From Tildeniella torsiva UHER 1998/13D (lineage in GTDB: Bacteria; Cyanobacteriota; Cyanobacteriia; Phormidesmidales; Phormidesmidaceae), in assembly GCA_019358835.1 (NCBI GenBank), contig JAHHIH010000002.1:62001-126000 (forward strand): 64,000 bases of DNA, given 5' to 3'. A model generated the notes under the pieces. That model saw only the letters and a list, made by a program, of their open reading frames with translations, had not been told where the DNA came from and made no database searches. A program made the position numbers and the translations under genes. Positions 1-64,000 of the stretch are shown here, piece by piece; the first letter of the stretch is position 1; the number at the start of each line of letters is the position of its first letter.

Positions 1-131
1 AGATCGGCGGCGATCGCCTCAAAATTGACCTGATCGACGAACCCAACCTGGCTCCGTCGGGCTGGTACATGCTGTTCGTCACCGATCGGCAGGGCGTTCC
101 TTCGGTGGCCAGATGGGTGCAGCTCGCTTAA
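1..131 (+). CDS. C-terminal end of galactose-oxidase-like protein (partial)
   Basis: The window opens inside a reading frame whose codons begin at base 3 and stop at TAA 129-131. The visible tail contains APSGWYMLFVTDRQGVPSVA followed by RWVQLA. A segment of this type (NLAP-GYYMLF-V---GVPS-A) closes the DUF1929 C-terminal domain of the galactose oxidase/kelch (GlxA-like) family, which oxidises alcohols or sugars outside the cytoplasm. Only about 42 residues are present, so no catalytic residue can be checked and the family call rests on this tail alone. Confidence 0.55.
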   Translation, partial: IGGDRLKIDLIDEPNLAPSGWYMLFVTDRQGVPSVARWVQLA

Positions 132-145
132 CTCGATGCGATCGA

Positions 146-177
146 GGGCGTTCAGCGTATCCCACCGCTGAACGCCC
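146..177 (+). terminator. hairpin after the galactose-oxidase-like gene
   Basis: GGGCGTTCAGCG (146-157) and CGCTGAACGCCC (166-177) form a perfect 12-bp stem with an 8-base loop, 14 bp after the stop. There is no clear T-run, so termination is inferred from position and stem strength. Confidence 0.5.
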
Positions 178-259
178 CATTAACTGCTGGCAACTTCAGA
201 TTTTTGAGGCGTAAAATGACGTTATCTTTAGCCTTAATGCTGTTTTTGCGGAACCAGCC

Positions 260-1197
260 ATGTCGATCTCTACCTACGAGCCCCCCGTTGCTGAGCTGTT
301 GAGCTATGGCGAGGCCGAAGGCAACACCTCAAACGACTGGCCCAACTATGTGCAAAATCTGGGGCTCACCGCCGAGCATGTTCCGACTCTGATTCACATG
401 GTTCAAGATGAGCAGCTGTGGAAGCTGTTCATGGGCAATTTCGACAAGGAAGACGACTTCACAGACGCAGGCATAGACCCTGAGGCAGCGCTTTGGGCTC
501 CTATCCACGCCTGGCGATCGCTGGGGCAACTGCAAGCCATTGAAGCCATTCCACCCCTCGTCCAGATTTTGCAGCAGCACGACCTGGACTGGTGTTGGGA
601 AGAACTGCCCCAGGTCTTTGGCCTGATGGGGGCGGGAGCGCTTGACCCTTCGGAAGAACTGCTCTCTACAAAATTGACTACAACAACAAAATTACCCTGG
701 TGGAGGGAATTGGCGGAGTTGCCAAGGCGTTTCCTGAGCTGCGCGATCGCACCGTAGAAGCCCTCACCCGCCAGCTCAGCCACTTCAAAAACCACCACCG
801 CTCCGTCAACGGCTCCATCATTGCCCAACTGCTCGATTTTAAGGCGACTGAAGCGGTGCCGGAGATGGAAGCCGCCTACGGTGCCAGAAAGGTTGATGAA
901 ATGTTTGTGGGCTCTTGGGCCAGGGTACAGATCGACCTGGGGCTCAAACAGGAGGCAGATTTTACTGCCGAAGAGCTGGAGATTCACTACACTCCCAGGC
1001 AGGAGCAGATGATGGCCAATATCAGGGCGTCTCTCGATCGCCCCAAGCCCAGCAGGAAAAGCCTCCCAAACGTTGAGAAACCGCCAGAATTTAAGGATAT
1101 TGTGGCTCAGTCGGGCACCAAAAAGCTGGCTGACAAAGCTGGCTTTGGCGGCGGGCTATCAGTTGCCCTCAAAAAGAGCAAGAAAAAGAAGAAGTAG
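260..1197 (+). pseudogene. DUF1186-family gene broken by a frameshift
   Basis: Two overlapping frames read as one protein. The first (260-757) starts MSISTYEPPVAELLSYGE and contains WAPIHAWRSLGQLQAIEAIP and WCWEELPQVFGLMG, the HEAT-like core seen in DUF1186 proteins. The frame is lost around 655-690. The sense continues one frame over, from about KIDYNNKITLVEGIGGVAKA, through a second helical stretch to a lysine-rich tail (KKSKKKKK, stop 1195-1197). Neither half is a full domain. The cause could be a real indel or a sequencing error. Function of the family is unknown; SEC-C/DUF1186 proteins are often near mobile DNA. Confidence 0.65.
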
Positions 1198-1209
1198 AAG
1201 TAGCGCCGA

Positions 1210-1852
1210 TTAGGCTAAAGCCTCCATTAGCCAGTGCATGAGGGTGGTGTCGTCTTCGGTCTGCGATCGCCCCAGCGCCTCTTCAACCAACGCTAGTTCT
1301 AGCCCCGGCAACACCCCAGATGCTCGGATTTGTCGGCTCCCCCCCTCAGCCACCGCAAAGGCTAGCACCTGCTGTTCTGCCACGTTCACTACCCAGTATT
1401 CGCCCACCCCTAGCCGCTCGTAGAGCAATCGCTTGGCCCCCAGGTCGTCTTTGAAAGAGCTGCCGCCAATCTCGATCGCCAGTGTCGGCGGGCCAAAGAC
1501 GTTGACATCAATGGGGGAATTGTCTTGAGGTGGTAGCTGAAAATCTTGCCCAATGTAGAAAGCAGCATCCGGCTGGCAGCCCCGCTCTCCCGATTTGTGA
1601 AAGCTGCCATTGATGAACTTGGCAATCCGGATTTTGTTCACTACGGCAAAAATGCTGACAACATCCATCGCAACTGAGTTTTGCCGCGCATGTCCGCCAC
1701 CTAAAGGAGCCATCTCAATCCTCATGTAGCCGTTGTCGAAGTAACCTCGGCCCTCGTCGTAGGGGGCGGTGTCTAGGGTGGCGACGAAGTCGTCCCAGGT
1801 GGCCTTAACCCAGGTGTCGGTCTGTAGGGCGGTGGGCGTGGAGGGTGCCATG
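1210..1852 (-). CDS. Uma2-family (DUF820) PD-(D/E)XK nuclease-like protein
   Basis: The family is very abundant in cyanobacteria and has a restriction-endonuclease-like fold; its biological role is mostly unknown. The protein shows the expected order: WDDFVATLD near the start, RIEMAPLGGGHARQNSVAM, a core aspartate in CQPDAAFYIG, then PTLAIEIGGSSFKDD with the acidic residues of the E-x-(K/G) region, and LLYERLGVGEYWVVN near the end. I prefer the start at 1852 (MAPSTPT), about 214 aa, a usual family length. An upstream in-frame start at 1929 would add 25 residues with no family resemblance. The IEIGGSSFKDD stretch differs from the commoner EVxSPS, so activity is uncertain. Confidence 0.75.
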
Positions 1853-1933
1853 GTGCAGGGTTCCCTTGGTGCAGGGTGGCCAGTGATATTGATCTTAACC
1901 GATGCGGTGTCGGAGCCTTTACCCACCACGGGC

Positions 1934-2251
1934 CTACTCTCTCGGCAAAAACTTCACCAACGCTTTCATGAACTCATGGGGCTGAAATTGCAGAGGGCGA
2001 TCGGCGTTGGGAGCGCTGAGGAAGTCTGTCCACTCAAAGATTTCGGCAAAGCCGAGCTGGTGGAGGGCGACGATAATGGAACTCACAGAGCGCTTGCTGC
2101 CGATGACGAGGATTTTGACGGGTTCGCGATCGGGGTGGGGGTAGCTGTGGAGTTTGAGGGTGAGTTCGAGGTGGACTGGCTCGGAGGATTCGGGGTTGAG
2201 GATGCGGGCACTGTAGCGAGCGGTGGGGGTGGATTCCATGTTTTCTGTCAA
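1934..2251 (-). CDS. hypothetical protein, 105 aa
   Basis: I do not recognise a family. The protein starts MTENMESTPTARYSARI, has an amphipathic middle (VHLELTLKLHSYPHPDREPV) and a VKILVIGSKRSVSSIIVAL segment that looks like a buried beta strand and helix, then LQFQPHEFMKALVKFLPRE. It lies 5 bp downstream of the long version of the Uma2 gene and is on the same strand, so the two may be cotranscribed. Its start overlaps the first copy of a 16-bp direct repeat (2245-2260), which suggests a shared control region with the divergent XRE gene. The start could also be the second Met, 12 bp inside. Confidence 0.5.
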   Translation of the reverse strand: MTENMESTPTARYSARILNPESSEPVHLELTLKLHSYPHPDREPVKILVIGSKRSVSSIIVALHQLGFAEIFEWTDFLSAPNADRPLQFQPHEFMKALVKFLPRE

Positions 2252-2310
2252 CCACTAGGACGTTGCGAAGCAGCTTATCCTGCCTAAAGGTTGACTGTCA
2301 ACCACTAGGA
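2245..2310. repeat. 16-bp direct repeat pair with palindrome, possible operators
   Basis: CTGTCAACCACTAGGA occurs at 2245-2260 and again at 2295-2310, exactly 50 bp apart. The second copy is preceded by GGTTGAC so that GGTTGACTGTCAACC (2289-2303) is a 7+7 palindrome around one base. The pair sits between the minus-strand 105-aa gene and the plus-strand XRE gene, an expected place for regulator binding sites. Binding is inferred only. Confidence 0.5.
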
Positions 2311-2347
2311 TGTGTCTGGATGGGTAAAACTCTGAAACCATGAACGC

Positions 2348-2584
2348 ATGGGAAAAGCAGGCAAAGCGCTCAAGCAGGTTTTAGAGGATTACAGCATCAG
2401 CCAGTTTGCGTTGGCGGTGGCTATGGATGTGGAACGCAACAACGTCTACCGCTGGGTGAATGAAAAGCGCGATCCAACAGCTGAAACGGTAGTGGAAATT
2501 GTTAGAGCGCTTAAAGAACTTAAGCCAGAAGCCGCTAAAGTCTTTGTAGAAAGCTATTTAGGTGAAGAAACCAAACATACTTAA
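2348..2584 (+). CDS. XRE-family helix-turn-helix regulator, 78 aa
   Basis: A single HTH_3-type domain fills the protein: LKQVLEDYSISQFALAVAMD gives the first helix and turn, ERNNVYRWVNEKRDPTAETV the recognition helix and following loop, and the last 30 residues form the closing helices. Proteins of this size bind palindromic operators as dimers. The palindrome and direct repeat 38-100 bp upstream are plausible self-regulatory sites. There is no partner toxin directly downstream in the same direction, so it may be a lone regulator or the remains of a module. Confidence 0.8.
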   Translation: MGKAGKALKQVLEDYSISQFALAVAMDVERNNVYRWVNEKRDPTAETVVEIVRALKELKPEAAKVFVESYLGEETKHT

Positions 2585-2585
2585 A

Positions 2586-2618
2586 AGCCGCAGGGTTTAC
2601 CAAGCTTTCCCTACGGCT
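2586..2618. terminator. hairpin between convergent small genes
   Basis: AGCCGCAGGG (2586-2595) pairs with CCCTACGGCT (2609-2618), nine of ten positions matched. It lies just after the XRE stop and before the end of the minus-strand small gene, so it could serve both directions. There is no strong T-run. Confidence 0.4.
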
Positions 2619-2651
2619 AATCAAGAATAATGAACTTAAGGTTGTGAGGTT

Positions 2652-2816
2652 TTAGAGAAGGTTTGATAGAAAACCCCAAATGGAGCCCGACTTTTGAGGG
2701 CCAGCTTGCGACTTCCGAGGGTTAGGAGTCGAACGATAGTGCGGTCTTACTTCTTTGCCACCCTTAACATGCCCATGAACATAAACTTTTTTCTTACCGG
2801 CTTGAGTTTTAGCCAT
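2652..2816 (-). CDS. small basic protein, 54 aa
   Basis: An ATG at 2816 opens a 54-codon frame: MAKTQAGKKKVYVHGHVKGG, then KEVRPHYRSTPNPRKSQAGP and a short tail ending in SIWGFLSNLL. KKxVYVHGHxRxGKxVxxHYRS is a motif I know from the C-termini of many cyanobacterial and phage-associated proteins, and here it stands alone. The pattern is strongly coding-like: basic, with conserved H, G, Y and R spacing. Function is unknown. It could be a free-standing small protein or the surviving tail of a longer gene. Confidence 0.55.
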   Translation of the reverse strand: MAKTQAGKKKVYVHGHVKGGKEVRPHYRSTPNPRKSQAGPQKSGSIWGFLSNLL

Positions 2817-2879
2817 ATTTCTAATCAATAACTGAGTACTTCAACATTAACCGGTGAATTCATTGCCCCAAATAGGGAA

Positions 2880-3240
2880 AATACGGAAAGCGTAATTAGG
2901 GTGGGCGCTGCTTTCCGCCGATCTGGAGAATGTGCAACGGTTGCGCTGGGCTATGACTACCCAAAATGCCTTTTGACGTTACAGCGGCGGTAACCTTACT
3001 CGATCCCTTTCATCTTTTGTGGACTCTGCCGCTAAATGACGGCAACTATGCGAAACGTGTGGGCGGTTGAAGGTGCTGTTTACACGATCGCTACGGGGTA
3101 GCGATACACTACCCCAAGATGTTTGCCTATCACGGCAACGGCAGCGAGAAAGCGATGTGTGGCAACGACAATTTTGGGAGGCTGTGGCCATAGGCAAGCT
3201 GGCGCGGCGATTCTCCAAGGGAGAGGCTGCGCCAACGCTG
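2880..3240 (+). pseudogene. decayed REP-associated (Y1/RAYT) transposase
   Basis: Pieces of a REP-associated tyrosine transposase appear in order but in shifting frames. PFDVTAAVTLLDPFHLLWTL is followed by PLNDGNYAKRVGG; the intact family has a buried VVLPDHxHxxWTLPxxDxDY segment. A shift gives KVLFTRSL, and further on come SRQRQREKA and the worn counterpart of WQRRFWEH. Stops and frameshifts make it non-functional. No REP-type palindrome is obvious beside it. Boundaries are approximate. Confidence 0.55.
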
Positions 3241-3254
3241 AGTTAAGGGGTGGC

Positions 3255-3665
3255 CTAATCAGTCTTTGGTGGAGACTCCAAAAGTTCACGCATCGCTTGA
3301 ACAAAACCTACTGAATCTTGAATAATTCTTTCAACCTGCTCAGGCGGAAAGCTAAATAAGATCAGGTAATCTGCTTCTTGGCGGGTCTCAAAGGCTCGGT
3401 CAAAAACTTTGCCCCAATGGGGTGCCAGATAGCCAGGTTTGACCAGGTCTTTGTGGATGGCGCTCCTTAACCCGGTATGTTTAACGAACTGCTTGCCTCG
3501 CTGGAGCATGATTGCACTAGCAGAGTAAAAACAGGCGTAATAGGCCCAGTTGACAGCAAAGTCAAATCTTTTTGCCTGAAATTCGGATTGGGCTGACTCT
3601 AAGGATTGGTCTGCTTTTTGCAGCAAGTAATTGATGACATCATCGGTTTGAGGATCTGGCATCAT
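3255..3665 (-). CDS. HEPN-domain protein of an MNT-HEPN module
   Basis: The 136-aa protein matches the small HEPN (PF05168-type) group: VINYLLQKADQSLESAQSEF, then the helix AVNWAYYACFYSASAIMLQR and the signature region GKQFVKHTGLRSAIHKDLV. In MNT-HEPN pairs the HEPN protein is the RNase toxin and the nucleotidyltransferase neutralises it by modifying a tyrosine. The stop of the upstream MNT frame and this ATG overlap by one base (TGATG at 3665), so the two were translationally coupled. The partner's 5' end has been removed by the transposon, so regulation of this gene has probably changed. A strict RX4-6H pair is not clear-cut, so RNase activity is uncertain. Confidence 0.8.
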   Translation of the reverse strand: MMPDPQTDDVINYLLQKADQSLESAQSEFQAKRFDFAVNWAYYACFYSASAIMLQRGKQFVKHTGLRSAIHKDLVKPGYLAPHWGKVFDRAFETRQEADYLILFSFPPEQVERIIQDSVGFVQAMRELLESPPKTD

Positions 3666-3986
3666 CAGGCTGCTACGCCCTGTTGCGATATTTCCTGGTA
3701 GATGGGAAGCCGCGTGTAGTAGCCGTTCAGCCAGTCTGTTTGAGCGACTACCAGGGTGCTGATGACAACATCATGGGCTAGCTCAATGTCAAAAAGGGCA
3801 TCGGTGATGGCGTTGCGCTGTTGCCAAGGTAGAGGATGTTGGGTAAGCACCAGCAAATCTATATCTGACTCGTCGGTGTCTTGGCCAGAGACTTTAGAAC
3901 CGTAGAGGATGACTTTTTCGACCGGAAATTGGCTTTGCAGCAAGGACACAACAGCATCAATAGCCTGGCGATCGCGCTCTTTTAGC
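3665..3986 (-). pseudogene. MNT nucleotidyltransferase antitoxin, main part, 5' end cut off by the transposon
   Basis: The frame carries the minimal nucleotidyltransferase motif GSKVSGQDTDESDID (GS-x10-DxD), which places nucleotides on the HEPN partner. The coding sense runs without a stop up to the transposon edge: LKERDRQAIDAVVSLLQSQF. The missing start lies beyond the other transposon end: 23645-23620 on the minus strand reads MQKLADLP in the frame that joins this one across the TTAGC duplication, giving a 114-aa protein. In the present arrangement the only starts are non-ATG, for example GTG at 3949 (94 aa, motif intact). It may still be expressed from there. Confidence 0.8.
3982..3986. 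repeat. target-site duplication TTAGC, tnsB side
   Basis: TTAGC directly abuts the TGTACGTTCC terminus and is repeated as TTAGC at 23618-23622 directly after the opposite terminus. A 5-bp duplication is the Tn7-family hallmark. Confidence 0.92.
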
Positions 3987-4191
3987 TGTACGTTCCAGAG
4001 ATAGATGGCACTTTACAGAATTAATGTCGCTGGAGTATTATTGGTTCATTTGTACCATATTTAACGGCAGGTCAACGGTTTGAGGCGTTGGATACACCTA
4101 ATCGGATTCAAGCAACCCAAAAAGTGCTGATCCAGCCCATTCCGAAATTAAGTGTCGTTTTCCAGCGATTTCCAGAATTAGGTGTCGGTTT
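3987..4191. repeat. transposon end, tnsB side, with four TnsB-type sites
   Basis: The terminus reads TGTACGTTCC. TnsB-like units reading inward are at 3991-4011, 4015-4031 (ACAGAATTAATGTCGCT), 4139-4157 (ATTCCGAAATTAAGTGTCG) and 4169-4187 (TTTCCAGAATTAGGTGTCG). The shared core is TTCC-(A/G)GAATTA-GTGTCG, also seen at the other end in the same inward orientation. The last unit ends 4 bp before the tnsB ATG and so covers its leader. That suggests TnsB represses its own operon. No other gene is present in this stretch. Confidence 0.85.
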
Positions 4192-5757
4192 ATGGAAGCT
4201 CTATTTGAAGATGCCCAAAACTCTTATGAACAGGCTGTTTTTCCTGCTCAACTAAGCCCGGTCTCACAACAAAGGCTGGATGCCATCATGCGACTCCTTG
4301 AGCCTTGTGCATCTAGAAAGGAGTATGGCGAGAAGCTCCGGGCAGAGGCAGAGAAGCTGGGCGTTAGCGAAAGAACCTTGCACCGATACAAGCGTACCTG
4401 GCAAGAGAAAGGGCTTGTTGGCTTGATGGATGATACTCGTGCCGATAAGGGTAAGTCCCGGATACATTCAGAGTTGCAAGCGTTGGCGCAGAAGCTGTTC
4501 AAGAGCCGAAACCGCAATGGCAAAAGACTGAACCGCAAGGATATCTATCTGCATGTTCGCCAAAAGGCCATTGACTTAGGTATAAAGCCCCCAGCTCAAA
4601 GTACGATTTACGATTTTCTAAAACCTTTGTATGAATCTGAGGAATGCAAAAAATCTATTAGAACGCCGGGCTGGCAAGGTGAGGCATTAATACTCAGCAC
4701 CAAAGATGGTGGCCAACTGGAGCCAGCTGAAGGCTACCAAGTTTGGCAAATTGACCATACTCCAGCCGATATTTTGCTGGTTGACTCTCATGGAAAGTTG
4801 CTTGGCTGCCCTTGGCTAACTATTGTGGTTGATTCCCGCTCCCGATGCATTATGGGAATGCACTTAGGCTTTGATGCGCCAAGCTCAAAGGTAGTGACTT
4901 TGGCGCTACGCCATGCCATTTTGCCAAAGCGATATCCTGAAAGTTACGCTCTAAAAGCCGAATGGGGCACTTTTGGCATACCTAAATGTATTTATACGGA
5001 TAATGGCAAAGACTTTAGATCTGACCATGCTCAGCAGGTGTCCGGACAATTAGGGTTTACCTGGCGTTATCGCTCCCGCCCATCGGAAGGCGGAATCGTG
5101 GAGCGTTTCTTTAGAACGCTAAACGATCAGGTCTGGTCAAAATTAGAAGGCTACAAAGGCTCTAATGTCCAGGAGCGGCCAGAAGGGGCTGAAAAGTTTG
5201 CTGTTTTCACATTAGAGGCCGTTCACAAAGGCTTGGTTAGATATATTGTCCACCAGTACAACCAGAGTGTTGATGAGAGAACTGGACAAAATCGATATCA
5301 GCGCTGGGAAGCCGGATTGCTGCATAGCCCTGTGCTACCTACCGAAAGAGAGCTGGATATTTGCTTAATGAAGCAGGGCACCCGCAGAGTACAAAGAAGG
5401 GGTCAAATTAGTTTTGAGGACATTGTTTATAAAGGAGAATATTTAGCTGGTTATGCTGGGCAGCAAGTAGTTTTTAGATATGACCCTGATAATCTTGGGG
5501 TCATTTATATATATCGCTTGGAGCATGGGAAGGAAGAGTTTCTTACTAGAGCCTTTCCTGTATTAGAAGAATTTGGAGAACGCTCACTGAGGGAGTGGCA
5601 GACGATCAAGAAAGAAATGAAGAAGTCTAATGCTGTTATGACACCTACAAATATCTCTGACTTCTTTGACAAGGAAGACAAGAGCCCTCAGAAAACCCTT
5701 CGTCAAAGGCGGAAAGGTGCTCGAAAAGAAAATAAGCGACTTCTCACTGATTCCTAG
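4192..5757 (+). CDS. tnsB: TnsB transposase (truncated by C-terminal frameshift)
   Basis: TnsB is the DDE (RNase H-fold) transposase that binds the element ends and joins the 3' strands to target DNA. The N-terminal 150 residues contain helix-turn-helix DNA-binding units (ERTLHRYKRTWQEKGLVGLM). The catalytic triad is visible: D188 in WQIDHT, D270 in IYTDNGKDF and E304 in GGIVERFF. A beta-barrel and basic tail follow. The frame stops at 521 aa, while an open stretch one frame over (5751-5867) continues in sense and ends 8 bp before tnsC, so the native protein was about 558 aa. In V-K systems the TnsB C-terminal tail hooks onto TnsC, so this copy may be impaired. The overlapping TnsB sites suggest autoregulation. 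Confidence 0.93.
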   Translation: MEALFEDAQNSYEQAVFPAQLSPVSQQRLDAIMRLLEPCASRKEYGEKLRAEAEKLGVSERTLHRYKRTWQEKGLVGLMDDTRADKGKSRIHSELQALAQKLFKSRNRNGKRLNRKDIYLHVRQKAIDLGIKPPAQSTIYDFLKPLYESEECKKSIRTPGWQGEALILSTKDGGQLEPAEGYQVWQIDHTPADILLVDSHGKLLGCPWLTIVVDSRSRCIMGMHLGFDAPSSKVVTLALRHAILPKRYPESYALKAEWGTFGIPKCIYTDNGKDFRSDHAQQVSGQLGFTWRYRSRPSEGGIVERFFRTLNDQVWSKLEGYKGSNVQERPEGAEKFAVFTLEAVHKGLVRYIVHQYNQSVDERTGQNRYQRWEAGLLHSPVLPTERELDICLMKQGTRRVQRRGQISFEDIVYKGEYLAGYAGQQVVFRYDPDNLGVIYIYRLEHGKEEFLTRAFPVLEEFGERSLREWQTIKKEMKKSNAVMTPTNISDFFDKEDKSPQKTLRQRRKGARKENKRLLTDS

Positions 5758-5867
5758 AAGTTCTGCAAGATAGCTCTGACGAGCTGGAAGTTTTAGAGGC
5801 AGAACAGACTAGAAGCAACCCACTACTTGGCTTGCAACTCACTTATCAAGATGATTTATTTGAGTAG
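5751..5867 (+). pseudogene. detached C-terminal tail of tnsB
   Basis: In the -1 frame relative to tnsB, 38 codons are open from 5751: after FLEVLQDSSDELEVLEAEQ comes TRSNPLLGLQLTYQDDLFE and a TAG at 5865-5867. The acidic, hydrophobic-spotted composition suits the TnsC-contacting tail of TnsB. One added base near 5750-5754 would join it to the main frame. The stretch has no start codon of its own and fills the otherwise odd gap before tnsC. Confidence 0.7.
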
Positions 5868-5875
5868 CTAGAACT

Positions 5876-6691
5876 ATGAGCCATGATATTAATCAAGTCG
5901 CTTCTGCATTAGGGGCACTGCCAGAACTAACGCCTGACATTCAAAAGGAGCTAGAACGCTTAGCGAAAACCCCTTACTTCGACCTACCTAAAGTTAAAAG
6001 CTGCCATTTGTTTCTTGAAGAGTGCCGTTTGGGTAATGCTTGTGCCCGTGTGGTGGGTGATAGTGGTGTCGGCAAGACTATGATGGCAAAAGCATACGCT
6101 AAGAGACTGAAGGCCATTTCCACTCGGGAAGAGGCAGTATATATTCTTTTGCCGCCCAACTGTACCTCAAAGGGGATCTACGAAGAGATCCTAAAAGCTC
6201 TTGGATTCACCTACACTAAAGGCAATATCAGTGTGCTACGAAATCGAACGCGTCAGACTCTAACGAGTCGGAAAGTAGCTGTTTTATTGTTCGATGAGGC
6301 AAATCACCTTAAGAGAGATGCACTGGGAGAAATGCAATATTTGGAAGAGGCTGAGGTTGTTAAATCTATCATATTAATTGGTACAGATCGCCTTGACGCA
6401 ATGATTTGCCAGAACGAGCAAGTACAAAGGCGCTACCCTCGCTATCAGTATGGTCGTGTTACGCCAAATGAATTAAAAGACTTAGTGGAGCTTTGGGAAG
6501 CTCAGGTGCTTGATTTGCCCGTAGCATCAAATCTGGCATCAAAAAAGCCTTTTGCTTTAATTGAGAGTGCCACAGGCAGGTGCATCGGAAAAATGGATGA
6601 ACTGCTTCGTAGAGCAGCTAGAAAAGCCTTGATTATGGGAGAAGCCAAGATCAATTACGAACGCCTTCAAGAAATAGCAGCTCAATTTTAG
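5876..6691 (+). CDS. tnsC: TnsC AAA+ ATPase
   Basis: TnsC forms an ATP-dependent filament on target DNA that links the Cas12k-TniQ target complex to TnsB. The 271-aa length is typical of V-K TnsC. Walker A is GDSGVGKT (61-68) and Walker B VLLFDEA (136-142), followed by sensor-1 region IILIGTDRLDA and an arginine-rich patch QVQRRYPRYQYGR. The ATG comes 8 bp after the end of the displaced tnsB tail, and tniQ starts 2 bp after the stop, so tnsBCQ is one operon. No defect was seen. Confidence 0.95.
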   Translation: MSHDINQVASALGALPELTPDIQKELERLAKTPYFDLPKVKSCHLFLEECRLGNACARVVGDSGVGKTMMAKAYAKRLKAISTREEAVYILLPPNCTSKGIYEEILKALGFTYTKGNISVLRNRTRQTLTSRKVAVLLFDEANHLKRDALGEMQYLEEAEVVKSIILIGTDRLDAMICQNEQVQRRYPRYQYGRVTPNELKDLVELWEAQVLDLPVASNLASKKPFALIESATGRCIGKMDELLRRAARKALIMGEAKINYERLQEIAAQF

Positions 6692-6693
6692 AT

Positions 6694-7239
6694 ATGGACA
6701 CTGAACAGGATGGTCATTGGCATTTCCAGCCAGAGCCTTTTGAAGGGGAAAGTTTTAGTCACTTTTTAGGGCGATACTGCGCGTTGAACTGCATCACCCC
6801 TAGTGGTTTGGCTCAGCACACCCTGGCTGGCTCTGTTGCTATTGGACGCTGGCGCAAGCTGCGGTACATTCCACCCCCATCAGAAGAGCAGCTCCAGCGT
6901 TTAGCTGAAATCACTGGGGTCAGTCGGGAAAGGCTATCGGCCTTACTGCCCCAGCAGCCCATGCAAATCGGCACCATTCGCCTCTGTGCCGCTTGCTATG
7001 CCGAACAGCCCTATCACCGTACGCATTGGCAATATAAGTCCACAGATTACTGTGAGCGCCATGGACTGGCTTTGCTGGCTCGCTGCCCCTGTTGTAAGGC
7101 TTCTTTTCCGATCCCGGCTGAGTGGGAGACTGGAATGTGTCTTAGGTGTGGCAAGGCTTTTGCCGACTTGGCTAAACTTCAGAAACAAGTTGTCGTTCCC
7201 CAGCATAGGAGCCGAGGAGCGTCCACCAAGTCACCCTAG
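6694..7239 (+). CDS. tniQ: TniQ target-complex adaptor
   Basis: This is a short 181-aa TniQ of the V-K kind, which joins the Cas12k-guide complex to the TnsC filament. It begins with the conserved FQPEPFEGESFSHFLGRYCA motif. Zinc-binding pairs are visible: C98/C101 with C120/H123, and C131/C134 with C149/C152. It is the last gene of the tnsBCQ operon. About 220 bp without recognisable content follow before the convergent acetyltransferase gene. Confidence 0.95.
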   Translation: MDTEQDGHWHFQPEPFEGESFSHFLGRYCALNCITPSGLAQHTLAGSVAIGRWRKLRYIPPPSEEQLQRLAEITGVSRERLSALLPQQPMQIGTIRLCAACYAEQPYHRTHWQYKSTDYCERHGLALLARCPCCKASFPIPAEWETGMCLRCGKAFADLAKLQKQVVVPQHRSRGASTKSP

Positions 7240-7462
7240 CAATTGTGGCTACCTGTCTCAGTATTCTCATTGCGGGACACTTCAACGAAGTTACAGGACT
7301 TTGAGGCTCGTCTCAAAATGGGATTGGCCAAACTTTAGTCCAGGGCTATAAATGGCCTAGCTACTACAGCTAATGGGAAAGGGGTCTAGACCGTAGAATA
7401 GTTGCCTGAAAGCGCAAATATTCTAGGCAGTTCGGAATACCTTGGCAGAGTTTCCTTCGTTC

Positions 7463-8092
7463 TCACACAGGTGTTTGGTGATCTTTTCCTGCCAGCCGAG
7501 GGGGACAAGACCATCCTGGTTCCCAGAGGATATTGGCATCGCTGTCGTAAAGGCTGAGCCCTAATTTTTCCCAAAATTGACGAAGCCTAAGGATTTGGCG
7601 GTCTTTATCCTGAAAGACCTTTTCAGGTGCCAGCGGAGCAGGAGTTAAGAACACAAACCCATTTCTAGCAAAAACCTCTATGTAGGCAGCCACGGCTTTT
7701 AGAGTAAGGCCTTTGCCTCGCCACTGGGGATCAATACAAACTTTGTCAATATATAAAAAACCGTCATATATACCATTTTCAATGGCTATTTTAGCCTGCA
7801 TAGAAAGCCACTCGACAGCTTTGCTCAATTCATGAGCGGTAAACTCAGCCCAGGTAGTTAAGGTGCTGATCTCTCCAAAAAGGCGGTAGCCAACAATTTC
7901 ACCTATTTGAACGCTACTTTCTTCATTGTTAGAGGGGTTGTGGGTAACATACAAAATCTTTCCCACCCCACACTGATAAATCTCACGGGAATCATAATCG
8001 TCAATATCAGTTTTGATGCTTATGTCAACTCGAACAAAGCTAATAAGTTCGTCTTCAAAACTCTCAAAGTCTTCAGTAGGCAGGTTCATCAA
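7463..8092 (-). CDS. GNAT-family N-acetyltransferase (cargo)
   Basis: The 209-aa protein has the GNAT core: strand YIDKVCIDPQWRGKGLTLKA holds the acetyl-CoA pyrophosphate-binding R-G-K-G-L loop (the Q/R-x-x-G-x-G/A motif A). The following helix AVAAYIEVFARNGFVFLTP and the late LRQFWEKLGLSLYDSD match motif B. The substrate is unknown. It is convergent with tniQ, and its upstream neighbour is the small HTH gene on the same strand. It could modify a protein or small molecule. There is no evidence that it takes part in transposition. Confidence 0.7.
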   Translation of the reverse strand: MMNLPTEDFESFEDELISFVRVDISIKTDIDDYDSREIYQCGVGKILYVTHNPSNNEESSVQIGEIVGYRLFGEISTLTTWAEFTAHELSKAVEWLSMQAKIAIENGIYDGFLYIDKVCIDPQWRGKGLTLKAVAAYIEVFARNGFVFLTPAPLAPEKVFQDKDRQILRLRQFWEKLGLSLYDSDANILWEPGWSCPPRLAGKDHQTPV

Positions 8093-8193
8093 AGTAACTA
8101 CCTCGTTTTTCCTGGGTTTACCTAAGCCTCAAGACAGAATGCCCCACAATAGGCTGTGCCGTAGGCAATATCGGACTTTCCAGTGAAGACTCC

Positions 8194-8442
8194 TTACAGA
8201 GTATCAGATTGATCTGATTCAATTCCGCAGACTGTTGCTAACTCGTCAGGAGACCCCAAGACCGATCCAAACATGATGATGACGCGTAGTAATTCGGCGT
8301 AGTTGAGTAGGTCTAAGTCTTCTAAAAAGCTGTTAAGGAGTGATCGAGGTATCCCAGCTTTTTTGCATGCTTCTTCCTGTGTGAGACTAAGGGCCTCGAG
8401 ACGGTTCTCCACATAGTCTCTGATGGCTTGCTGGGTGTCCAC
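8194..8442 (-). CDS. small helix-turn-helix protein (cargo), 82 aa
   Basis: The N-terminal half resembles an HTH: AIRDYVENRLEALSLTQEEA, then CKKAGIPRSLLNSFLEDLDL with the turn at KKAGIPRSL. The remainder is a helical, acidic-ended stretch. Many V-K elements encode a small repressor (CvkR) next to cas12k. None is present there, and this is the only DNA-binding-like small protein in the element besides the transposase. A role controlling element genes is possible but unproven. It could equally be an antitoxin or a general cargo regulator. Confidence 0.5.
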   Translation of the reverse strand: MDTQQAIRDYVENRLEALSLTQEEACKKAGIPRSLLNSFLEDLDLLNYAELLRVIIMFGSVLGSPDELATVCGIESDQSDTL

Positions 8443-8476
8443 TGAGAAAGTCCTCCAAACAGCGTCAGAGCATAAC

Positions 8477-8513
8477 AGCCTCTTCAGCCTTCAGCTCTAG
8501 GCTTGAAGAGGCT
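8477..8513. terminator. GC-rich hairpin upstream of the HTH gene
   Basis: AGCCTCTTCAGCC (8477-8489) can pair with GGCTTGAAGAGGCT (8500-8513) with one bulge and a 10-base loop. It sits between two minus-strand genes and could terminate the 110-aa gene transcript. No strong T-run. Confidence 0.4.
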
Positions 8514-8626
8514 TGGAACGCCGCCTAGCTAACGGGTTCCCAAACGAAATTACCAGGGCACCCTCAGGGTGAGGGAACTCTGGTTGCTGCGCACCACTGC
8601 CGGGGTTAGCGACAACGTTCTAAGCC

Positions 8627-8662
8627 TGCAAGAATTATAGCCCATAGGCTATAATTCTTGCA
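8627..8662. promoter_or_regulatory. 16-bp perfect inverted repeat
   Basis: TGCAAGAATTATAGCC (8627-8642) and GGCTATAATTCTTGCA (8647-8662) are exact reverse complements around CATA. It touches the stop codon of the 110-aa gene (8663-8665). The A/T-rich stem, lacking a following T-run on the minus strand, looks more like a protein-binding palindrome than a classic terminator; both are possible. It contains TATAAT on the plus strand. Confidence 0.55.
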
Positions 8663-8995
8663 TTATTGCTCAGCGGCTTCTTCCCTCATTTTTTCTGCTG
8701 TCCAAACTAGATCGACCAAGGTGAGGTATTTCTCAACCAGTTCTGGGGTTCGCTCCCGATCGCTCAACCAAATGTTCGTAGACGTAGCCTGATAGCCCGT
8801 AAGCTCTGCTAGAAGGGCCTTTGATGCTTCCCGAAAACCTCTCTGGTCAGGAGTGATCCCTTTCTTTTCAGGCGTCCATTTGGCGCAGAAGCCGGCGGCT
8901 GAGGTCTTCTTGAACATAACGTTCTCATTACTCATCGCCGCAAGAATAAGGTGTAGCGGGATTTCTAAATCCATCTGTAGCTCATCCATTATCAA
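8663..8995 (-). CDS. unknown cargo protein, 110 aa
   Basis: I do not recognise the family. The sequence begins MIMDELQMDLEIPLHLILAA and continues with a basic middle (FKKTSAAGFCAKWTPEKKG) and an acidic helical end (LVEKYLTLVDLVWTAEKMRE). The second start, 6 bp in, is also plausible. The gene is framed by inverted repeats: the perfect 16-bp palindrome at its stop, and GGCTATGA/TCATAGCC arms at 9001-9008 and 9022-9029 just upstream of its start. Both share the GGCTATR core. Such framing suggests self-regulation. Composition is consistent with a soluble helical protein. Confidence 0.5.
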   Translation of the reverse strand: MIMDELQMDLEIPLHLILAAMSNENVMFKKTSAAGFCAKWTPEKKGITPDQRGFREASKALLAELTGYQATSTNIWLSDRERTPELVEKYLTLVDLVWTAEKMREEAAEQ

Positions 8996-9062
8996 GTTTG
9001 GCTATGAACAGGTTCTCCACTCATAGCCTATAAGCTACAGAACTAAGATTTCGGATCGCTGC

Positions 9063-9470
9063 TTATTCCACTGCCGCTGCCTCAGTGGCCGCTACCTCTT
9101 CAGCAAAAAAGATGGGCTTGCCCATAGCGGCCTCGATCTTTTTCAAAAAGGTCTGTTGACGAGCTGAGAGAAAGTCCTCAAAGTCGTCTGCCCGAAGGTG
9201 CTCCGGGTGATGACGTGGGATTGGAGGATGGCGTCCATGCTCTTGTCGTTGAGCTGGACGTGTTCGTGGGTCTGAAGTTGCTGTAAGTAAGCGCTGGGGG
9301 CTCTACCGCCGATCATCCAGTTGGCTTTGTAGGGGATGGGGGTTTTGTTGAGAATGCAGTTGCACTGGCTGCGTGGGATGTTCCTGCCTTGGCACCACTT
9401 CTGCGGAAAGATGTGGTGATGTCGAGCTTGCGCTCTAATTAACCATTTTCAACTTGGTGAGTTTGGCTGA
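9063..9470 (-). pseudogene. C-terminal fragment of a GmrSD/DUF262-DUF1524 nuclease, frameshifted
   Basis: On the minus strand one frame reads HHHIFPQKWCQGRNIPRSQC followed by NCILNKTPIPYKANWMIGGR and APSAYLQQL, the HNH-like DUF1524 module at the end of GmrSD-type modification-dependent restriction enzymes. After QSHVIT the sense moves to another frame: HPEHLRADDFEDFLSARQQT and FLKKIEAAMGKPIFFAEEV, stop at 9063-9065. The N-terminal DUF262 part is gone. This is therefore a dead remnant of an earlier defence gene in the cargo. Confidence 0.7.
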
Positions 9471-9475
9471 ATTTG

Positions 9476-12400
9476 CTAGCTCTGGTATTTTGAGTCTCTT
9501 TTCCGGAACGCTGGACGTGTGCCCTCGAGAACATCAATTATGTGCTTATTAATGACTGGATCCTCAATAGAGCCAGAGGTATAAGTAATATTATTACCAT
9601 CTAATCTATCAAATTCGGCGTGAATTACTTGCTCAGCATCACAGACAACAGCAATGTTTGGGCTGTGGGTAACCATAATAATTTGCCTTTGCCTCTTAAC
9701 TTCCTTGATTACAGGAAACAGAAGATTATAAACCGTGAAATTATCTAAGTTACCTTCAGGCTGATCGATAATTATCGGTTTCCTGCTTTGGTCAATCAGC
9801 AAGTAAAAAACTAGTAATAGAGATCCTCTTTCTCCAGGAGATAATTGAGTAAGATGTTTTTCATCCAGCTTGAGATAGTACTCAGGCTTTAGATAATCAA
9901 ACGACCATAAATAGTTGTATAAATCTTGCAATGACTTTGCTTTTTTGATCTGACCTTCAATACTTAACTTAGCTCCCAAATCATCCCTTTTATCCACCTT
10001 GAGATGTTCTATCAAGTCTGTGACCAGTTGAATTACTTCATCCTCATTATCAAAATCATATTTCGAAATTAGTGAATCCAACTTCTTCTCTCCATCTGCT
10101 TTCCCACAAAATGAACCAGTTACTCCTTGGCTAATATAGTTTTCAAAGAACTCATGCTTAAGACTAAACTCAACTACTGAAGCACCAAAGCTCAATCTAA
10201 AGTCATTCTTGATCAAAGTACTTTTGTCAATCAAATCTTGAAGTCCAGAAAATAATTGCTTATAAGTTTTGCAAATTTCAGAAGTGCATTGGTAAATATT
10301 TCTGGCTACTACTTCTCGATAAGATTCCAGTTCCTCAATTTTTGATTCCAACTCTTCTTCTACGTAGTTTATTTCGTGCTCATAAAATTTTATTGTATTC
10401 GGCTTTTCTAAACTTCCCTCGATTTCATTTTTTTCTTTTTCCCAAGTGCTAATAGCCCGAAGGTATTCTTGGTATTGCCTTTGTGGCTCATTCAGCTTTG
10501 ATTCAAGAGCTTTTATTTCTGAACTTAGACTATTTTTCCGAAAAACTAGGCTCTGCTCATTCTCATTAGAAAGACTAAGTTCTAATCTTTCTCTTTCTTG
10601 GTTAATTTTCTCTTCCAATTCTTCAATAGGTTTCCTATTAATGTCAAGTTTAACAATCTCATGAATATCTAAATCTACATTCATTAAAATGTCCGCGCTA
10701 TCGCGCATAAAACTTTGAAATTCTCCTTCAAAACTAGAAATCTTAACTTTGAAATTATCAATCTCAGCGCTATTTTTATAGATTTTCGTTCGTTTTTCCC
10801 TAGCCTCTAATATTTCCTTCTCTATACTAGAAAGCGTAGTGTTTTTGGTAGAGAGTTGATCTCTAATCGAAGCAAACTGGGCTTGGGCATCTTCCGGAAG
10901 CTCTTCCGGATTTAGAGGTTCATGAGGTTTATTTGAAATATGGCCTTCAAGCTGGCGCATCTTATTAGTCAATTCTTCTCTCAACTTTTTGAGATAACCA
11001 GGCTTTAATTTTTGTTCTAGGGAGACTATTTTTTGATTGAATTCATCCAGTTGAATCTTAAGTAACTTAGCTTGTTTCTTCGTCTCATCCGTCTTGTAAG
11101 CGATCAATTCATCCATACTGTTTTGCTCTAGTTTTTGAGCTTCGTCCAGATGAGAAAAGATAACTTGTTGAATCTCCTGCTGAAAAAGACTTTTTTCAGA
11201 GTCATTGTTTTCTGTACAAACCTCTTCCAAGTAGGATTGAGGTATATAAATAGTAGATTCAATAGAGTCAGGGCTAGGATTTTCATTTAGCCCTATCGGC
11301 CCAACTTCTACACCGTCTTCCCAAAGAAGAGATGCCTCAAAGTTAGCTGCCAGTCTTCCACTCTTAATGCGGAATCTATCTTTAGTTAAAAAAGAGAAAT
11401 GCTCTTTCTTTCTGGTATTTCCAACCAAAGCAATGATGTCCGTTAACGCACTTTTCCCTTTGCCTTTATTTCCAATAATGGCAACTAATCCATGATTCAA
11501 GTCTAATTCGCAATCAAACCATTTATCCCTTAAACTTGAGCTTTCTTTTTTCTTGATTCTCACACGAGATATATAGAAAGTTTTGTTACTATCTACTACA
11601 TCAAGCTTAGGTGGACGCTTACCTATATGAATTCTATCCTCAGGCTCATGAACTATCTGGCACAATCCCTCAAAGGTCGGATCGGCTTTTGCCCAGAAGA
11701 ACTTATCTGTTGGCCTTGATTTCTCATCTTTCAAGCGGCCTAATTCTTCTTTTACGTTATGAGAATCACTTCCCTTAACACATGGCTTTAACTTGCCTAT
11801 CCAATCTTTAATTTGTTGCTCAGAGTATTTTTCATGCTTCCCAAGAAAAAAATTAATTTGATTTTCGTTGGAAGAACCTATTAAGTCCGCAGATTTAATC
11901 AGTCCAGTTTTGAGAAGCTTGTCAGAATTAGGATCAATTTCATCAATGCCGCCATATTCATCATAAGGAAGCCAAATTAAATACTTGTTCTTGAAGGTTT
12001 CGCTTTTAAGCTGCAACAAGATTTCATTGAAACTTACTGATACATCATTAAGTAGAAATTTAGGATCTAAATACTTAGAGCCGATCATTTCGTCGTTTAT
12101 CTTAAGACTCTTTATAAAGGTTTCAACATTATCTATATCAACTTCATCACTAAAAATGATGTGAAAGTTAATTCTTACACCTGACCTACCATGCCTATTT
12201 TGAAGTATATTATTCATTCTGCACTCTACGACTGGCAGAAGTTTTTTGGTTTTAACAATATTTATAGCTTCACTATAATCTTGGTCAGCAGAGGGATTGC
12301 CCTCAGACTCTTGTAATATACTTTTTAAGTGCTTATACCCATCTACTGAAAAGTAATCATTGATTCCTATTAATGAACAGTCATGTCGAGCCAGTTGGAA

Positions 12401-12505
12401 AATAAATTCTTCCCATGAGCCACTGAAGTTATATGAGGCTGGACTATGGACATGTAAATCCCATTTTCGCCACTCTGAGCCTTTAGGAAATTTTGCTAGT
12501 ACCAT
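9476..12505 (-). CDS. PHP-domain / SMC-like ATPase (TrlF-like), cargo
   Basis: The 1009-aa protein joins an N-terminal PHP metal-phosphoesterase domain (KWDLHVHSPASYNFSG at about residues 14-29) to a split ABC/SMC ATPase. Walker A is AIIGNKGKGKSAL near 345-355, a long coiled coil occupies roughly 430-760, and the C-terminal half has signature LSPGERG (about 888), Walker B PIIIDQPEGNLDN (about 908) and H-loop IIMVTHSPN (about 945). This layout is that of TrlF-family proteins, whose substrate is not known to me. It lies 245 bp downstream of hsdS on the same strand. The gene is markedly A+T-richer than its neighbours, suggesting a separate origin. A nucleic-acid-processing defence role is inferred from architecture and company. 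Confidence 0.75.
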   Translation of the reverse strand: MVLAKFPKGSEWRKWDLHVHSPASYNFSGSWEEFIFQLARHDCSLIGINDYFSVDGYKHLKSILQESEGNPSADQDYSEAINIVKTKKLLPVVECRMNNILQNRHGRSGVRINFHIIFSDEVDIDNVETFIKSLKINDEMIGSKYLDPKFLLNDVSVSFNEILLQLKSETFKNKYLIWLPYDEYGGIDEIDPNSDKLLKTGLIKSADLIGSSNENQINFFLGKHEKYSEQQIKDWIGKLKPCVKGSDSHNVKEELGRLKDEKSRPTDKFFWAKADPTFEGLCQIVHEPEDRIHIGKRPPKLDVVDSNKTFYISRVRIKKKESSSLRDKWFDCELDLNHGLVAIIGNKGKGKSALTDIIALVGNTRKKEHFSFLTKDRFRIKSGRLAANFEASLLWEDGVEVGPIGLNENPSPDSIESTIYIPQSYLEEVCTENNDSEKSLFQQEIQQVIFSHLDEAQKLEQNSMDELIAYKTDETKKQAKLLKIQLDEFNQKIVSLEQKLKPGYLKKLREELTNKMRQLEGHISNKPHEPLNPEELPEDAQAQFASIRDQLSTKNTTLSSIEKEILEAREKRTKIYKNSAEIDNFKVKISSFEGEFQSFMRDSADILMNVDLDIHEIVKLDINRKPIEELEEKINQERERLELSLSNENEQSLVFRKNSLSSEIKALESKLNEPQRQYQEYLRAISTWEKEKNEIEGSLEKPNTIKFYEHEINYVEEELESKIEELESYREVVARNIYQCTSEICKTYKQLFSGLQDLIDKSTLIKNDFRLSFGASVVEFSLKHEFFENYISQGVTGSFCGKADGEKKLDSLISKYDFDNEDEVIQLVTDLIEHLKVDKRDDLGAKLSIEGQIKKAKSLQDLYNYLWSFDYLKPEYYLKLDEKHLTQLSPGERGSLLLVFYLLIDQSRKPIIIDQPEGNLDNFTVYNLLFPVIKEVKRQRQIIMVTHSPNIAVVCDAEQVIHAEFDRLDGNNITYTSGSIEDPVINKHIIDVLEGTRPAFRKRDSKYQS

Positions 12506-12750
12506 TGTTCTATATACCTTTCAAAAAATAAATACTTTGCATTAGTCTTAGCATTTTTATAGGCTCACTGTCGAATAATATATAAGCAAATAAATTTAAC
12601 AATTCTAATTAAGCTTTTTCTGCTCTTTTTTGCCTGAAAAATAGAGTGGCAGAAACGCCTATTTTCTTAATTATTTATGTGATAAAAAATACGTTTTAAC
12701 CTTCATCTAATTAATGCTAAAGAATTTATTTCTTATTGTGGATAAGTCAC
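12506..12750. other. A+T-rich gap between hsdS and the PHP-ATPase gene
   Basis: These 245 bp are strongly A+T-rich with several near-consensus -10-like elements on the minus strand. No ORF or strong hairpin was found. It probably holds the promoter of the PHP-ATPase gene. Confidence 0.4.
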
Positions 12751-14421
12751 TCAAACTGCCAAATTATTAATTGCCGAGGCCGCTAATGCCTCTGCCTGCT
12801 GCTGCTGCTGTCGCAGGCTTTCTTCGAGCTGGTCGCATAGGTTCATTAACTCATCAACTCTGACGATGATGCGTTTTTGTTCGGCTAAGGGTGGCAGAGG
12901 GATAAGAATATTAGCAACTTGAGGCTGACTTATAGAAGCTTGTCCAGATGCTTGTTTTGAAACCTCCTGAAAGAAGCTCCTCACCTTACGAGTCCTAAAA
13001 AACAAATTTACATACTCAGGGACAGTTTCTTTGCACAAAAAACGAACTCTGATATTCATAGCTTCAAAGACAAAAGGCTCTCTTATATCAGCGACTAAAG
13101 CCGCTTTACCGACTAGCTCTCGACTATTTACTCTGTTAACAATTAGATCACCTTTTTCTAATGCGTATGCTTCAAGTTCATTTTCGTCAACGAGAACTCT
13201 TTTTATCTTAGCCAAATCAAGGTAGCCGTCTTGTATGTTATACATGCGAATAGATGCGGTACCTTGATCAGAATAATATCTAGATGGTTTGTATAGCCCA
13301 TTCGTAAAGGACTCAGCCAATTGTCCTACTACAACCCATTCCCATGTCTTAGGAATTTCAAATTGGTTTTTGTCTCCCTGAGTCCTTAGACTATTACTCT
13401 TCTTATTCCGCCTGGCGGTTAATTTTTCTGCAAGAGATTCTATTTTCTTTAGTAACTCTTCAACTGATGCGTCAGATCTATTTTGTGGCAACAACTTTCC
13501 TCTAACTGCCATTTGTAAAATTGATTGTCTAAATCCCTCAACATCCTCAGCCCGATCGCACATCAGCTTCCAGTTATCCCTCACGAAGGCCCAGGCAGTT
13601 TCTAGTTCGCTATCGCTGGGAGCATTCATCAGCCCATCTAGGGCAGAAGCGCGCAGGTTTTGGCGCAGAGTGTTGCGGGTTTGCTGTGCCGCTTTGAGGG
13701 CATCACACAACGCCATCAACTCATCCACCTTCGCCACAATCCGCTTCTGTTCTGCCAGGGGTGGTAAAGGGACTGAAATAGAGTTCATCTTGGCCTGATT
13801 CATCTTGGGCTGTGCTGTCCCAGTTATGTAAGGCTTCAAGTCAATCGAGTTGATAAATATTTCTAGATACCTTAAATAGTCATAAGAAATTCCATCTAGG
13901 ACGTGAGCATGATTATTAACCCAGTATTTACCCGTCGCGATAAATGCAATAGGTGTCGATCGGTTTATGAGATTAGCCCCGTCCTCCCCTATCAAAAGTA
14001 GAGGTTTATCAAACAGAAAATCATCGATTTTATCTATTACCCCAGAAGCGCCATAGTAATCATAGATTCCCTGGCGACTTTGCCTTAAATCCTTTGAGAG
14101 AGGAATTCTCTCCCCATCTCGACATATCGTAACTTCTCCAAATTTTGCCCATATCCAGTTCTTTGGAGCTGGATATATTTCCTTAACATCCGGAGGATTA
14201 CTTGATTGAGAAGCTTTAGCCTTCTTACCCTTAAGGATTCTATTTCTCTCAAAATTAATGATTTCTATCAGCTTTTCAGCAGACTCATCCTCTGGATCTT
14301 GCGGCACTAACCTCCCCCGCACCGCCATGTCTAAGATCAGTTCCCGCAACCGCTGAATGCCGTTGGGTGCTTCGGCCAGAGTATCAAAGTGCTCAAAAAA
14401 CGTTTTCAAATCCATGCCCAC
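12751..14421 (-). CDS. hsdS: type I restriction-modification specificity subunit HsdS
   Basis: HsdS recognises the bipartite DNA target of a type I enzyme. The 556-aa protein shows the duplicated plan: a spacer helix, target-recognition domain 1 (about 75-215), the conserved PLPPLAEQKRIVAKVDELMA helix (about 215-235), a second spacer and target-recognition domain 2 (about 355-500) ending with ILIPLPPLAEQKRIIVRVDE. Ahead of each domain is a similar AVRGRLVPQ / AVRGKLLPQ segment. The first codon is GTG directly after the TPR gene's stop; an ATG two codons later (14415) is equally likely. The two recognition domains differ, as expected for an asymmetric site. Confidence 0.92.
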   Translation of the reverse strand: MGMDLKTFFEHFDTLAEAPNGIQRLRELILDMAVRGRLVPQDPEDESAEKLIEIINFERNRILKGKKAKASQSSNPPDVKEIYPAPKNWIWAKFGEVTICRDGERIPLSKDLRQSRQGIYDYYGASGVIDKIDDFLFDKPLLLIGEDGANLINRSTPIAFIATGKYWVNNHAHVLDGISYDYLRYLEIFINSIDLKPYITGTAQPKMNQAKMNSISVPLPPLAEQKRIVAKVDELMALCDALKAAQQTRNTLRQNLRASALDGLMNAPSDSELETAWAFVRDNWKLMCDRAEDVEGFRQSILQMAVRGKLLPQNRSDASVEELLKKIESLAEKLTARRNKKSNSLRTQGDKNQFEIPKTWEWVVVGQLAESFTNGLYKPSRYYSDQGTASIRMYNIQDGYLDLAKIKRVLVDENELEAYALEKGDLIVNRVNSRELVGKAALVADIREPFVFEAMNIRVRFLCKETVPEYVNLFFRTRKVRSFFQEVSKQASGQASISQPQVANILIPLPPLAEQKRIIVRVDELMNLCDQLEESLRQQQQQAEALAASAINNLAV

Positions 14422-15387
14422 CTACTCCGTATCCGTCAATTTTTTCCTCAGGGCTTGTCGCACTTCAGCCAATGGCTCCATCACCTCTGCCTCAAACTGA
14501 TCTAGTCCCTCTTTGCGGTACAGTTTCAGCGCCCGCTCCAAGTCCTTCAGTGCTAGCTCTAGCTGCCCCATCGCCCGATGCACCAACCCCCGAATTTCGT
14601 AGCTTTTTCCAAACTTAGGGTCTTGCTGTATGGTCGTGTTGCAGTCTTTTAGCCCTTCTTCATAGCGCCCTAGACCATACTTAGCCCACCCCCGCCACAG
14701 GTATGTCGTTCCCAAGCTCGGCATTAAATCAATCGCCTTCTCTGCCGAGGCCAAACCCTTCCCCAACTCACCGATATAGCAAAATGCCTCAGCTAGACAG
14801 CAGTGCGTTAAGAAAAAATCTGACTTCAGCTTGTCCGCCTGGATAAAATCGCCTAATGCCCGATCAAACTTGCGTAGATAGATAAACACAGTCCCCCGCC
14901 CCAGGTAACCCATAAACGCCTGAGGGCCATTGGCGTTGATAATCTCGTTATTGAGGGTCAGCGCCTTTTGATACTCCTTCAGACCACAGTGAGCGGCTGT
15001 GGTCATCAAATGGATGCCTGGGTTATTAAGCGTTTGTCGAGAGGCTTGCTTAAAGTCGGCTAACGCTCCACCATAAGCCTTCTCAGTTAACTTCACCTGC
15101 CCGCTCTCCACATAGAGCCCTGGGTTTTTGGGCTGCTGGGCAATCGCCTGCTTGTAGAACTTTACGGACTCTTTGGCATTACCCACATCCCTTGCCGCTT
15201 GGGCCTTAGTTACCAGCGGTTGTATCTGCTGCTGCCGTGCAGGTTTCCACACATACTTCCATGCCGCCCAGGCTCCAATTGCCACCATCAACAGCACCGG
15301 AATCGGATGCCCTGTTGTAAAGGCGACAAAGCTGATGTACGCCAAAGACCCTAAGAAAACGTAGTCCGCAAACCGATAGCGACCCAT
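14422..15387 (-). CDS. membrane-anchored TPR protein inside the restriction operon
   Basis: The 321-aa protein begins with a hydrophobic hairpin (YVFLGSLAYISFVAFTTG, then IPVLLMVAIGAWAAWKYVW) that should form two membrane segments. At least five tetratricopeptide-like repeats follow, for example AKESVKFYKQAIAQQPKNPG and LELALKDLERALKLYRKEG. Its start overlaps the hsdM end by one base and its stop touches the hsdS start, so it is embedded in the operon. TPR domains bind proteins, and a membrane TPR protein is not a standard type I subunit. It may tether or regulate the enzyme, but no function is proven. Confidence 0.75.
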   Translation of the reverse strand: MGRYRFADYVFLGSLAYISFVAFTTGHPIPVLLMVAIGAWAAWKYVWKPARQQQIQPLVTKAQAARDVGNAKESVKFYKQAIAQQPKNPGLYVESGQVKLTEKAYGGALADFKQASRQTLNNPGIHLMTTAAHCGLKEYQKALTLNNEIINANGPQAFMGYLGRGTVFIYLRKFDRALGDFIQADKLKSDFFLTHCCLAEAFCYIGELGKGLASAEKAIDLMPSLGTTYLWRGWAKYGLGRYEEGLKDCNTTIQQDPKFGKSYEIRGLVHRAMGQLELALKDLERALKLYRKEGLDQFEAEVMEPLAEVRQALRKKLTDTE

Positions 15388-16859
15388 CAGTCATCTCTCC
15401 GCTCTAGCGCCACCATCAAACTAGCTTTGAGGGCATACCGAGCCTTGTCGGCTGCTATTGCAGCTTCCTGATACTGCCCCAGCAGCATCATTGGGTCTTC
15501 GTGCTTATCTTCCGGGGCATTGGGGTTCTTAATATCTAGGTTGTAGCCATTGGTGATGATGTCCGCCACCGGCACCTTCCAGGCTTGCTCAGTCTCTTCT
15601 CGGTTGTGCCACCAAGCTTTCTCTGGGGCAAACTCCTCCACACGCAGCGGCCTCGTCTTCGAGTACGACTTGTAGCCCGCTGGGTAGGGGTGCTCGTAAT
15701 ACCACACCGCCTCCGTCGGCTCCCCCTTCATAAAAAACAGCACATTGGTACGAATGCTGGTGTAGGGGTTAAACACACCATTGGGCAAGCGCACAATCGT
15801 GTGCAGGTTGCAGTCGCGCAGCAGTTTTTCCTTCACCCGTGTCTTAATGCCCTCGCCAAACAGGGTGCCATCGGGCAACACAATCGCCGCCCGCCCCCCC
15901 GGCTTCAACAATTCCATCACCAGCACCAAAAACAGATCCGCCGTCTCCCGCGTACGAAACTCCGTGGGGAAGCCCCCCTCAATACCGTCCTCCTCCATAC
16001 CCCCAAAGGGCGGATTCGTCACCACCACATCCACCCAGTCCTTAGGGCCATAATCGCGCAGTGGTCGACGCAGGGTATTGTCGTGGCGAATGTTAGTCGG
16101 TACCTCAATGCCATGCACCATCATGTTGGTCACACAGAGCAGGTGGGGCAGCTGCTTTTTCTCCACCCCCTGAATGCAGCGCTTCGCCGTCTCTAGGTCT
16201 TGGGGCTTCTTGACCTGGGCTTTCAGATGCTCGTAGGCACAGGTCAAAAAGCCCCCTGTACCACAGGCAGGGTCGAGCACCGTTTCCCCCAGTTGGGGGT
16301 TGGTCATATCCACAGCAAACTGAGTCACCGCCCTGGGGGTGTAAAACTCGCCAGCATTGCCCGCACTTTGCAGGTCTTTGAGAATCTGCTCGTAGATGTT
16401 GCCAAACACATCTCGCGTTTGGCGTTGATTGAGGTCAATGCTGTCGTTGATCTTGTCGATCACCTGGCGCAGCAGAGTGCCTGACTTCATATAGTTGTAG
16501 GCATCCTCAAACACGCTACGCAGCAACAGCGCTCGCTCGCGTCCCTGCCCGCTAAATTCCTCGGGGTCTAGGTTTTGAAAGGTCTTAAACAGCTTGGTTT
16601 CAATAAACTCCAGCAGGGCATCGCCAGTTGGCGCGTCTTTGCCCAGAGTTTTACTGTCGGCCCACTGATCCCAGCACAGCGACATCGGGATAGGCGATTC
16701 GTAGTTATCGTTGTTGAGTTCTAGCTCAGCATCCTGGTCGCTAAAAATCTTGAAGAACAGGATCCAACCCATCTGCCCAATTCGCTGGGCATCGCCGTCC
16801 ACCCCAACATCCTTCCGCATGATGTCTTGAATCGACTTAATCGTGGCGCTGAGAGACAT
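15387..16859 (-). CDS. hsdM: type I DNA methyltransferase HsdM
   Basis: HsdM is the adenine-N6 methyltransferase subunit. The 490-aa protein has the N-terminal helical HsdM_N region (IGQMGWILFFKIFSDQDAEL), AdoMet motif I VLDPACGTGGFL (about 195) and the catalytic motif IV NPPFGG (about 283). It lies between the PD-(D/E)XK gene (103-bp gap) and the TPR gene (one-base overlap). Length and motifs look intact. Confidence 0.94.
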   Translation of the reverse strand: MSLSATIKSIQDIMRKDVGVDGDAQRIGQMGWILFFKIFSDQDAELELNNDNYESPIPMSLCWDQWADSKTLGKDAPTGDALLEFIETKLFKTFQNLDPEEFSGQGRERALLLRSVFEDAYNYMKSGTLLRQVIDKINDSIDLNQRQTRDVFGNIYEQILKDLQSAGNAGEFYTPRAVTQFAVDMTNPQLGETVLDPACGTGGFLTCAYEHLKAQVKKPQDLETAKRCIQGVEKKQLPHLLCVTNMMVHGIEVPTNIRHDNTLRRPLRDYGPKDWVDVVVTNPPFGGMEEDGIEGGFPTEFRTRETADLFLVLVMELLKPGGRAAIVLPDGTLFGEGIKTRVKEKLLRDCNLHTIVRLPNGVFNPYTSIRTNVLFFMKGEPTEAVWYYEHPYPAGYKSYSKTRPLRVEEFAPEKAWWHNREETEQAWKVPVADIITNGYNLDIKNPNAPEDKHEDPMMLLGQYQEAAIAADKARYALKASLMVALERRDD

Positions 16860-16961
16860 AGATTTTCAAGCGTTATTAGCAGCTACAGTGTAAAGCACAG
16901 GAATTCTGCAAAGTAACTTTAAGGAAGAAAGCAACTTTAAGGAAGAAAGATTAAAATCGAG

Positions 16962-18149
16962 TCACTCATTCCTCAAAAAATGCCTTAGCTGCTCAATCCA
17001 TTCAATATCAAGCAGGAAGCGAATTATACGCGGTTTTTGATCGATAAAAACAATAGCCTCGATTTCATTCATATAGTCAACCTTCATATCAAGAGCTCTT
17101 GTGTTTGTTAACAATCCTTGCTTTTCATAGAGCTCAAAAAGCTTTTTAGGGAGATCGAAGGAAAAGCTAAATTTTATATTATTGCGAGGAGTGGATGTGA
17201 ACCACCAACCTTTTTCGTTGTCCCAATAGATTCGAATATGATGAAGATATTTAGTAGATAGTTCTTGAAGATCGGTTCTTTCATTAGGCACTAAAAATAC
17301 GGGAAATTGCCTCGAAATCATTCCGACTAGAGCCTTGTTGACGCCCTGATCGATATATTCTCGAACTGCGTCTAAATTTTGTTGCAAATCACGCAAGACA
17401 TAGTTAGGAACTCCTTTTCCCTGTTTCATCATTGGGTCTATATGATAGACCATTGGATCTATATTATCGATTTCCTCCTCATGATAATCAAAATCCTGAA
17501 AGCCTTGATGATAAATGTTTTCATCCTGGAAGATAACAGACAGGCCAATATTTTCAAAGTTATCGAATGAGCTATTTATTTTTTTTCGAAAAAAAGCCCT
17601 GAAGTTACTCAGGTTAACCAGTATTTTTGTGTCACTCTCAGCTCCAAATGACTTCGCAGTCAGACTACCTATTTTGTCCAAGATTGGCCTCATAAATCTT
17701 GAATTTCCCAGAGGGATTAGATATACATCGTGGGCATATGCATACCTTTGAGCTGGTTCTGAATAACTAGTTGCTGAAAACAATGCGTATTGATAATGAT
17801 ATCTTGCTCTTGCTGGTGCACCATTCCTAGAAACCCAATATTCTCCAACATCTTTTAGAACTCCTATAGCATTTCTTACTACTTCTATACCCACTGATTT
17901 CTTGTTGAAGAATTTTGCCTCTACTAGCAATCTTTGTGGATTTGAGAATGGCGGTGAAACAACAAATTCAGCAATGGCATCTATTTGATGAACTCCTCCT
18001 CTTCCAAGTAGCTCTAGTCCAGCTTTTCCTTGCTTTATCGAATCGTCTTTAGGATTTATCTTTTCGACAGTACTGTAGCCAGAAGCACGAAGCAGGTAAA
18101 GCAAAATCTCCTCTAGGAGCATGCCTCTAATTTGTCCAATTGTTGCCAT
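16962..18149 (-). CDS. PD-(D/E)XK nuclease-like protein in the restriction operon
   Basis: The first 110 residues resemble an Mrr/restriction-endonuclease-like fold: helix GMLLEEILLYLLRASGYSTV, an aspartate in VHQIDAI (about 55) and the E-x-K in LLVEAKFFNKKS (about 75), followed by helix VVRNAIGVLKDVGEYW. The remaining 280 residues form no domain I know. It sits 41 bp after hsdR and 103 bp before hsdM, same strand. HsdR has its own nuclease domain, so this second nuclease-like gene is unusual. It may be a separate restriction factor riding in the same operon. Confidence 0.65.
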   Translation of the reverse strand: MATIGQIRGMLLEEILLYLLRASGYSTVEKINPKDDSIKQGKAGLELLGRGGVHQIDAIAEFVVSPPFSNPQRLLVEAKFFNKKSVGIEVVRNAIGVLKDVGEYWVSRNGAPARARYHYQYALFSATSYSEPAQRYAYAHDVYLIPLGNSRFMRPILDKIGSLTAKSFGAESDTKILVNLSNFRAFFRKKINSSFDNFENIGLSVIFQDENIYHQGFQDFDYHEEEIDNIDPMVYHIDPMMKQGKGVPNYVLRDLQQNLDAVREYIDQGVNKALVGMISRQFPVFLVPNERTDLQELSTKYLHHIRIYWDNEKGWWFTSTPRNNIKFSFSFDLPKKLFELYEKQGLLTNTRALDMKVDYMNEIEAIVFIDQKPRIIRFLLDIEWIEQLRHFLRNE

Positions 18150-18190
18150 AACTAAGCTCCAAAGCTAATCCGAAACCAGTCACAAGCTGA

Positions 18191-20554
18191 TTAAGCACTT
18201 GTTTTCTCATAAAGCATCTGCTCTAGCTCTTGTAGGGCAGCCTGATACTGTCGCTTGCCACCAAAGCTTGTGACCAACTCTACCGGAGTGCCCAGGCCTG
18301 AGAAGGGGGCAAGCTGCAAGATCTGGGTGCTCTCAATGGAGGTTATGCCTTGGTCAGCATACTTCTCTAGCAGCCCCTCTAAGACCAGCTTGGCCGTTTC
18401 TCCGTACTTGGTAAAGACATCGCGCTTTTTCACTTGCTCAGCCCGTTCTCGGCGGGTGAGGGGTGGCTGATTGAACGCCACATGGCAGACCAGGTCAAAG
18501 GGGTCGTAGCCTTGCCCCACCATAGCCTCTAGGGCTTCTAGCAACACCCCCTGCTCCTGAAGTTCTTGGAGAATGGCTGCCTTGCGATCAGACTCATTCC
18601 ACTTGGTCAAAAATTGATTCAGCGACGTATACGCTTCAATCACGGTACGGCGGGTGTAGTCGCGCAGCGATTCGGTGGTCAGCTCGCCATTTTTGTCGTA
18701 GTAGCTCACCTGTTCCTGCACCACCTGAAACTCTTGGTGGCTGACGGTGTATTTGATGCGCTCTCCGGAAATGGGTGGGTCAACAGGTTGGATAGCGTCA
18801 GTGCCGTCGGTGCTGTCCGTGCCTGAGCCGCCATTAGAGCCATCCCCCTGCTCCTGGCCAAAGTCCTCATTCTGAAACGGTGGCCCATCCCAGTCCTCAT
18901 CCTTGAAGAGACTGGTTGCCCCCCGAAAGTCGATGATGGTGAAGTAGTTTTTGCCGTAGTCGGGCCGAAGGCGCGTTCCTCGCCCAATGATCTGCTTAAA
19001 TTCCGTCATCGACTGAATGCGCCGCTCCAGCACAATCACCTGGCAAGTCTGGGCATCGACTCCGGTAGTCATAAGCTTTGAGGTAGTGGCAATGACCGGG
19101 TAGATCTCATTGGGGTTAATGAAGTGGTCCAGCTGAGCCTTGCCCTCTTTCTCATCCCCAGTAATTTGCATCACGTAGCGGCGATCTTTTTGCACTAGCT
19201 CGCGGTTAGCATCCACATTCATCAACGCATTCCGCATTCGCTGAGCGTGATCTATGTCTTCGCAAAACACAATGGTCTTGCGCATCGGGTTGCCATCGTG
19301 CAAAAACTCACTGACGTACTGGGCCACCAGCTCGGTACGGCGGTTAAATTTGATCGTGCGGTCGTAATCCCGCAGGTTATAGATCCGATCTTCGATCAAC
19401 TGACCCTGGTCATCCACCTCTCCGGTCTCAGGCTGCCAGCCATCTAAATCCTTATCCAAGCTCACCCGCACCACCTTAAAAGGGGCTAAAAAGCCGTCTT
19501 CAATTCCTTGGCGTAGGGAGTAGGTATAAACTGGCTCCCCAAAGTAGTCAATGTTAGAGACATACTTGGTCTCCTTGGGCGTCGCCGTCAACCCCACCTG
19601 AATCGCGGTGGAGAAGTAGTCCAACACCTGTCGCCAGCTAGAGTCATCGGCAGCGCTGCCCCGATGGCACTCGTCGATCACCACCAGGTCAAAGAAGTCG
19701 CGGTCAAACTTTTCGCAGAGGTTATCCTGCCCTTCGTTGCCAATGATCGCTTGGTACAGCCCCAGATACACCTCGTAGGAAGTGTTGATGCGGCCATTCT
19801 CATCCAGTAGCCTGCGAGTCAACTTGGTTTTCTTATCGCCAAAGGGCTCAAAGTCGTTGGTAATAGTCTGATCAATCAGAGAATTGCGGTCTGCCAAAAA
19901 CAGCACCCGCTTCACTGTCCCCGTCTTCCACAGCCGCCAGATGATATTGAACACCGTATAGGTTTTGCCCGCGCCGGTCGCCATGACCAGCAGGCAGCGC
20001 CTTTGGCCTCTGGCAACGGCTTCAATTGTGCGGTTGACGGCAAGCTGCTGGTAGTAGCGAGGATTCTTCCCCCCGACCTTGGTGTAGAACTGGGAGGTCA
20101 GAAGGTCTTCTTTTTCTAAAGAAATCTGCTGCCACTGGAGATACCGTTGCCACAGCTCTTCTGGCGAAGGGAACGACTCTAGAGAAATTTCTCGTTCAAT
20201 TGATCCATAGGTGCCGGTACGGTCATGCAGCAAAAAGGCATCCCCATTGGAGGAAAACACAAAGGGTGTACCCAGAGTGTCGGCGTAGCCTAGAGCCTGC
20301 TGAATACCAGCATTAACGCTGTGCTTGTTGTCCTTAGCCTCAATCACCGCGATGGGTTGGTTGGTGTGGTGAAACAGCACGTAATCCGCTCGCTTCCGGG
20401 CTCCCCTGGCGGCGATCGGCCCTCGTACAATCATCGGCCCATCAGTAAAGGAAAGCTCTCGACGGATCTGAGACCGTTTCCAGCCCGCCTGGTGCAGAGC
20501 CGGAGTGATGTATTGATCACAAATGTCGGCTTCGCTTAGCTCTTTTTTTGACAT
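18191..20554 (-). CDS. hsdR: type I restriction endonuclease HsdR
   Basis: HsdR is the ATP-driven translocase and nuclease subunit. The 787-aa protein starts with the PD-(D/E)XK nuclease domain (ADYVLFHHTNQPIAVIEAKD, E-A-K at about 72-74). The superfamily-2 motor follows: Walker A VMATGAGKT (about 193), DECH box (about 293), SAT-like GLTATP, then the second RecA lobe with IIGRGTRLRPD. The C-terminal region is helical. The gene is divergent from cas12k with a 241-bp shared upstream region and heads the cargo operon. An acidic, glycine- and serine-rich linker (EQGDGSNGGSGTDSTDGTD) joins the motor to the C-terminal part. Confidence 0.94.
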   Translation of the reverse strand: MSKKELSEADICDQYITPALHQAGWKRSQIRRELSFTDGPMIVRGPIAARGARKRADYVLFHHTNQPIAVIEAKDNKHSVNAGIQQALGYADTLGTPFVFSSNGDAFLLHDRTGTYGSIEREISLESFPSPEELWQRYLQWQQISLEKEDLLTSQFYTKVGGKNPRYYQQLAVNRTIEAVARGQRRCLLVMATGAGKTYTVFNIIWRLWKTGTVKRVLFLADRNSLIDQTITNDFEPFGDKKTKLTRRLLDENGRINTSYEVYLGLYQAIIGNEGQDNLCEKFDRDFFDLVVIDECHRGSAADDSSWRQVLDYFSTAIQVGLTATPKETKYVSNIDYFGEPVYTYSLRQGIEDGFLAPFKVVRVSLDKDLDGWQPETGEVDDQGQLIEDRIYNLRDYDRTIKFNRRTELVAQYVSEFLHDGNPMRKTIVFCEDIDHAQRMRNALMNVDANRELVQKDRRYVMQITGDEKEGKAQLDHFINPNEIYPVIATTSKLMTTGVDAQTCQVIVLERRIQSMTEFKQIIGRGTRLRPDYGKNYFTIIDFRGATSLFKDEDWDGPPFQNEDFGQEQGDGSNGGSGTDSTDGTDAIQPVDPPISGERIKYTVSHQEFQVVQEQVSYYDKNGELTTESLRDYTRRTVIEAYTSLNQFLTKWNESDRKAAILQELQEQGVLLEALEAMVGQGYDPFDLVCHVAFNQPPLTRRERAEQVKKRDVFTKYGETAKLVLEGLLEKYADQGITSIESTQILQLAPFSGLGTPVELVTSFGGKRQYQAALQELEQMLYEKTSA

Positions 20555-20743
20555 AAATCTGACCTGACAGGTTCGGCAGGAGTGTCTATGGCCCTAGGAA
20601 GCGACCGCAAGCATACCCTTTACTTCCTCATTGATACCCAAGTATCCCTATGAAATATAGCTACAGCCGAACTCTTCACCCGGATTTTGCAAACAAGCGT
20701 ACAGCCCAAGTTCCTCAAGAGAGAAACCCACAAAGTCTCCAAC

Positions 20744-20771
20744 TTGACACCCACGGAGCAAGTAATAAACT
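20744..20771 (+). promoter_or_regulatory. putative cas12k promoter
   Basis: TTGACA (20744-20749), a 16-bp spacer and TAAACT (20766-20771) lie 24 bp before the cas12k ATG. The -35 box is perfect and the -10 box fair. The 20555-20795 gap also has to hold the hsdR promoter on the minus strand. Confidence 0.45.
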
Positions 20772-20795
20772 ATTCTTTTCTAGTACAAAAAGACT

Positions 20796-22652
20796 ATGAG
20801 CCAAAAGACAATTCGCTGCCGACTCGTCGCCTCAGAGGCGGCCCGAAAAGCTATTTGGCACCTTATGGCAGAGCGCAACACACCTCTGGTTAACGAAGTA
20901 GTCCGCAAACTACCGGAGCACCCTGACTTCCTTACCTGGCAGCAGCGAGGCAAACTGCCGGATGAGCCTATCAAAACGTTGGTCGATTCACTCAAAGCTG
21001 ATCCTCGCTTTAGTGAGCAGCCTATTTGGTATTACATATCAGCTCAAAAGCAGGTGACTTATACCTTCCGAAGTTGGTTAAGCCTTCAACGTCGAAATCA
21101 GTGGCGAGTTGAGAGTAAGCGGCGCTGGCTTAATATTCTCCGCCCTGATAGTGAGCTAGCGGAGAAAGCTAAATGTAGCTTGGAGAAGCTACAAGACACT
21201 GCCCAGAGTATTCTGGGCCAGATTGACGCTCCAGATCCCTTCAAGTGGCTGATGCAGGAGTATGGGCGTACAAAAGCTGCTAAACGCCAGATGGTTTTGG
21301 CTTACCTACTCAAGCGCAGTGGAAAACTTGAGCCTGTCAAAGAAGACCTGGAAAAACTGGCTCAGAGGTACCGCAAAACTGAGATTGCTATTCGACGGTT
21401 AGAAATTCAGCTTAAGGCTAGCTTGCCAAAAGGGCGGGATTTAACTGGCCAAGCCCATGATTTAGCTTTGGAGCAGGCCACAACGGCTCCCCCACTAGAC
21501 GATGAGAGCTATGGCACTTGGCACCAAGCTTTGGCCCGAGAACCTGCCAAATTCCCCTTCCCAATCATCTACGAGACTGTAGAATGCCTGACCTGGTCTA
21601 TTGATGATAGGGGACGTATTCTAGTTCGCTTTAGCGGCAAAGGCACAGGCGATCACGTCTTTAAGATCTACTGTGATAAGCCCCACCAGCATTGGTTTGA
21701 GCGATTTCTAGATGACCAAGAGACGAAGAAATCTAGCGGCGATCAACATTCAGCAGGGTTGTTTACGCTGCGATCGGTCAAGCTGGCTTGGGTGCCCTCA
21801 AAAGCCTATCAGAAGGAGCTAGAACCCTGGAATTGTTATCACCTAACCCTTGCCTGCACGGTGGATACTCGTTTATGGACACAGGAAGGCACTCAAGTCG
21901 TAAAAGAGGAAAAAGCAGCGGGGACGGCGGCTAAGCTTCAATCGATGCATGCGAAAACAGCCCTAACTAAAAATCAACAAGGCTATATTCGCCGCTTAGA
22001 ATCCACCTTGGACAGGCTCAATGCTCCCTACCCTCGACCCAGCCGCCCCCTTTACCAAGGAAAGGCAAATATCTTGGTTGGGGTCGCGATGGGGCTGGAG
22101 AAACCTGCCACACTTGCCGTAGTGAACGTACTTACCCAGGAATTGCTGGTCTACCGCTCTATCAAGCAGCTATTGGGTGAGCACTACCGACTCTTACAAC
22201 AGGCTCGGACTGAGAAAGCAAAAACATCTCACCAAGGGCACCGGCAACGTAGGAAGGGAGGTAAGCGAATTGCCCAGGAGTCTAACCTGGGCAGCTATGT
22301 TGATCGACTGTTGGCCAAAGCTATTGTCGAAATTGCCCAACAGTATCAGGCGGGCAGCATCGTTCTACCTGACCTCAAGCATGTGCGAGAAATTGTAGAG
22401 GCCGAAGTCGGGCATAGAGCCGCAGTTAGAGTTCCTGACTTTGTTGATGGCCAAAAGCAGTACGCCAAAGCCTATCGAACACAGGTACATCGGTGGACTT
22501 ACAACCGTTTACAGCAATTCGTTACCTCTAAGGCGGAGCAATACGGCCTTGGTATAGAGGTAGTTAGCCAAAGCCATCTGGGCTCCCCCCAGGAAAAGGC
22601 GAAGGAACTTGCGCTTCAAGCATACGAAAAACGATTGGCTGCACTGTCTTAG
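20796..22652 (+). CDS. cas12k: Cas12k, nuclease-dead RNA-guided targeting effector
   Basis: Cas12k binds a tracrRNA-crRNA pair, finds DNA next to a GTN PAM and recruits TniQ/TnsC without cutting. The 618-aa protein is in the family's size range and lacks RuvC catalysis: the RuvC-I strand reads ILVGVAMG (about 426-433) with no aspartate, and RuvC-II reads IVLPDL (522-527) with D where the glutamate should be. The basic GHRQRRKGGKR stretch (481-491) and RWTYNRLQQFVTSKAEQYGL before the end are as in other Cas12k proteins. The tracrRNA and array follow directly downstream on the same strand. No CvkR-type repressor gene lies beside it. Confidence 0.95.
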   Translation: MSQKTIRCRLVASEAARKAIWHLMAERNTPLVNEVVRKLPEHPDFLTWQQRGKLPDEPIKTLVDSLKADPRFSEQPIWYYISAQKQVTYTFRSWLSLQRRNQWRVESKRRWLNILRPDSELAEKAKCSLEKLQDTAQSILGQIDAPDPFKWLMQEYGRTKAAKRQMVLAYLLKRSGKLEPVKEDLEKLAQRYRKTEIAIRRLEIQLKASLPKGRDLTGQAHDLALEQATTAPPLDDESYGTWHQALAREPAKFPFPIIYETVECLTWSIDDRGRILVRFSGKGTGDHVFKIYCDKPHQHWFERFLDDQETKKSSGDQHSAGLFTLRSVKLAWVPSKAYQKELEPWNCYHLTLACTVDTRLWTQEGTQVVKEEKAAGTAAKLQSMHAKTALTKNQQGYIRRLESTLDRLNAPYPRPSRPLYQGKANILVGVAMGLEKPATLAVVNVLTQELLVYRSIKQLLGEHYRLLQQARTEKAKTSHQGHRQRRKGGKRIAQESNLGSYVDRLLAKAIVEIAQQYQAGSIVLPDLKHVREIVEAEVGHRAAVRVPDFVDGQKQYAKAYRTQVHRWTYNRLQQFVTSKAEQYGLGIEVVSQSHLGSPQEKAKELALQAYEKRLAALS

Positions 22653-22765
22653 CAACTGGTTACTAAAGCCATTACCCTTGAAGGCAAAAGAGGCGATATT
22701 AATACTGAAAAAACTTTAGCCACGAGTGGGCGACAAAACCAGCAAGAAGCGCTAGTATAAATGCA

Positions 22766-23010
22766 CTAAAAGCGCCGCAGGGCATGCGAAAGCCTCTGTT
22801 CTGTGAAAAATGAGGGTTTGTTTGGCTGCGAGATAGCAGTCTTACTTTCTGGCCCTGGTAGCTGACCACTCCGATGCTGCTGTTGTAAGTGAACTTGCTT
22901 GGACTTGGACACCGTGCAACAGGATGAGGGGCGCACCCAGCAAGAGAGGACGGACTTACTGTAGTGTTGGCTGCCGAAACAACTCCGACCAAGGAGTAAT
23001 CCATGCATCC
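22766..23010 (+). ncRNA. V-K CAST tracrRNA
   Basis: The stretch after cas12k follows the known V-K tracrRNA order: GCGCCGCAGGGCATGC near the 5' end, AAATGAGGGTTTGTTTGGCT, TCTTACTTTCTGGCCCTGGT, AGCTGACCACTCCGATGCTG, then a late stem ACTCCGACCAAGGAGT. ACTGTAG (22958-22964) is complementary to CTACAGT of the CRISPR repeat, and AATCC near 23000 can pair with GGATT at the repeat's 3' end, giving a split anti-repeat. A TAGTATAAA sequence near 22753-22761 is a suitable -10 box. Ends are estimated. Confidence 0.88.
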
Positions 23011-23204
23011 ATATATGTATCTTAACCTCCGCGAACCTCAAGCGCAGGACTTTTTCCTGGTAGGTTCGCGCAGCCTTAAAGCCCCATCCGTTGGTACTGC
23101 CACACAAAAGGGCATGTTTAGGATAGTTGAGCAGGCTGTTGAGAGGACGGTTCGCGATCAAAGGGTCTACATGTCCTGTGAACCGAGGGATTCAGATGGG
23201 TGCT

Positions 23205-23445
23205 GTCGCATTGGGCTTCTACAGTCCATGAGGATTGAAACCAGGTGAACATGAGCCGCTGAGCGCTGACGACCACGTCGCATTGGGCTTCTACAGTCCA
23301 TGAGGATTAAAACTCCTTGCCGCACAGGATGATTCGGCGCTCCTACCAACGGTCGCATCAGGCTTCTACGGCTAATAAGGATCATCCTGTACGGTCCCAA
23401 ACAGGAGCACCGCGTCAAGCTTCTATGGCTTATAAGCAAGCAAAT
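23205..23445 (+). CRISPR. short CRISPR array, two good repeats then decaying copies
   Basis: Repeat 1 (23205-23241) and repeat 2 (23277-23313) are 37 nt, beginning GTCGCATTGGGCTTCTACAG and ending GGATTGAAAC (GGATTAAAAC in repeat 2). Spacer 1 is 35 nt (23242-23276) and spacer 2 about 38 nt (23314-23351). A third unit at 23352-23388 keeps GTCGCATCAGGCTTCTACGG but has lost the 3' end. A fourth at about 23409-23445 keeps only GCTTCTATGGCTTATAAG. Because the 3' end must pair with the tracrRNA, units 3 and 4 are probably inactive. No cas1/cas2 is present, as usual for V-K. Confidence 0.9.
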
Positions 23446-23479
23446 TAGCAGCTCTTAACGGTTAATACGGTTCGGATAG

Positions 23480-23530
23480 TCTGTTTGAACTATTATTTAG
23501 AAGCATGGATTGAAACGAATCCCGCCAGCC
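23480..23530 (+). CRISPR. delocalised repeat-spacer: homing guide against tRNA-Arg
   Basis: An atypical repeat ends ATGGATTGAAA at 23515, about 35 bp after the last array remnant. The next bases CGAATCCCGCCAGCC (23516-23530) are identical to 15 nt of the tRNA-Arg gene's T-arm and acceptor stem (minus strand 23682-23668). The target is preceded by GGTT, a good NGTN PAM. Counting the leading C as spacer is what gives this PAM; in the main array that C belongs to the repeat. The match stops after 15 nt. Short private guides of this kind direct V-K elements to their tRNA attachment site. Confidence 0.88.
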
Positions 23531-23550
23531 TTGACTGGGCAGATACGTTC

Positions 23551-23617
23551 GGGCGACACTAATCCCGGAACAGTGACCATAATTCCGGAACGATGCCAAA
23601 TAATTCCGGAACGTACA
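23551..23617. repeat. transposon end, CRISPR/tRNA side, with three TnsB-type sites
   Basis: Read inward on the minus strand, the terminus is TGTACGTTCC at 23617. TnsB-like units lie at 23593-23613 (CGTTCCGGAATTATTTGGCA), 23573-23592 (CGTTCCGGAATTATGGTCAC) and 23551-23572 (TGTTCCGGGATTAGTGTCGC), spaced about 20-22 bp. The closer spacing here, compared with the other end, is the usual asymmetry of Tn7-like ends. Confidence 0.88.
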
Positions 23618-23622
23618 TTAGC
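23618..23622. repeat. target-site duplication TTAGC, tRNA side
   Basis: This is the second copy of the TTAGC found at 3982-3986. It directly follows the last base of the element. The distance from the inferred PAM (23683) to the element edge is 65 bp. Confidence 0.92.
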
Positions 23623-23645
23623 GGTAGGTCAGCAAGTTTCTGCAT
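23620..23645 (-). pseudogene. severed 5' end of the MNT antitoxin gene
   Basis: Minus-strand ATG at 23645-23643 opens MQKLADLP and runs into the TTAGC duplication in the frame that continues as LKERDRQAIDAVV at 3986 and below. Joined, the two parts give a normal 114-aa MNT protein that began 20 bp after the tRNA-Arg 3' end. The fragment alone cannot be functional. Confidence 0.75.
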
Positions 23646-23664
23646 AGCCCAATGATGCAAACAA

Positions 23665-23738
23665 CGGGGCTGGCGGGATTCGAACCCACGACCTGCCGCT
23701 TAGGAGGCGGCCGCTCTATCCTGCTGAGCTACAACCCC
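23665..23738 (-). tRNA. tRNA-Arg (anticodon CCU), CAST attachment gene
   Basis: The 74-nt minus-strand gene folds as a full cloverleaf: acceptor GGGGTTG/CAGCCCC, D-stem GCTC/GAGC, anticodon stem GCCGC/GCGGC with loop CTCCTAA (anticodon CCT), T-stem GTGGG/CCCGC with TTCGAAT loop. CCA is not encoded. It lies 39 bp downstream of trmB on the same strand. Its 3' half is the target of the transposon's private guide and remains intact after insertion. Confidence 0.96.
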
Positions 23739-23777
23739 AGGTCTTTGGCCATTCTACACTCTGGCCTGGAGGTGGGG

Positions 23778-24413
23778 CTAAGCCCGAGTAAAGATCGCGC
23801 GGTGGACGGGCAAGCCCTGCTCCAGGGTGACGCGCTCGCGATCGGTTTGGGCCGGGAAAGGGCTTTGGGGCAGCCAGTCTTGGCCCTGGCGGAGAAAGTG
23901 GGGGTTTTCGGCAATGCGATCGCACATATCCACCGCCACCTCTTCCACATCCGACTGCACCACCAGCCGCCCGCCCGAGGGCAAAAACTCCGCCAGGGTG
24001 CCCAACAGCTCGGGTTGCAGCACCCGTCGCTTTTGGTGGCGCTTCTTAAACCACGGGTCGGGGAACTGAATCGACACCTGCTGCAAAGGGTTCTGGTCGC
24101 CCCAGCTCTCTAGCAGCGATCGCAGGGAGATATTGACGTTGCAGTACATAAAATGAAGATTGGTCAGCCCCGTCTCTTGCTGGCGCTTTTGAGCCGATTC
24201 GACCACGGGCTTGCGAATTTCGAGGCCCAAAAAATTCCACTCGGGGGCAAGCTGGGCCATTTGCAGCACAAACACGCCCTTGCCGCAGCCAATGTCAATG
24301 TGCAGGGGCTGTTGGGGGTTGGCAAAGGCTTCGCTCCAGTTGGGAGCATCAACGGGAGCCTGATATTTTCCGCTTAGGGGGTTAACGTGCTGACGCACCC
24401 GAACAACTGCCAC
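23778..24413 (-). CDS. trmB: tRNA (guanine-N7-)-methyltransferase TrmB
   Basis: TrmB makes m7G46 in the tRNA variable loop using AdoMet. The 211-aa protein has AdoMet motif IDIGCGKGVFVLQMA (about 38-52), then FLGLEIRKPVV, the catalytic-region IQFPDPWFKKRHQKRR (about 115-130) and late TDRERVTLEQGLPVHR. All are typical and intact. It is directly upstream of tRNA-Arg and may be cotranscribed with it. Confidence 0.95.
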   Translation of the reverse strand: MAVVRVRQHVNPLSGKYQAPVDAPNWSEAFANPQQPLHIDIGCGKGVFVLQMAQLAPEWNFLGLEIRKPVVESAQKRQQETGLTNLHFMYCNVNISLRSLLESWGDQNPLQQVSIQFPDPWFKKRHQKRRVLQPELLGTLAEFLPSGGRLVVQSDVEEVAVDMCDRIAENPHFLRQGQDWLPQSPFPAQTDRERVTLEQGLPVHRAIFTRA

Positions 24414-24458
24414 AGCCTAGACCTCGATAAACCATAGCTTTCTATAATGCCATTTGAG

Positions 24459-24533
24459 GTGGGGGGTAGGGAGTAGGGGGTAGGGAGTGAATGAGTTGTT
24501 TCCCTAATTCACTCTCCCTCACCCCTCACCTAC
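24459..24533. repeat. G-rich short tandem repeat tract
   Basis: Repeats of GGGTAGGGAGTAGGG type at 24463-24490 are followed by a partly complementary C-rich tract CTCCCTCACCCCTCACCTACC at about 24511-24531, so the two can pair as a long imperfect hairpin. The same repeat family recurs at 31250, 38230, 53413, 61104 and 62240. Confidence 0.55.
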
Positions 24534-24568
24534 CGAATCTAGCGGCTAGGGGCTAGGCTGTTAGGGAC

Positions 24569-25708
24569 ATGCATAAAAATCAACGTTTTACTTCCATGGG
24601 ACAGCGTTTTCGCTTCGCTATCGTCAGCGACCCTCACATTGCTCGACCTGAGACGATCTACAACGGCCCCAATCGCTTTCATTTAGTAGAGGTCAGCATT
24701 CCGGGCATTGAGCAAATTTTTGACCACCTCGAAACCCTAGATTTAGATTTCTTGTTGCTGCCCGGCGACCTCACCCAGCACGGCGAATGGGTCAACCATC
24801 ACTGGCTGATCGATCGCCTCAAGCGGCTGCCCTTCCACGCCTACGTGGTGCCGGGCAACCACGATGTAATTGCGCGGGATGCGAGCGATCGCGCCATTGG
24901 CCTCCACGACTTCCCCCAGCTATACCAAGACTTTGGCTACAGCGACGGCAAAACCCTGCACTACCAGCAGGAAATTCTTCCCGGCGTGCGGCTGGTGGCG
25001 CTCAACTCCAACGCCTTTGAGCCCAACGGCGAGCAGCTGCGGGTGGGCTATGTGGATGACGCCCAGCTCGACTGGCTAGAGGCCACCCTGGCAGAATTTT
25101 CGGATGACTTGATCTTGGTGATGCTGCACCACAACGTGTTGGAGCACCTACCGGGGCAGTCCAACAGTCCGTTGGGCCAGCGCTATATGGTCAGCAATGC
25201 CGAGGCGATCATCCAGCGGCTAGAGGCGGCGGGGGTGCGGCTGATCTTCACCGGCCACCTGCATGTGCAGGATGTGGCACGCCGGGGCGACCTGTGCGAG
25301 GTGCTGACCGGGTCGCTGGTCAGCTACCCCCACCCCTACCGGATTGTGGAGATTGAGCATGGGGATGGCGAATTGCAGATGGCAGTGCGATCGCGCCGTC
25401 TCACCGCCGTACACCCTTGGGATGACTTGCAGGCCATGTCGCACCAGTGGATGTGCGATCGCGCCGAGGGGTTTATGACCAAATTTTTGATTAGCCCACC
25501 CGTAGGGCTGGCCGAGCATGAGGCGGCGGCGATCGCCCCCACCCTCAAAACCTTTTGGGCCAGCGTCGCGGCTGGTGACACCCAGATTGACCTGTCTCAC
25601 CTGCCGCCCGACGTGCAGGAACGGCTGGCCCACTTCAACTCGGTGGATAGCGACGGCAACCCCCAGGCGATCGACAACACCGCTACGCTGGTGTGGCCTG
25701 CCAGGTAA
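24569..25708 (+). CDS. calcineurin-like metallophosphoesterase
   Basis: The protein has the full dimetal phosphoesterase motif set: SDPHIA (D-x-H), LLLPGDLTQHGEW (GDxxxxG), VVPGNHDV (GNHD), MLHHNVLEH and FTGHLHVQD (GHxH). The layout resembles the class III cyclic-nucleotide phosphodiesterase (CpdA) group, but the 379-aa length exceeds CpdA by about 100 residues because of a C-terminal extension. The substrate is therefore open. An in-frame start nine codons downstream (MGQRFRFAIVSD, 24596) begins closer to the domain and may be the true one. It converges with the secreted nuclease gene and shares a terminator with it. Confidence 0.85.
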   Translation: MHKNQRFTSMGQRFRFAIVSDPHIARPETIYNGPNRFHLVEVSIPGIEQIFDHLETLDLDFLLLPGDLTQHGEWVNHHWLIDRLKRLPFHAYVVPGNHDVIARDASDRAIGLHDFPQLYQDFGYSDGKTLHYQQEILPGVRLVALNSNAFEPNGEQLRVGYVDDAQLDWLEATLAEFSDDLILVMLHHNVLEHLPGQSNSPLGQRYMVSNAEAIIQRLEAAGVRLIFTGHLHVQDVARRGDLCEVLTGSLVSYPHPYRIVEIEHGDGELQMAVRSRRLTAVHPWDDLQAMSHQWMCDRAEGFMTKFLISPPVGLAEHEAAAIAPTLKTFWASVAAGDTQIDLSHLPPDVQERLAHFNSVDSDGNPQAIDNTATLVWPAR

Positions 25709-25711
25709 AAG

Positions 25712-25744
25712 AAATCCCAGGGTTCTTGAAGAACTCTGGGATTT
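25712..25744. terminator. bidirectional terminator
   Basis: AAATCCCAGGGTTCTT (25712-25727) pairs with AAGAACTCTGGGATTT (25729-25744), 15 of 16 positions, ending in A/T runs on both sides. It separates the convergent phosphoesterase and nuclease genes. Confidence 0.8.
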
Positions 25745-25764
25745 GCCGCTAAAACCAGCTCATC

Positions 25765-28377
25765 CTAGAACACAAAGTTCTCGGCGTTGTTCAGCGCTGC
25801 CGCATCCACCCCCTCGAAGGTGATGAAGTTGGTGAACTGGGTGCGGCCACCGCCTACGCGGTCTAGCTCCAGGGAGAGTTGGGTGCGATCGCTGTTGCCC
25901 AGGCTGCGAATCTGCACCAGACCATCGGCCAAGGGGTTGCTGCCGGTGTAGCCCACGCTGGCCAGCAGGTCGGTGAAGACCAGCTTGTCGGCTCCCACTT
26001 CAAAGTCCGCAATAGTAGCCCCGGTTTGCCCGGTGCTAGTGTAGACAATCTGGTCGCGCCCGCCGCCCGTGGTGATTAAGTCGGGGCCACTACTGGCCAG
26101 AAAGATATCGCTGCGATCGCTGCCCGTGAGCACATCCCGCTGGGGTGTACCCCCGATCACGTTTGGAGCCTCAATGGTAAACCGGGCCAGCACTGGGTCG
26201 TGGTCGCTGGCCTGGAGCGCCTCGGCAAACTCGGTGTTGACATGCACTGCGTCGTACTCGGCGGTAGCGGCTAGGCTCTCGCTGACCAAAATGTGGTCGA
26301 TGGCCTGGGAACTGCCCTGGAAGATGTAGGAATAGCGCTCATTCTCAGGCAGGGTCTCAGTCAAATTGGTGAGGCCGCTGTTGGTGACCAGGTCGCGCAC
26401 GGGTGAGACAAACTCAAACTCGTTGAGATCACCCAGCACTACTAAGTTGGCGCTGGGGTCGCTGCTCAGCAGGCCGTTGACGTAGCCCTGCACCGCCGCC
26501 GACTGCGCCTGCCGTTCGTCTACAGAGCCGTTGACGGTGGGGTCTTCCTGACGGGCCTCAAAGGGTTGCTCAGTGCCGAGAATCGGTGCGCTGCCGCCTT
26601 TTGACGAGAAGTGGTTGTTCACCAGGGTCACGGTTTCGCCGTTGAACTCAAAATCGGCCACCAGGGGTAGACGGGCACCGGCAAAGGCTTCGCCCTGGGC
26701 TTGACTACCGATGGTGGCCACTGACCCCTCTACCAGGTCAACTCGGCTAGGATCGTATAGGTAGGCGGTGCGAATGTTCGCCCCAGGCTCGCCGCCGCTG
26801 GCATTGTTGGTGATGAACGGGTTGTCAATGAAGGCATAGGTGGGGCCACCCGCAGCGGCGATCGCATCCACCAGAGTTTGCAGCGTCAGATCCGCCGCTA
26901 TGACGCCATCGTTGGCTGAGCCGGTGTTATCCTGCACCTCTTGCAGGGCAATAATATCGGGGATGTTGAGGTTGTTGACGATCTGCTGGGCGATCGCACC
27001 AAACTGCCCGTTGGCAATGTCGGTATCCCCATCGCTGTCGTTGGGGTCGAGATTGAGCACGTTGTAGCTGGCCACCGTAAGCTGGTCGCTATTGCCGCTG
27101 AGGGTGCTGACCTCCCGCTGTAGGCCCGCCGCCTGAATGTTGCCCGTGAAGTCTTCGGTGGCGACAATTTGGAAGTTGCCAAAGTCGTAGTTGACTACGC
27201 CAGTGACATCCCCCAGGTTGTCGCCCACATTTACGTCGGGGAAGGCGAAGTCAAACACGCCGCTGTCGAACTGCACCTGCACCCGCTCGGGGTTGAAGTC
27301 GTCGGGGCTGAGGTTGAGTGTGCCGCGATCGCTCAGGCCAGTCGCGCCCGCGCCGTTGTCCACCACTCCAAAGATTTCGCCAAAGCCGTTGGTGCCATTC
27401 ACCACCCGCAGATCCTGGGCGGTCACCCGCATGCTCTCCAGCGACTCAAAGAAGTCGATGCCGTCAGTCTCTGGGTCAAAGCTGCCAAACGCGTCGTCGT
27501 CAATGTTTTCGGTGGGGGGCACCCGACCGCCCTGGCCCAAAACTACCGCCGCAGGCAGGTCATTGTCGGTGCTGAGAGTAGTAATAGTCAGGCTACCGCT
27601 GAGCTGAGTGGTAGATAGGTTGCGGGTAGACACACCGCCAGGGGTAAACTCCGACACGGTGCCGGTCACGTTTAACCCGTCGCCCACGGCCACTGTAGGG
27701 GCGCTGCCGGTGAACACAAAAATCGCGTCGGAGGTGGCAATATCGCCATCGCCCAGGGCGTCTTGCAGATAGAAGCCGTTGCTATCCACGGCGGTGACAA
27801 TGCCCATAGTCGAGACCGTCTGGCCCACCAGCGTCGAGCTGTGCCCCGCCCCTTGAATGCTATAAATCGCCGTCGGCTCTAGATCGCCGCCGCCGTTATC
27901 ACCGCCGCCGTCATCCGCGCTGTTGACCGTCCCTTTGGTCGCCGCTAGGGGGCCAGTCCAGACCCCGTCAATGAGCTGTAGCGATTGGCCAACGAGGGTG
28001 GCACCATCTTCTTCGACGCCAATATTCACACTGGTGAGGCCGTCGGCAGGGCCGCCCACCGCCGTAAACGAACCCTCGTAACTGAGGAATTCCAGCACAT
28101 TGCCCTCGGCATCGACCAGGGCAACCCCATCGGGTACGCCATTCTGAAGGCCGTTAACCGGGAAATCGACCGCGATCGTACCCTGGCCATTGCTCTGATT
28201 GGCCACCACGCCGCTGAGGGCAACGGTGCCGTAGACTGTGCCACCATTGCCGTTGTACAGCACCAGGCTGTAGCCGGTTAAATCGGTGCCCATGGGGGCC
28301 GAGATTTCGATAAATTCGCCGACATCGGTGCCGATGTTATCGTAATGCAGTTCGCTAATAAAAACTGAAGTTGTCAT
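25765..28377 (-). CDS. secreted ExeM/NucH-like nuclease with lamin-tail and RTX-type regions
   Basis: The roughly 870-aa protein starts with a lamin-tail domain (VFISELHYDNIGTDVGEFIE), then an OB-like segment as in ExeM (VSTMGIVTAVDSNGFYLQDA). A DNase I-type endonuclease/exonuclease/phosphatase domain follows: LTVASYNVLNLDPND, IIALQEVQDN, LVNNHFSSKGG, VVLGDLNEFEF and ASDHDPVLARF. The C-terminus has GGTPQRDVLTGSDRSDIFLA and DLITTGGGRDQIVY, RTX-like calcium-binding repeats that usually mark type I secretion. No Sec signal peptide is present, which fits that route. It probably degrades extracellular DNA. I prefer the Met at 28377 over the one three codons upstream. Confidence 0.85.
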   Translation of the reverse strand: MTTSVFISELHYDNIGTDVGEFIEISAPMGTDLTGYSLVLYNGNGGTVYGTVALSGVVANQSNGQGTIAVDFPVNGLQNGVPDGVALVDAEGNVLEFLSYEGSFTAVGGPADGLTSVNIGVEEDGATLVGQSLQLIDGVWTGPLAATKGTVNSADDGGGDNGGGDLEPTAIYSIQGAGHSSTLVGQTVSTMGIVTAVDSNGFYLQDALGDGDIATSDAIFVFTGSAPTVAVGDGLNVTGTVSEFTPGGVSTRNLSTTQLSGSLTITTLSTDNDLPAAVVLGQGGRVPPTENIDDDAFGSFDPETDGIDFFESLESMRVTAQDLRVVNGTNGFGEIFGVVDNGAGATGLSDRGTLNLSPDDFNPERVQVQFDSGVFDFAFPDVNVGDNLGDVTGVVNYDFGNFQIVATEDFTGNIQAAGLQREVSTLSGNSDQLTVASYNVLNLDPNDSDGDTDIANGQFGAIAQQIVNNLNIPDIIALQEVQDNTGSANDGVIAADLTLQTLVDAIAAAGGPTYAFIDNPFITNNASGGEPGANIRTAYLYDPSRVDLVEGSVATIGSQAQGEAFAGARLPLVADFEFNGETVTLVNNHFSSKGGSAPILGTEQPFEARQEDPTVNGSVDERQAQSAAVQGYVNGLLSSDPSANLVVLGDLNEFEFVSPVRDLVTNSGLTNLTETLPENERYSYIFQGSSQAIDHILVSESLAATAEYDAVHVNTEFAEALQASDHDPVLARFTIEAPNVIGGTPQRDVLTGSDRSDIFLASSGPDLITTGGGRDQIVYTSTGQTGATIADFEVGADKLVFTDLLASVGYTGSNPLADGLVQIRSLGNSDRTQLSLELDRVGGGRTQFTNFITFEGVDAAALNNAENFVF

Positions 28378-28386
28378 GAGAATCAA

Positions 28387-28863
28387 TTACTCCCAAAAAA
28401 TCGATTTTTAGCCGCACAAAATCCACTCCATGGCGCATGGAGCTTACATTTCGCACAGGCTTCTACGCCTTTCAAATACTTAGGCACTCTGAACAGCAGA
28501 GCGCGGCAGACTGACCTAGCAAAAGGCAAATTCAGGTCAACCCAACAGCGAACTTTGCCTGAAACAAAGTTCTAACTAGCTATTCTCTAGGAGGGCATTG
28601 CGGCTCCAAAACTTGCTCTCCAAACACGTTATTAAACATGTCTGAAATGTCAGTGTTTTTACATAAACAGACTATCAGAGGGGCAGCGGCAGTCGGTAAA
28701 GGGTTGTTTAAAAGTGCTTTAAGCTACCGGGCCTTTGCACAAGCTTTATAAAGGCCCAGCGCTTCACTCCTAACTGGCGACGGCATGATGCCCTCGGCGC
28801 TTTAAAATAGAACGCCTGAAGGTGGGAAATTTTAGACGTTAAGCGTGGCAGGAGAGCAGGCCG
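28387..28863. other. intergenic region with no recognised gene
   Basis: This 477-bp gap between the divergent nuclease and ttcA genes must hold both promoters. I found no convincing ORF, hairpin or RNA motif. Confidence 0.4.
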
Positions 28864-29802
28864 ATGGCCGGAGTTAAGCAGCCCACTTCCAACAGCTTTA
28901 AGAAGCTCCAGGGGTTTTTGCGATCGCGCGTCGGCCAGGCGATCGCCGACTACGGCATGATCCACGAGGGCGATCGCGTCATGGTCTGTGTCTCGGGCGG
29001 CAAAGACTCCCACACCCTGCTCGATATTCTGCGCCACCTCCAGCGCCACGCCCCCATTCACTTCGACCTGCTGGCGGTGAATCTCGATCAAAAGCAGCCG
29101 GGCTTCCCTGCCCAGGTGCTGCCGGAGTATTTTGAGGCGATCGGCGTGCCCTACCGCATCGTCGAGCAAGACACCTACAGCACTGTCAAGCGCGTGATTC
29201 CAGAAGGCAAAACCATGTGCAGCCTGTGCTCGCGCCTGCGGCGGGGCATTCTCTACCGGGTCGCCGCAGAAGAAGGGGCTACCAAGATTGCCCTCGGCCA
29301 CCACCGCGACGACATGATCGAGACGCTGTTTCTCAATATGTTCCACGGCGGCAGGCTCAAGGCCATGCCCCCCAAGCTGCTGACCGACGATCGCCGCCAC
29401 ATCGTCATTCGGCCCCTGGCCTACTGCCCCGAGGCCGACATCGCCCGCTACGCCCGCTACCGCGAGTTTCCGATTATTCCCTGCACGCTGTGCGGGTCGC
29501 AGGCTAATTTACAGCGCGCCCAAATTAAAGACATGCTGCAAACCTGGGAAAAACAGTGGCCCGGTCGCACCGAAACCCTGTTTCGCAGCCTGCAAAACGT
29601 CGCCCCCTCCCAGCTCGCCGACCCCACCCTGTTCGACTTTGGTGGGTTAGAGTCAGCCCAGATTGTTCCGACCGACGATGATGTCAGGGATGAAGATGGG
29701 GATGCGATCGCTACCGAATTAGAGGCCGAGTTTGACCCGGCCATGGCGCTGTTTGCCGATGGACTACCGCTATCAATGGGTGCTGGGGCGGCAGAACGCT
29801 AA
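28864..29802 (+). CDS. ttcA: tRNA 2-thiocytidine(32) synthetase TtcA
   Basis: TtcA thiolates cytidine 32 in some tRNAs, using ATP and an iron-sulphur cluster. The PP-loop is [11 protein letters not shown] (about 43-53). The cluster cysteines are in MCSLCSR (C-x-x-C, about 119-122) and the partner cysteine region [14 protein letters not shown] near 207-210. [17 protein letters not shown] is the conserved adenylation-domain segment. At 312 aa it is family-sized; the last 70 residues are acidic and variable. Together with trmB and the tRNA gene this gives a local tRNA-biology grouping, probably by chance. Confidence 0.92.
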
Positions 29803-29812
29803 GGCTCCTAGT

Positions 29813-30277
29813 CTACTGGGGCAGGTACTTGCGATCGCGCACCTGCTCTTGAGTAAATGGGCTCTCGACTGGAAAATTCTCTAGGCCAACCCCAGTCTCT
29901 GTGGCGGTTAAATCGCGAGCCTCCTGGTAGCAGTCGGCAAATATCTGGTCAAAATAAGGTGTCAGGCTGGGGCTCGTGGTCAGCAATTCCTGTAGCCGAC
30001 GGCGATGCTCTTTGAGGGTAAACCGCCAGCTGTTAGAGCGCTGCCCCGGCTGGTAGGCGTACTTGAGCAAATGCATCAGCACTACGATTAGGCTGCTGGT
30101 CAATGCCCGTTTTTCGCTGCGCCCCATGTCGGTTAATTCTTCAAGTAAGTTAGCGATATCTACCTCCGCGAGTCGGCCCGCCGTCAGCAGCTGGCACGTC
30201 GTGTCAAGCCACAGAGCGTAGTCTTGCTCGTAGAGACTGGCTAGTGAACCAGCCAGGGCACCAGTTCGAGACGACAT
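29813..30277 (-). CDS. DUF29-family protein
   Basis: DUF29 proteins are small helical proteins abundant in cyanobacteria with no known function. The 154-aa sequence has the family features: LYEQDYALWLDTTCQLLTAG, DIANLLEELTDMGRSEKRAL, then a helix LLKYAYQPGQRSNSWRFTLK and ARDLTATETG near the end. The gene is convergent with ttcA (10-bp gap) and downstream of metH. Confidence 0.85.
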   Translation of the reverse strand: MSSRTGALAGSLASLYEQDYALWLDTTCQLLTAGRLAEVDIANLLEELTDMGRSEKRALTSSLIVVLMHLLKYAYQPGQRSNSWRFTLKEHRRRLQELLTTSPSLTPYFDQIFADCYQEARDLTATETGVGLENFPVESPFTQEQVRDRKYLPQ

Positions 30278-30362
30278 GGCGACAGCCCTTATAAACTTGC
30301 ACTGCCATTGTAAGCGTGTGAAGAGGATGATGCAGCCATAAGCAAGGTGGCGAACGGCTAGT

Positions 30363-33300
30363 CTAGGCGCTAAAGTACTTCGCCGCCGGGTGGTAGGCCA
30401 CGATCGCCGTCGTTGACTGCTCGGGGTACAGCTGCTCGCTCTCGTCGATGGTTAGGCCAATCTGCTCAGCCTTGAGCAGTTCTAGCTGCACCGGCTGGTC
30501 GGCCATATTGGGGCAGGCCGGGTAGCCAAAGCTGTAGCGCGACCCCTGGTACCGCTGCTGAAGCACCTCCCGCAGTGTGGCAGGTTCCAGCTCGCCAAAG
30601 CCCAGCTCGCGGCGAATGCGGGTGTGACACCACTCCGCCAGGGCCTCCGCCGTCTGCACCGACAGACCGTAGTAGTAGAGGTAGTCGGTATAGCGATCGG
30701 CCTTAAAGAGGCTCTGGGCAAACTCCGTGGCAATTTCGCCCACCGTCACCGCCTGCATGGGAAACACGTCGAACTCGCCGGGCTTAGCGATCTCTTTGGG
30801 CAAAAAGAAGTCGGCAATACACAGCCGCCGCAGGGATTTTTGACGGGGGAAGGTGAATGTTGCCACCGGCAGGGGCAAATGGCCATTTACCCCTACGTCG
30901 AGATTCTCAACAACCGACGGATCGTAAATGTGCAAGCTATTACCCTCTGCTAGGCAGGGGAAGTAGCCGTAGACCAGTTGGGGATGGAGCAGGTTTTCGG
31001 AGAGAATCCGCTGCTTCCAAGTAGCCAGAATGGGATGTACCGTCTCCTGCAAGAACGCATCGTACTCCTCGCGGGATTGCTCCTGGGGTTTGCGAAACTG
31101 CCACTGGCCGACGAATAGCGCCTGCAAGTCGAGGTAGCCAAACACCTCTTCCAGCGAAATATCCGCTGGGGTGAGCACGCGGGTTCCCCAGAAGGGCGGG
31201 GTGGGGCGGGGGATGGCGGGGTCTACGGCGTCGGAGCGGGTGGTGTCGAGGGGAGTGGAGAGTGGGGAGTGGGGGGTGGGGAGTTCGGCTTCAGTGTCTA
31301 AATTTTGTTCGCGTAGCGTCTCCGGAGGAGAAATTTTGAATTTTGAATTTTGAATTTCTTCTCCCGCCACTGACTCCTCATCCAAGAATCCCTTCAAGTC
31401 ATCCCACTTACTTTCGGCCTTCGCGGGCATCAGCTTATCCATAAAGTGCAGATCCGAGAAGGCGTCTTTGCCGTAGACAACCTTGCCCTTGTAGGTGTTC
31501 TGGCAGTCTTCGTGGACAAACTTGGGCGTCAGGGCCGCGCCGCCGAGAATGACGGGCACGGTGATGCCCTCTTGATTGAAGGTCTCCAGGTTGTCTTTCA
31601 TGAAGGCGGTCGATTTGACCAGCAGGCCGCTCATGGCGATGCAGTCGGCGTGGTGCTCGCGGTAGGCCTGGATGATCGCCTCCACGGGCTGCTTGATGCC
31701 CAGGTTGACCACCTTGTAGCCGTTGTTCGACAGAATGATATCCACCAGGTTTTTGCCGATGTCGTGCACGTCGCCCTTGACCGTGGCGATGATGAAGGTG
31801 CCCTTGCCGGAGCCGTCGCTGTCGGCCTTTTCCATGTAGGGTTCCAAATACGCCACAGCAGCTTTCATGGTCTGGGCCGATTGCAGCACAAAGGGCAGCT
31901 GCATTTGCCCCGAGCCAAACAGTTCGCCCACCACCTTCATGCCGTCGAGCAAAAAGGTGTTGATGATCTCCAGCGGCGGGTAGGTTTCCAGGGCTTTAGC
32001 CAGGGCGTCGTCGAGGCCGATGCGTTCGCCGTCGATAATGTGCTGCTTGAGCTGTTCGTCGATGGGCAGGTCTTTGGCGATCGCCTCCTTTTTCTTCAGG
32101 CTCTTGCCCTCAAACAGGGTGGTGAGCTTGGTCAGCGGGTCGTAGGAGACAATGTCGCCGTCAAACTCGCGGCGATCGTAGATCAGGTCGCGGCAGACTT
32201 TTTGGTGGTCGGGGTCAATCTTCGCCAAAGGCAAAATCTTGGCGGCGCTGACGATCGCCCCATCCAGCCCCACCTGCATCGCCTCATGGAGAAACACCGA
32301 GTTGAGGGTAACGCGGGCCACCGGGCTGAGGCCAAAGGAGACATTCGACACCCCCAGCATGATGTGGCTACCGGGCAGGTTTTCGCGAATCAGCCGAATC
32401 GATTCGAGGGTTTCGCGACCGTTAACCCGGTCTTCCTCGATGCCCGTCGAGATCGGCAGGGCCAGGGTGTCAAAGAAAAGCTCGTGGGCGGGGATGCCGT
32501 ACTCTAGTGCGTCGCGATAGGCGCGCTGGGCGATCTGGAACTTCTTCTCGGCGGTGCGGCCCATGCCGTCTTCATCAATGGTGCCGACAACGATGCCCGC
32601 GCCGTACTTCTTCGCCAGCTCTAGGACTTTAAAGAAGCGATCGTCGCCATCTTCGTAGTTGGTAGAGTTGAGAATGCACTTGCCCCCGGCCACCTTCAGC
32701 CCGGCCTCCATCTTCTGCCACTCGGTAGAGTCGAGCATCAGCGGCAGGGTGACGTTAGTGACCAGGCGCGAGACCAACTCGTGCATATCGCGCTCGCCAT
32801 CGCGCCCCACGTAGTCCACGTTCACGTCGAGGACGTGGGCACCTTCTTTAACCTGTTCTCTGGCCAGCGCCACCAGCCCATCCCAATCCTCCGCATTCAA
32901 CATCTCGCGGCATTTCTTAGAGCCGCTGGCGTTCAGCCGTTCCCCCACGATCAGGAATGAGTTGTCTTGGTCGTAGGGCTGGGGACTGTAGATCGAAGCG
33001 GCGGAAGGAGTGTAGTTGAGGAGAGGGCGGGGGTCGGGGTAATGAACCGTAGGGGCAGACCCACGTGTCTGCCCTAAATTTTGAGTGTTGAATTTTGAAT
33101 TTTGAATTGACCGCACAGGCCTTTCCCTGGGCCGCAAATCCTTCGCCAATTCCGCCAGTTGTGCAATATGCTCAGGCCGCGTACCGCAGCAGCCGCCGAT
33201 TACCTGCACGCCGAGGTCTTCGATGAAGTGCATCAGCGACATGCGCAGCTCCATTGGGGTGAGGCGGTAGACGGCGTGGCCGCCCACATTCTCGGGCAGA

Positions 33301-34070
33301 CCCGCGTTGGGGATGCAGGAGATCACAAAGGGCGACTGCTCGGCCAGGTGCTTGACGTGGTCTTTCATCAAGTCGGGGCCGGTGGCGCAGTTGAGGCCCA
33401 GAATGTCGATGGGGTAGGGTTCGAGGATGGCCAGGGCGGCGGCCATTTCGGTGCCGACGAGCATGGTGCCCTGCTGCTCCATGGTGACGGAGACCATGAG
33501 CGGCAGGCGCTTGCCGGTGGCGACAAAAGCTTCTTCGATGCCGTTGAGGGCGGCTTTAATTTGCAGTACGTCCTGGCAGGTTTCCACCAGCATCAGGTCT
33601 ACGCCGCCGTCGATCAGCCCCTTCGCCTGATCGACGTAGGAGTCTTTGAGGGTGTCGAAGTCGATGTGTCCGAGGGTGGGGAGTTTAGTGCCTGGCCCCA
33701 TGGAGCCAGCCACAAAGCGGGGTTTCTCTGGGGTGGAGTATTCGTCGGCGACGCGGCGGGCCAGGGCGGCGGCGGTTTTGTTGAGTTCGTAGGCGCGATC
33801 GGCCAGGTCGTATTCGGCCAGCACGATCGCAGTGCCGCCGAAGGTGTCGGTTTCAATCACGTCGGCTCCCGCTTCGAGGAACCCACGGTGGACGATCTCA
33901 ACCGCCTTGGGGTTGGTGAACACCAGGTATTCATTGCAGCCTTCATACTCGGGGCCGCCGAAGTCTTCCGCCGTCAGGTTTTGCACCTGGAGGTTGGTAC
34001 CCATCGCGCCATCGAAGACCATGACGGGGCGATCGGAGCTGTGGAGGCGATCGAGAAAGGCGCTAGACAT
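30363..34070 (-). CDS. metH: cobalamin-dependent methionine synthase MetH
   Basis: MetH moves the methyl group of 5-methyl-tetrahydrofolate to homocysteine. Four modules appear in order: homocysteine/zinc domain (1-320, zinc ligands in [11 protein letters not shown]), pterin domain (about 370-640), cobalamin domain with [13 protein letters not shown] (D-x-H-x-x-G), and the AdoMet reactivation domain (about 960-1235) with [10 protein letters not shown]. At 1235 aa it is longer than usual because both interdomain linkers (about 320-375 and 895-955) contain translated heptanucleotide repeats (NSKFNTQN and NSKFKI). I saw no cobalamin riboswitch in the short upstream gap. Confidence 0.96.
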
Positions 34071-34170
34071 GGGGCTTTAGAAGGGGATTGCGGCAGAGAT
34101 CACCTATTATCAACCATTGCCCCCAAAGAACGCATCCGAAACCTAGCTTCCCAGGACTACAGCAGATTCC

Positions 34171-34722
34171 CTAGCGCGGATCGATGGAAGGAGCCCGATC
34201 GACCAGGCGAATCTGGTTTTGCCGCTCGACCACGGTGACCAGGGGCAGTGGTTTGCGGGCTGGCCCTCGCAGCACCCGGCCCTCAGCATCAAATTTAGAG
34301 CCGTGGCAGGGGCAGGCAAAACGGTTTTGGTCGGCCTGCCAGATGACGGCGCAGCCCCGGTGCGGGCAGACGGGGCGCAGCCCGTAAGGGGCCAGAGCTG
34401 GACCTTCGTTAATCACAAGGTAGGTGACGCTGGGTAGCCCCTGCACCGGCTGAGGAATGCCGGTAGTGGTGGTGGGCAAGAAGGTATCGACGGCGATCGC
34501 ATTCCCCGCCGCGTCCAGCGCCTGCACCCCTGGCAAATAGTCGAGGCAGCGAGAATTCTGCGGAAACATTGAGCACAGCTCTTCGAGGTCTTGGCCCGCC
34601 GCTGGCTGGGGCCGTGAGAACACCATGGCGATCGCCCCCAAGCTGCCCCCAGCCATATACCTGAGCAGATGTCGTCGGTTCAGGGGTCTGGGCTTAGACT
34701 GGGAATGCGAGGAATGGGTCAT
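34171..34722 (-). CDS. Tat-exported Rieske 2Fe-2S protein
   Basis: The N-terminus has a twin-arginine signal (LNRRHLLRYMAGGSLGAIAM). The Rieske cluster motifs are CPHRGC and CPCHGSKFDAEG, the two Cys-His pairs that hold the 2Fe-2S centre. It is about 183 aa, similar to PetC, but with a distinctive CSMFPQNSRCLDYLPG segment and no clear transmembrane anchor beyond the signal. It may be a PetC-like side protein or the electron-transfer part of another periplasmic/lumenal enzyme. It stands alone between metH and uraH. I chose the second Met (34722). Confidence 0.82.
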   Translation of the reverse strand: MTHSSHSQSKPRPLNRRHLLRYMAGGSLGAIAMVFSRPQPAAGQDLEELCSMFPQNSRCLDYLPGVQALDAAGNAIAVDTFLPTTTTGIPQPVQGLPSVTYLVINEGPALAPYGLRPVCPHRGCAVIWQADQNRFACPCHGSKFDAEGRVLRGPARKPLPLVTVVERQNQIRLVDRAPSIDPR

Positions 34723-34960
34723 ATAGTCCAAACTGCCTGTCGAAGAGCTGTAAAAATCTTGAAAACCGATCTGTTCGCTAAGGTCAGGCTAACGAACAAT
34801 CTCGCTCTCCGCAAAGGGCAGGCCAAGGCTGTGGGCAGCCAAAAAACACAGACTGCTGATGTCTGAGTACAGTATTCCGAATTATTCGGGTTGCACCGCC
34901 ATCCAAGGGCTTCTTACTATATGCTTTGTCTGTAGTTATCTGGCATGATTCATCACTGCA

Positions 34961-35320
34961 ATGGGCAGACTATCCACCCACGTTCTCGATACGGCCCTGG
35001 GTAAGCCCGCCGCCTCGCTGCGGCTCACAGTCTGGGCCATTAATAATGAAGCCGACATCAAAACGGCGCTAAAAACCGTCGAAACTAACAGCGATGGCCG
35101 CACCGATGAACCCCTGCTAGAGGGCGATGAGTTGCACAAAGGCACCTACGAGATCACCTTTGATGTGGCGGCCTATTTTGCCAAAACGGGGGCAGCGCTT
35201 TCTGAACCACCGTTTCTAGACCAAATACCCGTTCGGTTTACGATCGCTGACCCCAGCGGCAACTTCCACGTGCCGCTATTGGTATCGCCTTGGTCCTACA
35301 GCACCTACCGGGGCAGCTAG
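34961..35320 (+). CDS. uraH: 5-hydroxyisourate hydrolase
   Basis: This transthyretin-like enzyme hydrolyses 5-hydroxyisourate in urate breakdown. The 119-aa protein begins [20 protein letters not shown], the N-terminal signature, has the central [17 protein letters not shown], and ends with the diagnostic YRGS. The conserved His in STHVLD, an arginine in IPVRFTI and a His in [18 protein letters not shown] supply the active site. Its last bases overlap the end of the convergent GGDEF gene by 4 bp. Confidence 0.94.
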
Positions 35321-36351
35321 ATATGAGTCAGCGGCGATGCCGGGGCGAGGGCCGAGGCCATCACAATGCGATCGCGGCCTTCGGCTTTGGCCTGGTACAG
35401 AGCCACATCGGCAGCGCGCAGTAGGTCTTCAGGCGTCAACTCCTCGCTGGGCACAGCCCCAGCCACGCCAAAGCTCAGGCTGACGTAGGGGCTGACGGAT
35501 GATTTTGGGTGGGTGATGGCGCGGGTGCGCAGGGTACTGCGAATGCGGTTTAGCAGATGCAGCGCCCCCTCTAAATTGGTTTTAGGCAAAATTAGGGCAA
35601 ACTCTTCGCCGCCGTAGCGGGCGGCCAAGTCTGCCGGGCGTCGAATCGCTGCATCGAGGACGCCAGCAATCTCCCGCAGACACTGATCGCCTGCAATATG
35701 ACCGTAGGTATCGTTGTAGGCCTTAAAGTAGTCCACATCGCAGAGCACTACCGCCAGCGGGGTTTGCTCTCGGCGGCCGAGCTTCCACTCGTAGGCGAGC
35801 TTTTCGTCAAAGGCGCGCCGGTTAGGAATCCCGGTCAGACCATCCTGAATCGCCATCTGATGGAGAATCTGATTGTCGGCCTCAAGCTGCTGCTCGTGTA
35901 ACTGTTCCTGGGCCAGCAGGGCGCTGAGCTTTAGCGACTGCTGGCGGGCGCGCAGCAGTGACTCAATCCGCAGCAGTAACTCGGTCTGGTCAACGGGTAT
36001 GGTAATCACATCGTCAACCTGCTGCCGGTGGGATGCCGTCATGAGCACCAGGTGCGGGCGCTTGAGCAGCAGCAAAAAGGGCAAAAATACCGGGCTGGCC
36101 GCTGCTCGCTGCTCGGCAATGAGGGCAGCACAGCGGCCCAAAAAGGCCGTGTCAAAAATGCATAAATCAACTGCCTGAGTCCACTTTAGGGGCTCTACTG
36201 GCAAGTCTTGCAGGCTATAAAAACGACCCAGTAGAGTGGCTAGTAGCTGACGATTTTGCGGATGGTCTACCCCCAGCAAAATGCGAGACTGCCATCGATT
36301 GTCGGGTTCCGGGGGAGGCTTAGCCAGGTCAGATAGAACATCATGGCTCAT
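35317..36351 (-). CDS. GGDEF diguanylate cyclase with receiver-like N-terminus
   Basis: The C-terminal half is a full diguanylate cyclase: [40 protein letters not shown] and the active-site [14 protein letters not shown] (GGEEF). It should make cyclic di-GMP. The N-terminal 130 residues look like a receiver domain that has lost clear phosphorylation residues ([20 protein letters not shown], then [13 protein letters not shown]). A short coiled linker joins them. The start overlaps the KaiC-like gene's end by 11 bp, so the two are translationally coupled, and the regulatory input probably comes from that partner. Confidence 0.88.
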
Positions 36352-37798
36352 TTTCGTGGGACTTAATGAATTCAGGAACTCCGCTTAAGATGCCCCGCAG
36401 CTGGGTCAGGGGACGACCCACCTTGATACCGTAGCGAGAAATTTCAAACTCGCGTAAAGTCTTCTCAAAATCGCTGAGGCGCTTCTTCAAAACGCCGATG
36501 GCCCGCCGCATCTGCCCGCGGATTTCTAGGTACCGCAGAAAGATAATGTTGTCGGCTAAGTAGGACACGCCCAGCTCCGTTACTTTAAAGTCGCCGGTAA
36601 TTGACTGGATCGCGTTAGTGAGCAGGGTTGTGACACCTTGCGCCTTCAAATACTGGCAGAGGGTATGAATGTTGCGAATTAAGTCGTCTTCCTGAAACGA
36701 CAGCTTATAGCCCAGCACACTATCGATCATAATGATGCGGGCACCGGCTTTTTCGACCTCCAGCCGCACCCGATGGGAAAACTCATCGGGGGAATAGACC
36801 AGCGGGTCAATTTTGATCACCGAGAGCGTGCCCCGTTCTACCATCGCCCGCACCGGAATGTTGATGCCCTCACAGCGGTTGAGCAGGGTATCGACGGCTT
36901 CCTCAAATAGATAGACTACGGAGCGATCGCCCCGTCCCGCCGCCTCTTTTATAAATTGCAGCCCCACTGTGGTTTTGCCCACGCCGCTTGGGCCAGAAAT
37001 AATTGTTACGGTGCCCGTTTCGATGCCGCCGTTGAGCATCTCGTCGATTTCGGGAATGCCAGAGGGGCAAAGGCGGGTTGGGGTTGGGGCCACGCTATCT
37101 TCCCTAGCGACTAGATGGGGATACACCACCAGGCCGCGATCGTAGATTCGCATGGCGTGGGGCCCCTTGCGAAACCTGCTGCCGCGCAGCTTCGACACCT
37201 CAATATTTCGCCCTTCCCGATGCATCCCTAGGGTGATAATGCCGTCGCTAATAAACTGCAAATCTTCGTCGGGAGCCTCTTGGCTGCTCTCCGAGGTAAA
37301 CAGCACCGTCGCCCCCTGGTGCAGCAAAAAGCGCAAGAACCCCACTACCCGTCGGCGAAATTGGTAGGTATCGGTGGATAGGTAGCGCAGCTGAGTCATC
37401 GAGTCGATAAATACCCGCTGGGGCTTAAGCCCGCTCACCTGCTCGACAATGCGCTCTGTTAGCGGATCCTGCTCTACCTGAGCAGCGGCAAAAATGTCGT
37501 ATCCCTGGTTTTGCACAAAAAAGTCGGCGTTGGGGCTTAAATCTAAGACTTCTACCGCCTCTACCGGAAAGCCCAAGGCGGCTCCGTTACGTTTCAGCTG
37601 CGTCATCGACTCCCCTAGGGTGATGAACAGGCGGGGGGTATCATCCTTCAGATTATTGGTGAGAAAATGCCATCCGAGGGTGGTTTTGCCGCAGCCTGGG
37701 CCACCCCTGGCCAAATAGGCCTGCCCTGACGGAAATCCTCCTTCTAAGACTTCATCTAGCCCTTCAATTCCTGAGGAAAGTCGATAGTATTCTGACAT
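36341..37798 (-). CDS. double-domain KaiC-like (circadian family) ATPase
   Basis: Two RecA/KaiC domains are fused: GIEGLDEVLEGGFPSGQAYL with Walker A GGPGCGKTT in the first, and GIPEIDEMLNGGIETGTVTI with GPSGVGKTT in the second. The walker-B-like segments are RVFIDSMTQL and RIIMIDSVLG. It is shorter than KaiC and lacks the C-terminal KaiA-binding tail and a clear autophosphorylation Ser-Thr pair, so it is not the clock KaiC. Relatives often act with histidine kinases and response regulators. The overlap with the GGDEF gene suggests control of c-di-GMP output. Confidence 0.85.
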   Translation of the reverse strand: MSEYYRLSSGIEGLDEVLEGGFPSGQAYLARGGPGCGKTTLGWHFLTNNLKDDTPRLFITLGESMTQLKRNGAALGFPVEAVEVLDLSPNADFFVQNQGYDIFAAAQVEQDPLTERIVEQVSGLKPQRVFIDSMTQLRYLSTDTYQFRRRVVGFLRFLLHQGATVLFTSESSQEAPDEDLQFISDGIITLGMHREGRNIEVSKLRGSRFRKGPHAMRIYDRGLVVYPHLVAREDSVAPTPTRLCPSGIPEIDEMLNGGIETGTVTIISGPSGVGKTTVGLQFIKEAAGRGDRSVVYLFEEAVDTLLNRCEGINIPVRAMVERGTLSVIKIDPLVYSPDEFSHRVRLEVEKAGARIIMIDSVLGYKLSFQEDDLIRNIHTLCQYLKAQGVTTLLTNAIQSITGDFKVTELGVSYLADNIIFLRYLEIRGQMRRAIGVLKKRLSDFEKTLREFEISRYGIKVGRPLTQLRGILSGVPEFIKSHENEP

Positions 37799-37927
37799 CT
37801 TGGCTCAATGGCCCCAACAGTTAACGCAGGTGCGCAGCGATTTCTTCCTAGGCAACCTCAGCGAGTTACCTAGCTTCCTATCCTGCCACCAAATTGCCTC
37901 GCCGAACGACTGGCGAGTAAAACGCTT

Positions 37928-37966
37928 AACCTTTGGCCCTTAACCTTTGACCCTTAACCTTTGGGC
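37928..37966. repeat. 14-bp tandem repeat (CCCTTAACCTTTGR)
   Basis: The unit CCTTAACCTTTG-(A/G) is present in about three tandem copies. Its last copy encodes the final residues of the Rubisco activase (RPKG and stop at 37954-37956). It belongs to the 2 x 7 short tandem repeats common in filamentous cyanobacteria. Confidence 0.75.
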
Positions 37967-39291
37967 CGTTGGATGATCTGCTCCATCACCCGCTGCTTGG
38001 TTTTGGGGTCGATGCCAATCAGCCGCACATAGTCATTGGCGTAGTCGCCCAGGCAGCGCTCTAGGGCCGCGGTGGCGGTGGCGGCATCTTGGTTGGGGAT
38101 GGTCGGGCCGCTCTGCCAGGCGTTGGTCTGAAAGCGACGCTGATTGACGTGCTCGATGCCCAGCCGGTAGCCCTGGGAGAGGATGGCGTTGATTTGGTCG
38201 CGGACGGCGGCGGGGAGGGAGGAGGAGGAGTGGGCAGGTGGGGGAGTGGGGGAGTAGGTGGACTCGCCAGACGGGGGCATGGGGCACTGGGGAGAGTCGC
38301 CGTTGCCGTCCCCTCGGGAGATCTGGGGGTCTGGAGACGGCGGGGTGGCCGAGTCGCCCGGTTCGTAGGCCCGGTAGAAACTGCCAGCCGGAGATCCTGC
38401 CGCTGAGTTGCCTTGCAGCACGCGGTTGTATTCGTTGGCGAGGCGCATGTCGTCAACCCGGCGCTGCTCACCCACCAGGCGATCGCCCACTTCGATCAAA
38501 TGCGAAATGCTAAAGTCGGGCTTGCGAAAGCTGGGCGGCGTGGTGGTGTTGACCACGCTGCGCGAGACATTCTCAAGCCCCACCGAATAGATAAAGTCGC
38601 GGATCTGCTCGTTGTAGATCTGGGCGCGCACGGCCCCAAAGAAGTCGATCGCCTGGGTTGAGAAGGTGTCCACCAGCAGGGTGACATCCTGGGTCGAGAG
38701 ACCGTCGGGCTCAAAGATGCCGCCGACAATGCCGATGCGATCGCTGCGATCGGGCTGCCAATAAAACTTGTCCATCCGCCCGTCGCGAATCAGCGGCGCG
38801 TAGAGGGTCGAGAGGTCGTTGCCGGTCATAATCACCGGCACCCGCTGAATCTCATTCTCGTCGTAGCTGCCCGGTAGCTGAACATTGGTGGGGTTGTCGG
38901 CAATGTTCATCAGGGTGTTGTTCACCAGCTGGGTGTTGACCGTGTACTGCGTCAGCGCGTCGAAGCGGCCCGCCCCAGCGTCGATGTCGTTGATCATCAG
39001 CACCGCCATTTTGCCCCGCACCCGCACCAGCTCGGCGGCCTCGCGGTAGCGCAGGCGAATCAGCCGGGCCGGGTCGCCCGCGTCGGGGCTCTCTAGCTCA
39101 CCACCCGAGATATGGACGACTTCGACCCCCATACGCTCGTACACCAGCTCGCACTGAAAGGTTTTGCCCTCCCCCTTGCGACCATGCACCCCCAGCAGCA
39201 GCGGAATTTTGACCTGGGGCAGCTTGAGGTAGTTTTTGGTGATGTGCACCGCCAGCTTTTCGAGAAACCGGGGGGAGAGATAGTAGGCCAT
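37954..39291 (-). CDS. rca: Rubisco activase-like AAA+ protein with SSUL domain
   Basis: The AAA+ motor (1-290) shows GVHGRKGEGKTFQCELV (Walker A), AVLMINDIDAGAG (Walker B) and the Rubisco activase signature GRMDKFYWQPDRSDR. After a low-complexity Pro/Ser linker (about 310-362), residues 365-445 form a Rubisco small-subunit-like (SSUL) domain (INAILSQGYRLGIEHVNQRR, FQTNAWQSG, LGDYANDYVRLIGIDPKTKQ). In cyanobacteria such fusions bind Rubisco inside or near carboxysomes and remove inhibitory sugar phosphates. The linker DNA carries the G-rich tandem repeat family, and the stop falls in another repeat tract. Confidence 0.94.
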   Translation of the reverse strand: MAYYLSPRFLEKLAVHITKNYLKLPQVKIPLLLGVHGRKGEGKTFQCELVYERMGVEVVHISGGELESPDAGDPARLIRLRYREAAELVRVRGKMAVLMINDIDAGAGRFDALTQYTVNTQLVNNTLMNIADNPTNVQLPGSYDENEIQRVPVIMTGNDLSTLYAPLIRDGRMDKFYWQPDRSDRIGIVGGIFEPDGLSTQDVTLLVDTFSTQAIDFFGAVRAQIYNEQIRDFIYSVGLENVSRSVVNTTTPPSFRKPDFSISHLIEVGDRLVGEQRRVDDMRLANEYNRVLQGNSAAGSPAGSFYRAYEPGDSATPPSPDPQISRGDGNGDSPQCPMPPSGESTYSPTPPPAHSSSSLPAAVRDQINAILSQGYRLGIEHVNQRRFQTNAWQSGPTIPNQDAATATAALERCLGDYANDYVRLIGIDPKTKQRVMEQIIQRPKG

Positions 39292-39598
39292 GGGAATTAC
39301 AACGCGGTGGGGTAGCGGGGATGGAAACCTGATCGAGGGCAGGAGCGCTGCGCTCCTCGCGCCAGATTCAGAAGTATCCGCGTTTACATTATCCCGTAGC
39401 TTGGTTCAGCGAATGGTTCAAAAGGCTGAAGGGGGCCATAAGCGATCGCTATAATTCGACCACCCAGCCATCTTAGACCAGCCGTCACTTGGCAAAGAGC
39501 AATTCCCAGGCCCAAATTTCACGTTCCAAAGACAAAACCCCCCAGCCCCTGAAGAGGGCTGAGAGGTCGTCTAACTACGAGGTAGAACCGATGCCCAA
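39292..39598. other. intergenic region between rca and the SLH gene
   Basis: Just over 300 bp. It holds the rca promoter region, a HIP1 site (AGCGATCGCT near 39441) and the SLH gene's terminator. I see no gene. Confidence 0.4.
39534..39561 (-). terminator. intrinsic terminator of the SLH gene
   Basis: On the minus strand CAGCCCTCTTCAGGGGCTG forms a stem-loop followed by GGGGGTTTTGT. It lies about 38 bp after the SLH gene's stop. Confidence 0.7.
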
Positions 39599-40834
39599 TT
39601 ACCGGGCCGACAGCACTAGGGTCTCGTTGACGGTCAGGGTGAGATCTTGGCTGGGGTTAATGGCAATCACATCTACCCGGTCGCGGCCAAAGATGCGGGC
39701 CAGGGTGGCTCCGGTGGCCGTGCCAGCTAAGACCTCTAGGGCACCAACGCTTTGGTCGCCAGTGGTGCGGGAGATTGCCGCCGCTGCGCCCGACCCCAGC
39801 ACTGCTCCGGCCAGGGTCTCGCCAAAGGTGGCTCCCCGTCGAATCGTTTCCGTCGTGGTCACGGTCTGCGACGTGGCGTTAATTGCCAGCCGCTGCCCGC
39901 CAGTTAGCACCAGTTCCTGGGCCACAAACTGCGAGCCGCTGCCGCTGGGGCGCAGTTCTCCCACCACCTGGCTGCCCGCCGGTACCAAGACGCGACCCAT
40001 GCTGTCGGTGATGGCCTGAGCGATCGTTAGGGTCAGCGGAGCGGTCTCATCGGGGAGCACGACAATTTTTTCGCTCTCGGCATAGCTCATGGTCAGGGTT
40101 GTGCCCGCTGGTAGGCTAGCTTGAGCGGCTACCTGCTGCCCCACAATGTAGGGCGAGTTGACCGTGGCCACCTGATTTTGGCTGGCCAGGGCCTGATAGA
40201 TGAAAGCCGCTACATCGGCCCGCGTCGCCGTTTGGTTAGGCCGCAAGACCTGCACATTGGGATAGTTCACCACTAAGCGTCGTTCTGTGGCCGCCGCCAG
40301 GCTAGCCACCGCATAGTCAGGAATCGAGGCCGCATCCTGATAGACGTTGATGCTGCCTGAGTTGCTGGCGGTGTAGTTCAAGCCATTGGCCAAAGAAACC
40401 AACACCTGAGCCCGAGGAATGTTCTGGTCGGGCTGGAAGATGTTGCCGGGGTAGCCCGACAAAAAGCCCATCATATCGGCCTCACGAATGGCAGCGGCGG
40501 CCCAATAGTTGGCGGGCACATCCACAAAAGTGGTCGCACTGCGCACGGAAGTCTGGCTAAAGGCCTGGCGAACCATGGCGGCATACTGGGCGCGGGTCAC
40601 CGGCTCATCGGGACGAAAGGTGCCGTCGGGGAAACCAGCGATCACTTCCCTGGTCGCCAAACTATTGATGAACTGGTAGGCCCAGTGGCCCGAGGGCACA
40701 TCGGCAAACTGGGTTTGGGTTTGGGTTTGGGCAATCACCGGAGCCGCTGTGATCACCGGAGTAAAGGCACCCATGGTGAGCCCCAGGGCCAACATTAGGG
40801 CGGTGCCAGACTTGAAACGGAGGGAATTAGACAT
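39599..40834 (-). CDS. SLH-domain surface protein
   Basis: A Sec signal (LRFKSGTALMLALGLTMGAF) is followed by three S-layer-homology modules: FADVPSGHWAYQFINSLATR with GFPDGTFRPDEPVTRAQYAA, FVDVPANYWAAAAIREADMM with GYPGNIFQPDQNIPRAQVLV, and YQDAASIPDYAVASLAAATE with LRPNQTATRADVAAFIYQAL. SLH domains hold proteins to peptidoglycan or its polymers. The C-terminal half has a beta-rich region (LVPAGSQVVGELRPSGSGSQ) and a glycine-zipper-like stretch (GATFGETLAGAVLGSGAAAA), as in cyanobacterial envelope proteins with conjugation-protein-like tails. Start chosen at 40834, the Met right before the signal peptide. Confidence 0.88.
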   Translation of the reverse strand: MSNSLRFKSGTALMLALGLTMGAFTPVITAAPVIAQTQTQTQFADVPSGHWAYQFINSLATREVIAGFPDGTFRPDEPVTRAQYAAMVRQAFSQTSVRSATTFVDVPANYWAAAAIREADMMGFLSGYPGNIFQPDQNIPRAQVLVSLANGLNYTASNSGSINVYQDAASIPDYAVASLAAATERRLVVNYPNVQVLRPNQTATRADVAAFIYQALASQNQVATVNSPYIVGQQVAAQASLPAGTTLTMSYAESEKIVVLPDETAPLTLTIAQAITDSMGRVLVPAGSQVVGELRPSGSGSQFVAQELVLTGGQRLAINATSQTVTTTETIRRGATFGETLAGAVLGSGAAAAISRTTGDQSVGALEVLAGTATGATLARIFGRDRVDVIAINPSQDLTLTVNETLVLSAR

Positions 40835-41486
40835 CGTTAAAAAACTCCAAATGCAAACAACGGGCGGACACATCCTTAGCAAAATCATCTCGACAGACTG
40901 GGCTCAAGATGCTCTCGTGAACCTTTCTTTGGTTAGTCAGAACATTCGTTTGCGAACTAAATTCTGTGAATCTGGCTTCAGTAAATTCTCAGATTTCCTA
41001 GCCCTTTAAGTATCAGAGAAAGTTGGCAAAGACTCGTTTCTGTGTAGAAATGGGACGATTGCATGGCTTTGATGGCCCATACTTAGAGTCGATCAGGCAA
41101 TTGTGTCTCGCTCTCCTTAATCTAAAGCTGCTTTTGTCTAAGTGACTGACAGACTCTCCGCTATTTCAACTGTCACATCTGTAATCTGCACCGTATCTCC
41201 TCTGAATTTTCCTGTGCAGAAGCAGTAGATCAGTAATAGATTGGCGCAGGTATCCGAAAGTTCCAGCCATTTTTTGACGCTGTTTTTGTCTCTATAGCTC
41301 ACTCGAATTGGTCTTGACAGAGTCAAATCTGTCCTTGCTCAATGGTTTGGCTAGCTAGTAGCGCGCGCATTTCTCAAGGAGAGATGAGGTGGATCGGCCT
41401 GGGTGAGTACAGCCAAAAGCGTCTCGGCACACACACAACGGCGCACCCGGCGAATAGCAATGGGGCGATGTTCTAATCAGTCAGAT
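40835..41486. other. intergenic region, no recognised gene
   Basis: About 650 bp with low coding character. A 62-codon minus frame at 41138-41326 has no recognisable features. I find no RNA motif. The region contains the SLH gene promoter. Confidence 0.35.
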
Positions 41487-42236
41487 TCACGGTGCTGTGG
41501 GCAGCGTGGTCTTAAATAGCTGAAGCACCTGCCCCCAGGCGTCGCGGGCGGCCTCAGGGTGATAGCTGTAGCGCTGGTCGCAGAAAAATCCGTGCTCGGC
41601 ATTGGGGTAGCGAAAGATTTGGTGGGGCACGCCGTGTTCTGCCAGCGCTGCTTCGATTTGATTCACTTCCTCAGATGAGATGAGGGGATCTTTTTCGCCG
41701 AAGAAGCCGTAGAGGGTGCCTTTGATTTCAGATGTGCGGCTGAGGGTGGGTTCGCCGCCGGCGGGGGTTAGGGTGGCAATGCCCGCCCCGTAGAACGATG
41801 CGGTGGCTTTGACCTCCGGCAGGGTGGCTGCCAGGTAGGCGACGTGACCGCCAAAGCACAAGCCGATGCAGCCCACCCCGGCGGGAATAACATTGTCTTT
41901 GCTGTAGAGGTGGGCGATCGCCCCCTGCACATCCGCCAGCAATTCTTCTGCCTTGGTGCCCTGCTTGTAGCGACGACCCAACTCTAGCTCTTCGGCGGTG
42001 TAGCCGACCTCAAAGCCGGGAGCCTGACGGTGGTAGATGTGGGGGGCGATCGCCACGTAGCCCGCCCCCGCCAGCCGTTCGGTTACTTCGCGAATGTGGC
42101 TGTTGACCCCAAACACCTCCTGAATCACCACCACGGCCCCAAATCGCCCCGGTCGAGATGGCTCGGCCAGGTAGGCCAAAATCTCGGTATCGCCGCTAGA
42201 GATAGGGATGGTCTCGGTTCGCACGAGGGATGTCAT
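41487..42236 (-). CDS. dienelactone hydrolase family protein
   Basis: This alpha/beta hydrolase has the dienelactone-hydrolase cysteine nucleophile in IGLCFGGHVAYLAA (G-x-C-x-G-G), the acid in FFGEKDPLISSEEV and the histidine in YPNAEHGFFCD. N-terminal AVVVIQEVFGVNSHIREVTE with the glutamate and LAGAGYVAIAPHIYHR are family marks. The 249-aa length is normal. Substrate in cyanobacteria is unknown. It is divergent from the GntR-type regulator, which may control it. Confidence 0.92.
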   Translation of the reverse strand: MTSLVRTETIPISSGDTEILAYLAEPSRPGRFGAVVVIQEVFGVNSHIREVTERLAGAGYVAIAPHIYHRQAPGFEVGYTAEELELGRRYKQGTKAEELLADVQGAIAHLYSKDNVIPAGVGCIGLCFGGHVAYLAATLPEVKATASFYGAGIATLTPAGGEPTLSRTSEIKGTLYGFFGEKDPLISSEEVNQIEAALAEHGVPHQIFRYPNAEHGFFCDQRYSYHPEAARDAWGQVLQLFKTTLPTAP

Positions 42237-42451
42237 CGTGAGTTGTCTATACTGATCACTCCTACCTTAGCGCTGGGCCTGGGAGCTGGGTTGGGGGATC
42301 TACAATTGTCAAAAATCATTGCGGGGGGCGGGGCGGCCGGCCAGAACCCGGCGACTTTTCTGAGATTCGTCCTAAATTAGCAGTATGGCCGGTGTATCTA
42401 ACCTGAGTTTGTTGAAATTGTGTTGTCTATCGACAACCTGGAGGTAGTTTG

Positions 42452-43438
42452 GTGGTGCAGTTTCACATTCAGCCCGATAGCGAGATTCCGGCGTCGACCC
42501 AGCTCTACGACCAGATCTGGTTTGCGATCGCATCCCGGCAGTACCCGCCTGGCTATCGGCTGCCCAGTACCCGGCAGCTGGCCATGCAGACAGGCCTGCA
42601 CCGCAACACGATCAGCAAGGTCTACCGCCAGCTCGAAGACGCCGGGGTGGTCGAGGCCATGCCCGGCTCCGGCATCTACGTGCGCGAGCAAAACAGCACC
42701 GACAGCGCCCGACCCCAGACGGTGCTGTGGGCCGAGTTTCCCCAGGCCCGCGACGTGGTCGAGACGGGGTTAGACGAGCTGCTGCGCCAGGGCTGCTCGC
42801 TGAACCAGGCACGAGAATTATTTTTGGCGGAGATCGACTGGCGGCTGCGCTGTAGCGCTCGGGTGCTGGTCACCGCCCCCGGACAAGACATTGGGGCCGG
42901 TCAGCTAATGGTGCGTGAGCTAGAAAGCGCCCTGCACATTCCGGTGCAGCTGGTGCCGCTGGAGGAACTCGACACGATTTTGGCCCAAACGCGATCGGGC
43001 ACGGTGGTTACCAGCCGCTACTTTATTAGTGAGGCCGAGGCGATCGCCGCCCCCAAGTCGGTGCGCGTCATTCCGGTCGATATTTACGACTACAAAAAAG
43101 AGCTGGGCCTGCTGAAGGATCTGCCCAAGGGCACCTGCCTGGGCATGGTCAGCGTCAGCACCGGCATTTTGCGGGCGGCGGAGGTGATTAGCTACAGCCT
43201 GCGGGGCGACGAAATTTTGCTGATGTCGGCCCAAACCGATGACCCCTACAAGCTCAACGCCGTGATCCACAGCGCTCAGACCATTGTGGTGTTTGACGAG
43301 GCGAGCTTGCCCACAGTCAAAGAGGCGATCGCCGAAGCCCGCGAAGACCTGATTCGCCCCCCTAAGCTGGTAGTCTGCGACAACTACATCGGCGAAAAGT
43401 CGATCAACCTGCTCAAGCGCGAGCTGGGGCTAGATTGA
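42452..43438 (+). CDS. GntR-family transcriptional regulator with unusual effector domain
   Basis: The N-terminal 75 residues are a GntR winged helix: ASTQLYDQIWFAIASRQYPP then GYRLPSTRQLAMQTGLHRNT and ISKVYRQLEDAGVVEAMPGS. The remaining 250 residues are not an aminotransferase (MocR), FadR or UTRA domain that I can recognise; segments such as LVTAPGQDIGAGQLMVRELE and PVQLVPLEELDTIL look like a periplasmic-binding-protein-like fold. GGAGG at 42440-42444 lies 7 bp before GTG 42452, which I take as the start instead of TTG 42449. It is divergent from dienelactone hydrolase. Confidence 0.82.
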   Translation: MVQFHIQPDSEIPASTQLYDQIWFAIASRQYPPGYRLPSTRQLAMQTGLHRNTISKVYRQLEDAGVVEAMPGSGIYVREQNSTDSARPQTVLWAEFPQARDVVETGLDELLRQGCSLNQARELFLAEIDWRLRCSARVLVTAPGQDIGAGQLMVRELESALHIPVQLVPLEELDTILAQTRSGTVVTSRYFISEAEAIAAPKSVRVIPVDIYDYKKELGLLKDLPKGTCLGMVSVSTGILRAAEVISYSLRGDEILLMSAQTDDPYKLNAVIHSAQTIVVFDEASLPTVKEAIAEAREDLIRPPKLVVCDNYIGEKSINLLKRELGLD

Positions 43439-43990
43439 CAGGCTAGAAGATGGTTCCCTGAGGCTGCCGTTAGCGCGGCTGCGCTGCATCAGAACGTGTG
43501 AATGTGCAGCAACGCTAGGTCTCACGGCCCAACCTGGCTGCACACCTTATCCGAATTCGTTATTTTTTTGGATTTACAAAACTTAGTTAAAAACGTTGGC
43601 TTCAGGCATGAAACATGCGGGAGCTAGCCAAGGTTGTTGGTGAGAAATCGGCTGTAGCTGCGAAAACTGACTGACCTTCCTATCCCTTTGCCAATAGGGA
43701 GAAGGTTCTACAGCCGTGAGCGCATGACAAGACGGAGAAGTAGCCGTCTGTATGATTCCGCCAGTGGAAGAAAAGGCGAGGTTCTTTGGCGAAAACCCTA
43801 TCTTCTACCAATAGATAGAGCATCTTATCGTCATTTCGGTAGGAGACTGAAGCTTGGGATGTAGCCAGAATGGACTTGATTAAATAAAGACTAGGCGAAT
43901 CAATAACTATTGACTCATCGCTGTCTGAGCTAGGGAGCCTGTACTTTCAGGGGCATTTTCACAAACGCTTTCTCTAGGCAGTCTGAGGCA
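43439..43990. other. intergenic region with several strong stem-loops
   Basis: No ORF was found in 550 bp, but there is clear secondary structure. CGGCTGTAG (43649-43657) pairs with CTACAGCCG (43708-43716), enclosing ACCTTC/GAAGGT (43674-43679 with 43701-43706) and further inner pairs. AGACGG/CCGTCT (43730-43735, 43744-43749) and CTATCT/AGATAG (43798-43803, 43813-43818) follow. It may be an untranslated RNA or a structured leader of the downstream lipoprotein gene. I do not recognise a known riboswitch. Confidence 0.5.
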
Positions 43991-44908
43991 ATGGTTGTAT
44001 CAAATTTGGAGTTTACGATTATGCCTCAACTTAATAGAAAACAAACCAGTTTTGATGGCAAAACCCGGACGTTCGGCAGCATTTCTAACCTCACAGCGAA
44101 AAATTTTTGCCGCAGCACTCTCGTCCTTGGGCTAGTAACTGTACTGGTAGGTGCCTGTGCCGAAGCGCCCCAACGGGAAGTCTCAGACGGTTCAACCAAT
44201 GTACAAACCGAGGAAGTCGCCGGTAACACTGAAGGTTACATCGGCCAAACTGTGACCATTAGGAGCGAACCCATTGAACCAGTGGGCGACAATTCATTCA
44301 CCGTCAGCGATGAGCGGTTTTTGGCCAACGAACCCATTCTGGTCATCAATGCCTCGGGCACTCCCCTGACCCTGCCCGAAGAGGATGGCCTTGAGGTTCA
44401 GGTAACCGGAGAAGTCCGCAACTTTGTCATTTCAGAGGTAGATCAAGAGTTTGACCTCACCCTTGATCCGGCTACCTATGAAGACTATGAAGATCAGCCG
44501 GTCATCATTGCCCAATCCATCACCTTGGCACCTAAGCCAGGGGAAATTACTGCCGACCCTGAGCAGTACTACGGGCAAACCCTGGCTGTCACGGGCGAAG
44601 TTGAAGACATTCAGAGTGAAACCACGTTCACCCTGGATGAAGATCGGTTGCTAGGGGCAGACGATCTGCTGATTGTCTATGCCCAGCCCAAGGCAGGATC
44701 TTCGGCTTCTCAGGCGGTACCGCCTACCATTACCGACGATGAGCAGGTGGCAGTTACCGGTGTGCTGCGTCCCTTTGTCATCAGTGAACTAGAGCGCGAC
44801 TATGATCTGACCTGGGATGCTGGGGTGCAGCAGCAGCTAGAGAAAGACTACAGCGAAAGACCGGTTTTGATTGCGACCGAAATCTACCAATCAGCTATTC
44901 CTGAGTAG
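43991..44908 (+). CDS. predicted lipoprotein with two repeated domains
   Basis: An N-terminal hydrophobic stretch STLVLGLVTVLVGAC ends in a lipobox (LVGAC), so the mature protein should be membrane-anchored. It contains two similar units of about 100 residues: GYIGQTVTIRSEPIEPVGDN with FVISEVDQEFDLTLDP, and YYGQTLAVTGEVEDIQSETT with FVISELERDYDLTWDA. Each has alternating strands and looks like an OB-fold. The family is otherwise unknown to me. The signal is preceded by a long N-region, so a start at 44021 (MPQLNRKQ) is likely. A strong terminator follows. Confidence 0.7.
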   Translation: MVVSNLEFTIMPQLNRKQTSFDGKTRTFGSISNLTAKNFCRSTLVLGLVTVLVGACAEAPQREVSDGSTNVQTEEVAGNTEGYIGQTVTIRSEPIEPVGDNSFTVSDERFLANEPILVINASGTPLTLPEEDGLEVQVTGEVRNFVISEVDQEFDLTLDPATYEDYEDQPVIIAQSITLAPKPGEITADPEQYYGQTLAVTGEVEDIQSETTFTLDEDRLLGADDLLIVYAQPKAGSSASQAVPPTITDDEQVAVTGVLRPFVISELERDYDLTWDAGVQQQLEKDYSERPVLIATEIYQSAIPE

Positions 44909-44923
44909 GGTTAAACCCCTGGT

Positions 44924-44958
44924 ATGGGCGGGATATACCAGTCGTGTATCCCGCCCAT
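44924..44958 (+). terminator. terminator after the lipoprotein gene
   Basis: ATGGGCGGGATA (44924-44935) pairs perfectly with TATCCCGCCCAT (44947-44958), 16 bp after the stop. The T-run is weak. Confidence 0.65.
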
Positions 44959-45128
44959 GCTTTAGCTGAGAAATCTTAGTTGACACATGCCGTATCAGTG
45001 GTGGGCCGCAATTCCTGCAAGGATTGATCCTCAGTTGCCCCTTCCCACCGACTCCATCTCCTGGTGTACTGCGCGCAGACTTCGTCTTGCTTGCCCTGCC
45101 TCCCTTCGTCCTTTAACCACGAACCTAG

Positions 45129-46523
45129 ATGAGCAGTTCTCAAACTACGCCCGCCGATAACCCCAATGCCAACAGTCAAGATCAGCAGATTCCGAATCCG
45201 CCTGAGGGCAAAGACTGGCTGAAATGGCTTGGCCCTAGCTTTATCTGGATGCTCTCCGCTGCTGGGTCAGGGGAATTGCTGTTTACCCCAAGGGTGGCCG
45301 CTCTCTACGGCTACGCGCTGCTGTGGGCGCTGGTGGCGGCTGTGGTGCTCAAATGGTTTATCAACCGCGAGGTGGGGCGCTTTACCGTCTGCACCGGTAT
45401 TACCATTTTGGAGGGGTTTAAGCGGCTGCCAGGACCTAAGAACTGGGCGATTTGGTTGATTTTGGTGCCTCAGTTTGTGGTGGCGATCGCAACCGTAGCC
45501 GGTATGGCCGGAGCAGCGGCCACGGCTCTACTGCTGATGACCGGAGGCACCGCCAAACTCTGGACGCTGATCATCATTGCGGTCACTGCTGCGATCGTGT
45601 TTCTGGGCCAGTACGACGGCGTGGAGAAGGTGTCGTCCTACATTGGCATTGGCCGCACGCTGGCTGTTGTGGCCGCCGCTGTATTTGTCTTTCCCAACCT
45701 GGGTCAGCTGGGGGGCGGGTTAGTGCCCCAAATTCCTGAGGATGTGCAGTATCAGGAGATTTTGCCCTGGCTGGGGTTCATGCTGGCGGGGGCCGCTGGG
45801 CTGATGTGGTATTCCTACTGGGTGGGGGCGAGGGGCTACGGTGCAGCCACGGCTCGGCGAGAAACCCCGGTTGACTTTAGCCAAATTGGGGAAGATCAGC
45901 AGCAGCGGCTGCGGGGCTGGCTTAAGCTGATGACCTTCTCCAACACCCTGGCGGTGGTTGGGGCGTTGTTGGCGGCGCTTTCCTTTTTGATTTTGGGGGC
46001 TGAGCTGCTGCATCCTGAGGGGGTAGTGCCTGAGGAAAATCAGGTGGCTGAAACCCTGGGTCGGCTGCTGGGCGATCTTTGGGGGCCATTTGGCTTCTGG
46101 TTTATGGTGGCCATTGTCTTTGTCACCTTTTGCAGCACTACGCTTTCGGTGCAGGATGGTTTTGGCCGTATGTTTGCCGACGGCACCCAGATTTTGGTAC
46201 AGGGCTTTGGCGGGGCCGGTCGGTGGGTGAACGAAAATTTTCTGCGCAAGTTCTACATTGTGACGCTGCTGGCGGTGCTGCCCGCTGCGGTTTACCTGTT
46301 TTTTGGTGAACCTGTGGGGCTGCTGCAAACGGCGGGGGCGATCGAGGCGGCTCACATCCCGATCGTGACGGGGCTGACGCTCTATATCAATCACCGCATG
46401 CTGCCTCAGGGACTAAGGCCCTCGGCGATTACCTTTTGGTCAACGGTGCTGGCTGGGGTGTTTTTTGCGGTTTTTGCGGTGATCTATCTCATTCAGCTTG
46501 TGGGGGCAGGCGGTGGTTCCTAG
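45129..46523 (+). CDS. divergent Nramp-like metal-ion transporter
   Basis: The 464-aa protein has about 11 hydrophobic segments arranged as in Nramp (SLC11) transporters. TM1 reads SFIWMLSAAGSGELLFTPRV where Mn/Fe Nramps have DPGN, and TM6 (LGFMLAGAAGLMWYSYWVGA) lacks the metal-binding Met-Pro-His. This places it in a divergent Nramp-related branch whose cargo may not be Mn or Fe. TM segments such as LIIIAVTAAIVFLGQYDGVE are intact. It seems monocistronic, convergent with the FAD monooxygenase (4-bp overlap). Confidence 0.82.
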   Translation: MSSSQTTPADNPNANSQDQQIPNPPEGKDWLKWLGPSFIWMLSAAGSGELLFTPRVAALYGYALLWALVAAVVLKWFINREVGRFTVCTGITILEGFKRLPGPKNWAIWLILVPQFVVAIATVAGMAGAAATALLLMTGGTAKLWTLIIIAVTAAIVFLGQYDGVEKVSSYIGIGRTLAVVAAAVFVFPNLGQLGGGLVPQIPEDVQYQEILPWLGFMLAGAAGLMWYSYWVGARGYGAATARRETPVDFSQIGEDQQQRLRGWLKLMTFSNTLAVVGALLAALSFLILGAELLHPEGVVPEENQVAETLGRLLGDLWGPFGFWFMVAIVFVTFCSTTLSVQDGFGRMFADGTQILVQGFGGAGRWVNENFLRKFYIVTLLAVLPAAVYLFFGEPVGLLQTAGAIEAAHIPIVTGLTLYINHRMLPQGLRPSAITFWSTVLAGVFFAVFAVIYLIQLVGAGGGS

Positions 46524-47746
46524 TCAGCATTCAGCCGTACTGTTGTGATACCCTCGCGCAGAGGCTGCTGTTGCTGAGTCCAGATTTGTTTAACGACGGG
46601 GCCAACCAGAGGGGAGAAAGTGCTGAGCCCCTGGCGTAATAGGCCAAAGCGACGCAGCAGTTCGCCCCGACTGGCTTCGTGGGCCTGGAGCGTTTGGGCC
46701 TGAATGATTTCGGGTTCGCGTTCGGTTTGGATGTGGGCTAAGGCGCGATCGAGAGCGGTGGGGTCTGATGCATTGGTGGTTGTGAGCACCGGAATGAGAT
46801 GATTGGCGGCGGCGATCGCATCCCTGAGCGCCATGTTGATGCCCTGGGCGCGCACGGGCGACATGGGGTGGGCGGCGTCGCCCAGCAGCAGCAGACCGGG
46901 GCGGTGCCAGCGATTGCAGCGACCGACCAGCACTGAGAGGCGCATGGGGGGCGAAATGCTGTCTTTTGCGGAGTGAAAGTGTGCTACGAACTCGGGTGGT
47001 ACGAGGGCGGCAAAGGTCTTTGCCCAGTCTTGTTGCTCGGTGGGTTCATCGGGGGCGATCGCCCAGGCCAGGTGCAGTTTGCCCTCCTCGGCTCCGTGAA
47101 AGAGGCTGAAGACTCGTCTCTTTTTGACTACGGTGCAGAAGCGGTTGTCGGTGGCATAGTCTGGCGGCGCTGGCAGCTTAAACCAGAGCACGTCGATGCT
47201 TTTGGGCTGGGTTTCTAGGGTGAGCCCGGCTTTTTGGCGAATTGCAGAGGCGCGACCGTCGGCTCCAATCACCAGGTCGGCGGCGATGGTGCGACCGTCG
47301 GTAAGGTGAACTCCTGTGACGCGATTGTCGGGTTGGGAGGTTTCGCCATCGCTCTGCCACAGCAGGTCTTTTACTGCTGTTCCGGCTATCCACTCAAAGT
47401 TGGGTTGGCGCTGGGCGGCCTGTATTAGGGCTTCTAGCAGCGGCGGTTGGGAGACTAGGGTGCAGGGGTGGGCTGAACCTAAGGGCTCGTCGGCGCGGAA
47501 GAGGCGGCGATCGTTGAGCCAAAATTCCCAGGCGCTGAGGGGGCGGTGGGGGATGGTTTCAAGTAGTGGGCCGAGCCCCATTTGGTTTAGGGCGTCGAGG
47601 CCGCTGGGCATGAGCCCCTCACCGCGAAACTGGCGCTGAAAGTTGTGGGCGGCTTCCACTAGGGTGACGGGGATGCCTTGCCGAGCCAATAGGAGGGCGA
47701 GGGTTGCTCCGGTAGGGCCAGCGCCGACGATGACCACGTTGGGCAT
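46520..47746 (-). CDS. FAD-dependent monooxygenase (UbiH/PHBH-like)
   Basis: A class A flavoprotein hydroxylase: dinucleotide-binding VVIVGAGPTGATLALLLARQ at the N-terminus, the DG motif LVIGADGRASAIRQ, and the second FAD motif LLLGDAAHPMSPVRAQGINM, followed by ALRDAIAAAN. The 408-aa length is typical. These enzymes hydroxylate aromatic or quinone substrates with NAD(P)H and oxygen; the substrate cannot be told from sequence. ATG at 47746 is the natural start before the GxGxxG motif. Confidence 0.9.
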   Translation of the reverse strand: MPNVVIVGAGPTGATLALLLARQGIPVTLVEAAHNFQRQFRGEGLMPSGLDALNQMGLGPLLETIPHRPLSAWEFWLNDRRLFRADEPLGSAHPCTLVSQPPLLEALIQAAQRQPNFEWIAGTAVKDLLWQSDGETSQPDNRVTGVHLTDGRTIAADLVIGADGRASAIRQKAGLTLETQPKSIDVLWFKLPAPPDYATDNRFCTVVKKRRVFSLFHGAEEGKLHLAWAIAPDEPTEQQDWAKTFAALVPPEFVAHFHSAKDSISPPMRLSVLVGRCNRWHRPGLLLLGDAAHPMSPVRAQGINMALRDAIAAANHLIPVLTTTNASDPTALDRALAHIQTEREPEIIQAQTLQAHEASRGELLRRFGLLRQGLSTFSPLVGPVVKQIWTQQQQPLREGITTVRLNAD

Positions 47747-47760
47747 GGGTGCGATGTTTA

Positions 47761-48081
47761 TCAGAAACTCCGTTTAGGATAGCGCTCAGCGATTAGGAAA
47801 ATCGTAGGGTGCACTCGCGAAGCAGTGCACCATTCCAGAATTTGGGCGATCGCGCAGTAGTAGCGGCGCACAATTGGGGATAAAGCCAGATCTACTGCTG
47901 GGGCCATTTCGCTGGCCCCAGACCCCTGTCGACAAGGACGTTCCGTCGTCCTTGACCTCACGGAAAGGATTGATCGATCATCGGTTTAAACCTCTGTTCT
48001 GCCAACGGGCCTGGGGGTTAACATAAACCCTGTCCTTCTTTGAATCACCATAGGGTGAGCATCACATCGTTTAGACTGGGA
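47761..48081. terminator. dnaG downstream region with two hairpins
   Basis: This 320-bp gap has CTGGGGCCA/TGGCCCCAG (47898-47906, 47913-47921) and CAAGGACG/CGTCCTTG (47933-47940, 47947-47954) stems, probably terminating dnaG or part of a small dispersed repeat. No gene was recognised. Confidence 0.45.
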
Positions 48082-50025
48082 CTACCGATCGAGAGAATCG
48101 TATTGCTCGCCGACCCAGGGCATAATCGCTAGATCTTCGAAGCTGACCTGGCGGTCTTTCTCTAGAACTTCGATGCGGCGTTTTTCGGCATAGATTTGCC
48201 GCTGGTATTCGGCGAATTGCTCGGGGGCGGTGGTGCAGTCGGTCTTTTCCCACAGGGCGAGAAAGTGGCGGTAGCGTTTTTCGCAGAGGTTCTTTTCCAT
48301 GCAGGCGGCGGCGGCGCGAATGATCAGGGGGGCGCGGATGACGTCGCGTTTGGTCTTTTCGCTGAGGTGCAGCAGGGCTTGCAGGGGGGTGGTGGCCAGG
48401 CCAGTGTCGGCGAGCTGGTTGCGCAGGAGGTTGACCAGGTCAACTCTGGGGTCGTCGGTTTCGGTGAGCAAGCGCTGCATCTGCCGCCACAGGGCGCGGT
48501 GGTGGGAGTAGCTAAATTGCAGGTCGCGGTCTTCGAGCACTTGGCGAATTTCGTCGCGGTGGGCGGCATCGTGGAGAAAAATGCGCAGCAGGGCGGCCTC
48601 GGCCTGCTCTAGGGAGCTGGCGCTGGGGGTAGGGTTGGGGGCGGAACGGGAGGGTGCTGCGTCGGAGGTGGTGCGGCGCTGGCGGCGCACTTGAGTGACG
48701 AGGTTTTCGGCAAGGAGGGGCACCAGGCGGCTGTCGCCGTTGCTAAAGATTTCGGCGCAGTAGCGCACGTAGTGGGTGCGGGTGTCGGCATTGGCGATGT
48801 CGCTGAGCAGCTTGACCACCGCCTGGCTGGTCTGCTGAAACTGGTCGGCCTGGCGCAGGTCTTTGCCCTCGATCAGGTTGTGGATTTGCCAGTCAATCCA
48901 GAGGGGGGCGGCTTCGATCAGATCGCGGTAGGCGGTGGCGCTGTGGTGGCGCAAAAACTCGTCGGGGTCTTTGCCATCGGGAATGTTGAGCACCCGCAGC
49001 TGCACGTCGCCCCGGTAGGCCATCTCTTCGACTTCGCCGATCGCTCGCTGGGCGGCCTTGACCCCGGCGGCATCGGCGTCGAAGTTGAGCAAGATCTGCT
49101 TGGATTCGGTGTAGCGGAGGAGCTGGCGCACCTGGGCAGCGTTCAGGGCGGTGCCCAGGGCGGCGACGGAGTTTTCTAGCCCGGCAGAGTGTAGGGCAAT
49201 CACGTCGAAGTAGCCTTCGACGACGATCGCACGGTCGTCTTTGGCGATCGCGGCCCGCGCCAAGTCCAGTCCATAGAGGGTCTTGCCCTTGTCGAACAGC
49301 TCGGTATCGGGCGAGTTGAGGTATTTAGGCTTTTCGTCCCCCAGGGCGCGGCCACCAAAGCCAATCACTCGGCTCTGGCCGTCGCGAATGGGAATCATCA
49401 GGCGATCGCGGAAGCGATCGTAGTAACCATCGCCCTTTTGGCGGGGCACAATCAGCCCCGCCTTTTCCACCAGCTCGACGGGGTAGTGCTTTTGCTCGAC
49501 TAGGTAGCCGTAGAGGGTCTGCCACCCCCCCGGCGCGAACCCCAGCTGAAACTGCTGAATGGTGGCGTCACTCAGGCCCCGCTCATATAGGTAGGCCAGG
49601 GCGGCGGCCCCGTCGATCTGCTGGAGGGCGTGCTCGTAGAACCGGGCGGTCAGCGCCAAAATTTCGTAGAGCTGCTCCCGCAGGGTGAGCTGCCGCTGGA
49701 GTTCCTGGCGTTTGGCAGGTTCCAGCGTCGTCACCGGCACCTGGTAGCGCTGGGCCAAGTCCAGCACCACGTCGGCAAAGGAGCGCTTGTTTAGCTCCAT
49801 CAAAAATTTAAAGGCGTTGCCCCCCGCCCCGCAGGAAAAGCAGTAGTAAAACTGCTTGCCGGGGCTGACGCTAAAGCTGGGCGACTTGTCTTCGTGGAAG
49901 GGGCAGAGGCCAACAAAATCTTTGCCCTGCTTTTTCAGCACTACGTGCTGGGAGACCACATCGACAATGTCGGCGCGATCGCGCACCGCTTCAATGGTGT
50001 CGGGGTGGAGGCGAGGGGTATCCAT
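48082..50025 (-). CDS. dnaG: DNA primase DnaG
   Basis: DnaG makes RNA primers at the replication fork. The 647-aa protein has the N-terminal zinc finger LCPFHEDKSPSFSVSPGKQF with YCFSCGAGGN (C-H-C-C), the catalytic core with EGYFDVIAL, and the TOPRIM acidic DxD-like ILLNFDADAAGVKAA. The C-terminal third is the helicase-binding region. Length and motifs are normal, and the start 9 residues before TIEAVRDRADIVDVV is standard. Confidence 0.95.
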   Translation of the reverse strand: MDTPRLHPDTIEAVRDRADIVDVVSQHVVLKKQGKDFVGLCPFHEDKSPSFSVSPGKQFYYCFSCGAGGNAFKFLMELNKRSFADVVLDLAQRYQVPVTTLEPAKRQELQRQLTLREQLYEILALTARFYEHALQQIDGAAALAYLYERGLSDATIQQFQLGFAPGGWQTLYGYLVEQKHYPVELVEKAGLIVPRQKGDGYYDRFRDRLMIPIRDGQSRVIGFGGRALGDEKPKYLNSPDTELFDKGKTLYGLDLARAAIAKDDRAIVVEGYFDVIALHSAGLENSVAALGTALNAAQVRQLLRYTESKQILLNFDADAAGVKAAQRAIGEVEEMAYRGDVQLRVLNIPDGKDPDEFLRHHSATAYRDLIEAAPLWIDWQIHNLIEGKDLRQADQFQQTSQAVVKLLSDIANADTRTHYVRYCAEIFSNGDSRLVPLLAENLVTQVRRQRRTTSDAAPSRSAPNPTPSASSLEQAEAALLRIFLHDAAHRDEIRQVLEDRDLQFSYSHHRALWRQMQRLLTETDDPRVDLVNLLRNQLADTGLATTPLQALLHLSEKTKRDVIRAPLIIRAAAACMEKNLCEKRYRHFLALWEKTDCTTAPEQFAEYQRQIYAEKRRIEVLEKDRQVSFEDLAIMPWVGEQYDSLDR

Positions 50026-50166
50026 GGAACGGGGGGCGCTAGAGCTGAGGCTATCGGCAGGGGCGAGGCGCTAGATGTTGGGGATGGGTTGATTGTAGCC
50101 GATCTGCTGGGCTGGGGAGGTGAGGGGGTTAGGGAAGGTGGGGAGAGGTAGTCCTAAAGCAAAAAT

Positions 50167-50206
50167 CCTCTGAGGCAAACTCTAAATGTAGAGTTTGCCT
50201 CAGAGG
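50167..50206 (-). terminator. intrinsic terminator of rplI
   Basis: Perfect 18-bp stem: CCTCTGAGGCAAACTCTA (50167-50184) and its exact complement (50189-50206) around a 4-base loop. On the minus strand it is followed by ATTTTTGC. It lies 45 bp after the rplI stop. Confidence 0.9.
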
Positions 50207-50251
50207 AAATCGAGTTAAACCATGATTGGCGAGGAAGAACTGCGCAGCAGC

Positions 50252-50710
50252 CTACTCGGCAGTTACCCGCAGGTTGACGATGGCAGTGACTTCGGGGTGC
50301 AGCTTCACTTCGGCCTGGTATTCGCCCAGCTTGTTGATGTCGGGCACCGAGATATCGCGGCGATCGACTTCTTTGCCTGCCAGCGACTTGATCACATCGG
50401 CCACATCGCCAGAGGTGACGGTACCAAAGATGGCCTCGTTTTCGCCCACAGGCTTTTGAATGGTGAACATGCCGATGGTGGTCAGCGCTGTCTTAGTGGC
50501 TTCGGCCTCCTGCTTAATCTCTAGAAGCCGCTGCTTTTGCGCCTCGCGCCGACGCTCTACCTGCTTTAGCACGCCGGGGGTGGTGCGCACCGCTTTCCCG
50601 TTGGGGATAAGATAATTACGTGCATAGCCAGGGGCGACATCTACCAAGTCGCCGTTATAGCCCAGCTTGCGAACATCTTCTGTGAGAACTACCTGTACCC
50701 GTTTTGCCAT
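50252..50710 (-). CDS. rplI: 50S ribosomal protein L9
   Basis: L9 binds 23S rRNA domain V and stabilises translocation. The 152-aa protein shows the diagnostic N-terminal domain [20 protein letters not shown] with [17 protein letters not shown], then the long connecting helix ([20 protein letters not shown]) and the C-terminal domain ([14 protein letters not shown]). A single-gene unit with its own terminator. Confidence 0.97.
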
Positions 50711-50803
50711 GATTTTTCTCGTATAGCCCAGTTGACTATACTACCCAAAGGCGTTGTGTCTTGGCAACCCTTTCCCCATCGCCCCATAACTTAACCCTGG
50801 CCC

Positions 50804-51049
50804 ATGATTAGACTTGTGTTTGCCCTGGTGCCCGCCGTCTGGGTGGTTGCGATCGCGATCATCGCCGTGCAAAACGCCACCCCCGTCTCTTTTCGCCTGC
50901 TCAATCTGCAATCGATTCAGATTCCTTTTGGGGTATTGCTGGCCTTTTGTGTCGCCGCCGGTATGCTGGCGGCCGCCCTGGTGCTGCTGGTACTGGGGGG
51001 CAACCCACTGCGGGCACCCCGTCGCCAAAAACAACGGCCTGAACCGTAG
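50804..51049 (+). CDS. LapA/DUF1049-type small membrane protein
   Basis: The 81-aa protein has two hydrophobic segments (LVFALVPAVWVVAIAIIAVQ and VLLAFCVAAGMLAAALVLLV) joined by NATPVSFRLLNLQSIQIPFG, the conserved NxxPVxxxxL loop of LapA-domain proteins, and a basic tail. In other bacteria LapA helps assemble lipopolysaccharide or envelope complexes. The role here is inferred only. Confidence 0.8.
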   Translation: MIRLVFALVPAVWVVAIAIIAVQNATPVSFRLLNLQSIQIPFGVLLAFCVAAGMLAAALVLLVLGGNPLRAPRRQKQRPEP

Positions 51050-51095
51050 CCCAGACCGTTGGTTGAGTGATTTACCGATTTTATAGACGGCCCGG

Positions 51096-52394
51096 CTAGT
51101 TGCCCGGTGCCGTCGTAACGCTGTCGCCAGCGCGGGCTTCCTGAATCTCGGTGCTCAACGCTTCCAGTGCCGCCGCGTACTGAGGGTCGGCATCGGTGCC
51201 AATGGCCTCGCGATTGGTCGAGAGTTCTTCCTGCTGCTCTTCGGTCAGCTCGACTGCAATATCGGGGTCGATGCCGTGCTTGTTGATGTCGGTGCCGTCT
51301 GGGGTGAGGTACTTGGCCACCGTAATTGCCACTCCAGAGCCATCGCCCAGGCTGCGCACCGACTGCACCAGCCCCTTACCGAAGGTGCGCGTACCCACCA
51401 GCAGCGCCCGCTCGTTGTCTTTCAGTGCCCCCGACAAAATTTCGCTGGCGCTGGCCGAGCCGCCGTCAACCAGCACCACGAGGGGCTTGTCGGTGAGGGC
51501 GCGGCTGTTGGCGGTTTCTTCATCCACCACCCCTTGGCGGTTTACGGTCGATACAATAATGCCGCTGTCGATCCACATGCGGGCGATGTCAATGCTGGAA
51601 TACAACAGCCCACCAGGATTCGATCGCAGGTCGAGCACGTAGCCCGTTACCCCCTGCCCTTCGAGATCTTCAATGGCTGCACCCATTTCCTCAGCGGCGT
51701 TGGCGCTGAACTGGTTGAGGCGAATGTAGCCCACCTGTCCCTCGGGGCCAGCCTGCACGTTGTAGCGCACCGGGTGAATCTCAATGCGAGCGCGCACCAT
51801 CGACACTTCCAGCTCTTCTTCGCCCCGGCGAATGGTGAGGGTGACCTCAGAGCCGACGGTGCCGCGAATTTTGCTGACGGCGTCGTTGAGCTCCATACCC
51901 TCGGTAGATTCACCATCAATGGCTAAAATCACGTCCTGGGGTCGAATACCGGCATCAAAGGCCGGGGTGTCTTCGATGGGAGCCACGACGACGATGTCTT
52001 TACTCTCTTCATCCTGGGAAATTTGGATTCCGACCCCGGTGAGTTCGCCGGAGGTGTCAATCTGCATGCTGCGGAACTCTTCGGGATCCATGAAGCGGGT
52101 GTAGGGATCCTCCAGCTTCTCCAGCATCTCGCGGATAGCCCCGTAGGCTTCTTCCTGATTGGTGTAATTTTGGCCTAGGTACTCCGTACGCACCGCATCC
52201 CAATCGACCTGGTTGAAGGTGGCATCCACAAAATTGCGGTCAATTAGCTGCCAAACTTGATCAATCAGTTCCTTGGGGCTTTCTTCAAAGAAAGCTTTGC
52301 TTTGGGACAGGTGAATCCCGGCGCCGGTTACGGTTACCGCAGCCACAGCGACGGCGGTTGCACCTAGGATCAGTCCGCGCTTTGCAAGTGTCAT
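51096..52394 (-). CDS. carboxyl-terminal processing protease (S41, CtpA/B-type)
   Basis: An exported serine protease. After an N-terminal signal (GLILGATAVAVAAVTVTGAG) comes the S41 N-domain, a PDZ domain (IAGIRPQD-like FDAGIRPQDVILAIDGEST) and the catalytic core with serine in VDGGSASASEILSGAL and lysine in GTRTFGKGLVQSV. Cyanobacteria have several: CtpA processes the D1 protein of photosystem II, CtpB and CtpC have other roles. The isoform cannot be decided here. Length 432 aa is normal. Confidence 0.92.
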   Translation of the reverse strand: MTLAKRGLILGATAVAVAAVTVTGAGIHLSQSKAFFEESPKELIDQVWQLIDRNFVDATFNQVDWDAVRTEYLGQNYTNQEEAYGAIREMLEKLEDPYTRFMDPEEFRSMQIDTSGELTGVGIQISQDEESKDIVVVAPIEDTPAFDAGIRPQDVILAIDGESTEGMELNDAVSKIRGTVGSEVTLTIRRGEEELEVSMVRARIEIHPVRYNVQAGPEGQVGYIRLNQFSANAAEEMGAAIEDLEGQGVTGYVLDLRSNPGGLLYSSIDIARMWIDSGIIVSTVNRQGVVDEETANSRALTDKPLVVLVDGGSASASEILSGALKDNERALLVGTRTFGKGLVQSVRSLGDGSGVAITVAKYLTPDGTDINKHGIDPDIAVELTEEQQEELSTNREAIGTDADPQYAAALEALSTEIQEARAGDSVTTAPGN

Positions 52395-52717
52395 GTGATA
52401 TAGCTTCTAGCAGCAAATTACGCCCAATCTAACACAGGAAATTGAGAAGCAAGGGGAAGATTTTGTGAGGTATTTTGCCCTCGTTACTAACGGTAACAAT
52501 GGACACTTGAAGGGGCTAACGTAGGGAAAAATGGGAATTTAATAGTATTTTCCAGCGGCAATCGGTCTAGCGGCAGCAGCGGTCATTCCCCTAGCCGCCG
52601 TGCCTCCCAGGGTGCCGCGCTATAATCAATCGCGACCCTTTGCAGGCATTGTCTGTGAAACGCCAACTCGATCATCCGCTCATTTCAAGCCCCAGGCGTT
52701 GAGACGTTTTAAATCCT
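52395..52717. other. intergenic region upstream of the protease and regulator genes
   Basis: Over 300 bp between divergent genes. I find no gene, strong hairpin or repeat; it should contain both promoters. Confidence 0.35.
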
Positions 52718-53413
52718 ATGGGCCTATCCACCGCCGATCAGGGCACCCACATTCTGCTTGTGGGTACCAACGAGGGCCAAACTCGTCAGATGGAGTTTGA
52801 CCTCCAGGAGGCCGGATACCATCCTGTGGTGGCCAGCAGTGCTAAAGCGGGTCTCGCCCTGGCGACGGAGGGGCATCCGGCACTGATTGTGGTCGATCGC
52901 CTGCTGGGGGGCGAGTCGGGGCTGGCGCTGTGCCAAACCCTGCGCAGCCAGGGCGTTAAGTCGCCGATTGTGCTGTTAATGGCCAAAGACAGCCTTGAAG
53001 ACCGGGTGGCCTGCCTCGAATGCGGCGCTGATGACTATTTTCTCAAGCCCTACCGCGCCGACGCTTTCTTAAAAATCGTGCAGCTCTATCTGCAATCGAC
53101 CCCAGGGGAGGTCGAGCACCTGCGCTTTGGCGATCTGACGCTGGATTTAGACAATCGCCATGCGCTGCGGGGCGATCGCGTCATTGACCTGACGATGAAA
53201 GAGTTTGAGCTGCTCAAATATATGATGGAACACCCCCGCGAGGTGCTGCCCCGCGAGCAAATTTTAGAGAATGTCTGGGGCTACGATTTTGTGGGCGAGT
53301 CGAACGTGATTGAGGTCTACGTGCGCTACCTGCGGCTCAAGATTGACGGCGAAGATGACAAGCGGTTGATTCAGACCGTGCGGGGTGTGGGGTACGTGCT
53401 GCGGGAGAGTTAG
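52718..53413 (+). CDS. OmpR-family response regulator (NblR-like)
   Basis: The receiver domain (about 10-125) has the likely phosphoacceptor in LIVVDRLLGGESGL, a lysine in DDYFLKPY and a Ser in MAKDSLED in the position of Thr/Ser. The acidic pocket near the N-terminus, normally DD, reads ILLVGTNEGQT and has lost those residues. Such loss is known in NblR, a cyanobacterial stress regulator that works without phosphorylation. The C-terminal winged helix is complete (LTMKEFELLKYMMEHPREVL, IEVYVRYLRLKI, RGVGYVLRE). The NblR identity is a suggestion. Confidence 0.85.
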   Translation: MGLSTADQGTHILLVGTNEGQTRQMEFDLQEAGYHPVVASSAKAGLALATEGHPALIVVDRLLGGESGLALCQTLRSQGVKSPIVLLMAKDSLEDRVACLECGADDYFLKPYRADAFLKIVQLYLQSTPGEVEHLRFGDLTLDLDNRHALRGDRVIDLTMKEFELLKYMMEHPREVLPREQILENVWGYDFVGESNVIEVYVRYLRLKIDGEDDKRLIQTVRGVGYVLRES

Positions 53414-53478
53414 TTTGTGGGTGAGTAGATGGGTAGGTGAGTAGGTGATGTGGATGGGTAGGTGGGTGGATGCGTGAG
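53413..53478. repeat. G-rich short tandem repeat (GGTAGGTGAGTAG type)
   Basis: Imperfect 7-8 bp units such as GGGTAGGTGAGTAGG run through this tract between the regulator gene and the DUF192 gene. The complementary family member lies at 61104-61150 on the other strand. Confidence 0.65.
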
Positions 53479-53556
53479 GGGCAACATCCAGGGGGTGAAC
53501 GACTAGAATATTAGCGCCCTGGTTGGGCAACCGCAGTTACTTTCCCTGGTTTGTTC

Positions 53557-54132
53557 ATGTCCTATTGTTTTGCTGGTTTGGCGTCTCAACGGCTCAGGCA
53601 GAGTCTTGTCTTGAGCCTGGTGCTCAGCGCTCTGGTGTTGGGGGCTGGGTGTGCGCCAATGCCCTCAACCACTGCGCCGTCGTCTCCAACAGACAGTGCT
53701 GCATCGACGCCGACTACCACCGAAACCCCTATGGCTGACCCTCGCGGCCAACAGCTTGCCGTCACAGCGATGACGACCCTGGGGGGCGAAGAGATCTTTC
53801 TAGAGGTGGCGGCAACCCCTCAGCAGCAGGCTCTAGGGCTGATGTACCGGGATGCGCTGCCGAGCGATCGCGGCATGCTGTTCCCGATGGGGCGACCCCG
53901 CCCGGTGAGCTTTTGGATGAAGAATGTGCCGGTGGCGCTGGACATGGTGTTTTTGCACCAGGGGCAGATCGTGGGGCTGATCGAGGCTCCCCCCTGCACC
54001 ACCGACCCTTGCCCCACCTACGGCCCCGGCAATCAGCTGGTGGATCAGGTAATTGAGCTGCGGGCCGGACGCGCCGCCGAGTTGGGCCTGGCCGTGGGGG
54101 ATGAGGTGGTGATCAGAGAGGTAGGAGAGTAG
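53557..54132 (+). CDS. DUF192-family lipoprotein
   Basis: The N-terminus has a signal with lipobox (LSLVLSALVLGAGCAP). After a Ser/Thr/Pro linker, the DUF192 fold runs from LAVTAMTTLGGEEIFLEVAA through GLMYRDALPSDRGMLFPMGR, FWMKNVPVALDMVFL and VIELRAGRAAELGLAVGDEV. The family is widespread with no settled function. Start set at 53557; an in-frame upstream start at 53551 adds two residues. Confidence 0.85.
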   Translation: MSYCFAGLASQRLRQSLVLSLVLSALVLGAGCAPMPSTTAPSSPTDSAASTPTTTETPMADPRGQQLAVTAMTTLGGEEIFLEVAATPQQQALGLMYRDALPSDRGMLFPMGRPRPVSFWMKNVPVALDMVFLHQGQIVGLIEAPPCTTDPCPTYGPGNQLVDQVIELRAGRAAELGLAVGDEVVIREVGE

Positions 54133-54220
54133 GGTGCCGTCAGGCCACAGAGCGCTTCAGTTGATAACGAATCCTCTGCGCTAGGCCGTAACACACCGTT
54201 GAGGAATCCCTACGTTGGGA

Positions 54221-55525
54221 TTATTGATACAAAAACAATCGCTTGGCGGCGCGAGTGAAGGCGACGTAGCAGAGCTGGTTGCGCTCGATCGCAGTGCGGT
54301 TGGCGGCCATCGATGGCACATCCACAAACACATCCTGAAAGGTTGAGCCCTGACTCTTGTGGATGGTGAGGCTGTAGGCGTAGTCCACGGTGTGGAAGCG
54401 CTGCTGCAAGTCCCAAAATTCCATCCAGCGCTTTTCTTTGGCGAGAAAGTCGAGCCTAGTTTTGAACTCGGCCTGGCCCGACTCGTGCAGCACCCGCAGA
54501 GTTTTGTCATCGCCGGTTTCGGTTTCGACTTCAAGCATCCATAGGGGCCACTCGCCCTCACGACCTCGGGCGATTTTGAGCACCTCGCACTCGGCGGAGG
54601 TGGGCAGCACGATCGCCTCTTCTTCTAAACAAGGGTTGATGGCAATCAGCCGCTCGCCGGGCACAAACCGCTTGGCGTTAGGGCCGTAGATGGCGGCGCG
54701 AATGGTTTGGTTAAGCTGGGCCACCCGACGGTTGGTGTAGGCCAGGGCACGCACCTGGTCAGGATTTTTTTGGTAGGCGGGGCTGGTAAAGGCGCGAATC
54801 AGCAGGTCGTGCCAGGGTTTGCGGGGCAGCACAAAGCAGCCCTCGGTGTTGTCAGCATTGGTGTCGTTGGCGAAGCGGGGCAGTGAGTCGCGCTCCAGGT
54901 TGCGGCGAATGTCTTCGGCGATCACGCCGATCGCGCCGCCGTAGCGCACTACCTCGGTAAGCTGTGATTTGTGCACAATCTGGTGAAAGCAGGCCGACTC
55001 GGGCTCGTTGACCGGCGGCAGCTGGGCCGGGTCGCCGACAAACAAAATTTGGGTGCCCCGGTACAGGTTCGACACCGCATTCACCAGCAACTCCCACAGC
55101 TCCTGGTTGATCATCGAGCACTCGTCAATGATCACCAGGCGGTAGCGATCGATCTGGCTGGCCTGCTGGCGATCGATCGCAAATACCTGCTTACCGTTCT
55201 CTTCGTCGATCACCGGGCGCAGGCCCAGGAGCTTGCAGCAGGTCATGGCATCAATATCGAGCCGCCACTGGGCCGCCATCGCTGCCAATACTTTGGTGGC
55301 TTTGTTGCTAAAGGCGCTGAGTACAATGGGGCGATCGTCACCGCGATCGCGCAGCCCGTTGACAAATACCTGAAGCAGCGTCGTTTTGCCCGTACCCGCG
55401 TAGCCGGTCAGCAGATACAGCTTTTCGGTGCCCTGCACAAAGGCGTCCAGCGCATCCAGTGCGGCCTCTTGCTCGGCGGTAAGCGCCAGGTCAGCTTTAG
55501 CAGATTTGGATGGGGATACAGCCAT
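54221..55525 (-). CDS. RecD/Dda-like superfamily 1B helicase
   Basis: The 434-aa protein has Walker A LLTGYAGTGKTTLLQVF (about 38-54), motif II VIIDECSMINQ, motif III LFVGDPAQLPPV, and the C-terminal UvrD_C_2 module with YAYSLTIHKSQGSTFQDVFV and LCYVAFTRAAKRL. It resembles phage Dda and short RecD-like helicases, without RecBC partners. Such 5'-3' helicases act in repair or replication restart. It is upstream of nothing on its strand and separated from the Doc gene by about 65 bp. Confidence 0.9.
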   Translation of the reverse strand: MAVSPSKSAKADLALTAEQEAALDALDAFVQGTEKLYLLTGYAGTGKTTLLQVFVNGLRDRGDDRPIVLSAFSNKATKVLAAMAAQWRLDIDAMTCCKLLGLRPVIDEENGKQVFAIDRQQASQIDRYRLVIIDECSMINQELWELLVNAVSNLYRGTQILFVGDPAQLPPVNEPESACFHQIVHKSQLTEVVRYGGAIGVIAEDIRRNLERDSLPRFANDTNADNTEGCFVLPRKPWHDLLIRAFTSPAYQKNPDQVRALAYTNRRVAQLNQTIRAAIYGPNAKRFVPGERLIAINPCLEEEAIVLPTSAECEVLKIARGREGEWPLWMLEVETETGDDKTLRVLHESGQAEFKTRLDFLAKEKRWMEFWDLQQRFHTVDYAYSLTIHKSQGSTFQDVFVDVPSMAANRTAIERNQLCYVAFTRAAKRLFLYQ

Positions 55526-55589
55526 GGATGCGGAACAGATGTTCTATCCCAGATTAGCCTGCACGGTCTCAGACAGGGGAGACTTTATC

Positions 55590-56006
55590 CTAAGGCAAGC
55601 TTTGGATGGCAGCGGCAATGATGCTGGCCAACACCGGTTTATCGATCTGGCCCTGGGCAGTCTGCATCACCAGATCGTAGGCCTCGTCATCGCTCAGGGT
55701 CAGACAGTAGCCGTTGACTTCTAAAAACGTATCCATCGCCGCAAAAGCTGTCCGCTTATTGCCATCTACAAAAGGATGGTTGCGTGACAGGTGGTATAAA
55801 TATGCCGCTGCCTGCTCTGCTAGGGTCGGATGCAACAGTTCACCGCCAAAGGTGATCTTAGGCTGAGCTAGGGCAGAATCTAATAGCCCCTCATCTCGAA
55901 CGCTATGGGTACCGCCAAAGCTCTCAATCTGGTCGGCGTGGAGCAGCAAAACGTCCTCTTGGTTGAGAAAATTAGGAGTCGGCAAGGCGGCGGTAGACCT
56001 CCCCAC
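55590..56006 (-). CDS. doc: Doc/Fic-fold toxin (death-on-curing type)
   Basis: The Fic-family motif HPFVDGNKRTAFAAM (H-P-F-x-D/x-G-N-K/R) and the N-terminal VLLLHADQIESFGGTHSVRD plus LLDSALAQPKITFGG identify Doc, which in phage P1 phosphorylates EF-Tu. The frame starts inside the antitoxin gene. The true start is uncertain: TTG near 55985, just before PTPNFLNQED, overlaps the antitoxin's stop and would give 131 aa, a normal length. All core residues are intact. Confidence 0.88.
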   Translation of the reverse strand: MGRSTAALPTPNFLNQEDVLLLHADQIESFGGTHSVRDEGLLDSALAQPKITFGGELLHPTLAEQAAAYLYHLSRNHPFVDGNKRTAFAAMDTFLEVNGYCLTLSDDEAYDLVMQTAQGQIDKPVLASIIAAAIQSLP

Positions 56007-56175
56007 GTTTTTGCTTAGACCGCTGATAGGCCTGCCAGACAGCGGATTCCTCAGTTATCTCGGCTGATGGCTGGCGAGATTTGATGTAATTCAAAATTTC
56101 AGCCAGCGTTTCCACGGGCAGAGGGTCGATCGCTTCTAGAATTTGGTCTTTGAGGGTGGTAGCAGTGGTGGTCAT
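55972..56175 (-). CDS. antitoxin partner of Doc, 67 aa
   Basis: The small helical protein (ILEAIDPLPVETLAEILNYI, then AVWQAYQRSKQKRGEVYRRL) precedes and overlaps the Doc gene, as antitoxins do. It resembles short DUF2281-like antitoxins more than Phd. Its identity is inferred from position and size. Confidence 0.7.
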   Translation of the reverse strand: MTTTATTLKDQILEAIDPLPVETLAEILNYIKSRQPSAEITEESAVWQAYQRSKQKRGEVYRRLADS

Positions 56176-56282
56176 GGCTCTGGCCTCAACCTATAGGGAT
56201 TTCGAAGGTTGGTTCCGGCTCCCCTCTCCTCCCTGGGGTTGGGGGAGAGGGCTGCGGGGGCTTTGTGATCTACTAAGTTTTC

Positions 56283-57491
56283 TTAAACCACCGCCATGTC
56301 AGCCTTAATGGCAAAGATATGCCCGATGGTCTCTTCTACTGAGCGATCGGGGGTCGAAGCGCCGGAGGTGACGCCCACAGTAATAGGGCCATCGGGCAGC
56401 CAGCCCTCGGTCACGGTCAGGTCGCCATGAAGCGGTTTGTGCTCAATGCGGTTGCCGGGGCCAATGCGGCTGGCGCTGTCGATGTGGTACGAGGGAATGC
56501 TGCGATCGATCGCAATCTCTTGCAGGTGAGTGGTGTTCGACGAGTTGTAGCCGCCAATCACCACCATCAAATCCAGCTTTTCATCCACCAGCTCGAACAT
56601 AGCGTCTTGGCGCTCTTGGGTGGCGTCGCAGATGGTGTTGAAGCTGAGGAAGTGGTCGTTGAGAGCCTGGGGGCCAAATTTCTTCAAGATGGTGTGCTCG
56701 AAGAGTTTGCCGATTTGCTCAGTTTCGCCCTTGAGCATGGTGGTCTGGTTGGCCACACCGATGCGATCGAGGTCGGCGTCGGGGTCGAACCCGGCGGAGC
56801 AGGCGTTGGCAAATTTCGCCATGAATTCGGCCTTGTCGCCGCCGTTGAGAATGTAGTCGGCTACGTAATTGGCCTGGTCTAGATTCAGCACCACCAGGTA
56901 CTTGCCCGCAAAGGAGCTGGTGGCCACGGTTTCTTCGTGGTTGTACTTGCCGTGGATGATGGAGGTGTGGTCGCGTTTTTTGTGCTTTTCGACGGTGTTC
57001 CACACTTTAGAGACCCAGGGGCAGGTGGTATCGACGATGGTGCAGCCTTTATCGTTGAGCAGCTGCATTTCCTGCACGCTGGCCCCAAAGGCGGGCAGAA
57101 TCACCACGTCGCCCTGGCCCACAATCGAGAAGTCTTTTTCGCCATCGACGACTTCAATGAACTCCACCGCCATGTCTTTGAGGCGCTGGTTGACGCTGGG
57201 GTTGTGGATGATTTCGTTGGTGATCCAGATGCGCTCGGTGGGGAAGTGCTGGCGAGTTTCGTAGGCCATGGCCACCGCCCGCTCGACCCCCCAGCAAAAG
57301 CCAAAGGACTGGGCCAGCTTGATGGTGACGTTGCCGCGAGTGAGGGTGTATTGGCGATCGCGAATTTCTTGAATTAGCCCGCTGTTGTACTCGGTCTGCA
57401 TTTGCCCGGCGACCTCGTCTCCGTGGCCAAACCCCTGGCGAAAGTACTTGTCGGAGTGGTTGAGAGAGCGCTTAAAGGCCTTGGTATCCAT
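56283..57491 (-). CDS. ispH: 4-hydroxy-3-methylbut-2-enyl diphosphate reductase IspH
   Basis: IspH carries out the last step of the MEP isoprenoid pathway with a 4Fe-4S cluster. The three cluster cysteines lie in [40 protein letters not shown] and [20 protein letters not shown]. The 402-aa length is typical of the longer cyanobacterial/plant type. [18 protein letters not shown] near the C-terminus is conserved. Confidence 0.96.
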
Positions 57492-57634
57492 CGAGTCTTC
57501 ACCGGGTGCAGCACGTTATCTAGGATAGCGGGTTGTGGGTGGGGGTTTGGGGTGCGATCGCCCAGTAAATTTCAATCGTTGCTCCTTAAAAAGCCCAGGC
57601 TATAGTATTGGGCAACCGCCACCCCGACCCCACC

Positions 57635-59917
57635 ATGACCGGATTTGAACCCCTGATCGGAGCCGCCGCCGCTGGCCTGGGTGGCCTAATCACCAGCCTG
57701 GTTAAAGACAAGGGCACCGAAACCCTCAAAAATCTAGACTGGGATATTGGCAAAAATCTGGCCGTAAGAAAGGCAACGGTGGATTACGTACGCCGCTACA
57801 TCGATCGCCACGGCACCCTCAAGGTTGCGTGCGTGCGAATGGACTATCCCGTTCGCCTCGACGAAATCTACACCGCCGTGCAACTGCTGGATCGCTCTGC
57901 CCTGCGCTACTTTGAGTCTGAAGATGCCCTCCAAGAGCAGTATCGTGAAAGCGGCAAACGAAACTTCAGCGTTACCAACGCCGAAAAGAAACCCGGCCTA
58001 CAAGTCGCTAATGAACAGCAATACCTGATGGTGCTGGGTGGACCAGGAGTTGGCAAATCGACTTTTTTGCGAAAAGTGGGACTGGAAGCCCTGCGAACTT
58101 TGGGCCGTCGAGATTTTGCGGGCAAAGACCCCGGCAACCTGCTAGTTCCACAAGAGACCTTCTACCAGCATCCTTGCATTCCCGTCATGCTGGAACTACG
58201 CCAGTTTGATAAGCTCGATACTAGTATTCAGTCGTTTATCTCGGAAGAACTAGAAACCTGTGGCTTTCCTCATCCAGAAGAATTGACAGAACTCTTTCTG
58301 AAAAACGGCAAGCTCTTGGTGTTGCTGGATGGCATGGATGAAGTACCTACCGCCAACCTTGATCACGCCATCAAGGAAATTAAAAAACTAGTAGATAACT
58401 ATAGCAAGATTGAGAATCCAACAGAAAAAAACCGTCGAGCCAAAAAAATATTAGATAATCCTGATACCAATCGCTTTATTGCATCTTGTCGGATCGCAGC
58501 TTATACCTTTGGCGGCTTTACACGATTCAAAGACGTGGCTATGGCCGCATTTGAAGACGAACAAATTGAGCAGTTTATAAAAAACTGGTTTCAAAAAGAC
58601 AGGGATTTAGAAGTAAATACCGCCGACCGCTGCTGGGAACTACTGAATAGCAATGATTATCGAGCAGCTAAAGAACTCGCCCAAACCCCACTGCTACTGA
58701 CCCTATTGTGCGTTGTCTATGATGAATTTCAGGACTTTCCCAAAAAGCGCCATGCGCTTTATAGCGAGGCACTAGACGTACTATTGAGAAAATGGGCTTC
58801 TGAAAAGAGGATTCAAAGGAATCCCATTTATCAAGAACTAAGCGCTGAACTGGAGTTGGATATGCTGGCCGAAATTGCTTACGCCAGCTTTGTAGATAAT
58901 CAGCTTTTTTTCTCTAAGAAAATCCTCGTTGAGCAGATTCGAGGCTTTTTAGTGGATAACCTTAATGCCCCTAACCATCTAGATGCTGAAACTGTGCTGA
59001 GAGAAATCGAAATTCAGCAGGGAATTTTGGTCGAGCGGGCACGAGATGCCTACTCTTTTTCGCACTTGACCTTCCAGGAATACCTGACGGCCAAGTGTAT
59101 CGTTGACAACCGAAAAGTTAATCAATTGGTGCGTAGCCATGTAAATCATAAGCGGTGGCGGGAAGTATTTCTATCAGTGGCGGGGTTGGCATCAGGCAGG
59201 CGCGGGGCCGACGATATGCTACTAGCAATGGAGCGGCAAGCTCAAACTTGTCTTGATAGCGATAAACTAAAAAATACTGTTGCTTGGGCGACATTGGCAT
59301 CCGAGCACTCTCCAAGAGATGCTAACCCAACAGCTAAAAGGATTGCAGCAATATTTCTTGCCCTTGCTCTCGACTGTAATGGTGCAGTTAACCGTGTCCT
59401 CACTCTCGGTCATGCACTTGATAGCATCCCCGATCTCGACCTTAACTTCACCTTTGATAGTACTCGTGGCCTCGCGATTGCCTTTGCCCGTGCTCTCAGC
59501 ATTGCTTTTGACCGTGCCCAAACCTGCGCTCTCGCCCTTGACCGTGCCCTCGCCTTCGAACGTGCTCGAAGTCTCGCCCTTGACCTCGCTAATGAGTATC
59601 AAAAAATCGGATTGTTTCCTGTTAGTTCAATAGATACAGTTATTCTGAATTTAGAACGACTAGAAGTTCAAGTTTCTGCCGAAAAAATATCTCAAGCCAA
59701 AATCAGAAAACTCAACCATGAAATTATTGAATCTTTTGTTGTAAATCTCAATATGAAGATGGAATTTTTGTCACTATCAGATCTAGAGATCAAGCAGATG
59801 ATTAACTATTTCTACATCCTAGAACTCATGATTCGTTGCAAAGAGGCAGCGGTGCGGGTGTCGCCGCAGGTGTGGGCAGGCATTGAGTCGCGCATGGTCA
59901 CAGTACCCACCGAGTGA
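57635..59917 (+). CDS. NACHT-domain NTPase (bacterial NLR-like)
   Basis: The 760-aa protein has an N-terminal hydrophobic/helical part (PLIGAAAAGLGGLITSLVKD), a NACHT core with Walker A VLGGPGVGKSTFLRKVG, Walker B region LLVLLDGMDEVP, sensor IASCRIAAYTFGGFTRF, and winged/helical segments ending SHLTFQEYLTAKCIV. A repetitive region follows (about 590-670) rich in short units of the form LA-I-A-F-x-R-A, for example AIAFARALSIAFDRAQ and ALALDRALAFERARSLALDL. Bacterial NACHT proteins include antiphage systems. I prefer the ATG at 57635 (MTGFEPLIG) over 57608. Confidence 0.88.
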   Translation: MTGFEPLIGAAAAGLGGLITSLVKDKGTETLKNLDWDIGKNLAVRKATVDYVRRYIDRHGTLKVACVRMDYPVRLDEIYTAVQLLDRSALRYFESEDALQEQYRESGKRNFSVTNAEKKPGLQVANEQQYLMVLGGPGVGKSTFLRKVGLEALRTLGRRDFAGKDPGNLLVPQETFYQHPCIPVMLELRQFDKLDTSIQSFISEELETCGFPHPEELTELFLKNGKLLVLLDGMDEVPTANLDHAIKEIKKLVDNYSKIENPTEKNRRAKKILDNPDTNRFIASCRIAAYTFGGFTRFKDVAMAAFEDEQIEQFIKNWFQKDRDLEVNTADRCWELLNSNDYRAAKELAQTPLLLTLLCVVYDEFQDFPKKRHALYSEALDVLLRKWASEKRIQRNPIYQELSAELELDMLAEIAYASFVDNQLFFSKKILVEQIRGFLVDNLNAPNHLDAETVLREIEIQQGILVERARDAYSFSHLTFQEYLTAKCIVDNRKVNQLVRSHVNHKRWREVFLSVAGLASGRRGADDMLLAMERQAQTCLDSDKLKNTVAWATLASEHSPRDANPTAKRIAAIFLALALDCNGAVNRVLTLGHALDSIPDLDLNFTFDSTRGLAIAFARALSIAFDRAQTCALALDRALAFERARSLALDLANEYQKIGLFPVSSIDTVILNLERLEVQVSAEKISQAKIRKLNHEIIESFVVNLNMKMEFLSLSDLEIKQMINYFYILELMIRCKEAAVRVSPQVWAGIESRMVTVPTE

Positions 59918-60023
59918 GCCAATTTTAGATTTGTGATTTTGGAGACTTGTTAAAATGAGATGATGTTGTGCTCCAACTTAGGAAATGACAGTGCATATAG
60001 CGATCGCGGATAAATGTTGACCT

Positions 60024-60266
60024 ATGCCAACGGTTCTAAAAGTTGGAGCCTACCGTTTCTATTTCTTTTCTAGAGAAGAAAGCCGAGTCCATATTCATAT
60101 CTCCTGTCCTGATGGAGAAGCGAAGTTTTGGTTAGAGCCAGACATAGAGTTGGCCACAAATCATAAGCTTTCGAGAGTACAACTAAAGCAGATTGAAAAG
60201 CTGGTTGAGGAACACTATGACGACTTCAGAAATGCGTGGAATCATTACTTCCCAGACAGAGGTTAG
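60024..60266 (+). CDS. DUF4160 protein
   Basis: The 80-aa protein has the DUF4160 signature: FYFFSREESRVHIHISCPDG, AKFWLEPDIELATNHKLSRV and a final helix IEKLVEEHYDDFRNAWNHYF. It overlaps the next gene (DUF2442) by about 50 bp. DUF4160-DUF2442 pairs are common and resemble toxin-antitoxin layouts, but function is unproven. Confidence 0.88.
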   Translation: MPTVLKVGAYRFYFFSREESRVHIHISCPDGEAKFWLEPDIELATNHKLSRVQLKQIEKLVEEHYDDFRNAWNHYFPDRG

Positions 60267-60480
60267 CAATATTTCGGCGAACGGTCTGTGGGTACTCTGC
60301 AACGATCGCGAGTATTTCCTGCCCTACGACCAATTTCCCTGGTTCAAAGATGCCCCCATCAAACACATCTTCAACCTGGAAGAACCTCACCCTGGCCATC
60401 TCTACTGGCCCGATCTAGATATCGATCTATCCCTTGACATCATTCAGCACCCCGATCGCTTTCCTCTGATCAGTGGATAG
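60217..60480 (+). CDS. DUF2442 protein
   Basis: The frame contains EVSNISANGLWVLCNDREYF and LPYDQFPWFKDAPIKHIFNL, then HLYWPDLDIDLSLDIIQHPD, a clear DUF2442 fold. The start is probably ATG 60217 or 60232, both inside the DUF4160 gene. It is the second gene of the coupled pair. Confidence 0.88.
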   Translation: MTTSEMRGIITSQTEVSNISANGLWVLCNDREYFLPYDQFPWFKDAPIKHIFNLEEPHPGHLYWPDLDIDLSLDIIQHPDRFPLISG

Positions 60481-60636
60481 CCTTATTGAACGGAACGCAG
60501 AAATGCAGCAGTGGGGGCGTCGTCGCAGGTATGAACGGCTAGGGCATACCTTTCTTGGTAACCCAATTCCTACAAGATGTGTAGACAGGGTTCCAGGGTG
60601 CCCCGGTAGCGATTACAACAAAAGATCCGTTTTCCT

Positions 60637-61086
60637 GTGAGGATCGTTGCTGTGAAGAAGCGTTTGCCGTCTGGTCTTGTAGTGGGGGGATGTTTGGTTG
60701 GCCTGGCGGCCTGGCTGTGGAGCGTGCCCGCTGCCGTAGCCGACCCCTGCACCGTCAACTGTCGCTCAGGGCAGATTCAGTTTACGCCGGGCGATCGCAT
60801 TACCGTGCAAGTCGTCAACGTGGGCAGCCGCCCCCTCAGCCTAGAGCAGCCACCCCTGCTCGGCCCCCGCCTGCTCTACACCGGCAACACCTTCGAAACC
60901 CAGCTCAACTGGGCCGGGCAGCCCAAACCGTCTTTCTTTTTCTGGTCGCAGGAGCGGCTACCCGTGCGGGCTCGCCTCGGTCGCCCCAGCCCCAATACCC
61001 TGCGGGTAGAAATCTACAACTCGCCCAGTGAACCGAGCGATCGCAGCATCACCATCGAAGCCGATGGCCGCGTCTCAGTAAAATAG
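60637..61086 (+). CDS. small exported protein of unknown function
   Basis: A signal peptide (VVGGCLVGLAAWLWSVPAAV, cleaved after AVA) leads to a 110-residue mature part that starts DPCTVNCRSGQIQFTPGDRI and is beta-rich (ITVQVVNVGSRPLSLEQPPL, SPNTLRVEIYNSPSEPS). Two early cysteines may form a disulphide. The start is GTG 60637 or GTG 60652. Family not recognised. Confidence 0.65.
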   Translation: MRIVAVKKRLPSGLVVGGCLVGLAAWLWSVPAAVADPCTVNCRSGQIQFTPGDRITVQVVNVGSRPLSLEQPPLLGPRLLYTGNTFETQLNWAGQPKPSFFFWSQERLPVRARLGRPSPNTLRVEIYNSPSEPSDRSITIEADGRVSVK

Positions 61087-61103
61087 CAGGATTGGGCCAG
61101 TGG

Positions 61104-61160
61104 GCCGTACCTGCTCACCTACCCACCTACTCACCCACCCACCCACTCTTCTACCCCCAC
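61104..61160. repeat. C-rich short tandem repeat
   Basis: CCTACCCACCTACTCACCC-type units, the reverse complement of the 53413 tract, lie between the exported protein gene and the convergent oxidoreductase and reach its last codons. Confidence 0.6.
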
Positions 61161-62167
61161 CCCGCCAACACCAGCTTTCCAATCGTCCTCCCCGACTCAA
61201 TCTGCGCATGGGCCTGGCGCAGGTTGGCGGCGTTGATAGGCGACAGCGTTTGCCCCAGAGAACTGCGGATAGTCTTGGCATCGATCAAGGCCGCGACCTC
61301 GTCGAGCAGGTTGCCCTGGTCGGCCATATCGGCGGTTTGGTACATCGAGCGGGTGAACATAAACTCCCAGGCAAAGGTGGCGCTTTTGTTCTTCAGCAGG
61401 TTGAGATCGAGCGGGTCAGTATTGCCGACGATGCCGACAATTTTGCCCTGGGGACGAATCAGCTCGGCCATCACGCCCCAGTAGGCATCGGTATCGCTAA
61501 AGTTGGCAATAAAATCGACCTCGCGGTGGCCGAGCTGGGCCATTTCTTCGATCAGCGCACCGCTGTAGTCCACGGTGTGGTCAGCGCCTAGCTCGCGCAC
61601 CCAGGCCTGCGACTGGGGGCGTGAGGCGGTGGCAATCACCACCAACCCCGCTAGTTTGGCCAGCTGAATGGCGATCGACCCTACTCCCCCCGCTCCGCCG
61701 ATAATTAGGATGGACTGGCCGCGATTGCCCCCAGCCCGATTGATGCCCAGGCGCGTGAACAGGGCCTCCCAGGCGGTGAGGGTAGTGAGGGGCAAAGCAG
61801 CAGCCTCCGCAAAGGAGAGGGTTTTGGGCATGGCACCTACAATCCGCTCATCCACCAGCTGAAATTCGGCGTTAGAGCCAGGGCGGGTGATGTCGCCCGC
61901 GTAGTAGACCGCATCGCCAGGCTTGAAGCGCGTCACCCCATCGCCAACGCTTTCCACCACGCCAGCGGCATCGTAGCCCAGCACCTTGGGTGGGTCTTCG
62001 ACTTTATCTTTAGGGGCACGCACCTTGGTGTCAACCGGGTTCACCGAGACCGCCTCTACCCGCACCAGAATGTCCTGGCCCGCAGGGCTGGGCTTGGGCA
62101 GGCGAGCGTCGAAAAGGGATTCTGGGTCGCTGATGGGCAAGTAGTGGGTCAGGGCAACAGCTTTCAT
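61151..62167 (-). CDS. zinc-type alcohol dehydrogenase-like / quinone oxidoreductase
   Basis: Medium-chain reductase of the ZADH1-like group: ILVRVEAVSVNPVDTKVRAP, LGYDAAGVVESVGDGVTRFK, and the NADPH-binding ILIIGGAGGVGSIAIQLAKL. The catalytic zinc ligands of true alcohol dehydrogenases are absent, so an NADPH:quinone or enoyl reductase activity is more likely. Start at 62167 (MKAVALTHY) gives 338 aa, the family norm; the 62224 start adds a non-homologous leader. Confidence 0.9.
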   Translation of the reverse strand: MKAVALTHYLPISDPESLFDARLPKPSPAGQDILVRVEAVSVNPVDTKVRAPKDKVEDPPKVLGYDAAGVVESVGDGVTRFKPGDAVYYAGDITRPGSNAEFQLVDERIVGAMPKTLSFAEAAALPLTTLTAWEALFTRLGINRAGGNRGQSILIIGGAGGVGSIAIQLAKLAGLVVIATASRPQSQAWVRELGADHTVDYSGALIEEMAQLGHREVDFIANFSDTDAYWGVMAELIRPQGKIVGIVGNTDPLDLNLLKNKSATFAWEFMFTRSMYQTADMADQGNLLDEVAALIDAKTIRSSLGQTLSPINAANLRQAHAQIESGRTIGKLVLAGWG

Positions 62168-62239
62168 AACCGATGGCAGCTCAACATCCCCAGTGTGCCT
62201 TGCCAAAGGACGCAGCGAGCACATAAACCATGAACCGAA

Positions 62240-62290
62240 TACTCCTTCTCCATCCCCCTACCCCTTACTCCCTACTCCCTCCCCAATTCG
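62240..62290. repeat. C-rich short tandem repeat
   Basis: CCCCCTACCCCTTACTCCCT-type units downstream of the MsrP-like gene. They belong to the same family as the tract at 24459, in opposite orientation. Confidence 0.6.
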
Positions 62291-62300
62291 AAAATACCGC

Positions 62301-63014
62301 CTAAAGCCCAGCAAACCACTCATACCCCCGATCGACCCAATAGCCCTGCTCGGGCCGCAGGTCATTTTCAAAGCTGATTTGCGTGACCCACTTGCTCTGC
62401 TTGTAGCCCAGCTTAATGGGCGAGGCTAGTCGCAGAGGGGCACCGTTGTCTACCGAGAGGGGCTGGCCATTTTTTTGGTAGACCATCAGCGTTTGGGGAT
62501 GCAGGGACGAGGCCAGATCCCAACTTTCGTAGTAGCCGTCGGCGGAGGTGAAGTAGACGTAGCGCGCCCCTGGCTTGGGCTGCACTAGCTTGGCCAGGGT
62601 CTGGAGTTGCACCCCACCCCACTGCACGATCGCCGCCCAGCCCTCAACGCAGACGTGGCGAATGACCATCTCCGTCAGCGGCAACGCCTGAATATCGGCC
62701 AGGGAGAGCTGCATAGGCTGGTTGACTTCGCCCCCGACCCCTAGGCGAAACTGCTCGGGGTCAAGCTGAGGCGTGGTGTTGAAGGAGTTGATCAGGAGTT
62801 TGTCGGGTTCGATCGCGCTGACCGGAAACTCAGGCACCGGGCTTTGCGAGAGCAGCAGCGCCTTGATCGCCTGGTTGAGTGGTTCAGTTACCTGCCTGAC
62901 CTGGCGCACCCCTAGGCTAGTGCCACAGCCGTTGAGCAGTAAACCGGCTCCCGAGAGCCCGGCCCCAATCAGCAGCTGGCGGCGCGAAATATGGCGAGGA
63001 AGAATGAGACCCAT
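62301..63014 (-). CDS. molybdopterin-dependent oxidoreductase (MsrP/YedY-like)
   Basis: The N-terminus has a Tat signal (ISRRQLLIGAGLSGAGLLLN) ending near a cysteine (LNGCG, possible lipobox). The sulphite-oxidase-like core has the Mo-ligand cysteine in IRHVCVEGWAAIVQWGG, then LDPEQFRLGVGGEVNQPMQL and LRLASPIKLGYKQSKWVTQI. MsrP repairs oxidised methionines in the cell envelope with electrons from a haem partner. The next gene is a cytochrome b, likely that partner. Confidence 0.88.
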   Translation of the reverse strand: MGLILPRHISRRQLLIGAGLSGAGLLLNGCGTSLGVRQVRQVTEPLNQAIKALLLSQSPVPEFPVSAIEPDKLLINSFNTTPQLDPEQFRLGVGGEVNQPMQLSLADIQALPLTEMVIRHVCVEGWAAIVQWGGVQLQTLAKLVQPKPGARYVYFTSADGYYESWDLASSLHPQTLMVYQKNGQPLSVDNGAPLRLASPIKLGYKQSKWVTQISFENDLRPEQGYWVDRGYEWFAGL

Positions 63015-63035
63015 AGGACTAGGTTGAGGTAAGGG

Positions 63036-63635
63036 CTAAAAGAACATCGACTTGACCAGGCGCAGCTGCCCCACCTTGAGGGCCAGCAGAGAGTGCACCA
63101 GAGAAAACGCCAGCACCAGGGGAACGGTCATAAAGTGGACGGTGCGCAGGGTCTGCCAGTCGCCAAAGAGAGCGGCTAGCCAATGGAGCTGGGCGGGTTT
63201 GTACATGGCCAGGCCGCTGGCGATCGCCAGCAGCAGCACCGGCACGATGATGGTGTAAATCAGCCGGTGCTTGGCGAAGTTCTTGCGCTTTTCGTTTTGG
63301 CTGGCCCGCAGGGCTTTGAGGTCGCCACTGCTGGCAAAGCGGTGCTGCCAGCGGCGGGTAACGAAGACATAAACCCCGTAGGCCAGCAGGTTGAGCGAAT
63401 ATATCCACATGATGGCGAAGTGCCAGGCTCGCCCCCCGCCCAGCCAGCCGCCCAGCAGCACCGCATCCGGGAAATCCCACCCGGCCCGCCCGCCAAACAC
63501 GGGGTTGGCGTTGTAGATCTGCAAGCCGCTGGCCATCATCAACAGCAGGGCGATGATATTCACCCAGTGAAAGGTTTTGGCCAGCAGGGCCTGGCTGGGG
63601 AGCTTGGGTTTGCGTTTTGCCACAGATGCGGTCAT
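63036..63635 (-). CDS. cytochrome b561-type membrane subunit
   Basis: Four transmembrane helices (FHWVNIIALLLMMASGLQIY, HFAIMWIYSLNLLAYGVYVF, IIVPVLLLAIASGLAMYKPA, VHFMTVPLVLAFSLVHSLLA) carry histidines placed as in Ni/Fe-hydrogenase-type cytochromes b, able to bind two haems. It is 21 bp upstream of the MsrP-like gene, same strand. Together they probably form a quinone-driven reductase. Confidence 0.88.
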   Translation of the reverse strand: MTASVAKRKPKLPSQALLAKTFHWVNIIALLLMMASGLQIYNANPVFGGRAGWDFPDAVLLGGWLGGGRAWHFAIMWIYSLNLLAYGVYVFVTRRWQHRFASSGDLKALRASQNEKRKNFAKHRLIYTIIVPVLLLAIASGLAMYKPAQLHWLAALFGDWQTLRTVHFMTVPLVLAFSLVHSLLALKVGQLRLVKSMFF

Positions 63636-63669
63636 GGGTGTACTCAGAATAAATCACGTCAAGGAGCTC

Positions 63670-64000
63670 TTACAGGGGCAGACTGGGAAACAACGGCGCT
63701 AGCCAGAGCTGAACGCGGATATCCCACCCCAGCAGAATGGCGATCGCAGTACCGACAATCAGCCCGCCACCCACGCGCTGCATGGTGGCGCTGTGGGGGC
63801 GCAGCCCCAGCAGTCGCCGGCTGACCCGTCTGCCGCCGTAGGCGAGCGCCAGCAAAGGCAGGGCTGCCCCCAGTCCGTAGGCCACCAGCAGCCCAAAGGC
63901 ACCCGCCACCTGACGGTCTACCGCCGCCAGCACCAAAATACTGCCTAAGACTGGCCCGGCGCAGGGCGTCCAGAGCAACCCCAGCTGGGTGCCCAGCCAA
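63670..64000 (-). CDS. CcdA/DsbD-type thiol-transport membrane protein (partial)
   Basis: The frame enters from beyond the window: WLGTQLGLLWTPCAGPVLGS, with the redox-site TPCAGP as in CcdA (SPCxGP), then membrane helices (VAGAFGLLVAYGLGAALPLL, VGGGLIVGTAIAILLGWDIR). CcdA carries reducing power across the membrane for cytochrome c or envelope proteins. Its 5' end is outside. It is the first gene seen of a redox cluster with the cytochrome b and MsrP-like genes. Confidence 0.82.
   Translation of the reverse strand, partial: WLGTQLGLLWTPCAGPVLGSILVLAAVDRQVAGAFGLLVAYGLGAALPLLALAYGGRRVSRRLLGLRPHSATMQRVGGGLIVGTAIAILLGWDIRVQLWLAPLFPSLPL

Follow-up and report, generated by a model that had tools for sequence, protein, structure and literature searches.

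Organization of the element

The stretch of 64,000 nucleotides analysed here, which we call the window, carries the genes and features of a Tn7-like type V-K CRISPR-associated transposon (CAST) next to a tRNA-Arg(CCT) gene (Table 1). The genes tnsB, tnsC, and tniQ are arranged in this order at one end of the element and cas12k is located at the other, and the core genes are all open reading frames. The window Cas12k matches the Cas12k of PDB entry 7n3o with an E value of 5.5e-167. No match to tnsA has been found among the element proteins scanned with Pfam, NCBIfam, and PADLOC, which are a subset of the ORFs. On the 3′ side of cas12k, a putative tracrRNA region is followed by two good repeats, two decayed repeats, the homing unit, and the transposon end. 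The element begins with TGTACGTTCC at 3987 and the inverted copy, GGAACGTACA, finishes at 23617; both the TGT...ACA ends and a 5-bp target duplication are present. Judged by its cas12k, the ordered tnsB, tnsC, and tniQ genes, its ends, and the array downstream, this sequence is a type V-K CAST.

Table 1. Features of the CAST and its target site, in window coordinates
Feature	Position	Strand	Remarks
Target-site duplication TTAGC, copy 1	3982..3986	.	
Type V-K CRISPR-associated transposon (Tn7-like)	3987..23617	+	19,631 bp, from tnsB end to array end
tnsB	4192..5757	+	PADLOC TnsB_0_V-K 513 bits; Pfam Mu-transpos_C
tnsC	5876..6691	+	PADLOC TnsC_0_V-K 168 bits; Pfam AAA_22 and TniB
tniQ	6694..7239	+	PADLOC TniQ_0_V-K 158 bits; Pfam TniQ
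cas12k (618 aa)	20796..22652	+	NCBIfam V_Cas12k 762 bits, cut-off 150
Putative tracrRNA region, limits approximate	22660..23110	+	anti-repeat GGAGTAATCCATGC at 22993-23006
CRISPR array	23205..23351	+	two good 37-nt repeats (ends GAAAC, AAAAC) and spacers
Two decayed repeats	23352..23437	+	between array and homing unit; repeat families D1, D2
Homing (delocalized) repeat, core GCATGGATTGAAAC	23503..23516	+	short, divergent; ends GAAAC at 23516
Homing guide	23516..23533	+	C (shared with repeat end) and 17 bases: 14 exact, 2 G:U-compatible, 1 exact
Array-side transposon end	23559..23617	+	three ATAATTCCGGAACG-type repeats, putative TnsB sites; family D3
Target-site duplication TTAGC, copy 2	23618..23622	.	
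tRNA-Arg(CCT), intact	23664..23739	-	Rfam tRNA 67.9 bits; insertion downstream of its 3′ end
Protospacer, exact part	23668..23682	-	T-arm/acceptor of tRNA-Arg(CCT)
PAM GGTT	23683..23686	-	on the tRNA strand, directly 5′ of the match

According to PMC9938897, V-K CASTs usually carry a small regulator gene beside cas12k in the reverse orientation. No ORF of at least 80 aa has been found in 20555–20795, where a divergent regulator beside cas12k was sought. The cargo (9476–20554) is defence-like and includes a TrlF-family ATPase, type I restriction-modification genes (hsdS, hsdM, and hsdR), and a gene for a protein of 395 aa that weakly matches Mrr_cat. Besides the window locus, cas12k occurs at two places in the host genome (5.8 Mb, 48 contigs), G000:C30:360277-362169 and G000:C26:124-1671. 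The C30 element has a GAAAG-ended homing unit aimed at tRNA-Val(cac), and no unit was identified beside the C26 copy when GAAA-ended units with a GT-preceded target were searched for.

The insertion site

In the relatives G421 and G408, the upstream flank of the element is joined to the first 40 bases of the downstream flank without interruption, with a single TTAGC between the two. The two TTAGC copies that border the element in the window are therefore explained by a clean insertion that duplicated 5 bp of the target. In both relatives this stretch is not located beside tRNA-Arg, and it thus documents the junction rather than the ancestral surroundings.

A nucleotidyltransferase gene (Pfam Polbeta/NTP_transf_2), which is followed by a 136-aa ORF, has seemingly lost its 5′ end to the insertion (3255–3949 and 23618–23657). 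The region is unbroken in G421 and G408. In another relative, a lone V-K end (L166 up to base 195, on G410:C170) is located 59 bp away from the PAM of the corresponding tRNA-Arg(CCT), with other sequence where the array and cas12k would stand. It is perhaps left over from an earlier insertion there.

A probable homing unit aimed at the adjacent tRNA-Arg

The initial annotation had described an atypical repeat set apart from the array, followed by 15 nt identical to the T-arm and acceptor stem of tRNA-Arg, and had interpreted it as a private homing guide that explains where the element sits. The anatomy is as described. A truncated, divergent repeat is located beyond both the array and the decayed repeats, and CGAATCCCGCCAGCC at 23516–23530 on the forward strand has its reverse complement at 23668–23682 (15 of 15 bases), with no further copy in the window. 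The annotated GGTT PAM directly precedes the match on the tRNA strand, and the gap of 65 bp between the PAM and the element edge at 23617 is confirmed. Past base 15, the guide reads TT against CC in the target, a difference that is G:U-compatible in an RNA-DNA duplex; a matching G follows, and then the two diverge. The contiguous exact match is 15 bases, and the guide spans 18 bases from the PAM when the two G:U-compatible ones are included. The PAM and guide taken together (GTNCGAATCCCGCCAGCC) have one perfect site in the host genome, at tRNA-Arg(CCT), and the next-best is a single site with one mismatch.

Since tRNA T-arms share sequence, some similarity is cheap, and the match could in principle have arisen by chance. 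However, the longest tRNA match in 2000 dinucleotide shuffles of 23205–23617 is 13 and none of the shuffles reaches the observed 15. The PAM and the 65-bp spacing agree independently of the match, and recurrence of the unit with its PAM and spacing has been looked for and found in relatives. Chance is an exceedingly improbable explanation on these grounds.

The anti-repeat GGAGTAATCCATGC is found in five loci of the Cas12k clade described below and in L153. The predicted duplex of the window homing repeat with the tracrRNA has an energy of -15.1 kcal/mol, a value as low as which is not obtained in any of 2000 shuffles, while 674 of 2000 shuffles are as stable as the duplex of the array repeat with the anti-repeat. 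In all six clade loci, the predicted duplex of the anti-repeat is more stable with the homing repeat (-11.9 to -18.7 kcal/mol) than with the array repeat (-6.4 to -10.1 kcal/mol); the comparison covers the anti-repeat, and array repeats may also engage the tracrRNA elsewhere. The weakest homing duplexes are those of L110 and L111, in which the repeat has C for T. The predicted pairing supports the view that the homing unit is maintained as a crRNA. No sigma-70-like promoter has been found in 22600–23700, where shuffles averaged 1.0. This counts against the reading as a homing unit, as do the contiguous match of only 15 bases, the G:U-compatible instead of exact bases at positions 16 and 17 from the PAM, which always match in the GAAAG-ended units described below, and the 17 of 71 regions in which the search gave no unit.

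Homing guides separate from the array have been published for type V-K CASTs, as described in PMC9938897 and PMC11406308. PMC9938897 gives a 17-nt anchor spacer, a truncated repeat of ~12 nt, a GTN PAM, and a distance of 46–82 nt between the PAM and the transposon end, with one exception of 147. For ShCAST, an insertion window of 61–66 bp and a 17-bp heteroduplex are given in PMC9876797. In the window, the truncated divergent repeat and the short guide, located outside the array, would produce a crRNA that pairs with the tracrRNA of the element. The crRNA/tracrRNA would be loaded into Cas12k, which would bind the T-arm of tRNA-Arg(CCT) beside the GGTT PAM, and TniQ, TnsC, and TnsB would then insert the element about 60–66 bp downstream, past the 3′ end of the tRNA. 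The sequences show the unit with its match, its PAM, and its 65-bp spacing, as well as the duplication, a conserved potential for tracrRNA pairing, and the same arrangement in relatives; transcription and processing of the unit, Cas12k loading, and insertion by the window guide are inferred. The window unit is very probably the homing unit of a type V-K CAST with its guide aimed at the adjacent tRNA-Arg. A private guide of this type would explain the position of the element, as the anatomy and the published V-K CASTs suggest.

Homing units in other V-K elements

The search for Cas12k covered 386 genomes of the phylum and 63 of the order, two sets that overlap. Of the 71 regions examined, 68 lie on the 3′ side of cas12k places, some of them fragments, and the other three are those of the window, L149, and L153. 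Units were searched for as a GAAA end followed by a guide to a GT-preceded target, with at most four mismatches in 17 bases and at most one in the first nine. These mismatch limits partly account for the frequent matches at the first guide positions, and they impose nothing on positions 16–18. Homing units recur in cyanobacterial V-K elements: 54, the window unit included, have been found in the 71 regions, and 51 have their target inside a tRNA called by ARAGORN, which faces the element in every case. The units without a called tRNA at the target are L063, L110, and L125. The remaining 17 regions yielded no unit by this search; among them, L149 has a unit that was removed by the distance filter, and L108 and L126 consist of 809 and 170 bases. 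Cas12k of this kind is present in two plasmid records, at below 60% identity, and as one fragment in a genome contig database; none has been found on viral contigs.

The units that end in GAAAG number 48, and in all of their targets NGTN directly precedes guide base 1. Guide and target match at positions 16 and 17 in 48 of 48 units and at position 18 in 12 of 48, which is the chance rate; for the 31 distinct GAAAG guides, the corresponding counts are 31, 31, and 7. Because positions 16 and 17 always match and position 18 does so at the chance rate, the homing guide of the GAAAG units is 17 nt long, as published. Position 15 of this guide is less strict, with matches in 41 of 48 units, as if contributing little. 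At the GAAAG loci with a repeated 3′ end, the arrays also end in GAAAG in each. The shortness of the match, a caveat of the initial annotation, is partly answered by these 48 units, in which short guides are the norm; the window match itself still has 15 contiguous bases.

The targets of these units also bear on the proposal that the 15-nt match is an att repeat, a duplicate of the tRNA 3′ end derived from a tyrosine-integrase island, and not a guide. The 3′ ends of tRNAs are common integrase sites, and the match spans the T-arm and the acceptor stem. On the other hand, the match and the tRNA have opposite orientations, the match stops 87 bp inside the element instead of at its edge, and the element's own duplication is TTAGC. 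No tyrosine integrase has been detected among the element proteins scanned with Pfam, NCBIfam, and PADLOC, a set without some of the smaller ORFs. Homologous units also target other parts of the tRNA: in 36 of 46 GAAAG units, the target begins at tRNA positions 18–24. The att-repeat proposal is very unlikely.

The GAAAC clade

Six of the 54 units, those of the window, L110, L111, L113, L127, and L153, end in GAAAC. The target has a C opposite the final C of GAAAC in all six, which places GT one base further off (frame GTTC). In all six, the match reaches position 17 after the C and is thus one base longer from the PAM than in the GAAAG units. Differences before position 17 after the C occur only at positions 14–16 and are always a guide T against a target C, which is G:U-compatible; no other kind of change is seen over the 17 bases in the five of six units whose guide departs from its target. 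The array repeats of the clade also mostly end in GAAAC. The initial annotation had cautioned that its match depends on reading the last C of the repeat as spacer base 1. This caveat is partly answered by the recurrence of the feature in all six units, and since all six end in GAAAC with the C matching the target, it becomes a trait of the clade.

The full-length or nearly full-length Cas12k proteins of the clade are 69–72% identical to that of the window, and other full-length ones are at most 48% identical. In a tree of 36 Cas12k proteins, the window, L056 (the locus of L113), L054 (L110), L042 (L111), and L045 group with a support of 1.0; the first four of these are loci with a sampled homing unit. 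The cas12k genes beside L127 and L153 are fragments, covering profile positions 469–629 near a contig end and 1–88, respectively, and the L153 element is considered broken for this reason. The clade targets start at tRNA positions 57–66 in all five units with a called tRNA, compared with a start at 57 or later in 5 of 46 GAAAG units, a difference that may be explained by shared ancestry.

Two further members, the unit L149 and the remnant L159, also end in GAAAC, and their tRNA-like targets are not called by ARAGORN or not scanned. ATGGAYTGAAAC is common to all eight GAAAC units listed. The decayed remnant L198, located at tRNA-Arg(ccg), ends in GAAAT and has further mismatches that include other kinds of change. 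The degraded L159 (G415:C29) and L198 (G405:C34) keep a homing unit and repeats, with no cas12k match on either contig, and the drift of their guides is mostly T for C. The pattern GCATGGAYTGAAAS was searched for in 57 genomes, and the 21 places inspected include no new clade unit. Six of these places are the known units L203, L204, L205, L207, L209, and L216; the other 15 have been read as chance, with at most two right-end-like motifs and no anti-repeat.

The clade also helps to judge whether the window guide is a relic, once functional and since inactivated by its two PAM-distal changes and the decay of the neighbouring repeats. Two of the four array repeats are decayed, bases 15–16 after the repeat differ from the target, and degraded relatives exist, both on contigs without a cas12k match and at L153, where cas12k is a fragment of residues 1–88. 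In contrast, the core genes of the window element remain open, both guide changes are G:U-compatible, and the next base matches. The same kind of change occurs alone in the five clade units that differ from their targets, whereas the decayed L198 also has other kinds. Loss of function is therefore an unlikely, though not negligible, alternative to a maintained guide.

The register of the clade guides

Two readings of the final C fit the sequences. The C may pair as guide base 1, with a GTN PAM and an 18-long heteroduplex, or the PAM frame may be shifted by one. If the C is only the end of the repeat, the guide would have the usual 17 nt, with GT one base off in the frame GTTC. Our tentative proposal is that the last base of the clade repeat could double as the first guide base, in an 18-bp R-loop from a GTN PAM, or else that the PAM frame is GTTC.

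The T-loop sequence GTTC is nearly invariant across tRNAs. Because all clade targets are T-loops with this sequence, the match of the C is not independent evidence. All four target types (Arg-CCT, Arg-CCG, Pro, and Leu) agree with the guide at position 18 from the PAM, for which the chance expectation is 0.25^4 = 0.004. The extra base is thus unlikely to match by chance, with one of the four types coming from the broken L153 element. Against the 18-base reading, the G:U bases would then fall at positions 16 and 17 in the window and at 17 in L153, positions that never differ in the GAAAG units.

A changed PAM for the clade has also been considered. T287 and R421 are named as PAM-contact residues in PMC10949235. 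They align with T261 and R400 of the window Cas12k, and T and R are present in all five clade proteins aligned. The conservation of T261 and R400 counters a changed PAM and argues for an unchanged GTN PAM in the clade, which favours the reading with the C as guide base 1. ShCas12k R78 aligns with W78 of the window Cas12k; this residue is Trp in all five clade proteins and Arg in all 31 others.

To learn the register of the array guides, protospacers have been searched for with three of the clade arrays, those of the window, L110, and L111, and phages were searched with the L110 array only. No match has been found among plasmids for the window array, or among plasmids or phages for the L110 array. 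Across 60 genomes of the order, the L110 array matched its source locus, four known clade arrays or repeats, and repeat-length sequences in G415 and G418. The L111 array had one weak match among plasmids (E 0.5), which was not used.

Relation to known systems

The window unit is a further example of a known trick, the homing guide published as “delocalized crRNA” or “anchor spacer”. It resembles ShCAST (Tn7747) in its Cas12k and TnsB/TnsC/TniQ, in the truncated repeat outside the array with a short guide to an adjacent tRNA, and in the GTN PAM and the distance of about 60–66 bp to the insertion. It differs in that its repeat ends in GAAAC, its target is the T-arm of tRNA-Arg(CCT), and its guide is C plus 17 bases with two G:U-compatible ones. 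The homing repeat of ShCAST presumably ends in GAAAG, and the ShCAST delocalized crRNA reportedly targets tRNA-Leu (Saito et al. 2021). A 17-bp tRNA-Leu motif of ShCAST is given in PMC10949235.

The cyanobacterial V-K anchor spacers, as described in PMC9938897, share the R* repeat of ~12 nt, the short spacer, the GTN PAM, and the range of 46–82, within which the window distance of 65 falls. The published spacer is usually 17 nt, whereas the window unit has 18 nt from the PAM and shares the last base of the repeat. The window PAM frame is GGTT when this last C is counted as guide and GTTC otherwise. The atypical crRNA of Type I-F3 CASTs is also a private, divergent repeat-spacer for a chromosomal att site; in these systems the effector is Cascade and the att sites are others (PMC11406308).

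The new detail appears to be the register, since the GAAAC units of the clade, as aligned here, are one base off the usual pattern of GAAAG and a 17-nt guide. No description of a clade-wide one-base overlap of repeat and guide has been found in the literature searched, in which subscription journals are thinly covered, and one may be in print.

As a natural case of guide-RNA homing, the window element is clean, and its insertion junction is well supported. If the proposed register is true, the clade would be tied to tRNA T-loops (GTTC) and could retarget between tRNAs by PAM-distal guide changes alone, with G:U pairs tolerated. If the terminal base of the repeat pairs with the target, the PAM-to-guide register of Cas12k would be more flexible than the characterised systems suggest, and such flexibility would bear on guide design for V-K tools.
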